From: Sinohyriopsis cumingii
Taxonomy: Eukaryota > Mollusca > Bivalvia > Unionida > Unionidae
Length of the DNA: 64,000 nucleotides
Assembly (NCBI GenBank): GCA_028554795.2
Contig: CM068831.1
Location: 67,679,982 to 67,743,981 of the forward strand
Direction of reading: 5' to 3'
Position 1 is the stretch's first letter. The number at the start of each line of letters is the position of its first letter. The position numbers and the translations under genes are program-made. This document shows, one piece after another, positions 1 through 64,000 of the stretch. A model generated the notes under the pieces. That model worked only from the letters and a program-made list of their open reading frames with translations. It did not search any database and was not told where the DNA came from.

Positions 1-3000
1 TCAAGATGAGAATGGCGAATGTGACACATTTTGATTTATTTCTCATATCATGATGTTTTACTAATATTTTGAATAAATATTTACAATGATATCACCTTTT
101 TAAAACGAAAGAACCTGCATAGGTCACTATTCTTGAAATGAACACAGAGCAGGCACAATTAGTACAATGGTAAATGATAGCAAAACACAACTTGGTATTT
201 GTTTTAAACTCTCCTGCGTATTATTCAGTTGATTCGTTTGATTTTGAAAATCAATGTTTTTTAAAACAAAAATACAAATAGTACGAATTTAATTTCTTAT
301 TGACAGCTTTTTATGTAGTGAAGTCTTTTTTGTAGTCTGAAGGCAACACTGTTTATTTTTAATCGCTTTAGGGCTTCTTAGAGACAGACTTAGTAAAGGT
401 CGAGGAATGTATTGAAGGATCAGGTCCTTTTTAAATTTAAATAGCAAGAACTGGCACTGACCATTTAAGGAACTATTCTGTTCAAAGCCAATAAACTACA
501 AGAAGAAGAACAACAAGACGACACTGGATTCAGTCACTTTCTTTGCTAATTCAAAGACATGATAGCCACGAACCCACATTTCATACAAACAGATAACATG
601 GCGGTCACTTTCATTTGATATTGCATAAAGAAAAGGAAATTGCGAGTCCACGTTACATATAGTGTATCAATATCCCACCACAAGTCACAAGCCACACCCC
701 AAAAACGAAAATACTCGTCTACTTTCTTTACTACTTTAAGTTAAACAAAGAAAACTACCACCAAGGAAGAGAAGAGACCACCTAACCATTTTCCGTACAT
801 TTCAGTGCAAAGCAAATAAATGTCACCATGTCCAATATCTCACTACGTGACTACTTTACTTGCTACTGTATTAATGAACTCCCTAAAATTACCATTTCCC
901 TGACATTGTTAGTGCAGCAATTTACTTGCTACTAATTAAATGAGAACAATATGCAAGACATCAGGACATGATTGGAAAAAGTTGACAATACATTACTAAT
1001 GTAAACATTATTGAACAGAATAAGTACTGAGAGACACCAGAATCACAGAGATGAAGAAACAGATTCAAAAGAAAAGAAGAAAGATTTTTAGAAGCTTAAG
1101 ACGTGTTTAACAGAGATTCGGTACTCTATCTACTACTATCTAAGTCATTCAATCGACTTGACATTGAGACAGCTGATTCGCATAATATTCATTGATACGT
1201 ATATATACCATGGAATTCGGATAAACAGAGGAAAATATTATTGGAAAGCGACTAGCAGAAAATAAAATTAAAATATAACAAAAATTAAAAATAACAACAA
1301 AAGGAAAAAGGTGTCTCTTTTAATGATAACTTCAATACAAGAAACAAAAGATGAAAGAAGATGAACGCTTACAATACAATATTTAATGGCATGGACATAA
1401 AACATCGTAGCAAACACTACACTTTGCAAAGTTTTCAGCAGCAAATTAAAAACGAAAACATATAGCACTAAACCTGATGAAGCTGAACGAATTAATGGCT
1501 AGATCTATAGAAACAACATTCCGTCAATCCATTCATTTTCAGACTGGATTCATGTAGTGAAAATGAAAAAGGATGTCACATTCAAACAATTAACAGCACA
1601 TTAAAAGCCACTAAAGTAAAGCACACATATGATTTTGGTTATCTACGTTAATTATCGAATTATCAGTGATATAAGAGAGCGGCACTATTTTTTATGACTT
1701 AGTATTTGAATGTAACTTAATTTTGTGGCATTTGTTACTGTTTGGACATATTCGACCATCAAGCAAGTCTGACTCAGCAAATCATCACATCAGGTTAACA
1801 CTTTTGTCAAGGAAATAAGCGGAAATATGAAGTCAACTTTATTGTCTTTTATTAACAGCTGCTGTCAATATTCCGGCTTTATCCCTATTGTCACTGACCA
1901 GCAAATAGGACCGAGACTCGCATACATCTCCCTTTAAATACATGTACATATGAGTACTTCATGTGGGCCGAATACAACACTTGGAATAGGCAGCCATACC
2001 TTGGAGACATGCCAACCAGAACAGTCCTCTCAGTAACCATTGTATTTGCAAGTGGAACTCTAACAGATTTCTTTCTGTTTTCATACCTCATGTGAATCCC
2101 AGTGATCTTTCCACATCTATGTCCCGCTCAAGAAAAGTTTGCCAGGATAATCTTTGAAACGTTGCTATGTGAGAGTCTATGCCACAGTCCAAAGCTGGAG
2201 CCTATAGTGTGTTAGAGTTGAATTTGGGTCAAGTCTTGAACATTGAGCCAGTAAGTGCTTGTTTACAAGATAAAAATAAAACTATTTATATACCTGAATA
2301 TTCTGATTCTTCATTCTGCGACGTTGTGTATTTCATGTACTGGCTAGGATTCATGTTTGAGTGACACAAGACAATGAGGATATCATTTCAACTTTACTTC
2401 TGGAAATTGCATGCATTTCCTGCATATGCAAAGTTTTGAAATACATTTAAGAAATGTATTGGTCACACCATATCTAGATAAACAAAGGTAATATATGTTA
2501 ATGTTGCTCACCTAATTCGTTTTTGCCAAATCAAAGAAGCAAAGAAAAGAATACACATGGAGCAAATGGGACTTGCTAGATTGATTGACAATCTTCCGAA
2601 CTATGTAGTGGATGTGGAAGCTAATATCACATATAAGCATGTCCAAATAGAAATGAAACAGGGAGAACCTGACCGCCACTCACTATTTTGATGTGTGCCA
2701 TGTTACCACACATGTGTTCATAGCACATTGTTTACTACACCAACTGATAATGGAAGAACCCTATTACTTTTACAGGGAAGAGACAAACAAAGAGCCCTAC
2801 ATCAAATCAGACAGAAGAATATCTTTTAATATGTTTAATTCCATGTGTAAAAAAAACAATCATTTGATTTACAGGGAACAAGAATTTTAGGATCTGAGTA
2901 AACGAATTTACAACATTTCAAAAAACGTCAATATGTATTTCCAACCCTGATTTTAAAACATTGTATAAGTATTGAAATTCGTTTAACTTATCAATAACAT

Positions 3001-6000
3001 ATATGTGACAGATAAATATTGTTCTATCGGAGGAGAGCGAGAATACTGGGTTGAATACTGCTGTGTTCGTAAATGATGTAGTAGAGTTTGTGATTGAGAT
3101 ATTTGATTCAAAGCAATGTCTATTCAACCTTGTTTGATTCGGAGCAATATCTCTATTCTAAGTTGATAAGATGTACGTATATTCAAAATGTAAACATCTT
3201 AGCTATTTATTGTGCCAAAAAAACCTACACAATATCTGGGGAAAATGCACACTAACATAAAATAATGTTATGACTTTAAGAAACAGAGAAAACAAGCTAA
3301 ACCAATTTAGAAAATTTCAACAAATAATGTATTTCTCTATAATACACAAGGAATTTTAAATATAATTTAATGTTGTGAAGTAAAATCCAAACAATTTTAA
3401 CCTTTCTATCATAAGTCCAAAGTATAAAGTGCTTTGACTGAATTCCAGGTTTTTAATGTGCTTAAGTATCAATCTTGTTTACGAGCTGATATATCAGCAG
3501 TCTTGATGTATCACACTGATATAATCTAGAATATTTTTGAATGAATTCACAATAATCCAATAGAATGATTTAGCCTAAAATGTAAGGTATCACTAAGTAA
3601 TTCCAATGAATAATATAAATAAATAATTCCTCTCAAATCATATCTCATACAACTAAATATAATCTTACTAGACTCGTGATAAAATACAAAGACCAATTTG
3701 TTTCCTTCAGAACCCTATATAAAAGTATAAGACGCAATAAGATGTTCAGGATGATGTAATTTTCTATGGAAATTTCCATCAAATTCGTAAATATATTCAT
3801 GTCTATTCGATTAAGCTTAAACAACTAACGAGTCCAAATACAATTTCTAAGGAGAAAATCAGAGTACTGAACTCTAATTTAACTAAACATTTTCTTTACA
3901 AATGAATATTATCTAAAAGGAAAATCTACAATACTGGACATGTGCTATCTATATAATGTGTTGCATACAAATGACAGTAGCAATATACAGTCATGGACAA
4001 AAATTAAATACACAGTATAGATATACATAATATGAACTCATATCTTGCTTGCTAATCACAGAGTACGTGTAAACCCTTTATTTCACGTGCTGTTTGTTTC
4101 TCGGGTATTAGTGTATCGATTAAACCAGAACAAGTATGATCACTATGAGTAGACTCAAGGACCGTCCAGATTATTAAATATAGTTAGCGACGAAAAGTTG
4201 CTTTTTCATTCGTTCACTCACGTAGTCAACTGTTTAGTTTTTAGTTCATTTATTCTTTATTTCCTTCATGCCTAACTTATTTCTTCATCATAACGATCAA
4301 ATAACTTGAATATAAAGTTGTTTTTATTTTAAAATGCAAAATCTTTACTTATTGATTTTCCTATAATAATTGCTACTGAGGCTATATGCTTCATTCAAGA
4401 GGAACAAACTTTGGTACTGCTCCTAGTATCACATGCTGACTCAAGACCTTCTCTTTTACTCTCAAATGACTCAAACAGAGTTCTCTTCCATAATTTGTTC
4501 ATTTGTTTCTTTTCACGCTGAAAATTTAAGGCAATGATCTTTGCCTAATGTCTTTTTCGAGTGGAAGTGTTGTATGATTTCCACGGTCCAAATGATAAAA
4601 TCAAAGCCCAAATTATTTAAATTGTCAATTCTCAAATTGACAAATGTTGTGAACGATCTTGCATTATTTTTTTAATGACGAATCTCCTTCATCTATAGGG
4701 TATAAGATGTATTCAGCACATCATAAAGGAGCATAAATAGATCCATAAAATGCAGCTAATTAATTAATATATATCTTTGTTTAGTGTTATTCAGCTACAA
4801 AATTATCATTTAATGCATGTTTCAGTTGAAATACATTATCTCGTCTACAAATTGCAAATCTACATTTAATTAAATCAGTTAATGTAATTTAGCTGGGATA
4901 CTAGTGGCAAAGGATACAACGCAAAAATCGTAGAGCTATTTCAAACTAACATTCTTGTTTGCTTTTGACAACTAATTTTTCAAATTTACCCGTTTTTACT
5001 TACAATGTAGTAATACTTTTTCCGTGTTGTATTCTATTTTGAATATCTTGTTTTCCTTTTTTGTCGCCTTTAATTGCATTAAAGCTAGCACTTAATGCAT
5101 ACGTCTGTTTACCACTTGTGTCTTGAGTGAACCTGTATCTTCTATAAACCGTCCTTACAAATCATTTCAATGTTTCCGAAACACTGACGAATTTTGGGTT
5201 TAAAAAAGTCGGGTCCTAAAAATGAATTTTGTAAATCTGCATTTTCTAGATGTTCCAGATTATTTGGTATCATTGTAGAGCTACATGTGTCTACCTTTCT
5301 ATAATACCACCCACTATAGTGTATCATTCTACTGTTGTCTATTTCATCAATAGTATCATGAACCACGCTGATATCAAGACCCAACATCCCGATCATTTGC
5401 AGATGGCTCAGACTGCATAGATTATGTTTTGTACTATTCTTTGAATCTAACATCTTATATCGTTTGGATTTCATCAATCCAGTCTAAAATGAATGGACGG
5501 TTTGCATGTCAATTTCATAGATCTTAGCATGAATTCATTCACTTCTATTTCTTTAACTGTTCTATTTTTTCAAAGTTTCTTTTTCTGCTGCCTGGAATTG
5601 TGCTGTTGTTGGTGATTCCAACGGTGTTGTTTGTTCCATGCCAGTAATGTAAATGCTGAAATCATTCATCTTTTTCCATAACTTGATTCTTTTGTTCAAG
5701 TTGAGATTAAAAGGGTCAGAATTTTCCGATATTTTGGAATTCTTTTTTTAAAAAAATATTTCGTCGATAAGAACATATATATATCTGTTAATCTTCGATT
5801 CCATGGGTTATATATCATCGAAGGTAAAGCGAATCTTCTGATGATTGTCTTGTCAACCCAATGACTTGAAAAGAAGTCGATACGGTTCGGAATTTGGATC
5901 TAGACACATCAACAGCTTCTAAAATTGTTCTGCTCTAGTGGATCTCTTTATACAGCCATGGAATTGTGGCGGCTTCTCTTGTCATTCTATTAAATGATGA

Positions 6001-8274
6001 TTATTAGTAATTATTGTCCATTTGTTCCCTTCATCTCTTGTTGTCTTTTAAATCGTTCACTCTAAACTAGTAGTAAGTAAAGTAATCAAGTAGTACATTC
6101 AAAGGCATGGTTTTGTGGGGGGTGATGGTCATTGCAGTTGAAAGTGAGGTAATCATGTGCTAAGGTAAAGGACGATCTGATTTGTTTTTTTATTTTACCC
6201 TAAGAAATCCGGAGTGTGGCTCTTTTGTTAGGTATATTAAATTGTGGTGGCTTTGCTTTGTTTATGATACAGTAGTGAGGAAGATAGTCAACCATTATTT
6301 GTGGGGGTTTGCTGGGTAGCATGTGGATGGATTGGGGTATTTTTTGTATATAAAAATCATGTGACTCATTTGGGTAATGTGTAGTAGAATTAAACAAATT
6401 AAAATAAAATAACAGGACTGTGTTTTAATGGTATCATTTATGATTCTAATAATTAAGTTGCTCCATGTTTATTTCTAACACGGTAATCATCGTAGTTCCT
6501 TTAGATTTACAAAATTTATATCACTCAAACAATTGCTTCCAAATACGTTTTAAAATCTAGATAGCAGAATAAAATAATCATTTGCACACTTGTTTCCTCC
6601 AGAATCAACTGTAATTAAATCCTATGTAAATTCATATGCTACCCTTATGCCTACAGTGACGAAAGTATTTCTGTCAGCAACATCATTGTCACTTTGACCT
6701 ACGTTTCATTATAAAACATCTTTCAACATGTAACTTATTTGATTACCTTACATAAAATTTCCATGACAACAGGACCTGTAACGTGAACTCCCCGTGAAAT
6801 AGATGTAGACCAACGTTATATTCCCGATAACGCCACACGCACGCGACCGAAGTGGCCTTAATGTTTAATATTATTTCGACACTCACCCCATCAAGAAAAA
6901 TTAAAAGGTACGTCCCATGCACTTGTGATATTCTTCACTGAGCGAGAAATTCAAAATTAACGAGGTTCCCAAAAGTTCACAATTTTTGCATATGCAGATG
7001 ATAAAATCTGAATAACAGAGCGAAACATACTTTTTTATTTGGCATGTGCAAAAGAACACATAGCCAATATAATACATGATTCATACACAATGCACTATTG
7101 CATAAATGCCTGAATATATGAATAAATAATGGTTATACAAATGTGCGCATAAATCCTCGGAGATGGAGAGACAGACAGAAATAGAACTCTACAGCGAGAG
7201 ACGATAATCTAAGTTGGAATGCATTATCAGCATATTTACCTGGGTGTTTTAGAGTTCTTAAATCTTCATTTTTGTGTAACTGAAGTAATTGGCATATACC
7301 TGGTCTCTGCCAGTAATAAGGATCAAAAAAATAAATAAAATGAAATATGTATTTTAGTCTTTGGTTACAATACAATAAAAGGCAAGATATATGGACTGAA
7401 TTAGAATATTACCAGATCTCCAAGACCGTGAAGTCAATAAAATAGTTCTCACACTGAAACCCCAGATTTTACAATTCTTTCTTTAAAAATCTGTAAGCAT
7501 TAGGTGTTATCTTTTTTAAACATTTTAATTATTTGTGTTTAGCAATCTGAACAATTCTTGAAGATACGCACATATATATTTAAATAAAGAGTAGGGGGAC
7601 CTAACTATCCATTTTGAAGCATATTGTTGGCAGGATGTATAGCATTTAGTATCTACATGCAATTTTTCCTATCTACTCGTCCTATACTATCTGCTTTCAA
7701 AACCACCCAGCCATAAAACAATATTGGAGATTCAAATTAATCAAATATATGAAACATTATATTCAACAGACATTCTAGAATGTTAGCATTATTCAGAAGT
7801 AATGTGACGCACACCTCTGCTCTTGCAAAGTCTGACTGTATGCCCTGAAGTCGGAGAGGCATTGATCATTACGCAAAATGAAATAACAAAACCAGTAGCT
7901 TCATGTTTGTAATTATTTCCTCTGATAGTAATGTTGACGTGTCACATATGCAAAAACCACTCACTTCGTATCGATCAAATCAGTTGCTACAACTCTGTAA
8001 ACTAAATCAACTTAAAAATCATGTAATGATCTCATTTCCTGTACAATTTGTACAGTAACTTTGTATTGGGGACTTTATTTATCTCTAATCACCTACCGTT
8101 GCTTAATTGTCAAACAACCACATAGATACTGTTCTTGTCAGCAATGTATTCCATATCAGAGTGAGCCATATATCAATTTATATTATTCTTGCTGTACAAG
8201 CAATAGTTAATTTTAGGTAACCAATGAAACATGCAGAAAGTCTTTTTTGCAGTCAGCTATGGGGCTCCTATGAC
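1..8274. other. Unit 1, left arm of the segmental repeat (blocks A and B)
   Basis: This non-coding stretch has no gene I can support. It aligns nearly end to end with 29177-37619, apart from small indels, and more weakly with parts of 46800-57039. Its first bases match those at 29177 and at about 46800, so the window happens to open at the start of block A. Only short ORFs occur, and most are broken in the other copies, as expected for non-coding DNA. The segment at about 1860-2100 is the one short piece that stays partly open in several copies, and it is treated as a separate finding. The stretch is AT-rich, with no tRNA, rRNA or obvious transposon ends. Confidence 0.75.
1891..2091 (-). other. 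Short segment open on both strands, kept in three copies of block A
   Basis: A 66-codon minus-strand frame is open here, and its counterpart at 31061-31294 is open for 77 codons. In the third copy (63514-63810) the longest frame is on the plus strand (98 codons, with a hydrophobic stretch near TVFSVTILFAGG). The plus strand of this copy also reads WNRQPYLGDMPTRT before a hydrophobic run. I do not recognise a family. It may be a captured exon relic or only a slowly changing repeat segment. With both strands open, the strand is unresolved and coding status is unproven. Confidence 0.2.
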
Positions 8275-9412
8275 AAATTTCGGTTGCCCAGAAAAATTCA
8301 TCGTGCTAGTTCGGTAATTCCATCATTCCATGCACGCTCGTGTCATAGACGAGGAATAGTCATCTGAATCATTCTATGTCACCAATGTAGTCAAGCAAGG
8401 TTGTGTGTTGGCCCCAATCCTCTTGAGTATGACGTTCTCTGCTATGCTTACTTATGCTTCCTGTGACCTTGACACTGGGATTGTATTCGATACCACACTG
8501 ATGGCAAGATCTTGAATCTATGCAGAGTGAAAGCGAACATTAAGACATAAAATTACTGTTCGTGGTCAACTATTTGCCGATGACTCTAACATGAATACCT
8601 GATCTGAGTCGATGGATCGTTTGTTGTCAGCTTGTAATTATTGTAATTATTATATTGTTTGGTTCGTGCTGTGAGTGATGCAGACCTAAACTGATAAGGA
8701 AAGGTGGTGGTTTTATGTTACAGTCCTAATCAATGATAAAACCAACACCAGAATTGTTAAAGCAAGTGTGGGCTTTTGCAGACTACCAGCAAACGTGAGC
8801 GAGCGAATTCAACAAATAAGCCAAAGATCTACAAAGCCGCTGTGTTGCCAATCCTGTTATATGTTTGCTAAAACGCTATGTTAAGAAGCTTGATCATTTT
8901 CACATTGGCTGCTGTGGAAACTGTTTAGGATACGATGGCAGGACATGGTTTCAGAAACTGAACCTCTCACAAGGGCAAACATTCCAAGTATTCACATTCT
9001 ACATTCTGCTGATGACATCACAGTGAAGACTGACAGGACCCATCGCCAGGATGTTAGGATGTCAGAGGAGCGACTACTTAAGAAGCATTTCTACGTTGAG
9101 CTAAAGGAGGGGAACTGATCTCAGGGTGGTCAAAAGAAACGCTTCATAGATACCGTCAAGGCATCCTTGAAGCACTTGATCTCTGACCACGAGCCTTGGG
9201 ATGATCTCGCACAGGATGCCTCCCCTGGCGCAGTTTCATCCTTATTGGTGCTAAGGACGTTGAACAGATGACAATCGAAATGGCGTGAAAGATGCGCGAG
9301 CAACATAAATCTCGGAACTGCAGCACGTCCTGCATTGATCAATCTATCCCAACCTGCACATGCTTCCAAGTGTGACACAGCTTCTAAATAGCAAACATTG
9401 ACCTGATTTCAC
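8275..9412 (+). pseudogene. Decayed RTE/L1-like reverse transcriptase remnant, unit 1 copy
   Basis: Conceptual translation on the plus strand in shifting frames gives a recognisable non-LTR reverse transcriptase. FGCPEKFI is near the start, then VTN-VKQGCVLAPIL (RT palm region before the catalytic box) at about 8380-8430, a degraded LFADD-like stretch near 8570, and the C-terminal GGQKKRF motif with a following lysine-rich tail at about 9120-9200. Stops and frameshifts interrupt it throughout, so it cannot encode an enzyme. It is a fragment lacking the endonuclease end. Counterparts lie at 37620-38737 and 57040-57960 at equivalent places in their units, so the insertion predates the segmental duplications. 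The clade assignment rests on motif recall. Confidence 0.75.
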
Positions 9413-9552
9413 GTATTCACAGACTTCTAACCAGTTACTGATATCTTAGTCATCTTCGAACTTAGAGGATGCACAACAAGTTAACTTATAAAAAAGGAAA
9501 TGTATAACTTACCACTGCACATGAAAACTGCAAAAAGCATAAGTGACTCGTT
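9413..9552. other. Unit 1 spacer before the LINE insertion
   Basis: Short non-coding stretch matching 38738-38870 in unit 3. It ends at the target site of the Jockey-like element. Unit 3 has lost about 35 bases exactly at the equivalent target position, while unit 4 (near 58090-58135) keeps a continuous, uninterrupted version of this junction. Confidence 0.6.
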
Positions 9553-9567
9553 ATTTCTACTTTATAA
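9553..9567 (+). repeat. Left target-site duplication of the Jockey-like LINE
   Basis: The 15-mer atttctactttataa is repeated exactly at 14336-14350, on the other side of the retrotransposon. A direct repeat of this size flanking an element with an endonuclease domain and a simple-sequence 3' tail is the normal mark of target-primed reverse transcription. Confidence 0.9.
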
Positions 9568-9827
9568 ATACCACCGTTGCCCCTATATTATATTCCTTTA
9601 TCTTTCCCTTTTCCAAGTCTTAGAAGACTTCCTAGAAGGCGGTGGCTCAACGGGTCAATCGGGGGGTAATTTTACCGACCTTAGAAATTGGCGACTTCAG
9701 GGTCAATCAAAGGTAATTTTATCAACTGAGTATGGCATCTGTGTATCCCTGACACTTGAAAAGTGTCCCCTTGTTGGGCTCCTTGGTGGGTGGGGAGCAC
9801 GGGTGCTGAATTTTTATTCAAGCCATC

Positions 9828-10974
9828 ATGGATAATTCCACAAAAAAAAAAAAAAACGTACCAAAACTGGACCAGAGTCTGATGATGAGCCATGTAGTGT
9901 GGAATCCTTTCCTCGCTTTATGGTCATCCAATCGAAAAACGAGGCTAAACAACTTGCTGCACTATCGCCATTTATAGTCGAAAATACTATACTTGGATTA
10001 GTCGGCAAGCCGAAAAGTGTAAAATAAAACTAAAGTCAGGCGGCCTACTTGTAGAGTGTGTTCGCAAAGCACATACTGAAAATATCCTAAAAATTAAGAC
10101 CTTTCACGATATTCCAGTAACCTGCTTCGCCCACTCTACACTTAATACATCAAAAGGCGTCATTCGTTGCCGTGATCTAGCTGAAGTTAGCGACAAGGAA
10201 ATCGTCCAGGGCATGAAAAATGAAGGTGTCACTGCAGTCCGCAGAATTCGTATCAAACGAAACAACAATCTGCAGGACACCAACACTATTATACTAACTT
10301 TCAATAAGCCAACAGTACCTAAAGTGGTCAAAGTTGGATTCTTACAAGTTAAGGTTGAGATATACATACCAAATCCCCTCCGATGTTACAAATGTCAAAA
10401 ATAAGGTCATCATGAAGACAGATACTCTAGAAGTCAAGTATGCGGCCGATGCGGCGACCCCTCCCATCAGGAATCAGAGTGCAAAGCCACTCCGCATTGT
10501 GTCAACTGTGGCAAGGAACACCATGCTAGTTCAAAGGAATGCGACACATGGAAACAAGAGAAGGAAATCCAGAGGGTTAAATACACATCCAACATCCCCT
10601 ATCCAGAGGCCACGAAGCTTGTTCAAGCTAGATCACTCCCCGGCCCATCCTTCTCAACTGTAGTGAAAAGCAGCCAAAAAGCAACGTAAGACGCCCAAAC
10701 TCAAACGAACCCACCTGAATCCCATTCCGACTCGAACATTCCGCGCTACAAACCCCAGAAAAACTCAACATCGACGCAAAAAACACTCAACAATACTCCA
10801 CCACCAAGATCACCAAATAGCAAGAAAAAGTCACAAACAAATAGACAGCACAAAGCTGCACAATAGGTTTGCAGACTTAGAGGACATGGATGCAGAAGAA
10901 TCTGCTCCATGTCCTCAAGGTAGCTCCAGACCTAACAACAAAAAATTCACCACCGTACTTCCTTCAGAGAAATA
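9828..10974 (+). pseudogene. LINE ORF1, gag-like RNA-binding protein with CCHC knuckles (broken)
   Basis: The reading begins with an ATG at 9828 and a lysine-rich N-terminus, passes a stop near 10021, then resumes with a gag-like segment and three zinc-knuckle motifs: CYKCQK-GHH near 10384, CGRCGDPSHQESEC near 10441, and CVNCGKEHHASSKEC near 10498. The spacing fits the retroviral-type CCHC knuckles of Jockey-clade ORF1 proteins, which bind element RNA in the ribonucleoprotein particle. Stops near 10402 and 10687 and frame changes break it. A proline/serine/glutamine-rich tail follows, and an open stretch ends near 10974, just before ORF2. The end is approximate. Confidence 0.8.
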
Positions 10975-11033
10975 ACCACATTGCCTATGCGAAAGGTCTC
11001 ACCTAGCTCCAGAATACTCAATATAAACGTATA

Positions 11034-11884
11034 ATGAAGAACACAATCATACAATGGAACTGTAGAGGACTTAAAGCCAACTACCATGATATTCTTCTGC
11101 TTCTAAACGAACATGATCCTGCAGTACTATGTCTTCAGGAAACTTTTTGAAAGCTACGGAGAATATCACACTTAAAACCTACTCCCTGTTTAACACCTAC
11201 TCACAGAATGTTGACAGGGCCTCAGGAGGAGTCTCTGTTTTTGTAAACAACAGAGCCCCTCATAGCTTCATCCATTTAAACACCAATTTACAAGCCATTG
11301 CTGTAAGCGTCACTCTACATCGAGTGATTACATTTTGCTCTATTTACTTACCACCAAACACTAGCCTAGTACCAAACGAACTCGACAATCTTGTTCAACA
11401 GCTTCCCGCACCCGTTGTTTTACTCGGGGATTTTAATGCCCATAACATTTTATGGGGATCAAATCATATAAGTGACAGAGGTCACAAAGTTGAAGACTTT
11501 ATTTCTAGACACGATATGTGTCTATATAACACCAAAACACCGACATATTTACACCCAGGCACGGGTACATACACATGCATCGATTTGACAATTTGTTCTC
11601 CTTCGCTGCTTTTGGACTATGAATGGAAGGTTGCTGATGACCTTCACAGCAGCGATCACTTCCCAATCTCCCTTGTAAATCTTAACTCTACAATTGATGA
11701 AGTAATTCCACAATGGAATTTAAAGAAAGCCGACTGGGCCAAGTTTGAAACACTCTGTAAAACTAGGCTGAATGAGGATACAGTTTTCAATGTTAACGAC
11801 CACATTCAGCATTTTACATCTATTTTAACCGACATTGCAGAAGAATCTATCCTCAAGTCCTCAACAAACTCAAAAGAACCCTAA
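11034..11884 (+). pseudogene. LINE ORF2, apurinic-type endonuclease domain (frameshifted)
   Basis: The frame from ATG 11034 gives IIQWNCRGLKANY, the typical start of an AP-like endonuclease, then LCLQETF. A frameshift in the run of T near 11144 moves the reading to the frame open to 11884. Downstream motifs fit the family: VVLLGDFNAHN (metal-binding GDFNAH box), then SSDHFPI near the end of the domain (catalytic SDH box). This enzyme nicks the genomic target to prime reverse transcription. Another frameshift near 11880-11900 separates it from the linker. Despite the breaks, all the expected catalytic boxes can be read. Confidence 0.85.
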
Positions 11885-13245
11885 AACCTTGGCTCACTAA
11901 GGAATGTAAGGAAGCCATACGACAACGTCGAGAAGCCTTGAAAAAATTTAACAATCATCCGACGCCCGAGAATTTAAGTAAATATCGTATTCTCCGGACC
12001 AAAGCTCGCCGCACAATCAAAGAAAGTAAACGAGCATCATGGAAGAAATATGTTTCCACTTTAAACTCTCGTTCCTCAATTAAGAAAGCTTGGGACACGA
12101 TCCGCAAAATAAACGAAAAGAGAAAATACTTTTCTTTCCGATATCTGAAACTGAACAATAACAATTTTAGCTCAAAACGTGACATAGCAGATGTTCTTGG
12201 TGATACAGTCTCTAAAAATTCCTCATCATCTAATTATTCCGAAGCCTTCCAAAAATTGAAAACTCAGAAAGAAAAGTCACGTTTAAAATTCACATCCAAC
12301 AACTCGGAAAGTTGCAACCAATTGTTTTCACTATCAGAACTTACGGAGGCTTTAGACAAGGCCCATGATACTTCCGTCGGGCCTGACGAAATACAGTACC
12401 AGTTTTTAAAACATCTTCCAGAATCATCTTTAACATCTCTTTTGAAACTCTTCAATGATTTATAGATTACTGGTAATCTACCTAAGATGTGGAAAGAAGC
12501 AACAGTAATACCAGTTCCCAAACCCGGTAAAGATAGCGAAGATCCTAACAACTATCGACCTATTGCACTCACAAGCTGCGTGTGCAAAACAATGGAACGA
12601 ATGATCAATTCTCGGTTTGTATGGTACCTAGAAACTAACAACTTAATATCTCCTTTCGAAAGTGGCTTTCCATATGGACGGAGTACCAACGATCGTTTGG
12701 TTAGACTAGAAACATTCATTCGCGATGCATTCATCAAGAAAGAACATTTAGTAGCGGTTTTCTTTGATTTAGAAAAGGCCTATGAAACAGCATGGAAGCA
12801 CGGGATACTAATAGACCTGCACGATCTAGGTCTAAAAGACTGGCTCTGGGAGCATTTAAAACATCCCGGTGTGAAAGCCTTCTACCTGAGTGAACGAACC
12901 ACCGTTATCGCATCGTAGAGAACTGCTTTCCGCACAGTATGCTCTCAAATTAAAATCAAACCCTCTGAATCCTGCTTTTTCGGCTGTTTTTCAACCCAAA
13001 TACAAAACTTTATACGAAAATAAACCAAACGCCATACCTTCCTTTGGCATTAGAATATCCTCCAGCCTTGACACTACAAATATAGATCTTTCTAAAATTC
13101 AGAAAACGTCTATCTCCGAAACACCACCCTGGCTAATTAAACAACCAAAAGTACGTTTTACGCTACACGATGGAAAAAAATCCGAAACAAACCCTTCTGT
13201 CTTCCACAACTCTCACCATTAACTCCTCACCGAATTTAAAAACTA
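11885..13245 (+). pseudogene. LINE ORF2, reverse transcriptase segment with catalytic core deleted
   Basis: The linker (PWLTKECKEAIRQRREAL) leads into the RT fingers: SVGPDEIQYQFLKHLP near 12380, WKEATVIPVPKPGKD at about 12490-12540, NNYRPIALTS, SGFPYGRSTND, and AVFFDLEKAYETAWKHG near 12755-12800. An in-frame TAG at 12463-12465 interrupts it. After DLGLK (about 12835) the reading jumps in another frame to LALGAFKTS and ESLLPE, then NEPPLSHRREL from 12892. In related elements these lie several hundred bases apart, so the QG box, the YxDD active site and the thumb are missing. The deletion breakpoint lies at about 12835-12850. Confidence 0.85.
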
Positions 13246-13255
13246 CACCAGAATT

Positions 13256-14043
13256 TACACTGATGGATCAAAGGATGATGAAAAGGCTACAGCAGCCTTT
13301 GTTTGTGGAAATCACACAACGCAAGTTCGCTTACCAAATGGAGCATCAATTTTTACAGCCGAAATCAGAGCAATAGACCTTGCTCTGCAACATATAGAAA
13401 AGAAACCTATTTTAAACAGTATCATCTTCTCCGACTCGCTATCAGTGCTCCAGTCACTACACAATAGAAAACTGGAGAACCCATTATTGAAAAACATACT
13501 CGTCATAAATACCGAGCTGAGTGTCTCCCACAATATAATGTACTGTTGGTTACCTAGCCACATTGGTATTAAAGGTAACGAAAAAGCAGATCGCGCTGCT
13601 AAAATGGCCCTTACTCAAGAACCATCTGATTTTAAAATACCGCATACTGATTTTAAACCTTGTATCAAAAAGTTATTTCGTCAGAAGTGGCAGGCATCAG
13701 GGAATGATGCATTGAATAACAAACTGCATGCAATCAAGCCAACTCTAGGAGAATGGACTCCTTCCTACAGAACCATTCGTAGGGAGGAAATACTCATTGC
13801 AAGAATCCGAATTGGTCATACTTACATCACCCACTCCCACATACTAAAAGAGAAGACCCACCAGAGTGCGTTTCTTGCAATGAACCATTCACTGTCAAGC
13901 ACTTTATGATAGAGTGCTTTGACCTGCAACCTACGCGCGATCGTTATTACCTTGTTCATGACATGAAAGAACGTTTTGATACTATAAACATCACTCGTAT
14001 TATAGAGTTCCTGAAAGCAGTAAATATTTACTCTAAACTCTAA
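13256..14043 (+). pseudogene. LINE ORF2, RNase H domain and C-terminal Cys/His segment
   Basis: The RNase H catalytic series is legible: YTDGS at 13256-13270, FTAEIRA near 13355, FSDSLSV near 13428 and WLPSHIGIKGNEKAD at about 13548-13590, which supply the acidic and histidine residues of an RNase HI fold. This domain degrades the RNA strand of the RNA:DNA hybrid. After a frameshift near 13855 the C-terminus reads ECVSCNEPFTVKHFMIEC, a knuckle-like C/C/H/C cluster common in Jockey ORF2, and the frame closes with TAA at 14041-14043. The RNase H part is otherwise little damaged. Confidence 0.85.
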
Positions 14044-14335
14044 CTTTTATGATATCACCTTGTGGAGTTTTATGCAATATATATACCGTCCCATTTTAAT
14101 ACCTTTTCATCATTTTTCATTAACTTAGAATAATTACATCCCCCGTTGATCGGGAAGCTTTATTTTCCACCGTTACCGTCTTACCGTTTTAATTTCAACT
14201 ATGTTTTTTATATCGCTGGTCGATATGAGACTTTTTATAATTTTTAAAAGATTATACAAACAACATTTTGTTTGGCGCTAAATAGCCTTACAGTGCTGAT
14301 GCGCCGTTAAAAATAATCAATCAATCAAACAATCA
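14044..14335 (+). repeat. LINE 3' UTR and simple-sequence tail
   Basis: Follows the ORF2 stop and ends in tandem ATCA/ATCAA units at about 14315-14335, directly abutting the right target-site duplication. A short tandem tail in place of poly(A) marks the 3' end and fixes the plus-strand orientation. Confidence 0.8.
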
Positions 14336-14350
14336 ATTTCTACTTTATAA
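14336..14350 (+). repeat. Right target-site duplication of the Jockey-like LINE
   Basis: Exact 15-base repeat of 9553-9567. Directly after it the unit 1 sequence resumes with gtaataattg, matching 38871 onward in unit 3 and about 58126 onward in unit 4. Confidence 0.9.
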
Positions 14351-16803
14351 GTAATAATTGACCTCGCAACCATTTGTAAAAGCAACCTGAATTGAAAGCA
14401 ATAAGGTTAATTGTTTCTTTCACTATATTCAGCACAACGTACTCTTGGGATAATACAGGAATTTTTCATTCAGTAATACACCTTCGTACAAATTAATTTG
14501 GATCTAGTTTTGTCTTCGCATAAAGGTGTTTGAAGACTAGATATATCACACAATCGTTACTTAATACATGTTGTTCAAATTGTGGACGGTGTCAAATCAT
14601 CATTACATCATTTGAAACATATGTTCATTCTTTATTTGTAGCTTCTTCTTGCAATCTTTTCTTTTTTGTTACTCCTTAAATTTCAGAATAAGCCATAGAT
14701 TTTGGATTTCTAAAAAATCAACAGCCCTGCAATAAAAGGAAAGCTTTTAAGGGAAGTTATGCAATCCATAGGCTCTCAGTAAGACATGAAGTGAACACTT
14801 AAGATATTGTAAAAAAAATTCATTAACCGGACAAAGTACCATAATATTATTGTGACGTTCTAGAATGGTGTAGTTTTGAGGAATATGGAAAACTGGTATG
14901 ATACGGAAGACAAGTCCATATCATATTTGCTTATTAGTACATGGGACTAAACTTCTCTGGTACACTTATTAGGAAAAAAGTAAAGGAAGAATACCCATTA
15001 CACGCAAAGTGTCCACAAACATGGATTATTGTGTACAATACATTAGGCATATTTGAACTGTTATTAATATGATCCCATTCATATTGATAGATGCCGCTGA
15101 TATCTGGCTACAATATTCATAAGCAATTGAAAACGTAAATGGTAAGAGTTTTACTAGATATGGAATCTTCCAAGAAAACAAACATACTCCCTGCTGCCAC
15201 TAGGAGAATACTGACCAAGTACGTCTGTATTTTACCTATTACTGTAAATTAATACTGGATTATGCTGGATGGTAATTGATATCCATGACAATGCAATGAA
15301 CACTGAAAATAACTGGATAAACCAGGTAAGTCGAAATGTGTTACAAATTTTAATAGCATACACTTCACTTATGATTTGGGTTATAATAGGTACGTATAGG
15401 CAGTAGGTGATGACAAAGTTGTCCTATTTTACCTATTACTGTAAATGTAATATTTACCATCTGAAAATACCATAAAGACAATTTAATTCAGAAATGGAAT
15501 TCAGCCGTAATCAAATGACATAAAACATCCCACTACAGTTGCATTACACGAAGCCATTGAGTAACCAACGCATCTCTTAATGGCTTTCGAGTAGCGTATA
15601 TACTGAGCATTGTGTGCGTGTGAGTGTGAGACAGAAGGCAAATATCATGTTTCACAATGCCCATTTTATTCAGATCGTGAAAACAGATTCCCCACAGGGA
15701 TTTTCTCAAACGAATTCAGGCGTAATATCTCATCTTGCACCATATGTCATTTCAGCATCCCAGAGAAGAGCTTCAATGGAAATAGCATTCACTAATAAGT
15801 ACTTTTCACACCATATTTCCTTCACCCATATGTGATATATATTTAATATTTTTCCAATGTCGTCTTGAAAAGTATTTCTACTATGGATTCTTCACTTTTT
15901 CGCTTTTTTCATTTCACTGTTACAATTGTAATTGTTGAACCATTGTTATGCAAGTGTCGGTTTATGCTCCACATTTCCAAAACTCCCATGTCATGGACAT
16001 TGCAATGGATACAATCTGCAGCAGTAGGTATATAATCGAAATATTAGCAGCCGTTCTCATTGATAACTTATTTTAACTTCTAGTGAATGGATAGCAAAAT
16101 GACCATTATTTTTCTTTGGTTTTCAACGATTGCAATACCTCAGTCACAATGCATGTCAAAAATGATGTGTACGATATAAAACTATAAGAGTGTTCACCCG
16201 CAGCAGAAGGAGCTTTTCATTATTTTGTTTTGATTATATTGTTAGCCCAAAGTTGATGATATTACGTGTCCACATAAGGCAGAAAAGAATGAGGCGACAG
16301 GTTGTATTTCAAAACCTAGTTAATATTTTTTCCCATTATTAGTGATTTAGTACGGAACTTAATATTATATAGCAAGCAAAATGTCATCCAAAGCAGTTTA
16401 TGAAGGCCAAGAGATAGTACCGATAGCTCTGTAGGTTTCATTTCTATGAAAATATGAAAATATTAGTCCTGGTGTATATTGAACTAGCTTTTAGCTGCAG
16501 TGTTTAGTTATGTTACTTCTGTATGCCAGAACTTAATTTCCTATTTGAGTATCACTATTCGTAGTGAGGTTAATTAGTGCAACTCACTGTGTTAGTTGGG
16601 CTGCAATTCCCCTCATTGAAGAAAAAATACTTTCTCGTCTAGAAAAATAGTTATATTTTATGCTTACAAAGTCTATTCGGATGAATTTATAGTAGACTGT
16701 TTACATCCTTCTTAGCATTCTTACCCAATGAAATCAATGCGTCGAATCGGATAATTATTATTCAAGCAACACCCCCTTTTTGTGTATTCCCACTTATGTT
16801 TCG
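14351..16803. other. Unit 1 block C, upstream region of lectin gene 1
   Basis: Non-coding sequence matching 38871-41364 in unit 3 and, in part, 58126-59340 (unit 4) and 21929-23104 (unit 2). A short segment near 15610-15795 reads MCACECETEGKYHVSQ in one frame and has a counterpart at 40128-40313, but substitutions between them show no coding pattern and I do not call it. The last 200 bases form the proximal promoter region and differ from unit 3 at roughly 4-5 percent of positions, far more than the first three quarters of the gene. Confidence 0.7.
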
Positions 16804-16811
16804 TATAAATA
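16804..16811 (+). promoter_or_regulatory. TATA box of lectin gene 1
   Basis: TATAAATA lies 69 bases upstream of the ATG, so transcription would start near 16835 and leave a leader of about 40 bases. Unit 3 has the same octamer at exactly the same distance (41365-41372), and the unit 2 relic has it degraded to TTAAAAAC. This is a typical compact promoter of an inducible, intronless secreted-protein gene, although inducibility is an inference. Confidence 0.7.
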
Positions 16812-16872
16812 TGGACAGCCCTCTTAAACATTTCCACATCCAGCTATATGCTAGAAAAATCCTTAACTGAGA

Positions 16873-17661
16873 ATGTTTTGTTCAGTGTTCTTTACCATGA
16901 CAATGGTTCGCTTATTCTTCGCTTTCCTGACGTTCTCTAAATTGCTTACAAGCGGACATCCTCAAATTAATTGTGGAAACGTCACTTCATCTACATGCCA
17001 AAATGTCTCTTTTGGAAAACCAATTGACTGCCAGGACATTTACCAAATGGGTTTTACAAAGACTGGAGGCTACATTATTTATCCCAAAGGACATCCTAAT
17101 GGTATCTACGTTCGATGTGACATGCGTACAGCCGGTGGAAGATGGACTGTCATTCAGAGAAGAATCAGCGGAGATGTTGATTTCTTTCGTGAGTGGATTG
17201 ATTATAAAGAGGGTTTTGGTGATCCAAATGGAAACATGTGGCTCGGAAATGACAATATACATGACCTCACGGCTCAGGCCGATTACCAGCTGCATATAAA
17301 CTTGGCTGTTTCAAATACAAATACCAGCTTTGCCATGTATGATACTTTCTCGGTTGGAGACGAAAGTAGTGGATATCGTCTCATCGTAAAAGGCTACAGT
17401 GGAACAGCAGGCGACTCTTTCTCTTATCATTCTGATATGAAATTCACCACCAAGGATTGGGACAAGGACAAAGACAATTCTTCAAATTGTGCCAGTATAT
17501 ACAAAGGCGGTTGGTGGTACAATACTTGCCATACTTCAAACTTAAATGGAATCTACGGATCCACCAATTTTGGTGAAGGAATAAATTGGTTTGCATATGC
17601 CGGATATCATACATCCATGTTACATGCAGACATGAAAATAAGGAGAAAAGTTTCACAGTAA
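16873..17661 (+). CDS. Secreted fibrinogen-related lectin (FReD protein), copy 1
   Basis: Uninterrupted 262-codon frame without introns. Residues 1-28 form a hydrophobic signal peptide; Met1, Met9 or Met11 could start, and I chose Met1 as the first after the TATA box. A short linker holds Cys34 and Cys42, possible inter-chain bonds, and NVT and NVS glycosylation sites at 36 and 44. The FReD domain runs from about Cys53 to Ile256, with GGRWTVIQRR, FREWIDYKEGFG, NMWLGN, the calcium loop at 197-206 (DKDKDNSSNC), GGWWYNTC, NLNGIYG and MKIRR. Disulfides are expected for 53-82 and 206-219. There is no coiled coil, collagen or Ig domain, so it resembles tachylectin-5/ficolin heads more than snail FREPs. 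It probably binds acetylated or glycan ligands outside the cell in innate defence. The C-terminal 65 residues differ strongly from copy 2. Confidence 0.96.
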   Translation: MFCSVFFTMTMVRLFFAFLTFSKLLTSGHPQINCGNVTSSTCQNVSFGKPIDCQDIYQMGFTKTGGYIIYPKGHPNGIYVRCDMRTAGGRWTVIQRRISGDVDFFREWIDYKEGFGDPNGNMWLGNDNIHDLTAQADYQLHINLAVSNTNTSFAMYDTFSVGDESSGYRLIVKGYSGTAGDSFSYHSDMKFTTKDWDKDKDNSSNCASIYKGGWWYNTCHTSNLNGIYGSTNFGEGINWFAYAGYHTSMLHADMKIRRKVSQ

Positions 17662-19026
17662 GAATGATACAAAATTATAAAGATGTCGCGGGAATAAAAA
17701 ATATTTGTACAAATAGGGTAATGCAAACTGATGTAGGTCCATATTGATTCGTGTTAATCGCGACTTTCGCAATACACCACTTTAGTTATTTCAATATTCC
17801 TTCTTCATAAAGGGACGCAGTTATGATCAATTTATAGAACCTTTTAATTTTGCTGTCAGTATTTGGTTTGAAACGGATGCAATTTTAATTTGTTTGTCTG
17901 AATGGAGATAGTTTAAAATTAATAAGTATATTTTATTGAAAGTATGATACTACATGTTTATTTTGTTTGTTTTGTTTTCTTATTATTATTCCCAAATTTT
18001 ACTTTCACTATTTTGATGCTAATTAAAATAAACAGAACATGCGTTACATATACGATTGCAAATAACATCCTAGTTCCCTCCCCTCCCATACCGACCTAAC
18101 GGATCGATCAAATGTTATAGAAACGTTTTGCATATTTATATATCCATTTCAATTATTATCGAAAGTTGAAACTCTTTTTGAATGGCAACGAAATTCCCTG
18201 TTCTTTTAATGGATTTACACATGCATGAAAACGTACAATCTTGAGTCCACGATCGGAATAAGAATAATATCTGCATATATACATATATTTCAACAAGCAC
18301 CTTCCTTAGCATCTCAGTTAACAATATTGTTGTGTATTGCAAAATGTGGTAAAATATTACATTTTAAGAAAAGATAAAAGATATAATATTCATCCATATG
18401 TTCTGTGCTGCATAAGTATGCGTGTAAAACATAGTTTCGTACAAGCAATGAAACATGAGCAGCTTAGGTTCTTTTGTTGGGGAATGGTTGCTGTGTTTAG
18501 ACTCCTGAGAGTTTTTAAAGGAATATAAAGAGGACTTAGGAGACAATTGTTTTCCTGGAGTCGAACCTTTCGGTTGATGTCCTTGATTCATTCAGATCCC
18601 GTAACCGTAATTGTGACGTAACAGAAAGTTACTATATTAGGTAAAATCAGACCCATATGACTCTTTGGCATACTCGAGTGCATTGCTAACTAGGATTATC
18701 CACGAAGAATATGTAACACAATGTACAAAAAATTCCATTTTCATCATTTATGAAAGAAGACAAATAGCGTAAAAAGGTACACAAAATCTGAAAGTAACAA
18801 ATCCAGAAATAATGTTAAGTACCGGAAAATTTACAACGATGCTAAAATGCAGTCCAGTATACAACACTGATCGCCTTTCTCAGTTAATCAAGAAGTTCAA
18901 AGTTATTAGTTTCACACAAAAAAAATATAAGTTATTATACTTTGCGCAGATTCCGTATTTAAATCTCCGAAATTTCTAAAGTTTCATGAACTTCAATATC
19001 ATTGGGTTGGCGCTTTCACAGTTGCG

Positions 19027-19028
<2 letters not shown>
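17662..19028. other. Unit 1 block D, downstream of lectin gene 1
   Basis: 3' UTR and intergenic DNA aligning with 42223-43590 at roughly 5 percent mismatches with small indels. It ends where the TAA-repeat tail of a CR1-like fragment begins. The same flank, without the element, is recognisable near 27030-27070 (ggttggcgctt ... ggttgcgatac), which looks like the pre-insertion site. Confidence 0.65.
17693..17698 (+). promoter_or_regulatory. Candidate polyadenylation signal of lectin gene 1
   Basis: AATAAA lies about 32 bases after the TAA stop, within ggaataaaaaat. The equivalent site in unit 3 reads ggaaaaaaagg, so the hexamer is missing there. Use of this signal is inferred from position only. 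Confidence 0.5.
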
Positions 19029-19095
<67 letters not shown>

Positions 19096-19106
19096 TAATA
19101 ATAATG
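19029..19106 (-). repeat. (TAA)n microsatellite, 3' tail of the CR1-like fragment
   Basis: About 24 TAA units with two TGA interruptions, read as ATT repeats at the 3' end of the minus-strand element. Unit 3 carries a shorter version (43591-43623), so the tail has changed length since duplication. Confidence 0.85.
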
Positions 19107-19737
19107 AGGACTTTGTATAGCACCTAATCTTTAGAAGCTCGAAGCGCTTTACAACTTTAGACAACACCTATAAGATAAAAACATATAATAATATTATTAC
19201 AAAAACAAACAACATGAAATTAGAAAAAAATTAAAAAATAAAAAACATACTGAAAATATTTCAGGTAGGAAACATTATTAAGTCTTTACGTTTGTTCTTG
19301 CAGTCCAAATAAGTGAGTTTTGAGAGCCCTATTGAATGTCATCATTGTGTCTTTGTGTCTAAGTTAAGTTGTCAATTCATTCCACGTTGCTGGGCCCTGG
19401 TATGCAAAAGAACGCTGTCCATATGATTGTCAGAAGAGGAGCTTAAATATCTTGCTGGTGTGTACACATGGGTGAGGTCAGATAGGTATGTTGGACTAGA
19501 GTCCGACAGTGAAACGTAGCACAGAGAACAAATTTTGTGTTTGATTCTGGATCCAATGGATAGCCAGTGTAGGGTACACAACAGCGGGGAGGTGTGCTCT
19601 GGTCGTGATACTCTTAGTATGATAGGAGGAGCTGTGTTTTGAACGTTTTGACGTTTTTGGAGTAGATATTGAAATGAACCAGACAGAACTGACTTACAAA
19701 AGTCCAGTCTTGGAAGTACTAATGAGCACACAAGTGT
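19029..19737 (-). mobile_element. CR1-like LINE fragment, unit 1 copy (C-terminal ORF2 plus 3' end)
   Basis: The minus strand from 19737 down to about 19372 encodes the C-terminal end of a CR1/L2-type ORF2: LVCSLVLPRLDFCKSVLSG, then TSPLLCTLHWLSI and YLSDL-HVYTPARYLSSSSDN. A 3' UTR follows with the widespread GCGCTTCGAG-type end and an ATT-repeat tail at 19029-19106. The palm, including YADD, is absent here but present in the unit 3 copy. The right edge at 19737 is an abrupt deletion junction. The fragment is non-functional. Confidence 0.85.
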
Positions 19738-20134
19738 TACGAACTTAAAGCTACTTTTTCTAATGATTGATTTCAAAATTATTAATGAATATCCGACTTC
19801 TTTTCTTGTTTGAACTTTGATCAAAAACTCGTTAGAAAGCGAAAATACTCAAAGGCTCCCGAATGCCTATCCCTACATAAATATCGTGACAAAATACACT
19901 CTGTACATCAAACAGTGGGTATAGTCAGAAATTACAAGAGCATGGTTGTGTAGCACAGTTATTCAGAATTTACTATCAGCGCATGTGAAATTTTGGAAAC
20001 CTTCTTCGTTGTGGTCTAATAGTTCAGTGGCCAGTTCAGTTCAGCGCCTTGTTCAGTGAGCAATATCACAAGTCAAAGGGACATACGATTATTTTTGTGT
20101 GGATGGGTTGAGTGTGTGAAAATAACAGAAAAAG
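19738..20134. other. Block D remainder after the CR1-like fragment
   Basis: Non-coding, matching 45622-46040 in unit 3 almost base for base. In unit 3 about 1.3 kb (rest of the LINE plus a block F piece) lies between this segment and the equivalent of 19737, so unit 1 has lost it or unit 3 gained it. Confidence 0.65.
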
Positions 20135-20737
20135 CTAAGGCCATCTCGGGCAAGTAGATTTTAAGTCAATCCGACAAGTTAAGCTTGAGCCAATAAGAAA
20201 TAAAAAGAGGTTTTGTAAAAACTTGTACATGACACCAGTCACGACGCTGAAAGTACAAGTGTTCATACTCATAGTTAGTGTTTCTCGATATATCTTAAAT
20301 ATGCTTTCTGGCTGAAGTACAAATAATGTGAAAGAAAATAATAATATAAATTTTGTTTCACTAACGTAAATTATCAAACATTTCTCATTCTTACCACTTT
20401 TAGTCAGTACCTTTTAATATTCTCTCTCTTTCTGTCTGTCTGTATGTCTCTCTCCCTCTCTGTAGGCTATGTTCATTCTGTCTGTCTTTCTTCCGTCTTC
20501 TTTGCTTGATTTCTTTCTGGCTGTATGTATCTTGTTTTGCCCTATCTCTAAGGACCCGATGACATTAGTTTGTTAATTTGGATGGGATCTGTGTTCATGA
20601 GGTGAGATTACTGCAATATTTAGATGTGTATATCAAATGCATAGTAAAATAGATCTTTATGGATCATAATTTGTTAAGATAAAAATCTCCCCGTTTTGAT
20701 GGTAAAAGTCATATGTACCTGTTTTGTATGTTTTACA

Positions 20738-20753
20738 AGAGAGAGAGAGAGAG

Positions 20754-20789
<36 letters not shown>
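20738..20789 (+). repeat. (GA)n-(GT)n compound microsatellite
   Basis: About 9 GA units followed by about 16 GT units. Homologous tracts at 60776 and 61229 lack the GA part. Confidence 0.9.
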
Positions 20790-20793
<4 letters not shown>

Positions 20794-21556
20794 ACTCTTC
20801 TTGAAAACAGATTCACATCAATGACTTTCTTGGAAAGAAATACCCTTGTTGTATCCACGTTTATGCGGTAAAAATTCACGCAGTTTTGCTGTCGGATTGC
20901 ACACTTTGCTTCAGAAATACTCACCGAAGATGGCATCAAGAAGAGCTAACAGGATTGAAATCATTTATGTAAACATTGACAAATATGTATGAAATATTTT
21001 ATTTTTAACAGAGAGCGCAATATCGATATACATGTAAGTTAATGGCTAGTCCAACGTTCAGAACACATTTCGCCAAATTAGAACGGATATTATACACTGT
21101 TTAAGATATTCTAGTCGTTCATCTATTATTGTATATTTAACTTATATTTAATTCTGAGCCATTCAAATTTGGAGAAGAAATACATAGGAAAAAATCAACA
21201 TTGATTTTAATTCATTCGAATGTGGCTAGAAGCATAATAACGAATAGTCTATATGGTAACAAAATACAATAACATCCTCTCCTCCAATCATCCACGTTAA
21301 AGTTAAATCCAAGAAGACAAGCTTGAGCCAATAGGAAATGAAAATAAGATTTGTAAGAACTTGTACATGACACCAGCTAAGATGCTGAAAATACAATTGT
21401 TCATACTCTTATTCAGTGTTTATCGATGTATCTTAAATGTGCATGCTAGCTGAAGTACAAATAATGTGAAACAAAACAATAATATAAATTTCGTTTGACT
21501 CAAAAGTAAATCATTGAACACTTCTCATTCTTTCCTGGTTTAGTCAGTACCTTTTT

Positions 21557-21559
<3 letters not shown>

Positions 21560-21591
<32 letters not shown>

Positions 21592-21602
21592 CTCTCTCTC
21601 TC
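21560..21602 (+). repeat. (TC)n microsatellite
   Basis: About 20 TC units interrupted by GA. The paralogous position near 62105 has gatcgatcgat-type sequence instead. Confidence 0.9.
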
Positions 21603-21888
21603 GATCTGTCGACATTGTCCTCTCTCTGCCTTTCTTCCTTCTTGTTTGCTTGATTACTTTCTGGCTTTAAGTTCCTTGTTTTGCCCTATCTCTAAGGGCC
21701 CGATGACAACAGTCATTAGTGTTTTAATAGCGATGGGAACTGTGTTTATGAGGTGAGATTACTGCAATATTTAGATGTATATATCAAATGCGTAGCAAAA
21801 TTAATCTGTTTCCCCCATTATTTGTTAAAATAAAAACGTCCCCGTTTTCATGGTCTAAATCATATGTCCATTTTGTAGGTTTCACAAG

Positions 21889-21891
<3 letters not shown>

Positions 21892-21928
<37 letters not shown>
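21892..21928 (+). repeat. (TG)n microsatellite
   Basis: About 18 TG units at the place where block C has only gtgtgcgtgtgagtgtg, so the tract seems to have expanded from a short TG-rich seed. Confidence 0.9.
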
Positions 21929-21930
<2 letters not shown>

Positions 21931-23104
21931 GCAGAAGAGTCAGGTAGAATATGCTTGTCATCCTTCACAATGCCCATCTTATTCAGATCTTGAAAACAGA
22001 TTCACACCGATGACTTTCATGGTAAGACATATTCTTATTAGGAAACCTTGTATTCTTTAACAACGTTTAATAATCTACTCGTAATATCTCCACTTGTATC
22101 ATACGTCTTGTTCGCATCCTTTAGAAGATTTTAAATGGACGCATAATTATCTAATTATTCTTGTCATTAACAACATATTTCTTTCCTGTATATGTGATAT
22201 GACAGCAATTCAATGTTATTTCCATATCATCTTGCCATGTATTTCTGATACTGGTTCTTCACGCGTTTGCTTGTTTCATTTCACTGTTACAATTCGATTG
22301 CTGGAACATTATTATGCAATTGGTGAAATACATGCTTATGTTCTTCATTTCCAAACAACTCTTATCGTGATAATTCAAATAGTTAGTATCTGCAGCAGTA
22401 GGTAGATAAGGAAAACATTAGCAGCAGTTACCTTTCTCATTTTCAATTTGTTTCATATTCTAGTGAATGGATGACAAAATGACCAAATTATCCTCTTAAA
22501 GTTTGCAATGCCTCAGTTACAATACATGACAAGAATGTTGTACAGGAGATAAAGTCAATGAAAGATTTCACCACCAGCAAATATAGATGTTATTTATGTA
22601 CTTTTAGTTTTGATTATATTACGACCCCAACATTGTTGAAAGTACATGTCCAAATAACGTAGAAAAGAACGAGGCGACATATTATATGTCCAACCCTAGT
22701 CAAAATCCTCCTTTTCCTTTATTTATCATATAAAACTAACACGGTGCTGCTTGTGAAATCCTCAGTGTTTCTGCAAGTTCAATATTTAGCTGGAAATGTA
22801 ATGTATTTAAATACTAGTGATTTGGTATGCGACTTAATATTATAACGCTAACAGATTTTTCATACAAAGTATTCTAGGAAGGCCAAGAGATAACACCAAC
22901 AACTCTGGGGGTTTCGTTTCTAGAAAAATATAAAATTATTAATTATAGTGCATATAATTTATCGACTATTCACCTAGAGTGTTTCGGTATCTCATAATCA
23001 ATGGCATGATGACAAGGCCGATTCAGATGAATTTATAATGAATTGTTCATATCGGTCTTAGCATCGCGTCGACATGGATAATTAGTATTTAAATCCCACC
23101 CCTT
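21929..23104. other. Unit 2, diverged block C
   Basis: Non-coding sequence aligning with about 15625-16780 (tcacaatgcccat..ttattcagat near 21970, then shared landmarks at about 22180, 22650 and 23020). It is clearly more diverged from unit 1 than unit 3 is. It leads straight into the decayed lectin promoter at 23105. Confidence 0.6.
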
Positions 23105-23225
23105 TTTGTATTGCCACTTATGCATCTTAAAAACATGGACACACTTGTTAAACATTTCCTTATCCAGCTATACACTAGAACAATTTCTTAATGATAATGT
23201 TTTGTTCAATGGTCTTTACGTATAC
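23105..23225 (+). pseudogene. Third lectin gene relic: promoter, leader and first codons only
   Basis: This matches the promoter and leader of the lectin genes: tttttgta..ccacttatg, a decayed TATA region, then ATGGACA, acatttcc..atccagctata, and the start codon at 23197 followed by ttttgttca. Homology to the coding region stops after about 23 bases near 23219. The sequence then continues as block B (equivalent to about 4255), so more than 97 percent of the gene is gone. With the TATA box changed to cttaaaaaca and no signal peptide or FReD domain, it cannot make a lectin. Confidence 0.8.
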
Positions 23226-26200
23226 TCCATTTCTTTTATGCTTAATTTTATTTTTTCAGCAGTAAGATTAAAGAACTTGAAAATAAAGTTATTTTTATTT
23301 TGAAATGCGAAATGGTTACTTATTGATTCTTCTCAAGTAATTGCTCAGGACGCTGTATGCTGCATTTCAGAGGAGGAAACGTTAATACTTCTAGTATTTA
23401 TATCACACGCTGACTGAAGATGTCATCTTCTATGTCACGTTCAAATGGTTAAAACAGAGTTCTCTTCCATATAGTGTGCATATGTTTCTTTTACGCTATA
23501 AATTTAAGGCACTGAGTTTTGTATAATGTCTGTTGAGGATGTAAGTGTTGAAAAGTTTAAATTGTCAATATTAAAATTGACTAAAATTCTGAACGATCCT
23601 GCTTTACTGGTTTAATGACAATCTCTTCCATCTATAGAGTGTAACTTGTATTTATCTCAGCATATATTAGCATAAATGTATCCGAAAATTGCAGCTCATT
23701 AAATTATATATATTGCTTTTCTTAGTGTTATTCACTTACAAAATTAGCTGTTAATGCATTCATTACTTCAAATACAAATATATTATCAATTACAAGTTTA
23801 CATTTAAAACATTCAGTTAATATGATTTAGACATGATACTCATGGCTACGTTAATTGTCCATCTTTGATTCAATTTTGAATATCTTTCTCCTTTCTATCG
23901 GTATTAATTTCATCAAGACTAACACTTAACGCATGTCTTTCTATCCATTTCTATCCATTTCTGTCTTGAGAGTACCTGTATCTAGTGTACACCTTTGTTC
24001 CAAATCGTTTAAATGCTTCCTCTTTGTTTTATTATGTTGTCTGTTTATTTAAAAACCACACTGATATTAAGAGGACACCTCCCGATCTTCATAATTGTTT
24101 TGCATATGCCGCCTGCAATGTGTTGTAGAATTTTTTGAACGAAATATATTATGTCGTTATGATTTTTATCTGTCCAATCTAAAACGAATAGACAGAGTTC
24201 ATGTTACTTTTATAGATCTTATCATCAACTCGTCTACCTCCAAGTTTCTCTATATTTTCGTTTCCTTTTTATCCAGCCCGAAAACTGTGCTGTTGTTACT
24301 TTTGATATTGTTTTTCCAGGCCAGTAATTTATATGTTGAAATCATTCATCTTTTTATATCTTCTGATTGTTCAAGTTCAAATTAAAAGTGTCAGAATTAT
24401 CCTGATATTTTTTAATTCTTTTTTTACATTTATTATTTCGTGGCCGGAAACATATATCTCTGTTTATCCTCGATTCGTTGGGTTGTATTTATTATGCAAG
24501 GTGAAGAGAATCATCTGCTCTTAGTCTTGTTGATTGTATGACTTGAATAGTATTCGATAAAGTACTACTATTACTACACCTAAATAATATTCGATAAAGT
24601 ACTGAATTTCTATTTTGACACGTCTTTAGCTTCTAAAATTGTTCTGCTCTTGTAAATCAATTTCTACGGGTCTACGTTGTAAGTAAGGTCGTCAAGTAGT
24701 GAGGTTTTTATTTCTCACTTAGAAAAGTGGTTCTGTTCTACGATATAAGACATGGTGGCGGTTTTGGTTTATTTTTCACACAGTATTAAGGATGGTAGAC
24801 CAGCATTGTTTTTGAGGGGTCTGGGTAGGATGTGGCTTGGGTGGGGTATTTATCACAGAGTACAGAAGTCGTTTCGTGATTTTTTATTTGTATGCTCTTG
24901 CAATGAAAGTGACCACAATTTTTTTTACGGAGCTATAGTAGTAAAGAAATTGGTTATATTCTTATGTAAGTGCAATAGTCTTGTCTTGATGTTGTTCTTG
25001 TTGTTGTTTGTTTATTTTTCACATACAAGTACGAGAAATTATGCGTGCCAGTCCTTACCATTTCAATATAGCTAAAGGCCACGTTCTCTTATATTTTCCT
25101 CTACTTTTACCAAGTTTTTCTCCAACATGCAGTAAAATGATTAAAAGCAGTGCTGCTTTCAGACCACACTACTATTTTAAAATAAAAACCTGTCGAAAAT
25201 AAATAACACTGGTGCGTTTTTATTTTGGTTATTAAAATGTTTGATATTTTAAATCAAATGACTCATTTGGGTAAGGTTCACTATTAAACAAATATAAAAA
25301 TAACCGGCCTGTGTTTTCGTTTCGTACAATATGGTGTCATTTATGATTCTGATAATTACTGTTGCTCCATGTTTATTTCAATCACGGTGACCTATGCTAC
25401 CTCTCAAAAAATTGCTTCAAAATAGGTTTTAAAATCTAGATGGAGGAATAACCTAAGCGTGAGTACAATCGTTTCCTCCAGAATAAACTGCAATTCAATC
25501 CTATGTAAACCCATATACTATAATGATGCCAGCAGTGACGAAACTAGTTCTATTTGCCTCATCATTATTACAGTAATTTACGTTTGATAATTATACTTCT
25601 TTCAACATGAATATCTCCTAGCTGTAACTTATTTGACTTTCTTACATGAAATTGCCATGACAATAACATCTGAAACGAGAACTCCACATGAAATAGATGT
25701 AGGCCAACATTTTATTGTCAATAACGAAACACGAACATGCCGAGGTGGCCTTAGTGTTTACTCTTATTTTGAAACACTCACCACATCCAGAAAAATTAAA
25801 TGGATGTCCCTTGCACCTGTAATCTTCTTCACTAAATGAGCGATCACAACCAACGAGGCTCAGAAAATTTTACATTTTCTGCATATGCAGATGATAAAGT
25901 CTGAATAACAACAATCTTTGATATGATGTGTGCAAAAGGCGACATAGTCAGCATGATCCATAATTGATATAAAATGGTCTTTTGCATAAACTAATGAATA
26001 CATAAATGAAATAATGACTAAATAAAACTGTGCACATAAATCATCGGGGACAGACACACAGACAGACAAAACACTCGACGGCAAGAGGAGATAATCTATT
26101 AGGAATGACAAATTCACATACTCATATAGGTATTTTAAAGTTGTTAATTTTCATTTTTGGGTAATTCTAGTAATTTGTAAATGCTTGGTTTCTAACAACA

Positions 26201-26990
26201 ATAAGGACCAATATACGATGGTCTATGTGAGAGGTATAGAGGACAGATTACGACAAAACTATATCATATTCGCTCTCATTATTTTGGCATAGCTCAAACA
26301 TTTGTGTATGTTATTATTTTCCTAATTGTCTACCAGTCTCGATATTTAAAGGTTTGATGAAACCCTCAAGTTACTTAAATATTTTATGTGACTGGCATTA
26401 ACAATTATTCCCAAGATACGAAGTGGTATTTAACATATCTTCTACCTTCAAAAAGATTTTTTCGAAGCAGTTGCTCAACGAAAGTCAGAACGAACTATGA
26501 CATTTAGTCTCTGGTTACAAAGTACGATAATAGCAGGCTTATCAAAAACCCTGAAGACAATATAATAGTCCTTACAATGAAAATTCAGTTTTTCTAATTC
26601 TTTCTTTCAAATCTGTAAGTATTAATTGTTATATTTTTTAGACGGAACTATTTGAGTTTAGCAGTTTGATTCAATGCTTAATTATACGTACCTGTCGGCT
26701 TAAATAAAGTGCTTGTCGGTCCAACTCTCCATTGTCAAATATATTGTTCGTAGAAAGTTTAACATCTAGTATTAACATGCATTATTTTATATGTACCCGT
26801 CCTCTACTGCTTTCAAAATCCCGAAATATCACAGCCACGAGACACATTGACTGTATGCCATATGCTCGATGTACTGATTGTATTTCAATAAAGATATATG
26901 TGTGATAAATATTCTGGGTCATGAAGCAATTTCGCTTTCAAAATACGGCAAATATCTTAATGTTTCCACATCAAGCTGAATGAAGAAATG
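23226..26990. other. Unit 2, diverged block B joined to the lectin relic
   Basis: Non-coding. It aligns with about 4255-7720 of unit 1 at many landmarks, for example the tgcatatgcagatgataaa stretch near 25880, which matches 6990. It is closer to unit 4 than to units 1 and 3: both carry the stretch around agaggtatagaggacag near 26230 and near 56920. I see no gene, and the short ORFs here are not preserved in the other copies. Confidence 0.6.
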
Positions 26991-28218
26991 AAGTTTGAGT
27001 GACATTGATCATTCTTGGCTTGTCCTTAAATAACACTGGGTTGGCGCTTGCAAACGTTCACGGTTGCGATACAAACCTTTGTTTTAAGTGCACTAATAGA
27101 GTATATGTATTCGTACATCTTTTATCATTTGCAGCAAACAAGAGTATTTGCATGGGTATTGACCCAATATCATGTAGAACACACCAATTGCTTTCAAGGT
27201 AGACAGACAAACCTTTGTTGCATTGACACAGTAATCGTATTTATTGCTGTTTAATCTTCTTGCATGATGGTTTATCTACTATGATGTAGAACAAAACAAT
27301 CGTAACAGGATCCGGACAAATTATTCCAATTCATCTTAACTCACGAGGTTTTCACTTATTTTCCTAATTTTTCGCCAAACACAGTGATATCTAACGCAAT
27401 ATCTGCGCGTGCTCATCACACTGAAAGTCAGTCTCAGGGTCATTGTCAACTAGCATAATCTATGTTTCATCTTTTTCTTAATCAATGATTGTTTTCTCTA
27501 CCACAATTTACCTTCTAAGTAGTTAGCATGTATATAAAAGATTTATATAAGTTATCAGATCGAGAACGATAGTCTCGATCAAAGTTATTCTTGTGAGAGT
27601 GAGAATATTCAAAAAGCATAGTTCACATATCAAGATCCGTCTCAGCCAAAGACGTTCTATATTTTCTACCTATTTGTTGAAGATACTAGGAAAATAAAAC
27701 TAATTATGAACTTCCAAGGAAATAAAAATTGACGTAACGTAATGTGCATCTAAAAATTATATATTTGCTGCATCGGAGTTTTCAGGTCCAAAAAAGGCAA
27801 CAGATGTGTATTACTACTCCTTGCACAAAGTATTTTAATAGGATGTGTTACATGAGCCATTATAATACTATTACACCAGCTAATTGACTTGGATTGGTGT
27901 TTCAAGCATGTTTATGTACGTCATTTGGACATCACGTTAGGACCCTTCATACTAAAAATACAGTTTGGTATTATAATATATTTACCCAATATGAGTAAGA
28001 TACTGCTGGAAACCAGTAACAAAAGCCTTTATTTTAAACAAAATGCTTTATTACAGAATTGTTTTTGCTGAGGGCGATAACTACATTTCAGCATTTTGTT
28101 TGGAAAACACAGCTAACTCTTTTAATTATGGTAATCGGTAGTTTCATGTCAATGACGCAATCTTTTGCTTGTTTTAAATGAAAAAAATACTTTCAAATAC
28201 TCATAGAGCTCAACGCTT
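26991..28218. other. Unit 2 tail, block D-like flank and unassigned sequence
   Basis: The start resembles the block D flank where the CR1-like fragment is inserted in units 1 and 3, but without the element. Near 27540-27620 there is weak similarity to 19790-19850. The rest, about 27650-28218, has no match I can see elsewhere in the window, and no gene. Confidence 0.4.
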
Positions 28219-29176
28219 AAAATGTGGGTCGGGCATCTCTCAGATTATGGATGAATATTTCGTTGGTCTTCACACCGAAAGAAATGTTAGATAATTTGCC
28301 TGAAAGAACATCGAGACCGCCAACGAAATGTGGAAATTTAGTTTGAAGATCCTGAATGACACTTAATATTAATACTTAGCAACCTGCAGGACCCCACCTG
28401 TCAATCCCGGAACGTTATGAAGATCGTCTGCTTAGTTGTGTCGAAGCTGATATCATTCTGAATGGGGAAACAGTACTATCTCTTTTATATGTATTTCATG
28501 TGCTTAATATAAAATATTCCTTTATGTAAAGTATATTCTAAGGCGAGTGAGTCAATTGAATAGGAATCTTGTTTATTCTTTTCATATTTAAATTACTGCA
28601 ATTTCCAAGTTCGGTGCAGAAACTAGTGAAAAACAGGTCCATTTTGGGCTCAATGAATTGACGTCTGCACTAGCAGACTTGGAGAGAATGCTGTTGACTT
28701 TTTAACAGGCGCTTGCACTGGGCCCGTGACTGAATAAAAACAATATTTTCTTTGATCCTTGTTGTAGGATAGAATTGAAATACATTTAGACATAACTATC
28801 TGCATTCTTTTATCTTCAACTATTAACTATTCATCATCTATTTACTTCAAAGAGAAGACATAACATCAGCTCCCGGCGTAAGATCCAACGAAAGGTCCTG
28901 ATCTACGTCGTTCAAAATTACATCACAGCTTACGTAAAAATGTTTATCTAGAATGTGAAATGCCAGTACGTTTCTTTCCATGTAAAGATATACATGTACG
29001 CATAGATCATAAGTAAAGCTTTCGGCAGCTCTGTGGTGGTGGTGGTGGTGATGGTGGTGGTGGTGTGTGTGTGTGCGTGTGTATGTGTCATTATAGATGA
29101 CAAAACGTTGGTCTCCACAAGGAGTTCCATAATGCAACCGCTCTTGTTAAAATAACTTTAAATATGGACAGTAAAT
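28219..29176. other. Block F, preceding the unit 3 left arm
   Basis: Non-coding. Its first part (28219-28440) matches 45031-45240, and its second part (28500-29176) matches 46152-46799. In units 3/4 the two parts are separated by about 0.8 kb. It contains a GGT microsatellite and runs directly into block A at 29177. Confidence 0.6.
29033..29090 (+). repeat. (TGG)n-(TG)n microsatellite
   Basis: About 10 TGG units with one TGA change, then TG units with a CG interruption. It accounts for the histidine/threonine-rich minus-strand ORFs here, which are not genes. Confidence 0.9.
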
Positions 29177-32100
29177 CAAGATGAGAATGGCGATGGAGAT
29201 ACATATTGATTTATTTCACATATCCTGATTTTTTAAATAGTGTGATGAAATATTTGGCATTATAACACCTCTTGAAAAAGAAAGAAATTACATAGGTCAC
29301 CATTGTTGAAATGAACATAGAGAAAGCACAATTAGTAGAATGGTAAATGAAAGCATATCAAACGAAATACAAAACACAAGTTGGTATTTGTTTTAAATTC
29401 TGCTGCACATCATTGAATTGATTCGTTTGATTTTGAAAATCAATATTTTTGTTAACAAAAATACAAATAATACCAATTTATTTTCTATTGACAGCTTTTT
29501 GTGTAATGACGTATTTGTAGTCTGAAGGCAACACTGTTTATTCTTAATCGCTTTAGGGAATGTTAGAGACAGACTTAGTAAAGATCGAGGAATTTATAGA
29601 AGGACGAGGTCTTTTTTTAAAATTTAAGTAGCAAGAACTGACATAGACAAGTTTATCGAACTACTGATTGAAAGGGAAATAAACTTCAACAAGAACAACA
29701 ATAAGTCGATACTATCACGCTTCCATTAGGTTTGAGCAACTTTTCTTACTAACACAAATAAAAGATAAACACTGACTCATCTTCAATTCAACAGATAAAA
29801 TGTGGCCACTTTCATTTGCTGTTGCATACGTATAAGAATATTACGAGTCCACGTTCAAAACAGTATATCCATACCTCAACCACAAGTCAGAAGCCACTCC
29901 CCAAAAGAGAAAATACTTGTCTACTTTCTTTAAAACTTTTTGAAAAACAAAGAATACTACCACCATGGAGGAGGACATATCACTTAAACACTTTCCATAT
30001 ATTTCAGTACAAAATAATCAAAATGACACCATGTCCAATATCTCACTACGTCACAACTTTACTTACTACTGTATTAATGAACTCCCTAAAATAATCATTT
30101 CCCTGACATTGTTAGTGCAACAATTTACTTACTACTAATTAAATGAGAACAATATGCAAGACATCAGGACATGATTGGAACAAGTTGCCAATACATTACT
30201 AATGTAAGCATTATTGAACAGAATAAGTATTGAGAGACACCTGAATCACAGAGCTCTAGAAACAGATTCACAAGAACAGAAGAAAGATTTTTATAAGCTT
30301 AAGACCTGTTTAACAGAGATTCGGTACTATCTACTACCATCCAAGTCATTTAATCGACTTGACATTGAGACAGCTGATTCGCATAATGTTCAATGACACG
30401 TATATATCCCATGGAATTCGGATCAACAGAGGAAAATATTATTGGAAAGCGACTAGCAGAAAATAAAATTAAAATTTAAAAAAATTAAAAATACCAACAA
30501 AAGATAAAAGGTGAAAGAAGATGAATGATTACAATACATTATTTAATGGCCTGGACAAACAACATCGTAGCAAACACTACACTTTGCAAAGTGTTGAGCA
30601 GCAAATTAAAAACGAAAAAATATAGCCATAAACCTCATGAAGCTGAACGAATTAGTTGCTAGATCTATAGAAACAACATTCAGTCTATCCATTCATTTTT
30701 AGACTGGATTCATGTAGTCAAAATGAAAAAGGATGTCACATTCAAACAATTAACAGCACAGTAAAAGCCACCATCGTAAAGCACACATATGATTTGGTTA
30801 TCTACGTTAATTATCGAATTATAAGTGATATAAGAGAGCGGCACTATTTTTTATGACCAAATCTTTCGATGTAACTTACTTTTGTGACATTTGTTACTGT
30901 TTCGACATATCCCAATATCAAGCAAGTCTGATTCAGCAAATCATCACATCAGGTTAACACTTTTGTCAAGGAAATAAGCGGAAATAACTTCAAAGAGACG
31001 CCATCTGACGTCAACTTTATTGTTTTTTATTTACAACTGCTGTCGTTATTCGTGCTGTCCCTATTGCCACTGACAAGCAAATGGGACTGAGACTCGCATA
31101 CATCTCCCTTTAAATACATGTACATATGAATACTTCCTGTGGGCCGAATACAACACTTGGAATAGGCAGCCATACCATGGAGACATGCCAACCAGAACAG
31201 TCTTCTCAGTAACCATTCTATTTGCAGGTGGAACGCTAACAGATTTATTTCTGTTTTCATACCTCATGTGCATCCCATTGATGTATCTTTCCACATCTAT
31301 GTCCAGCTCAGGTAAAGTTTGCAGGGCGCATCAGGATAGTCTTTGAAACGTTACAGATCGTTGGATTGCTGACTATCTATGTGAGTCTATGCCACAGTCC
31401 AAAGCTGGAGCCACTAGTGTGCTAGAGGTGAATTTGGGTCAAGTCTTGAACATTGAGCCAGTACAGGTAATCTAAGTGCTTGTTTACAAAATAAAAATAA
31501 AACTATTTATATGCCTGAATATTCCGATAGATCCTTCATTTCTGCGACGTTGTTTATTTCATGCACTGGCTAGGATTCATGTTTGTGTGACACAAGAAAA
31601 TAAGGATATCTTTTCAAATTTACTTCTGGAAATTGCATGCATTTGCTGTATATGCAAAGTTTTGAAATACATTTAAGAAATGTATTGTTCACACCATATC
31701 TAGATAAACAAAGGTAACATATGTTAATGTTGCTCATCTAATTCGTTTTTCCCAAATCAAAGAAGCAAAGAAAAGAATACACATGGAGCGAATGGGAGTT
31801 CCTAGATTGATTGACAATCTTCCGAACTATGAAGTAGATGTGGAAGCTAATATCACATATAAGCATGTCCAGATAGAAATGAAACAGGAAGAACCTGACC
31901 GCCACTCACTATTTTGAAGTGTGGCATGTTGCCATAGATGTGTTTATAGCACATTGTTTACTACACCAACTGATAATGGAAGAACCCTATTACTTTTACA
32001 GGGTAGAGACAAACAAAGAGCCCTACATCAAATCAGACAGAAGAATATGCTTTAATATGTTTAATTAAATGTGCAAAAAAAATAAAAATCAGTTGATTGC

Positions 32101-35100
32101 CAGGGAACAAAACTTTTAGGATCTGAGTAACCGAATTTACAGCATTTCAAAAAACGTCAATGGGTGTTTCCAACACTGATTTAAAAAAATTGTATAAGTA
32201 CTTGAAGTTCGTTTAACTTATCAATAACATATCTGTGACAGATAAATATTTTTCTATCGGAGGAGAGCGAGAATACTGGGTTGAATACTGCTGTGTACGT
32301 AAATGATATAATAGAGTTTGTGATTGAGATATTTGATTCAGAGCAATATTTCTTCCTCCTTGTTTGATTCGGAGCAATATCTCTATTCTACGTTAATAAG
32401 ATTTACGTATATTCAAAATGTAAACATCATAGGTATTTCTTGTGCCAAAAAACCTACACAATATCTGGAAAAATGCACACTAACATAAAATAATATTTTG
32501 ACTCTAAGAAACAGAGAAAGCAAGCTAAACCAATTTAGTAAATTTCAACAAATAATGTATTTCTCTAAAATACACAGGGAATTTTAAATAGAACTTAATG
32601 TTGAGAATTAAAATCCAAACAATTTTAACATTTCTATCATAAGCCCAAAAGTATAGAGTGCTTTGATTGAATTCCAGGTTTTTATTGTGCTTAAGTATCA
32701 ATAGTGTTTAATGAGCTGATATGTCAGCAGTCTTGATGTATCACAATGATATAATCTAGAATATCTTTCAATGAATTCACAATAATCCAATAGAATGATT
32801 TAGCCTAAAATGTCAGTGAGCACTTAGTAATTTCAATTAATAATATAAATAAATAATTCCTCTCAAATTACATCTTATACAAGTAAACATAATCTTCCCA
32901 GACTGGTGATAAAATAGCAAAGATCAATTTGTTTACTTCAGAACCCTATATAAAAGTATAAGACGCAATAAGATGTTCAGGATGATGATAATTTTCAATG
33001 GAAATTTCCATCAAATTCGTAAATATATTCATGTCTATTCGCATCAGCTAAAGCAACTAAGGAGACCATATACAATTTCCAAGGAGAAAATCAGAGTACT
33101 GAACTCAAATCTAACTAAACATTTTGTTTACAAATGAATATTATCTAAAAGTAAAATCTACAATACTGGACATGTGCTATCTATATAATGTGTTGCATAC
33201 AAAAGACAGTAGCAATTTTCAGTCATGGCCAAAAATTAAATACACAGTACAGATATACATAATATGAACCCATATCTTACTTGCTAATCACAATGTACGT
33301 GTAAACCCTTTATTTCACGTGCTCTTTGTTTCTCGGGTATTAGTGTATCGATTAAACCATGACTAGTATGATCACTATGAGTAGACGCATATAAAGGAAA
33401 AGGACCGTCCCGATTGTTAAATATAGTTAGCGACGAAAAGTTGCTTTTTCAATCGTTCACTCAAGTAGTCAACTGTTTAGGTTTTATCGATGTTTTTCAT
33501 TTATTCTTTATTTCCTTCATGCCTAACTTATTTCTTCAGCATAACGATAATTAACTTGAATATAAAGTTGCTTTTATTTTAAAATGCGAAATCTTTACTT
33601 ATTGATTCTCCTGTAGTAATTGCTACTGAGGCTATAGGCTTCATTCAAGAGGAACAAACTTTAGTACTGCTCCTAGTATCACATGCTGATTCAAGACCTT
33701 CTCTTTTGTTTTACTCTCAAATGACTAAAACAGAGTTCTATTAATTAGTTTGTTCATTTTTTTCTTTTAACGCTGTAAATTTAAGTCAATGATCTCTGCC
33801 TAATGTCTTTTTCGAGTGGAATTGTTGTATGATTTCCACGGTCCAAATAATAAAATCAAAGCCAAAATTATTTAAATTGTCAGTTCTCAAATTGACAAAT
33901 ATTGTGAACGATCTTGCTTTATTTTTTTAATGACGAATCTCCTTCATCTATAGGGTATAAGATGTATTCAGCACATCATATAGGAGCATAAATAGGTCCA
34001 TAAAATGCAGCTAATTATTTTATATATTTCTTTGTTTAGTGTTATTCAGCTACAAAATTATCATTTAACGCATGTTTCAGTTGAAATACATTATCTCGTC
34101 TACAAATTGGAAATCTACATTTAATTAAATCAGTTAATATAATTTAGCTGGGATACTAGTGGCAAAGGATACAATGCAAAATTCGAAGAGATATTTCAAA
34201 ATAGTGTTATTTTCATTTTGCATAACATTCTTGTTCGATTTTGACAACTAATTTTTCAAATTCAACCGATTTTACTTACAATGTAATACTTTCTCCGTGT
34301 TGTATTCTATTTGAAATATCTATTTTTCCTTTCTGTCGCCTTTAATTGCATTAAAGCGGGCACTTAATGCATACGTCTGTTAACCACTTGTGTCTTGAGT
34401 GAACCTGTATCTTCTATAAACCTTCCTTACAAATCATTTAAATGTCTCCGAAAACACTGGCGAATTTTGGGTTTAAGACAGTCGGAGCCAAAAATTATTT
34501 TTTTAATCTGCATTTTCTAGATATTCCAGATTATTTGGTATCATTGTAAAGCTACATCTGTCTACCTTTCTATAATAACACCCACTGTAGTGTATCATTC
34601 TACTGTTGTTTATTTCGTCAATACTGTCATCCACCACGCTGATATCAAGACACAACATCCCGATCACGACTTAGACTGCATAGTTTATGTTTTGTACTAT
34701 TCTTTGAATCTAACATCTTATATCGTTTGGATTTCATCAATCCAGTATAAAATGAATGGACAGTTTGCATGTCAGTTTCATATATCTTACCATGAATTAA
34801 TTCACTTCTATTTCTTTAACTGTTCTATTTCTCTTCTAAGTCTCTTCTTCTGCTGCCTGGGAACTGTGCTGTTGTCGGTGTTAGCTACGATATTGATTGT
34901 TTCAGGCCAGTAATGTATATGCTGAAATCATTCATCTTTTTCAATAACTTGATTCTTTTTTTCAAGTTGAGATTTAAAGGGTCAGAATTTTCCGATATTT
35001 TGGAATACTTTTTTTCTAAAATTATTTCTTCAACAAGAACATATATCTCTGTTAATCTTCGATTCCATAGGTTATATATCATCGAAGATAAAGCGAATCT

Positions 35101-37619
35101 TCTGATGATTGTCTTGTCTATCCAATGACTTGAAAAGTAGTCGATACAGTTCTGAATTTCTATCTAGACACATCAACAGCTTCTAAAATTGTTCTGCTCT
35201 GGTGGATGTCTTTCTACAGCCATGGAATTGTGGCGGCTTCTCTTGTCATTCTATTAAATAATGATTATTAGTAATTTATTGTCCACCTGTTCCCTTCATC
35301 TCTTGATGTCTTTTAAATCGTTCACTCTAAACTAGTAGCAAGTAAAGTAATCAAGTAGTAAATTCAAAGGCATGGTTTTGTGGGGTGTTTGTTATTGCTG
35401 CTGAAAGTGAGCTAATCATGTAGTGAAGTAAAGGACGATCTGATTTGTTTCTTTATTTTACCCTAAGAAATACGGAACGTGGTTCTTTTGTAAGGTATAT
35501 TAAATTGTGGTGGCTTTGCTTTGTTTATGATACAGTAGTGAGGAAGGTAGTTAACTATTATTTGTGTGGGTTTGCTACATCAAGTGACTCATTGGGGTAA
35601 TGTGTAGTAGAATTAAACAAATAAAAATAAAATAACAGAACTGTGTTTTCATGGTATCATTTATGATTCTAATAATTAAGTTGTTCCATGTTTATTTCTA
35701 GCACGGTGATCATCGTAGTTCCTATAGATTTAAAAAATGTATACCACTCAAACAATTGCTTCCAAATAAGTTTTAAAATCTAGATAGCAGAAATAAAATA
35801 ATCATTTGCACACTCGTTTCCTCCAGAATCAACTGTAATTAAATCCTATGTATATTCATATGCTACACTTATGACTACAGTGAAGAAACTATTTCTGTCA
35901 GCAACATCATTGTCACTTTGACCTACGTTTGATTATAAAACATCTTTCAACATGTAACTTGTTTGATTACCTTACATTAAATTTTCGTGACAACAGGACC
36001 TGTAACGAGAACTCAACCTGAAATAGATGTAGACCAACGTTATATTCCCGATAACGCCACACGCACACGACCGAAGTGACTTTAGTGTTTAGTATTATTT
36101 CGACGCTCACCCCATCAAGAAAAATTTACCTTCCATGCACTTCTGATATTCTTCACTGAGCGAGGAATTCAAATCCAACGAGGTTCCCAAAAGTTCACAA
36201 TTTCTGCATATGCAGATGATAAAATCTGAATAACAGAGCGAAACATACTTTTTTATTTGGCCTGTGCAAAAGAGCACATACCCAATATAATACATGATTC
36301 ATGCACAATACACTGTTGCATAAATGCCAGAATATTTGACTCAATAATGCCTATACAAATGTGCGCATAAATCATCGGAGATGGACAGAGAGAAATACAA
36401 CTCTACAGCGAGAGACGATAATCTAAGTTGGAATGCATTATCAGCATATTTACTTAGGTGTTTTAGAGTTCTTAAATCTTCATTTTTGTGTAATTGAAGT
36501 AATTGGTACATACCTGGTTTCTGCCAGTAATAAGGATCAAAATAAATTAAAATGAAATATGTATTTTAGTCTCTGGTTACAAAACAATAAAAGGCAAGAT
36601 ATATTAGGATATTACCACATCTCCATGACCGTGAAGTCAATAAAATAGTTATCACACTGAAAACCCAGTTTTTACAATTCTCTCTTATAAAATCTGTAAG
36701 CATTAATTGTTATATTTTTTAACAATTTAATTATTTGTGTTTAGCAGTTTTAACCAATGCTTAATGATGCGCACGTATATATTTAAATAAAGAACATGTG
36801 GGCCCAGCTATCCATTTTCAAACATATTGTTGGCAGGATGTATAATATCTAGTATCTACATGCACTTTTTCCTATGTACTCGTCCTATACTATCTGCTTT
36901 CAAAACCACCCAGCCATAAGACAATATTGGAGATTCAAATTAATCAAATAAATGAACCATTATATTCACCAGACATTCTAGAATGTTAGTATTATTCAGA
37001 AGTAATGTTTTCTATGTACCCGTCATATACTATCTGTTTTCTAACCCCCAAATATCACAGCCATAAGACAACATTGGAGACGTGAATTTTCAAATAATTG
37101 AACCATTATATTTACCAGACATTCTAGAATGTTAGCATTATTCAGAAGTAATGTGGCGCACACCTCTGCTCTTGCAAAGTCTGACTGTATGCCCTGAAGT
37201 CGGAGAGGCATTGATCATTAATCAAAATGTAATAACAAAACCAGTGGCTTCAAGTTAGTGAGCATTTCCTGTGATAGTACTGTTGAAGTGTCACATATAC
37301 AAAAACACTCACTTCGTATCAATCAAATCAGTTGTTATAACTCTGTAAACTAAATCGACTTAAAAACCATGTAAAGATCTCATTTCCTTTAAAATTTGAA
37401 CAGTAACCTTGTATTGGGGACTTTTTATTTATCTCTAATCACCTACCGTTGCTTATTTGTCAAACAACCACATAGATACTGTTCTTGTCATCAATGTATT
37501 CCATATCAGAGTGAGCCATATATCAAATTATATTATTCTTGCTGTACAAGGATTAGCTAATTTTAGGTAACCAATGAAGTATGTAGAAAGTCTTGCATGC
37601 AGTCAGCTATTGGGTCCTA
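29177..37619. other. Unit 3, left arm of the segmental repeat (blocks A and B)
   Basis: Non-coding counterpart of 1-8274, colinear with an offset growing from about 29,176 to 29,350 through small indels. Differences are scattered substitutions plus a local duplication near 36870-37150. The ORFs seen here either read through non-coding sequence or lack a counterpart in unit 1. For example, the 111-codon minus frame at 5142-5477 is broken at 34440-34760, while 34590-34913 opens on the opposite strand. Confidence 0.75.
36868..37152 (+). repeat. Local duplication of about 140 bases, unit 3 only
   Basis: Two adjacent versions of the segment from tatgtac(t/c)cgtc to ttcagaagtaatgt, where unit 1 has one (about 7665-7803). 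The second carries aaatatcacagcc, which the first and the unit 1 copy lack but the unit 2 relic shows near 26825. Confidence 0.8.
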
Positions 37620-38737
37620 TGACAAATATCGGTTGCCCAGATAAATTCATCGTGATAGTTCGGTAATTCATCATGGCATGCACGCTCGTTGCATAGAAGA
37701 CGAATAGTCATGTGAATCATTCCATGTCACCAATGGAGTCAAGCAAGGTTGTGTGTTGGCCCCAATCCTCTTTAGTATGACGTTCTCTGCTATGCTTACT
37801 TATGCTTCCTGTGACCATGACAGTGTGATTGTATCCGATACCACACTGATGGCAAGATCTTGAATCTATGGAGAGTGCAAGCGAAGACTAAGACATAAAA
37901 TTACTGTTCGTGGTCAACTATTTGCCGACGACTGTTACCTGAATGCCTCATCTGAGTCTATGGATCATTTGTTGTCAGCTTGTAATTATTGCAATTATTA
38001 TATTGTTTGGTTTGTGCTGTGAATGATGCAGACCTAAACTGATAAGGGAAGGTGGTGGTTTTATGTTACAGTCCTAATCAATGATAAAACCAACACCATA
38101 ATTGCTAAAGCAAGTGTGGGCTTTTGCAGTCTACGAGCAAACGTGTGGGTGCGAATTCTACAAATAAGCTGAACGTCTACAAAGCCGCTGTGTTGCCAAT
38201 CCTATTATATGTTTGCTAAAACGCTATGTTAAGAAGCTTAATCATTTTCACATTGGCCGCTGTGGAAACTGATTAGGATACGATGGCAGGACATGGTTTC
38301 AGAAAATGAGCCTCTCACAAGGGCAAACATTCCAAGTATTCACATTCTGCTGATGACATCACAGTGAAGACTGGCAGGACCCATCGCCAGGATGGTAGTA
38401 TGTCAGAAGAGCGACTACTTCAGAAGCAATTTTACGTTGAGCTGAAGGAGGGGAACTGATCTAAGGGTGGTCAAAAGAAACGCTTCATAGATGCCGTCAA
38501 GACATCTTTGAAGCACTTCATCTCTGACCACGAGCCTTGGGATGATCTCGCACAGGATCCCTCCCCTGACGCAGTTTCATCCCTATTGGTGCTAAGGACG
38601 TTGAACAGATGACAAACGAAGAGGCATGAAAGAAGCGCCAGCAACGTAAATCTCGGAACTACAGCACGTCCTGCATTGATCAATCTATCCCAACCTGCAC
38701 ATGCTTCCAAGTGTGGCACAGTCTGTAAATAGCACAC
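37620..38737 (+). pseudogene. Decayed RTE/L1-like reverse transcriptase remnant, unit 3 copy
   Basis: Same remnant as at 8275-9412, at the same place in the unit. VTNGVKQGCVLAPILFSMTF is read near 37730-37790, which restores G and F residues changed in copy 1, and the GGQKKRF motif is at about 38465-38490. Stops and frameshifts are present throughout. It is a passenger of the duplication, not an active element. Confidence 0.75.
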
Positions 38738-41364
38738 ATTGACCTGATCTCATGTATTCACAGACTTCTAACCAGTTACTGATATCTTAGTCATCTTCGA
38801 ACTCATAGGATGCACAACAAGTTAACTTATGAAATGGGAAATGTATAACTTACCACTGCACATGAAAACTGTAATAATTGGCCTCGCAACCATTTGTAAA
38901 AGCAACCTGAATTCAAAGCAATAAGGTTAATTGTTTCTTCACTATTCAGCACAACGAACTCTTGGAATAATGCAGGAATTTTCCATTCAGTAATACACCT
39001 TGGTACAAATTAATTTTGATCTAGGTTTGTCTTCCCATAAAGGTGTTTGAAGACTAGTTATATCACACAATCGTTATCTATAACATGTTGTTCAAATTGT
39101 GGACGGTATCAAATCATCACTTTATCACGCATTTGAAAAATGTGTTCATTCTTTATTTGTAGCTTCTTCTTGCAATCTTTTCTTTTTTGTTCCTCCTTAA
39201 ATTTGAGAATCAACCATAGATTTTGATGTCTAACAAATCAACATTCCTGCAATAAAAAAAGGCTTTTAAGGGAAGGTATGCAATTCATAGGCTCTCAGTA
39301 AGACATGAAGTGAACACTTAAGATATTGTAAAAGAATTCCTTAAACGGACAAAGTAACATAATATTATTGTGACGTTCTAGAATGGTGTAGTTTTGAGGA
39401 ATATGGAAAAGTAGTATTATACGGAAGACAAGTCCATATCATATTTGGTTATAAATACATGCGACTAAACTTCTCTCGTACACTTATTTGGAAACAAGTA
39501 AAGGAAGAATACCCATTACACGCAAAGTGTCCACAAAAATGGATTATTTTGTACAATACATTAGGCATATTTGAACTGTTATTAATATGATCGCATTTGT
39601 ATTAATAGATGCCGCTGATATTTGGCTACAATATTCATAAGCAATTGAAAACGTAAATGGTAAGAGTTTTACTAGATATGGAATCTTCCTAGAAAACAAG
39701 CATACTCCCTGCTGACACAATGAGAATACTGACCAAGTACGTCTGTATTTTACCTATTACTGTAAATTAATACTGGATTATGATGGATGGTAATTGCTAT
39801 TCATGACAATGCTATGAACACTGAAAATAACTCGACGAACCAGGTAAGTCAAAATGTGTTACAAATTTTAATAGTATACACTTCCCACATGGTTTGGGTT
39901 ATAACAGGTACGTATAGGCTGTAGGTGATGACAAAGTTGTCCTATTTTACCTATTACTGTAGATGTAGTATTTACCATCTGAAAATATCATAAAGACAAT
40001 TTAATTCAGAAATGGAATTCAAACGTAATAAAATGACATAAAGCATCCCACTACAGTTGCATTACACGTAGCCATTGAGTAACCAACGCATCTCTTAATG
40101 ACTTTAGAGTAGCGTATATATTGAGCATTGTGTGCGTGTGAGTGTGAGACACAAGGCAAATATCATGTTTCACAATGCCCATTTTATTCAGATCGTGAAA
40201 ACATATTCTCCACAGGGATTTTCTCAAACGAATTCAGGCGTAATATCTCAACTTGCACCATATGGCATTTCAGCATCCCAGAGAAGAGCTTCAATGGAAA
40301 TATCATTCACTAATTAGTACTTGTCACACCATATCTCTTTCACCCGTATGTAATATATATTTGATATTTTTCCAATGTCGTCTTGAAAAGTATTTCTACT
40401 ATTGATTCTTCATTTTTTCGCTTTTTTCATTTCACTGTTACATTTGTGATTGTTGAGCCATTGTTATGTTGGTGTATGTTTATGCTCCACATTTCCAAAT
40501 ATCGCTTTCATGGACATTGCAATAGATAGCATCTGCAGCAGAAGGTATGGATAGTAAAATGATCATTATTATTCTTTGGTTTTAAACGATTGCAATATCT
40601 CAATCACAATGCATGTCAAAAATGATGTATACGAGATAAAACTATAAGAGTGTTTACCAGCAGCAGAAGGACCTTTTCACTATTCACGTTTCGTTTTGAT
40701 TATATTATTAGCCCAAAGTTGATGATATTACGTGTCCAAATAAGGCAGAAAAGAATGAGGAGACAGGTTGAATTTCAATACCTGGTTAATATTTTTTTAT
40801 CCATCATTTATCTTATAACCCTAAAACCTTACCGCTTGTGAAATTCACAGTCTCTCTCCAAGTTCCATATTTCACTCCAAATCTAATGTATATAAATACG
40901 AGTGATTTAGTACGAACTTAATATTATATAGCAAACAAAATGTCATCCAAAATAGTTTATGAAGGCCAAGAGATAGTACAGATAGCTCTGTAGGTTTTGT
41001 TTCTACGAAAATATGAAATTATTAGTTCTGGTGTATATTGAACTAGATTTTAGCCGCAGTGTTTAGTTATGTTATTTCTGTATGCCAGAACTTAATTTCG
41101 TATTTGAGTATCACTTTATTCGTAGTGAGGTTAATTTGTACAATTCACTGTATTAGTTGGGCTGCAATTCACCTCGTTGGAGAAAAAATACTTTCTCGTC
41201 TAGAAAAATAGTTATATTTTATGCTGACAAAGTCTATTCGGATGAATTTATAGTGGATTGTTTACATCCGTCTTAGCATTCTTACCCAATGAAATCAATG
41301 CGTCGAATTGGATAATTATTATTCAAGCAACACCCCCTTTTTGTGTATTCCCACTTATGTTTCT
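38738..41364. other. Unit 3 block C, upstream region of lectin gene 2
   Basis: Non-coding; 38871 onward aligns with 14351 onward. There is no LINE at the position that carries one in unit 1, and about 35 bases just before it are missing (catgaaaactg joins taataattgg near 38870). The end is the proximal promoter of the second lectin gene. Compared with unit 1 it keeps extra sequence near 40800-40900 (atccatcatttatcttataa and following). Confidence 0.7.
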
Positions 41365-41372
41365 TATAAATA
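41365..41372 (+). promoter_or_regulatory. TATA box of lectin gene 2
   Basis: TATAAATA lies 69 bases before the ATG at 41434, the same octamer and spacing as in copy 1. The base before it differs (CTTATAAATA here, CGTATAAATA in copy 1). Confidence 0.7.
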
Positions 41373-41433
41373 TGGACAGCCCTCTTAAACATTTCAACAT
41401 CCAGCTATACGCTAGAACAATCCTTAACTGACA

Positions 41434-42222
41434 ATGTTTTGTTCAGTGTTCTTTACCGTGACAATGGTTCGCTTATTCTTCGCTTTCCTGACGTTCTCTA
41501 AATTGCTTACAAGCGGACATCCTCAAATTAATTGTGGAAACGTCACTTCATCTATATGCCAAAATGTCTCTTTTGGAAAACCAATTGACTGCCAGGACAT
41601 TTACCAAATGGGTTTTACAAAGACTGGAGGCTACATTATTTATCCCAAAGGACATACTAATGGTATTTACGTTCGATGTGACATGCGTACAGCCGGTGGA
41701 AGATGGACTGTCATTCAGAGAAGAATCAGCGGAGATGTTGATTTCTTTCGTGAGTGGATTGATTATAAAGAGGGTTTTGGTGATCCAAATGGAAACATGT
41801 GGCTCGGAAATGACAATATACATGACCTCACGGCTCAGGCCGATTACCAGCTGCATATAAACTTGGCTGTTTCAAATACAAATACCAGCTTTGCCATGTA
41901 TGATACTTTCTCGGTTGGAGACGAAAGTAGTGGATATCGTCTCATCGTAAAAGGCTACAGTGGAACAGCAGGCGACTCTTTCTCTTATCATTCTGATATG
42001 AAATTCACCACCAAGGATTGGGACAACGACAAAACCAATTCATCAAATTGTGCCAGTAGCTACAAAGGCGGTTGGTGGTACAATGCTTGCCATTATTCAA
42101 ACTTAAATGGAATCTACGGATCCACCAATCATGTAGAAGGAATAAATTGGTATACATATGCCGGATATCATACATCCATGATATATACAGACATAAAAAT
42201 AAGGAGAAAAGTTTCACAGTAA
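41434..42222 (+). CDS. Secreted fibrinogen-related lectin (FReD protein), copy 2
   Basis: Intact 262-codon intronless frame with the same architecture as copy 1: signal peptide, Cys34/Cys42 linker, and FReD domain from about 53 to 256 with both expected disulfides. Against copy 1, residues 1-197 differ only at M9V, T41I and P75T. Residues 198-254 differ at 13 positions: K198N, D201T, I209S, T218A, T221Y, F233H, G234V, F240Y, A241T, L250I, H251Y, A252T and M254I. D197, D199 and the NC pair of the calcium loop are kept, so the fold should be sound while the pocket surface is altered. It probably recognises a different extracellular ligand. It lies 24,561 bases downstream of copy 1 in the same orientation. 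Confidence 0.96.
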   Translation: MFCSVFFTVTMVRLFFAFLTFSKLLTSGHPQINCGNVTSSICQNVSFGKPIDCQDIYQMGFTKTGGYIIYPKGHTNGIYVRCDMRTAGGRWTVIQRRISGDVDFFREWIDYKEGFGDPNGNMWLGNDNIHDLTAQADYQLHINLAVSNTNTSFAMYDTFSVGDESSGYRLIVKGYSGTAGDSFSYHSDMKFTTKDWDNDKTNSSNCASSYKGGWWYNACHYSNLNGIYGSTNHVEGINWYTYAGYHTSMIYTDIKIRRKVSQ

Positions 42223-43590
42223 GAATGATACAAAATTATTAAGATGTCGCGGGAAAAAAAGGTATTTGTACAAATAGGATACTGCAAAATGAAGTAGGTC
42301 CATATTGATTCGTGTTAATCGCGACTTTCGCAATAAACCGCTTTAGTTATTACAATATTCCTTCTTCATAAAGGGACGCATTTATGATCAATTTATAGAA
42401 CCTTTTAATTTTGCTGTTCCTATTGCATTTGAAACGGATGCAGTTGTAATTCATGTGTTTGTCTGAATGGAGATAGTTTAGAATTAATATGTATATTTTA
42501 CTGAAAGTATGATACTACATTTTTATTTTCTTTGTTTTGTTTTTTTATTATTATTCCCAAATTTTAATTTCACTATTTTGATGCTAATTGCAATAAACAG
42601 AACATGCGTTACATATACGATTGCAAATAACATCCTAGTTCCCTCCCCTCCCATACCGACCGAACGGATTGATCAAATGTTATAGAAACGTTTTGCATAT
42701 TTATATATCTATTTCAATTATTATAGCAAGTTGACACTCTTTCTGAATGGCAATGAAATTCCCTGTTCTATTAATGGATTTACACATGCATGAAAACGTA
42801 CAATCGTGAGTCCACGATCCGAATAAGAATAATATCTGCACATATATATATTTCAACAAGCACCTTCCTTAGCATCTCAGTTAACAATATTGTTATGTAT
42901 TGCAAAATGTGGCAAAATATTACATTTTAAGGAATGATAAAATATAATATTCATCCATACGTTCTGTGCTGCATAAGTATGGGCGTAAAACATAGTTTCG
43001 TACAAGCAATAAAACATCAGCAGCTTAGGTTCTTTTGCTGGGGAATGGTTGCTGTTTTTAGACTCCTGAGAGTTTTTAAAGGAAAAATAAGAGGACTTAG
43101 GAGACAATTGTTTTTCCTGGAGTCGAAGCTTTCGGTTGATGTCCTTGATTCATTCAGATCCCGTAACCGTAATTGTGACGTCACAGAAAGTTACTCTATT
43201 AGGTAAAATCAGACCATATGACTCTTTGGCATACTCGAGTGCATTGCTAACTAGGAAAATCCACGAAGAATATGTGATGCAGCATACAAAAGATTCCATT
43301 TTCATCATTTATGAAAGAAGACAAATAAAATAAAACAGGTACACAAAATCTGAAAGTATCAAATCCAGAAATAATGTTAAGTACCGGAAAATTTACAACG
43401 ATGCTAAAATGCAGTCCAGTATACAACACTGATCGCCTTTCTTAGTTAATCAAGAAGTTCAAAGTTATTAGTTTCACACAAGAAAAAAATAAGTTATTAT
43501 ACCTTGCGCAGATTCCGTATTTAAATCTCCGAAATTTCTAAAGTGTCATGAACTTCAATATCATTGCGTTGGCGCTTTCACAGTTGCTAT
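42223..43590. other. Unit 3 block D, downstream of lectin gene 2
   Basis: 3' UTR and intergenic DNA aligned with 17662-19028, with no gene. Short ORFs around 42877-43333 sit in sequence that also exists in unit 1 with a different frame structure, so they are not supported. Confidence 0.65.
42332..42337 (+). promoter_or_regulatory. Candidate polyadenylation signal of lectin gene 2
   Basis: First AATAAA after the stop, about 110 bases downstream (caataaaccgc). Copy 1 has caatacacc here but an AATAAA much nearer its stop, so the two transcripts may end at different sites. Confidence 0.4.
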
Positions 43591-43623
43591 ATAATAATAA
43601 TAATAATAATGATAATAATAATG
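43591..43623 (-). repeat. Short (TAA)n tail of the CR1-like fragment
   Basis: About 10 TAA units with one TGA. The homologous tract in unit 1 is more than twice as long. Confidence 0.85.
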
Positions 43624-45030
43624 AGGACTTTGAATACCGCATAATCTTTAGAAGCTCGAAGCGCTTTACAACTTTAGACAACACCTATAAGATAAAAACA
43701 TATAATAATATTATTACAAAAACAAACACCATGAAATTAGAAAAACGTTAAAAAATAAAAACCATGCTGAGAATATTTCAGGTAGGAAACATTATTAGGT
43801 CTTTAGGTTTGTTCTTGCGGTCGAAATAAGTGAGTTTTCAGAGCCCTCTTGAATGTGATCACTGTGTCTTTGTGTCTAAGTTCAGTTGGCAATTCATTCC
43901 ACGTTGCTGGGCCCTGGTATGCAAAAGAACACTATCCATATGACTTTGTTTTCATAGTGGGAATAATGAGTATACGATTGTCAGAAGAGGAGCTTAAGTA
44001 TCTTGCTGGTGTGTACACATTGGTGAGGTCAGATAGGTATGTTGGACTAGAGTCCGACGGTGAAACGTAGCACAGAGAACAAATTTTGTGTTTGATTCTG
44101 GATCGAATGGATAGCCAGTGTGGGGTACAGAGCAGCGGGGAGGTGTGCTCTGATCGTGATACTCTTAGTATGATCCGAACAGCTGTGTTTTGAAGCTTTT
44201 GAAGCTTCTGGAGTAGATATTGAGATGAACCAGACAGAACTGACTTACAATAGTCCAGTCTTGGAAGTACTAATGAACATACAAGTGTTTTAGTGGCATC
44301 AACTGAAAGATATTTGCGAATTGAGATGATGCGTCTCAGCTCAAACATGCAGCCTTGCATATGTTCATGACATGTTGGTGCAATGTGAGGGTACTGTCCA
44401 GAGTGACACCTAGGTTTCGTACGGATTGTGTGAATTTAATGTTGGTGTTACTGATATTTATTGTTTGAGGTAAAGGATATGAATGAGAAAGTCTTTGTGT
44501 TGTGATCAGAATGGCCTCAGTTTTATCCTCATTCATCTGCAGCATGTTACATGTCATCCATGATTTCACATCAGAAATGCACCTCTCTACACCTTGGATG
44601 GTAGCATCAACTTCAGTTGGGTGGCTAGATTTGTATATTTGGGCGTCATCAGCGTACAATTGGTGAGACACTTCATGATCATCTATGACACTTGAGAGCG
44701 ACTGAGTGTAAAGAATGAAGAGAACAGGTCCAAGAACAGACCCCTGTGGAACACGACAACATATATCAACTGGGGTGGGTTGTATTCCATTTGCAGATAC
44801 AATTTGTGTCCTGTTGACCAAGTAGGACTTGAAACACATTAAGGCTGTATTATGAATGCCAAATACATGCTGGAGACGGTGAAGTAATATATCATGGTCT
44901 ATTTTGTCAAATGCTGCTGACAAATCAAGGAGGGTGAGGACTGTAATCGTTCCGCTATCCAACACAGAGAGAATGTCATTAACTACTTTTACAAGAGTAG
45001 TTTCAGTATTGTGGACAGGGCGACTCACGG
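43591..45030 (-). mobile_element. CR1-like LINE fragment, unit 3 copy (RT palm to 3' end)
   Basis: Minus-strand frames at 45028-44336 and 44360-43932 together encode the RT palm and C-terminus of a CR1/L2-type ORF2, split by a frameshift near 44340-44360. Landmarks are NTETTLVKVVNDIL, LLDLSAAFDKIDHDIL, PQGSVLGPVLFILY, QLYADDAQIY (YADD codons at 44645-44656), NEDKTEAILI, LVLPRLDYCKSVL and YLSDL. The catalytic YADD is intact, but the endonuclease and RT fingers are missing (5' truncation at about 45030), so it is inactive. The 3' end has an ATT-repeat tail at 43591-43623. The flanking position equals unit 1, so the insertion predates duplication. Confidence 0.9.
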
Positions 45031-46151
45031 GGTCGATTAAAATGAAGATCGGGTATCTCTCACATTACGAATGATTATAATTTGTCTGAAAGGAACATTG
45101 AGCCCGCCAAAGAAATGCTGCATTTTAGTTTGGAGGTCTTGAAAGACATTTAAAAGCATTAATACTTTAGCTCCCTGCAGGACCCGGTCTGTAAATCCCT
45201 CAACGTTTAAAGATCGTCTGATAAATTTTATCCACATCAAAATTCTTCATTGTGTACAAAATTGAAGCAGGTATCATTGGAATGGGGGAAAGAGTATCGT
45301 CTCTTTTAGACGTATTTCATATGCTTTGCACTTACATGAACAGCTTCGAATAACAATATTATGTCTATTACTCACTCGAGCGTGGTAATATATTGCTGGT
45401 TAAATATATACAGCAGTGCCCATGCGATTGTTTGAAAATCAAACTAAGTTAGGAGATTAGAAACTTTTAAAATCCCACAAGACAATTTTTTTCTTTGATC
45501 TAATGGTCCTGAGGTTATTACAAAAAGTAATTTAGCTCGAAGACTTGGTAGCCGTTGATTTGACTGCTATTGAGTTAGTGTTGTCTTTATATCTGACACA
45601 TTCCTATTATAGGAACTAATTACGAACTTAAAGCTACCTTTTCTAATGATTGATTTCAAAATTATTAATGAATATCCGACTTCTTTTCTTGTTTGAACTT
45701 TGATCAAAAACTCGTTAAAAAGCGAAAATACTCAAAGGCTCCCGAATGCCTATCCCTACATAAATATCGTGACAAAATACACTCTGTACGTCAAACAGTG
45801 GGTATAGTCAGAAATTACAAGAGCATGGTTGTGTAGCACAGTTATTCAGAATTTACTATCAGCGCATGTGAAATTTTGGAAACCTTTTTCGTTGTGGTCT
45901 AATAGTTCAGTGCCAGTTCAGTTCAGCGCCTTGTTCAGTCAGCAATATCACAAGTATAAGGGACATACGATTATTTTTGTGTGGATGGGATGAGTGTGTA
46001 AAATAACAGAAAAAGCTAAGGCCATCTCGGGCAAGAAGATTTTAAGTCATGGTAGGTAATATTGTTAAATGAAATTTGCACTGGGACGTGTGTGAAACAC
46101 TATGTTAGCAATGGAACAATTGGACAGTGGTTATTATGAGGTCCTAGAGAA
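45031..46151. other. Block F piece and block D remainder between units 3 and 4
   Basis: 45031-45320 matches the first part of block F (28219-28480). 45622-46040 matches 19738-20134, the block D remainder. About 45325-45620 has no match I can see. No gene. Confidence 0.55.
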
Positions 46152-49100
46152 AAACATTCCTTTATGTAAAATATATTCTGAGGCGAGTGAGTCAATTTAA
46201 TATGAATCTTGTTTATTCTTTTCATATTTAAAGTACTGCCAATTTCAAGTTAGGTCCAAATACTAACGAGGAATAGGTCCGTTTGAGCTCAATGAATTGA
46301 CGACTGCACTAGCAGAATTGGAAACAGTGCTGGTGATTTGTATACAGTCACTTGCACTGGGCAAGTGTCTGAATAAAACAAAGTATTTTCTTTGAGCCTT
46401 ATTATAAGCTAGAATTGAAATAAACTTAAACACAACTATCTGCATTCTTTTTCTTTTAGATGCTAACTGTTTATCATGAATTTACTACAAAGAAAACACA
46501 GACATTGAACCCCGACGCAAGACCCGACGAAACGTCTTGATCTACGTCGCTCAGAATTGTATCAGTTTACGTAAATATTATCTCCAACATAAAACGTCAG
46601 CAAGTCTTATTTCCTACTGCATGTAAATGTGTACGCATAGCTCAAAAATGAGAAAGTAATGATTTCGACAGCCCTGTAAATATTTATGTGTACGTGTGGA
46701 TGTGTTAGTGTCACTACTGAGAATAAAGCGTTGGTCTCCACAAGTAGTTTCATAATGAATACGTTTTTGTTCAAAGAAGTTCAAAGAAGGAAACTAAATC
46801 ATAATGAGATACACGAATGTGACACAATTTGATTTATTTCTCATATCCTGATATTTTGTTAATATTCTGAAGATATATTTGGACTGATATCACCTTCTGA
46901 AAACGAACGAAACTGCGTAGGTCACCATTCTTGAAATGAACATAGAGCAGGCACAATTAGTAGAATGGTAAATGATAGCATATCGAACGAAAAACAAAAT
47001 ACAAGTCAGTATTTGTTTTAAATTCTGCTGCGTATTATTCAATTGATTCGTTTGATTTTGAAAATCAATATTTTTGTAAACAAAAATACAAATTGTACGA
47101 ATTTAATTTTTTATTGAGAGTTTTTTATGCAATGACGTCTTTGTAGTGTGAAAGCAACACTGTTCATTTTTAATCGCTTTAGGGCATGATGTAGACAGAC
47201 CTAGTAAAGATCGAGGAATGTATAGAATGTCGATGTCTTTTTTTAATTTAAATAGTAAGAACTGGCATAGACCATTTATGGTACTACTGTGTGCAGAGCC
47301 AACAAACTACAACTAGAACAACAACAAGACAAGACTAGCACGCTTCCAGTAGGACTGAGCCACTTTCTTTCCTAATTCAATGACATGATAGGCAAGAACC
47401 CACGTTCCATACAGACAGATAAAATGGCTGTCATTTTCATTTTATATTGCGTAAAGAAAAGGACATTACGAGTCCACGTTCCATACAGTGCATCAATATC
47501 CCACCACAAACCACCTCCCAAACAAAAAAATGCTGGTCTACTTTCTTTACTACTTTGTGAAAAACAAAGAATACTACCACCAAGGAAGAGAACAGATCAC
47601 TTAACCTATTGCCGTATATTTCAGTGCAAAACAAAACAAAAAATGTCACCATGTCCAATATCTCACTACGTGACTACTTTGCTTGCTACTGTATTAATGA
47701 ACTTCCTGACATTGTTACTTCAGCAATTTACTTATTACTAATTAAATGAGAACAACATGCAAGACATCAAGGCATGATTGGAACAAGCTGACAATACATT
47801 ACTAATGTAAGAATTATTGAACAGAATAATACCAGAAAGACCAAAATCACAGAGCTGTAGAAACATATTTACAAGAACAGAGAAAAGATTTGTATATGCT
47901 TAAGAAGTGTTAAACAAATATCCAGCTTTCTATATACTGCTAATTATGTCATTCGATCGACCTGACAAATAGACAGATGATTCGCTTAACGTTCATTGAT
48001 ATATACAACCCAAGGAATTAAGGATAAAGAGAGAGAAATATTATTGGAGAGCGACAAGCAGAAAATAAAATAAATAACCAAAATAAAAATTTAAAAATGG
48101 AGAAATGATCAGGAAAGTTGTGCCTCTATTAATATGAACTTTCAAAGGAGAACCAAAGATCGAAGGAGATGAATGATTACAATAATTAATGGCCTGGACA
48201 AACAACATCATAGCAAGCACTACCTCTTGCACAGTGTTCAGGCAGCAGAATGATCTTGCCATTTAATTCATGGATAGATCTATAGAAACAACACTCAGAC
48301 TATCCATTCATTTTCAGACTCCACTGATTTAATCAAAACGAAACAAGATGTTACATTCCAAGAATTTGCAACGCGATACAAGTCACAATCTAAACCACAT
48401 GCAAACGATTTTGAAGATCGGAATGGGGTCTCTTAATATTGATGTTGTGCATGGTAGTATTTGGGAAATAGATAACATAACGATAGAATGAGAAAACATT
48501 TAAATGATTTCGATCAAAGTTTACAATAGATTTAGGTGGAATCAATACCCAAGTGGGTGAAAATATGTATGCATTAAGTGTTAGGCTTCATGCAATTAAA
48601 GCCGAAAGAAAGGAAATACAGATATTCAGACCGAATCAAACACGGAAAATGGGCATCAAGAATATTGCGTTTAACTTGAAAGGGTGAAATGAAAAATCGA
48701 TCAATAAAAACAAACAAGAGAGTTATGCAAAATGAAACTAATACCAGTGTCATATTGTTTTACAATTTTCGCATTTGTTCCTGGTCATGAGTATCCTGAT
48801 TTTTGTAATATTAACCGATTTACTTAAATGTACACTTGTAATTAGTAGACAAGAAAATTATTTCAAGTGATAAATGGGTTATTTGGTAATATAACAAAAC
48901 AATGCAAAACAAAGAAATATATAAATTAATTAAATACATTTCACTAATCTAACTATAGTTTCACGTTTTGCTGAATACAAGTGTTACATTCAATAGATGA
49001 AGGATAGTTTTCATTAAAAACAAAGCTCTTTTACAACTTTTATCAAGTTCAGTATTGACCATGTAAAATCCTTGTGCCTCATTTCTTCCATTGCATTTGA

Positions 49101-50054
49101 GGTTAGCAACCAACTCTTGCATACTCAAAAGACATTAGACACATATCAGTACCTAATATTTACAGCGGAAAAGACGACCTCTTCAGTCAGCATGTAAAAC
49201 AACTATTGGAACCAGTATCAAAGTATGTGTGGAGGATACATAACTGACGGTCTAACTTTTCAAAACAAAGTCAAATATCTATTCAAGTTCACTGATCGAA
49301 CTGCTGAAAGAAATGAAGAGTACGGGCAAAACACTTGCGAATACGGTGAAAACAGAACATAGACACTTGACGACTTGATTGAAGGATTGAGAAAGCATGG
49401 TTTGGTTGCTAAGTACATTGAGCAATCTGGACGGTTCTTTTTCCATATATGCGTCTACGTATTGTGATGTTGATACGCGTGGCATAAGACAATATTTGAA
49501 AACAAAAGACCACCTCAGATAATTTATTTATTCAATCCTTGTGATTAGCACGTGAGATACGAATACTTATTGTTTGTATGTGTCAATTTTCTTTACATCG
49601 CTTCTAGGCTTTTTCAGCACAGTAAATAACTAATATGTATACATTCAGAAAATACGTAATTCTTATCAAGGAAGCGATATTCCTCCTCGTGACTCAGATA
49701 TCTCAATCACAAAGACTGGTATATGATTCACGCAAATAGCAGTATTAAACCCAAAAAAAATCTTTGTAGCATTATATACCAAAGTGAAACTAAAATATCA
49801 TAATTTGCTTTCATAGGATAATCATCTTAATATCAGTAACATGAGAGAGCGGTAGGAGTTTGGATGATTTAATTTCGATGTAAATTGCATTGTTGGAAGT
49901 TGTGAACAATATGAGCATATCTGACGAACAAGCAAGTCTGATTCAGAAAAGCATCACATCAGGTAATCACTTTTATCAAGGAAGTAAGGGGAAATAACTT
50001 CACAGAGACCCCAACGGTGCGAGTCAAATGTCTTTAGCAAAAATGAATTCCATG
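46152..50054. other. Unit 4, block F end and diverged block A
   Basis: 46152-46799 matches 28500-29176, and 46800-48300 matches 1-1520 with more substitutions than unit 3 shows. About 48400-49800 is mostly extra sequence with no counterpart in unit 1 that I can see and no recognisable gene. From about 49820, block A resumes (agagagcggtag near 49845, as near 1675). Only short unsupported ORFs are present. Confidence 0.55.
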
Positions 50055-50355
50055 CTGTGCGTATGTGTGTGTGATTCTCATTTTTAACGTAGCTTAAAAA
50101 ACATTTGCAGCAATATAGCTACGCTGTCTCCAGATTGACAGATTATAGTGATATCTAGCACTGATGCATCATCCCGCAGATATTATCCTGACACCAGACC
50201 GACCAGTTAAAACACGAACCACTTAAAGTTGAGCGCCAAGCGAAGCAGCTGCATGTACCGTTTTTATTAGTTTTTGGTGTGACTCGGCCTGGGTTCGAAC
50301 CCGCGAACTCTCGCATCCAAGGCGGTCGTTCTAACCAATACGCCAACGGTGCTAT
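50055..50355 (-). mobile_element. tRNA-headed SINE in unit 4 (copy a)
   Basis: About 300 bases, read on the minus strand. The head is tRNA-like with a Pol III A box (TGGCGTATTGG, plus-strand 50335-50345) and B box (GGTTCGAACCC, 50291-50301). The body follows (cggtacatgcagctgcttcg, tgtcaggataat), and the end is CA-rich. It is absent from the same place in units 1 and 3. A related copy lies at 54000-54303 and a headless one at 55990-56445. The tRNA cloverleaf is imperfect, so this is not a tRNA gene. Similar bodies are, from memory, common in molluscs. Confidence 0.75.
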
Positions 50356-53300
50356 TACCATGTTTGATATATAATGGATTTTACATGAGACCAGTATGTC
50401 TGAGGTAATATTTATTGTGTTTTATGGAAGCTACTGTCATTATTCTGGGCTTGTACCTATGCAACATACCGGTTTAAGGGAACGTGACCTTCGTACATGG
50501 CCCTTTGATTACAAGTAAACAGGAGTGCAACCGGTGGGACGAATAAAACACTTGCAACAGAAAGACTACCTTTCCCATACTTCATGAGAATCCCAGTGAC
50601 ACATCTTTCCACATTTATGGCCAGCTTAGGAAACGTTTGCAGGGCTCATCAGGATAGTTTTTGAAAAATCTACAGGACGTTGGATTGCTGATGGTAGATG
50701 TGACAGTCCATGCCACTGTCCACGTTTTGGAACCAATAGTGTGTTAGAGGTGAATTCCGGTGTAGTCTTGGACATCGAGCCAGTAGAGGTAATTTAAGTG
50801 CTTGTTTACAAGATAAAAATTAAAATATTTATTTGTGTGAATATTCTTGTAGATTCGTCAATTCTGGAAAGTTGTATATTTTCATGCACTGGCAAAGATT
50901 TATTTTTATGAGACACAAGAAAATAAGCATGCAGTTACTTCTGTATATTTCGTGCATTTGCTCTGTAAATGCAAATAGTTGCAAATACGTTTGAGCAATG
51001 AATTGGTGACACCATATCAAGAGAAATAGATGTAATGCATGTTAATGCTCATCAGATAATTTGGTTTACCCAGATCAAAGAAGTAACGTCCATAATCTAC
51101 ATCAGAAAGCGGGACTTGCTAGATTGAAGTGGAGGTTGACGTTATTGTCACGTACAGCCATCTGCAGATATAAATGGAACAGGGAGAACACGAGAACCAC
51201 TCAGTATTTTGATGTGTGCAATGTTCATAGTTTTACATATGGCATGATGTTTACTACACCAAATTATATCATTTGATAAGGGGAGAACCCATTACTTTTG
51301 CAGGGAAAACAAACAAAGATCTACAAAAAATCTGACAGAAAAATATAGCATTGTATTTGTTTAATTCCATGTGTGAAGAAATAAAAATGAAATTAATTGC
51401 CAGGGAAAGATAATTTGCGGATGTGAAGAATGGATTTGGAGAACTCCAAACACATCTGTTGGTGCTTCCATCCCATTTAAGTCAGCAATACTATGCAATA
51501 TCAGTAACAGATAAATACTTCCTATCAAAGGCGAGTGAGAATCTTCAAACAAATAGTGGTGACCATCACTTAGCAGGCAACTACAGAGGTTCTGCTTAAC
51601 GAAACTGTAATCAGAATTTTAGAAAGATACAAAAAGACGAAAGTATTCCATCACAAGTTGTCATATTAAAATAAGCATCTCCTCATCAAAGTACTAAACT
51701 TTATACCTAATAATGATGACACAGGGTACCGTTCCATCATATACTTAGGTGCGAACTGTATAACCTATTGTTGGTGAAATAATTACATATTGCTGATTCC
51801 AATATTTTCACTCTTGCATAAATATCCTTGTATATTTATAGATGAAAATATCAGATTTTCCATCATATCTTTGGGCGCTTCATTGTGTGTGCCTGCAGAA
51901 GTTATTCATGCAGAAAAAATGCACTTTTTGAGCAATAACAACTTAAAAATGGCATCAATTTTCAGTAGTGGAAATTAATTGTTGCTTAATTTATTTCAAA
52001 CCAATCGCCCCACCGAGAAATTATATCTCCTTCCCTCCTTGACAAAAGTGATAAACCTAATGTTGTGCTTTGCTGAATCGGAACTGCTTTGCGATCAGAT
52101 ACGATAAAATAGTTTACAAAATGTCAAAATATATTGCAACAGATTATGTCTTCCCAATCACACCACTCGCCAATCATTGATATTTATTGAATCATCATAT
52201 AAAAGAGAATCGTCATGTTTCGTTTTCACTGTAGTTTACTATCCTCCAAAGACTGGGTTTAATGCTGCTCTGTGTCTGAATGATGAACTAGTTTTTGTGA
52301 TTGAAATATTTGACTAGTTGTGATATCTCTTCCTTCTTCTTACAAGTTATGATATTCAAAATCTAAACATCTTGAGTATGTATAGTGCCAGAAAGCCTGC
52401 ACAATATGCAAATTAAATTCACACTAACACAAAATATTCTTAGACTCTAAGTAACTGTTATGAATATTTAATTAGCTTTGTTTGTTAGTTTTATTTTAGA
52501 TTTTTGCATTACATGCTATTGTAATGTAACATTGTATGTTGTTCTTAACCTTGTCCAAAATTCAGCTCATTTCTGCTTGACCCAGATTAACTTCTTTATT
52601 TTATTAATTGTAAACAACTAATACGTAACTATTTATTCTCAGTATGGATGGGTTTAAAATCAGTATTATTATTAATAGAGAAGTAAATTATACATAATCT
52701 AGGTTCTTCTTACTAGGTTATTTACCATCAGGTAATAGTTTGTTTTTTTATCATAGAAAAAAGTAGTTATTCTAATGATTTTTTTCGCTGGAACTACAAA
52801 AGTGCTCTGATATAATTCTTTGATAAAGACATTCACTGCAATTTATAGTGTATTCAAACCTGGAATTATATTTCTGTGACACAACAAAAGACTGTTGGTA
52901 CATAGGCACACTAAGAGTTATAAAAGACACATCATCGCCGTCAGTTTTTGGATTTATTTTTGACTACTACTGAAGTTTATTCAGGACTTGAAATTACTAG
53001 GACTTGTGTCTGTAATTCTTGGATTTTTTGGGTTGATTTAAATCGCAATACTCAAAGTTTTTTTCTCATTTTCATTTTGTATTCTAGGAAAATAAAATAT
53101 TTGTTAATTTTACAACGCATTTTGTCTTCACTCTTTTCTGATTTGTACTTTAAGAGTATAGGTCGTAACATAACAGAGAAAGCAATACCAAACACTTTAG
53201 TAACCTTCAACAAATAATGTGTTTCCATTGAATACAAAGCCAAATTTTTAAAGAAACTTGCAGTGTTGTGAAGAAAATCCCAAATAATCCTGAAAATTCT

Positions 53301-53999
53301 TTCATAAGTCAAAAAAAAAAGATAGAATGCTTCGAATAAATTCAGGATTCGAATGTGCCTACGTATCAGTCGTGTTTATTGATCTGATATGTCAGCAGTC
53401 TTGATGTATCACAATGGTATTATCCATATATATAGCTTTGATATTAGTCACATGGATCCTTGTTTTCCATTGTTTAGGTTACTAATTAAAACAAATATGT
53501 ATAACTTAACATAGCAGTAAAATGAAAATAATTAAAAGCTGAAATGTATTAATTACCCCAAATAATGATGGCAATAACCATAACTCCACAAACATCTCAA
53601 TTAATGACATCATGGACTTCATAAAAGTTTCTAATGACTATGTCCTATCCAAGGTACCAATATTTATTCCTAATCTTTGAAATTATTAGATCCACAAGAA
53701 CATATTAGCAAATTAAGACTAAAACAGAATCAAGTCAATATATCTTCAAGAGACTGGTGTCATTTACACTTCTCCAAAAGCTTACAGATAAAATACTGGT
53801 ACTAAATGTATATGAAGTCTGTATTAAATATGCGTCTACTGGTCTGAATATTTTATTAAATTTACTCAATTTATCCCGATAACATTAACATGTTTAAGGG
53901 CAGATGGAAGCCATGCAAATCATAATCAAAATAGCATCAACCAAGCCGGTGAACAATGTGAGCTGATGCACAAATATAACCTTATGTTTGGCTCTGTGT
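50356..53999. other. Unit 4, diverged blocks A-B
   Basis: Recognisable landmarks of unit 1 remain: near 50600-50780 (as 2095-2250), 51060-51420 (as 2530-2890), 52230-52440 (as 3030-3280) and 53200-53430 (as 3290-3530). Stretches at about 51540-52200, 52450-53050 and 53430-53999 show no match that I can see, and no gene. ORFs near 52948-53312 overlap on both strands in low-complexity AT-rich sequence. Confidence 0.5.
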
Positions 54000-54303
54000 T
54001 TGTGCGTGTGTGTGATTTGAATTTTTCACGTAGCTGTAATTATGTTGCAGTCATACTGCTACGATATCTAGAGTGTGGTAGTTTATATGATATCTAACAC
54101 TGGAGCATCATACTGAAAACATGTAGCATCATTTCCCACCCAGTCAAATTGTCCTAACACTAACATCTTAATGCTGAGCACCAAGTGAGGCAGCTGCAAG
54201 TACCATTTTTATAAGTCTTTGGTATGACTTGGCCAGGGTTCAAAACTGCGACCTCCAACATCCGAGTCAGATGTTCTAACCACTTAGGCTACCAGGGTGG
54301 TAC
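54000..54303 (-). mobile_element. tRNA-headed SINE in unit 4 (copy b, more decayed)
   Basis: Same family and orientation as 50055-50355, over the full length: a CA-rich end near 54000, body with tatctaacactgg and agcaccaagtgaggcagctg, and the tRNA-like head at 54236-54300. The A box region reads TAGCCTAAGTGG on the minus strand, and the B box is degraded (GTTTTGAACCC), so Pol III transcription is unlikely. The plus-strand ORF at 54224-54469 runs across it and is not a gene. Confidence 0.7.
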
Positions 54304-55165
54304 CTTATGCATTCATGTGACTCACTCACATCCTGGAAAGAGAAATCACGGACGACACCAAATTTTTCAATCCATTATACCTTCTGCTCTTGGATTTTCT
54401 CAATCAAATCTTGCTGAAGTCCTCAAGGTCTCTACCTTCTTCCATGGCGATCAACCATACATGAAATAAAATATATCTTACATTCAGTGTTGTGAGTAAG
54501 TACCTTAATTACTAAGAGACTTCTTGTGAATTTATTGGTTCATGATAAAATACCAAACTTTCCTCTTATAATCATCATAGCTTCGAAAGCTGAATTCCTT
54601 TTCATTACATTCTTCTCATCCAACCTTGATCATGGGATCCTACGTGCTACAATGTACTGAACGTTTTCAGGATAGTCACTCTTTCTGTCTCCTATAACGT
54701 AACCATATTAAAACTTGTATCAAATCCATCTCTGGCTGATGTTACATGTACATTTTCCTTTGACCCAGAATATAAAGTGTTAGACAATATATCTGGCCCT
54801 GCAACATAGGTTTGAGCTTTATCCATTTAAGACCCTGGTACACCTGAGGAATTTATCAGGTAAAAAGAATCTGAATCTAATAGTCAGTGATACACAAATT
54901 TCATATTAATTCAGGTATCAAAGCCAAAGTAACTCATATATATAGTATTGACCTAGATAATAATCTCTCAAGCCACATCTACAACTAGCACGTAAAAACC
55001 TTTATCTAAAAACAAACTAGTGATTTAACTGGATATAATACCAGCAGTCATACACATGTGCCAGTAAATCACAACACATTATGAGGCATCTAGGCCATGT
55101 TGGCATCAATCAATGGATGCGTGGATGGTCAGACAGATGGATAAATAATGAATGTATACAGAAGA

Positions 55166-55168
<3 letters not shown>
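54304..55168. other. Unassigned AT-rich stretch in unit 4
   Basis: I see no gene, repeat family or unit landmark here. Confidence 0.4.

Positions 55169-55243
<75 letters not shown>
55169..55243. repeat. (AT)n microsatellite
   Basis: About 37 uninterrupted AT units. It explains the isoleucine/tyrosine-repeat ORFs on the minus strand. Confidence 0.95.
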
Positions 55244-55247
<4 letters not shown>

Positions 55248-55989
55248 AAGGTGAAATAATCAAATGACAATAAGAAACAATACATGGCTTGATTACATAT
55301 TTTAAAGTGGACATGTAATGTACACATGTTGTTATTGCTGAGCTTGCGTGTTTTTTTTATAGTCTTATCATCAATTCGTCTACCTTAAAGTTTTCCTATC
55401 TTTACGTTTTCTCGTTTTATCCAGCCCGAACACGATATTTATTTCCAGTACAGTAATGTGTAAGTTGAAATAATTCATCTTTTTCTATCTTTTGATTCTT
55501 ATGTTCAAGTTGAGAGTAAAAGTGTCAGAATTATCCTGATATGTTTTAATTCTTTTTCAATTTTTATTATTTCTTGGCCTAGAACATATATCTCTGTTTA
55601 TAATCGATTCCATGGGTTGTATATATCATGCGTGGTGAAGCAAATCATCTGCTCTTAGTGTTGTCGATTGAATGATCTGAATAGCAGTAGAATAAAGTAC
55701 TGAATTTCTATCTTGACTCGCCTTCAGCTTCTAAAACTGTTTTATGCTCTTGTAAATCAATTTCAATTTCTACAACACTGAGATTTTGGTGGATTTTCTG
55801 GGCATTCTATTCAATTAGCCTTATTAGTAACTCATTGTCCACTTGTACCTTCCATCATTTGATGTCTTTCAATTGTTCTCACTTAACTAGTAGTAAGTAA
55901 AGTGATGAAGTAGTAAAATCAAGGACACGGTTATTGTGGGGGAGTAATTAAGTAGTACATTCAAGGGCATGACAATTTTATTAATGTGG
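55244..55989. other. Unit 4, block B fragment
   Basis: 55340-55760 aligns with 24195-24660 of unit 2 (shared atccagcccgaa) and more weakly with 5500-5950. 55860-55950 aligns with 6045-6120. No gene. Confidence 0.6.
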
Positions 55990-56107
55990 GCGTTTATTAA
56001 TGTAGTGTGTATTTGTGTGTGATTTGTATTTTTAACTTAGCTTTAGCAATTTTGCAGTCATATCGCTACGATGTCTGCAGTTTGACAGTTTATAGTGGTG
56101 TCTAGAA

Positions 56108-56119
56108 CTGAGACATCAT
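56108..56119 (+). repeat. Left target-site duplication of the nested SINE
   Basis: ctgagacatcat, repeated exactly at 56371-56382. The repeated sequence belongs to the host SINE. Confidence 0.85.
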
Positions 56120-56370
56120 TGTTGTTGTTGTTGTGGGGTTTAACGCCATTTTTCAGCACACCATAGGCTATACATGGCGGCCAGTATTATTGGTGGAGGA
56201 AGAACCCGGGAAAACCCCGGAAAGAACCACCGACCCACGAGAAGCCACTGGCAAGCTTTCTCACATACCCACATTGTCCGAATCCGAGACTCGAACCAAC
56301 GCAGACAAAGGAGAGATGGCAGTGATCCGTAACGGAGAGCGCTTTAGACCACTCGGCCACTCGGGGCCCC
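56120..56370 (-). mobile_element. Nested tRNA-headed SINE with (AAC)n tail
   Basis: 251-base element on the minus strand between perfect 12-base repeats. Its head resembles a class II (Leu/Ser-like) tRNA with A box TGGCCGAGTGGTC (plus-strand 56347-56359) and B box GGTTCGAGTCTC (56286-56297), both close to the Pol III consensus. A GC-richer body follows, then the end ggcgttaaaccc and an AAC-repeat tail (gttgttgttg at 56120 on the plus strand). It depends on a LINE partner for movement. Intact promoter boxes and perfect repeats make it the youngest insertion visible in this region. Confidence 0.85.
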
Positions 56371-56382
56371 CTGAGACATCAT
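56371..56382 (+). repeat. Right target-site duplication of the nested SINE
   Basis: Exact copy of 56108-56119, directly after the element's tRNA-like 5' end (ggggcccc on the plus strand). Confidence 0.85.
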
Positions 56383-56445
56383 GCCGCAGATATAAAGCAT
56401 CATGTCCAACCCAGGAACATTATCCTGACACCAAACCGACTATTT

Positions 56446-57039
56446 AGCGTTTACAATTATTTTGACACACTCACTACATCCCGAAGCATTAAGTCCCTTG
56501 CACTTGTGATATTCTTCACCAAATGACGGATCACAACCAGCGACGCTTAGAAAAGTTTACATTTTCTGTGTATGCAGATCATAAAGTCTGCATAACAACA
56601 GAACAATTCTTTGATTTGATGTGTGCAAAAGAGCACATAGTCAGTATAGTACATAATTCATTGCAAATGCTCTGTTTCCTAAATAAAAGAATACATAAAT
56701 TAATAATGGCAATAAAAAATGTGCAAATAAATGTTTGGGGATAGACAGACAGACAAAGTGAGAACTCGACAGCGAGAGAAAATCATCTAAGTTGGAATGC
56801 ATTACCAACATATTTACCTAAGTATTTTAGAGTTGGTAAAACTTCATTTTGGGGTAATTAAAGTAATTTGTACATGCTTGGTGTCTTCCAATAATAAGGA
56901 CCAATACAAGATTCCATATGTGAGAGGAATACAGGACAGCTTAAAACAAAATGATATTCACACATTCGTCGAAATTGACTTAGTCTTTTAAGCAAAGAGA
57001 TGTGGGGTCGTATATCTATCCCATCATGGCATGCTTGCT
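56446..57039. other. Unit 4, end of block B
   Basis: Aligns with 6850-7320 of unit 1 and, more closely, with 25760-26260 of unit 2. No gene. Confidence 0.6.
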
Positions 57040-57960
57040 TTAATCTACGCAGACTGCAAGCGAATACGAAGCTACAGAATATTACTGTTCGTGGCCTTAT
57101 ATTTGCCGACGAATGTTCCCTGAATCTCAATTATAAGTTTGACATGTAAAACGGTATGGATCATTTCTTGTAGCTTGTTATTATTACGGTCTCAAAATCT
57201 ATCAAAACGACAGCAGGTAATCAGTTCATATAGCCAACCATTAGAGCACATGTGTAATCACTATTGCCAGTGACACGTTCACCTATCTCGGCAGCACACT
57301 GTCACCTACTGTCCACTTCGATGATGAAACGGCTGAATTGGCAAAGCAAGTGTGGCCTTTGGCAGAATACGCGCAAACGTGTGGGAGCGAAGAGGTATCA
57401 GTCTACACGTAAAACTGAAGGCCTACAAAGCCACCGTGTTGCCAAACTTGTTATATGTTAGCGTATGCCACGACGTTCAATGGTTTTCTCATGGGCTGCT
57501 GAGGAAACTCGTGAGGATAAGATGGCAGAACAGGGTCGCAGCATCTGAGTTTCTCAGACGCGCAAACATTCCAATTATACGCACTGTGCTAATGAAATTA
57601 CAGTGGAGACAGGCAGGCCCCATCGCCAGGATATCAGGATCTCAGATGGGCTACCAACAAGAAGATCGTCTATGTTCAGCTCAAGGAGGGAAAGTGATCT
57701 CACAGTGATTATAATTAACGCTTCACAGATTCCTTCAAGTCATCCTTAAAATACTTCAACACTGTCCTTGAGCATTTGGATGATCTCGCACAGGATCCCT
57801 CCCCTGGGGCAGTCTCATCCATGCTGGAGCTCAAGAATTTGAACTGATGAAAATTGAAGAGTCAGACAGAAAGGTGAACAAGGTAAATCTGGAAAATGCA
57901 GCACATCCTGCATTGACCAAGCAAACGCAACCGGCATTTGCTGTCGAGTGTACAACAGAC
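57040..57960 (+). pseudogene. Decayed RTE/L1-like reverse transcriptase remnant, unit 4 copy
   Basis: Same remnant as in units 1 and 3, but the C-terminal half is better kept. TYLGSTLS is at about 57270-57300, then a frame open at 57352-57708 with FGRIRANVWERRGISL, YKATVLPNLLY and RIRWQNRVAASEFLRRANIP. The 3' lysine-rich tail region continues to about 57960 in another frame. The palm motifs seen in units 1 and 3 are mostly lost. The open 118-codon stretch is a surviving piece of the retrotransposon ORF, not a host gene. Confidence 0.8.
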
Positions 57961-59352
57961 TGTAGGAGCACCAATTGACCTGATCTCACGTACCCACACA
58001 ACTCAAAACAGTTATTAATATCCTAGTAAACAGTAAGTTAACTAATAAATTGTAAAACGCTTACAAGTTCAGACTCCGCAGGAAAACTGCAAAAATAATT
58101 AGTATTTTGTGATTAATCTTTTGCAAGTAATAATTGGTCTAGAAAACATTTCTAAATGCAAACTGCATTGAGAGCAAAAAGGTTAATTATTTTCTTTCAT
58201 TATATTCAGCACAGCTTATTGATGTGATTAATGCGGGGATTTAAGTGAGTGTAAAATTAGATGTGTCAGGTAAATACAAAATTAAAATTGTTTATCTTCA
58301 AGCATATGAATAGGTAATCATTTATTATATTACAAGCTAGTCGAAGTCTTTGATGCAAAATTTGTTCTAATAATAAACGTAGATAGTACTCGATTGGTAC
58401 AATATTGATGTATTAATTTAAGTAATATAATCGCTGGTTGTTTCATGATCCAAAAGGAGAAGATTTCATTGAGTAATAGTCTTTTAAGTCTTTTGTACAA
58501 ATAAATTTTAAACAAGTTCGTCTTGACTAAAGGCGTTTGGAGGCTAGTTCCATCAGGAAGTTGTATCTTAACACCTGTTGCTCAAATTGTCGAAGGTATC
58601 AAGTCGTCACACTATCGTGCATTTGAAAAATATGTTAATCTTTATTTGTAGCTTCTTGTTGAAGTCTTTTCCATTCACTTATTCACAAAATTTAGCATAA
58701 GTCATAGATTTTGTTTGTCCCACAAAAATATATTCCTGAACTAAAAAGAAGGACTTTAATAGGATTGTATGCACTCCATAAGTCCACCGTAGGAACGAAA
58801 GGTGAAAACTTAAGATATCGTTAATAATTTCCTTAAACAGATAAAATACAAAAAAAACATTATGCTGTGACCTTCTGGAATGTGTTAATTTAGACAAAAA
58901 CTGAACTTAGTGTATTCTGAAATAGTGTATTTTTGAGGAATAAGGAAAAGTGGTATTATACGGTAAATAAAAGCAGGTGATATCTAGTGAATAAATTCAA
59001 CGTACTAAGCTTCATTCGGACACTTATTTGGAAGAAAGCAACGGAAGAATACCAAATACTCGCAAAAGTCTGCACAAACATGCATTACAGGCTGTTGAAT
59101 TTTTATTAATATGAACAGATTCGAACTAAGGAAGTCGAAGTCAAGTGTGTTACGCAAGATAAGGGCATACAATTCCGACATGGTTTGGGCTATAATACGT
59201 ACGTACAGGTTCTTGGAGATGACAAAGTAGTTATATTTATCTTCGGAAAATGATATCTTAAAGATAATTTAATTCAGAAATGGAATTAAAATGTAAACAA
59301 ATGACAAAAAGCATTCCGCTACAGTCAATTTTATATTTTTCTGTTTTATTTA
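57961..59352. other. Unit 4 block C, ending without a lectin gene
   Basis: From about 58126 this aligns with 14351-15540 (shared ttatattcagcaca near 58200, then 58540-58690, and 59160-59330 with 15365-15540). It contains an uninterrupted version of the site where the Jockey-like element sits in unit 1. Homology stops before the lectin promoter, and block E begins after the CATA microsatellite. Confidence 0.6.
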
Positions 59353-59430
59353 ACATACATACATACATACATGCATACATACATACATACATACATACAT
59401 ACATACATACATACATACATACAAACATAT
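59353..59430. repeat. (CATA)n microsatellite
   Basis: About 18 tetranucleotide units with one G change. It gives repetitive ORFs on both strands that are not genes. Confidence 0.95.
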
Positions 59431-60468
59431 GTGTGTGTACGTTTGTAAAATGTGCGAAATGGGGACATATATGTGAATACACACCAACAGTGCGGGTACA
59501 CACCTCGAAACCGGGATGTACACACTTTAGTAATGTCGGCTTAAATGGAATGCCAGTCCGGTACCTAATGATACAAACTTTGAAATAGGCGTATCTGAGC
59601 ATGTCTCTGTTTTGTCGGCATTTTTTCAGATTATGTTATACACAACAATATCCACGTATCACTCGACTCAAAACTTTGCGTGTATCAGTCGGAAAACTGT
59701 GTTCACGTCTATGCGGTAAACTTTCACACTGTTTTGCTGTCTGCTTGAGCACTTTGCTTCAGAAATACTCACCGAAGATGGCATCAAGAAGAGCTAACAG
59801 GATTGAAATCATTTATGTAAACATAGACAAATATAAATGAAATAGTTTCTATTTTAACACAGAGAGCAATATCGATATACATGTTTATTAAATGTAGTCT
59901 AATATTCATAACACATTTCGCCAAATTAAAACGAGAACACAAGAAAACTGAATAAAAGGTTTGATGCATATGTTATGCACGGTTTTTCGATGGGCAAAGG
60001 ATTCTAGCCGTTCATCTGTTCCTCGTATATTTACCTTATATTTAACTCTGAGCAATTGATATTTGGATAAGAAATACACTGGAAAATATCAACATAGATG
60101 TTAGTTCCTGTGGTTAGAAGAATAATAACGAACAGTCTACGTGTTAAAAAAAAAAAACAACATAATACCATTTCTTTCCTCCAATTAACCGCGTTAGAAG
60201 TTAAGCTTGAACCAATAAGAAATAAAAAGAAGTTTTGTAAAAACTTGTACATGACACCAGTCACGACGCTGAAAGTACAAGTTTTCATACTCATATTTAG
60301 TGTTTCTCGATGTATCTAAAATGTGCTTTCTGGCTGAAGTACAAATAATGTGAAACAAAATAATAATATAAATTTTGTTTGACTCAGACGTAAATTATCA
60401 AACATTTCTCATTCTTACCACTTTTAGTCAGTACCTTTTAATATTCTTTCTCTTTCTGTCTGTCTGTA

Positions 60469-60469
<1 letters not shown>

Positions 60470-60521
<52 letters not shown>
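60470..60521 (+). repeat. (CT)n microsatellite
   Basis: About 25 CT units. The equivalent place in the other array (20416-20460) is an interrupted, much shorter tract. Confidence 0.9.
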
Positions 60522-60523
<2 letters not shown>

Positions 60524-60734
60524 CTCTGTTCCTTCTGTCTTTCTTCCGTCTTGCTAGCTTGATTTCTTTCTGGCTGCATGTCCCTTGTTTTGCCCTATTT
60601 CTAAGGACCCGATGACATTAGTTTATTAATTTGGATGGGAACTGTGTTCATGAGGTGAGAGTACTGCAATATTTAGATGTATATATCAAATGCATAGTAA
60701 AATAGATCTTTATGATAAAAATCTCCCCGTTTAG

Positions 60735-60773
60735 ATGGTAAAAGTCATATATACCTGTTTTGTATGTTTTACA

Positions 60774-60822
<49 letters not shown>

Positions 60823-61225
60823 CAGAAGAGTCAGGTAGAAGATGTTTATCTCGTTTCACAATGCCCATTTTCATCACATCTTGAAAACAGATTCACACCA
60901 GTGACTTTCTTAGAAAGAAATACCCTTGTTGTATCCACGTGTATGCGGTAAAAATTCACAGTTTTGCTGTCGGCTTGCTCACTTTGCCTCAGAAATACTC
61001 ACCGAAGATGGCATCAAGAAGAGCTAACAGGATTGAAATCATTTATGTAAACATAGACAAATATAAATGAAACAGTTTCTCTTTTAACACAGAGAGCAAT
61101 ATCGATATACATGTTTATTAAATGTAGTCTAATATTCATAACACATTTCGCCAAATTAGAACAAGAACACAAGAAAACTGAATAAAATGGTAAAAGTCAT
61201 ATATACCTGTTTTGTATGTTTTACA

Positions 61226-61280
<55 letters not shown>

Positions 61281-61525
61281 CAGAAGAGTCAGGTAGAAGA
61301 TGTTTATCTCGTTTCACAATGCCCATTTTCATCACATCTTGAAAACAGATTCACACCAGTGACTTTCTTAGAAAGAAATACCCTTGTTGCATCCACGTTT
61401 ATGCGGTAAAAATTCACACAGTTTTGCTGTCGGCTTGCACACTTTGCTTCAGAAATACTCACCGAAGATGGCATCAAGAAGAGCTAACAGGATTGAAATC
61501 ATTTATGTAAACATAGACAAATATG
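60735..61525 (+). repeat. 452-base tandem duplication with (TG)n tracts
   Basis: The segment starting atggtaaaagtcat at 60735 starts again at 61187. The two copies are nearly identical through the TG tract (60776-60821 and 61229-61279) and the 19-codon conserved stretch, diverging after about 61525. High identity and the exact period point to a recent unequal exchange. Confidence 0.85.
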
Positions 61526-62412
61526 TATGAAATAGTTTATTTTTAACAGACAGCGCAATATCGATATATATGTATGTTAATTTCTAGTCGAACGTTCAGA
61601 ACACATTTCGCCAAATTAGAACGGATATTATACACGGTTTAAGATATTCTAGTCGTTCATCTATTATTGTATATTTAACTTATATTTAATTCTGAGCCAT
61701 TTAAATTTGGATAAGAAATACAGAGGAATAAATCAACATTGATCTTAGTTCATTCGAATGTGGTTGGAAGCAACATAACGAACAGTCTATATGGTAAAAA
61801 AAAAACATAACACCATTCTATCCTCCAATTATCCACGTTAAAGTTAAATCCAACAAGACAAGCTTGAGCCAATAAGGAATAAAAATAAGATTTGTAAGAA
61901 CTTGTACATGACACCAATTAAGATGCTGAAAATAAAATTGTTCATACTCTTATTTAGTGTTTATCGATGTATCTTAAATGTGCATGCTAGCTGAAGCATA
62001 AATAATGTGAAACAAAATAATAATATAAATTTCGTTTGACTCAAAGGTCAATTATTGAACACTTCTCATTCTGTCCTGGTTTAGTCAGTACCTTTTTATA
62101 TTCTCTCTCGATGGATCGAGCGATCGATCGATATATCCACATTGTCCTCTCTCTGCCTTTCTTCCTTCTTGTTTGCTTGATTACTTTCTGGCTTTAAGTT
62201 CCTTCTTTTGCCCTATATCTAGGGACCCGATGACTACAGTCATTAGTTTCTTAATAGCGATGGGAACTGTTCATGCGGTGAGATTACTGCAATATTTAGA
62301 TGTATATATTAAATGCATAGCAAAATTAATATGTTTCCCTCATTATTTGTCTAAAAAAAGTCCCCGTTTTCATAGTCAAAATCATATGTCCCCATTTTGT
62401 AGGTTTTGCAAG

Positions 62413-62415
<3 letters not shown>

Positions 62416-62446
<31 letters not shown>
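62416..62446 (+). repeat. (TG)n microsatellite
   Basis: About 15 TG units, paralogous to 21892-21928. Confidence 0.9.
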
Positions 62447-62448
<2 letters not shown>

Positions 62449-62533
62449 ACAGAATAGTCAAGTAGAATATGCTTGTCATCTTTCACAATGCCCATCTTAT
62501 TCAGATTTTGAAAACAGATTCACACCGATGACT

Positions 62534-64000
62534 TTCTACTAATTAAATGAAAACAACATGCAAGACATCAGGACATGATTATAACAAGTTGACAATACAT
62601 TACTAATATTAGCGTTATTGAACAGAATAAGTACTCAGAGACACCAGAATCAGAGAGCTGTAGAAACAGATTCTCAAGAACAGAAGAAAGATTTTTATAA
62701 GCTTAAGACGTGTTGAACAGAGATTCGGTACTCTATCTACTACTATCTAAGTCATTCAGTCGACTTGACATTGAGACAGCTGATTCGCATAATGTTCAAT
62801 GATACGTATATATCCCATAGAATTCGGATAAACAGAGGAAACTCTTATTGGAAAGCGACTAGAAGAAAATAAAATTAAAATATAAAAAAATTAAAAATAA
62901 CAACAAAAGGAAAAAGGTGTCTCTTTTAATGTTAACTTCAATAAAAGAATAAAAAGATGAAAGAAGATGAATGATTACAATACATTATTTAATGGCCTGG
63001 ACAAACACCATCTTAGCAAGTACTACACTATGTAAAGTTTTCAGCAGCAAATTAAAAACGAAAAAATGTAGCAATAAATCTGATGATGCTGAACGAATTA
63101 ATGGCTAGATCTATAGAAACAGCATTCAGTCTATCCATTCATTTTTAGACTGGATTCATATAGTCAAAATGAAAAAGGATGTCACATTCAAACAATTAAC
63201 AGCACATTAAAAGCCACCAAAGTAAAGCACACATATTATTCGGTTATCTGCGTTAATTATCGAATTATCAGTGACATAAGAGAGCGGCATTATTTTTTAT
63301 GACTTACTCTTTCGATGTAACTTACTTTTGTGACATTTGTAACTGTTTGGACATATCCGACTATCAATGTTTCGATATATCCGACTATCAATGTTTCGAC
63401 ATATCCGACTATCAAGCAAGTCTGATTCAGCAAATCATCACATCAGGTTAACACTTTTATCAAGGAAATAAGCGGAAATAACTTCAAAGAGACGTCATCT
63501 GAGGTCAACTTTATTGTCTTTTATTAACAACAGCTGTCATTATTCCGGCCTTGTCCCTATTCCAACTGACCAGCAAATGGGACCGAGACTCGCATGCATC
63601 TCCCTTTACATGCATGTACATAGGAGTACTTCCAGGGTTGAATACAACACTTGGAATAGGCAGCCATACCTTGGAGACATGCCAACCAGAACAGTGTTCT
63701 CAGTAACCATTCTATTTGCAGGTGGAACTCTAACAGATTTCTTTCTTGTTTTCATACCTCATGTGCATCCCAGTGATACATCTTTCCACATCTATGTCCA
63801 GCTCAAGTAAAGTTTGCAGGGCGCATCAGGATATTCTTTGAAACGTTACAGATCGTTGGATTGCTGACTATTTATGTGACAGTGTATGCCACACTCCAAA
63901 GCTGGAGCCTATAGTGTGTTAGAGGTGAATTTGGGCCAAGTCTTGAACATTGAGCCAGTACAGGTAATCTAAGTGCTTGTTTACAAGATAAAAATAAAAC
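62534..64000. other. Unit 5, start of another block A copy
   Basis: From actaattaaatg at 62534 this aligns with 935-2280 of unit 1 and about 30137-31500 of unit 3. The first 930 bases of block A are missing, so it is fused directly to block E. It ends at the window edge. No gene is supported; the 98-codon frame at 63514-63810 is discussed with the segment at 1891-2091. Confidence 0.75.
63352..63415 (+). repeat. 24-base minisatellite, about 2.7 units
   Basis: Three successive copies of a unit containing tatccgactatcaa, where units 1 (near 1745) and 3 (near 30905) have one. A local expansion specific to unit 5. Confidence 0.9.

Follow-up and report, generated by a model that had tools for sequence, protein, structure and literature searches.

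A tandem array of fibrinogen-domain genes in the pearl mussel Sinohyriopsis cumingii: diversifying selection on the pocket half and a near-uniform scaffold

Diversified lectin families are known from molluscs, but in the literature found their variable positions are not tied to a known ligand pocket. The tandem C1qDC clusters of oysters (PMC6835236) resemble the genes described here in being a bivalve immune-type, lectin-like family expanded by tandem duplication, with few positively selected sites and a domain that is otherwise mostly under negative selection. They are built on another domain, however, whose ligand sites in bivalves are virtually unknown according to that paper, whereas in the mussel array the selected sites overlap crystallographic contact positions and the scaffold looks homogenised. 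The FREPs and sFReDs of Biomphalaria glabrata (PMC7588048) are likewise a large mollusc fibrinogen-domain family; BgFREP3.2 variants are reported to derive from gene conversion together with point mutation, sFReDs are reported to bind parasite molecules, and PMC8678459 cites Hanington and Zhang 2010 for positive selection acting on the FREPs of B. glabrata. FREPs differ in their IgSF domains and reported somatic variation, the mussel genes being without IgSF domains. A large bivalve fibrinogen-domain family, comprising 158 FBGDC genes in Crassostrea virginica, has also been studied for its response to a parasite (PMC8678459), but in the available portion of that paper selected sites are reported for TLRs and none were found for FBGDC. 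For the insect FBG/FREP families, altered pocket residues were proposed to broaden the range of sugars recognised (PMC1242226), and the terms "positive selection" and "gene conversion" are absent from the main text of PMC1242226 and PMC2429915. Positive selection at few sites is therefore already known from tandem bivalve lectin-like genes (PMC6835236) and from FREPs (as cited in PMC8678459), and pocket diversity has been suggested for insect FREPs (PMC1242226).

By sequence, the mussel proteins share the FReD domain, the Ca-loop aspartates and the Cys206-Cys219 disulfide with ficolins, tachylectin-5A and FIBCD1 (PMC3908420, PMC10825690). The pocket of FIBCD1 is invariant in 17 proteins, whereas the mussel array replaces the equivalents of Tyr405, Tyr431, Ala432, His415 and Trp443 in some or many copies. 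Selected codons that match the known FReD pocket, this reversal with respect to FIBCD1 and a homogenised scaffold are new relative to the literature searched. That search, in which few subscription papers were covered, returned no title on FReD-pocket selection in unionids, and "Fibrinogen", "FREP" and "tandem" are absent from the main text of the S. cumingii genome paper (PMC10969987). Pocket variability is raised in Mercenaria and in other unionid sets as well. The array offers 17 naturally occurring pockets carried by scaffolds that are much alike, making specificity diversification in invertebrate immune repertoires directly testable. As S. cumingii is pivotal in Chinese freshwater pearl production (PMC10969987), disease resistance gives the question a practical side.

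The array and its copies

The window, the whole stretch of 64,000 nucleotides that was analysed (C8:67679982-67743981), holds two FReD genes, A and B, each within an array unit (Table 1). Both belong to the Fibrinogen_C/FReD family, with PF00147 scores of 222.5 and 228 bits against a cut-off of 22 over profile positions 3-219/221. PF00147 is the sole profile match in the two 262-residue ORFs and no IgSF domain was found in them, so that they lack the IgSF plus FBG architecture of mollusc FREPs. Their N termini are hydrophobic, as judged by eye; small FReDs consist of a signal peptide and an FBG domain only and are secreted. Protein searches place A and B among genes of unionid mussels, with matches in Potamilus streckersoni (75%) and Sinanodonta woodiana (68-73%), and the S. 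woodiana genes carry neighbouring locus numbers, which suggests a run of such genes there too.

Table 1. Coordinates of the genes, tracts and array units in the window
Feature	Position	Strand	Description
FReD gene A	16873-17661	+	Single unbroken ORF, 262 aa; Fibrinogen_C domain at residues 51-257 (PF00147, E 7.7e-66)
FReD gene B	41434-42222	+	Single unbroken ORF, 262 aa; 94% identity with A (PF00147, E 1.7e-67)
Gene A, codons 197-262	17461-17658	+	Ca loop, second disulfide and acetyl-pocket half; diversifying selection array-wide
Gene B, codons 197-262	42022-42219	+	Pocket half; 13 residues unlike A
Homogenised scaffold tract in A	16898-17465	+	3 of 568 sites unlike B; 359-bp identical run at 17107-17465
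Homogenised scaffold tract in B	41459-42026	+	Counterpart of the A tract, offset 24561
Array unit with gene A	1-20168	+	Includes an inserted element, 9537-14350, absent at the matching place in unit B
Array unit with gene B	29176-46049	+	7.4% difference to unit A (15090 aligned columns, genes included)
Remnant of a further unit	23006-23219	+	Start of a FReD gene with its upstream region; similarity stops after the first codons: truncated unit

A PF00147 search over the assembly of 2,904,868,851 bases, in which 150 of 151 candidates were scored, gave 127 matches, many of which form one run at C8:67.03-67.76 Mb that contains the window. Thirty-seven stretches were fetched. With A and B included, 21 of the genes are close copies. 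Of these, 18 are intact and free of indels, one (L035) is intact with indels and two (L015 and L021) have an in-frame stop. The codon models were applied to the 18, leaving out these three and the linker-bearing relatives (L010-L014 and L032-L034). In both L015 and L021 the reading frame closes after codon 227 (NLNGI), one having TAG and the other TAA. L023 and L030 lack an ATG at codon 1, their frame opens at codon 9 and translation may really begin at a later ATG; L009 is unlike these two in that codon 1 is its only ATG there. Near the array, L012, L014, L032 and L033 have a Cys-rich linker (CPCHCACNCYC-like) ahead of the domain, as in other unionids. This linker is absent from A, B and the close copies, and the oligomer state may consequently differ.

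Bivalve assemblies are prone to allele and haplotype artefacts, and the copies might be alleles or collapsed haplotypes that were assembled one after another. The closest copies are separated by only 1-2% in their flanks, and with a heterozygosity of 0.92% (PMC10969987) a few could be alleles. For the array as a whole an artefact is extremely improbable: flank divergence among copies averages 8-11%, far above the heterozygosity, units A and B do not share all their inserted elements, and the S. woodiana locus numbers likewise suggest a gene run.

Replacement change in the C-terminal half

The preliminary description had read diversifying selection from the A/B comparison of codons 197-262 (the C half). 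Its counts are exact on recounting, with 19 base differences, of which 18 fall in 13 replacement codons and one in a silent codon (203), and with two-base changes at all five of codons 201, 209, 221, 233 and 234. By themselves, however, these counts are insufficient for the conclusion drawn. The noncoding flanks of A and B differ at 245 of 3715 sites (6.6%), and at this rate 10.6 replacement steps would be expected in the C half, compared with 16.5 observed (P = 0.064). One silent codon or fewer among 19 random changes has P = 0.125 in neutral simulation, and five or more two-hit codons P = 0.01. Codons 1-196 (the N half) contain four base differences, three replacement and one silent. The pairwise test of A against B for selection was not significant, and the pair by itself is weak evidence for selection.

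Another genus provides an independent set of sites. In the seven S. woodiana short forms listed, columns 197-258 have a mean entropy of 0.66 bits, compared with 0.27 for columns 50-196 (P = 1e-4), and the 13 C-half codons that are hypervariable in them were taken as an a priori set. At these codons pN between A and B is 0.33, five times the 0.066 of the flanks (P = 2.6e-5), compared with 0.050 at the remaining 49 C-half domain codons. When the same mask was laid on flank windows, 11 differences were reached in 0.76% of 13906 windows and in none of the 2263 windows with 17-21 total differences. The C-half sites most variable in FIBCD1 proteins also give P = 0.003 in A/B, and part of the A/B signal is therefore general tolerance.

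Across the 153 pairs formed by the 18 copies, the C half has pN 0.102 and pS 0.058 (pN/pS 1.76) and the N half pN 0.022 and pS 0.045 (pN/pS 0.49). C-half pN exceeds pS in 144 of the pairs, so that silent changes as frequent as replacements, named beforehand as grounds for abandoning the idea of selection, did not appear. A codon bootstrap places C-half pN/pS between 0.95 and 4.49, and at the 13 a priori sites the ratio is 2.69 (1.06-14.94).

Site models were fitted to the 18 copies with in-house code (F3x4, a single tree per run, Nelder-Mead) in place of codeml or MEME. This version of the site-wise test that the preliminary description had proposed gave different outcomes for the two halves. 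For the C half, 2dlnL is 68.2 for M7/M8 (P = 1.6e-15) and 55.2 for M1a/M2a on its own tree, rising to 89.1 and 84.3 for M1a/M2a on the whole-CDS and N-half trees; for the N half no positive selection was found (M1a/M2a 2dlnL 2.07, P = 0.36), although sites 9, 19, 41, 46, 75, 169 and 172 still reach a posterior of 0.9. The optimiser is rough, with eight null simulations giving 2dlnL from -3.4 to 5.9 (one negative), an error of a few units that lies far below the signal, and six simulations at a true omega of 1 returned 0.77-1.78. The one-ratio omega of the C half varies with the tree used (0.77 on its own tree, 2.22 and 4.93 on two others), and the models presume one tree, whereas the copies recombine or homoplasy is common. 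Thirteen sites have an M8 posterior above 0.98 (201, 204, 209, 218, 220, 221, 233, 234, 240, 241, 245, 251 and 260). Of these, all except 204 and 251 exceed 0.9 whichever of the three trees is used (by M8 for the first tree, by M2a for the others). Site 210 has 0.89 on the first tree, is listed on the N-half tree and is absent on the whole-CDS tree. With omega above 1 in nested site models, albeit in-house, single-tree models with a rough optimiser, the array has the property that marks a positively selected multigene lectin family.

Closely related copies were also compared. Four close pairs (L027/L028, L023/L030, L026/B and L022/L029), which are reciprocal nearest neighbours in the upstream flank at a difference of at most 2.3%, were chosen after the neighbour analysis, leaving out L029/L031, which is close downstream only. 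Summed over the four, the C half has 18 replacement and no silent codons and the N half 13 and 8. Only L027/L028 is significantly above its own flank rate in the C half, with 11 of 198 sites different at a flank difference of 1.5% (P = 3e-4; seven replacements, none silent). The C halves of L022/L029 are identical, and those of A/L018, L026/B and L023/L030 are not above flank rate, the downstream flanks of L023/L030 differing by 6.8%.

Relaxed constraint would offer a simpler reading, in which the pocket half of redundant copies is free to drift and neutral change mimics selection because most sites there are replacement sites. The A/B C half, at 9.6%, is in only borderline excess over the flanks (P 0.05-0.06) and its silent count is not unusual; two of the 21 close copies carry an in-frame stop; and C-half pN is above the mean flank difference in only 84 of the 153 pairs. 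The concentration of A/B replacements on codons designated from another genus, the rejection of omega <= 1 by the site models and the invariance of the structural residues D197, D199, C206, W214, W215 and C219 in all 18 copies make this reading very improbable. Diversifying selection on the pocket half is supported.

Variability of the acetyl-pocket equivalents

Pocket positions were mapped by sequence alignment to FIBCD1, for which the S1 contact residues are named in the structure papers (PMC3908420, PMC10825690). An AlphaFold model from a 19-row alignment had a mean pLDDT of 59, with five of the seven ten-residue blocks of 191-260 below 50, and was consequently unused for burial or fold search. 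The S1 equivalents are 210 (Tyr405), 217 (Arg412), 218 (Asn413), 220 (His415), 233 (Tyr431), 234 (Ala432), 245 (Trp443), 185 (Lys381) and 186 (His382). The full contact set has 11 positions and was also tested as nine, as the Ca-loop alignment is uncertain by one residue; the nine-site set was used for the array. The mapping of variable sites, which had been called for on a structure and was done by this alignment, places five of the 13 top M8 sites (218, 220, 233, 234 and 245) among the seven C-half contact equivalents (P = 0.0024). Several further top sites adjoin contact equivalents, and 251 and 260 are selected without being contacts. Variable sites scattered through the buried core, the other ground named beforehand for abandoning the idea of selection, are not suggested by this sequence mapping. 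Position 217 lies outside the selected sites, and 185 and 186 belong to the N half, where no selection was found.

The nine contact sites are more variable than the rest of the domain in every mussel and clam set, and the opposite holds in FIBCD1. Their entropy is 1.28 compared with 0.16 elsewhere in the array (P = 2e-7), 1.54 compared with 0.34 in the seven S. woodiana paralogues (P = 8.5e-7), 1.10 compared with 0.47 in ten unionid long forms (a set without P0140, P0143, P0146 and P0164) and 1.29 compared with 0.66 in the six Mercenaria proteins listed. Within the S. cumingii genome, contact sites likewise exceed the rest in the long form (0.87 vs 0.38, P = 0.0017, 8 genes) and the linker form (0.97 vs 0.25, P = 8.5e-5, 5 genes). 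In 17 vertebrate FIBCD1 proteins, hand-picked among more FIBCD1-named entries and grouped by name only, they never vary (0.00 vs 0.40 elsewhere). The C half of Mercenaria is not faster than its N half (0.63 vs 0.71); the N/C contrast is thus a unionid feature in these sets and the pocket contrast is wider.

The preliminary description had the calcium aspartates, both cysteines and the aromatic framework kept between A and B. The first part stands: D197, D199, C206 and C219 were recounted as identical in the pair and, as the equivalents of Asp393, Asp395, Cys401 and Cys414, are invariant in all 18 copies. The aromatic framework is not wholly kept, since two of the changes, F233H and G234V, affect positions that correspond to the acetyl-pocket lining residues Tyr431 and Ala432. 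At the positions of Tyr405, His415, Tyr431 and Ala432, A has Y, H, F and G and B has Y, H, H and V; among the 18 copies the FIBCD1 residue is present in 13 at 210, 13 at 220, four at 233 and ten at 234. Position 233 alone takes nine residues and is neither Y nor F in 11 of 18 copies, position 234 is E, S or V in one copy each, and six pocket residues occur in 17 distinct combinations. Many copies have lost the Tyr/Ala acetyl pocket, and with it probably the ficolin mode of binding acetyl groups. For these genes, "lectin" and "ligand specificity" are themselves predictions from sequence.

Scaffold homogenisation and the proposed explanation

What stands out most in the A/B pair is that codons 9-197 are nearly identical, even at silent sites, which is far outside chance. 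No 568-site stretch outside the CDS has fewer than 22 differences, compared with the three of the scaffold tract, and the longest identical run outside the CDS is 96 bp, compared with the 359 bp of the run that stops within codon 198. Codons 1-196 have one silent change in 122 sites where 8.05 are expected (P = 0.002), a depletion beyond the effect of protein-level selection alone, which was therefore read as gene conversion.

The same asymmetry is found across the array. Copies differ on average at 2.7% of nucleotides in the N half and at 9.4% in the C half, where the difference is the larger one in 152 of 153 pairs. At four-fold sites, pi is 0.018 in the N half (71 sites) and 0.055 in the C half (15 sites), compared with 0.085 (790) and 0.095 (630) in ungapped flank columns, so that N-half diversity is about five times below the flanks, and none of 20000 flank resamplings was as low. 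Gene conversion among copies is indicated by this scarcity of silent differences in the scaffold, a conclusion that is well supported; constraint on silent sites could account for part of the scarcity. Strong purifying selection alone might instead be held responsible for the scaffold identity, in keeping with the N-half pN/pS of 0.49, the failure of M2a to be favoured there and a counted N-half pS (0.045, with 0.15 in codons 184-196) that is about half the flank value, a smaller gap than at four-fold sites. Given the silent-site depletion and the length of the A/B identical run, this account is distinctly unlikely. The scaffold, described earlier as held fixed, is near-fixed (the 18 copies have 16 protein versions of residues 50-183), but gene conversion appears to be a large contributor besides purifying selection, and several pocket aromatics vary.

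Relationships among the copies depend on the part compared. Many of the 18 copies change their nearest neighbour from one part to another (N half, C half, flanks); protein trees join A and B in the N half (99/95) and do not in the C half; and distance matrices are only partly correlated (Mantel 0.42 for N-C, 0.14 with P = 0.07 for C-downstream, and P = 0.09 for the N half with the downstream flank). The N half has 117 incompatible site pairs among 630, the C half 25 among 136; a PHI-like test gave no evidence of distance-dependent recombination (P = 0.37). The changing neighbours and the discordant trees and distances would suit C halves that arrived as ready-made cassettes from diverged paralogues next to a recently converted N half. 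However, the A/B silent divergence of the C half (0.069) equals that of the flanks (0.066), so that an older import is not needed, and the C halves of the window genes share their nearest relative with the flanks: L026 is nearest to B in the C half and both flanks, with A and L025 nearest in the N half, and L018 is nearest to A in the C half and downstream flank. Import would moreover relocate diversity without creating any, and the pocket sites must have diversified somewhere. Cassette import is thus an unlikely source of the pattern.

The explanation that we consider very probable as a whole combines selection at the pocket with conversion among scaffolds. A and B are members of a tandem array in a unionid mussel whose genes encode putative recognition proteins of the fibrinogen-domain-only (FReD) type. 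The N-terminal three quarters of the copies change slowly and about a dozen codons of the last quarter, including FIBCD1 acetyl-contact equivalents and their neighbours, are under positive selection, so that nearly every copy has its own pocket. Gene conversion among copies probably homogenises the scaffold, silent sites too, and conversions into the pocket half would be removed by selection or would not persist, leaving nearly one scaffold with many pockets. The copies are predicted to be secreted and may together form a germline-encoded humoral lectin set whose members differ in glycan specificity, under pressure from microbes or parasites. A bolder extension, which we put forward tentatively and as rather less likely to hold than to fail, is a germline variable-lectin repertoire with labour divided within one exon: conversion would pull the scaffold to a consensus, selection would block conversion past approximately codon 197 and drive a new pocket in nearly every copy, and individuals would differ in copy content and pocket set, perhaps with additional somatic variation of the sort reported for a Biomphalaria FREP.

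Mutagenesis of the kind directed by diversity-generating retroelements, in which adenine-specific changes are copied from a nearby template, was considered and rejected. Adenine is in neither copy at five of the 19 A/B differences, 14 of the 19 involve A compared with 57% of flank differences, and tblastn within the window gave no further FReD match able to serve as a template.

Retroelement sequences are present in the array units. The element inserted in unit A (9537-14350) is non-LTR-like, with endonuclease and reverse-transcriptase matches and an RNase H match under the cut-off. In unit B, a stretch on the minus strand (43932-45620) bears a reverse transcriptase; its 44290-45619 portion is without counterpart in unit A, which retains only the neighbouring part (19372-19824). 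Between 400 and 800 of the window, local divergence from unit B is 23%, compared with approximately 7% around it, and may represent a misalignment or a replaced stretch. Further intact FReD genes lie at C8:65.8-66.35 Mb and 78.67-78.90 Mb, in addition to five linker-bearing relatives near the array.
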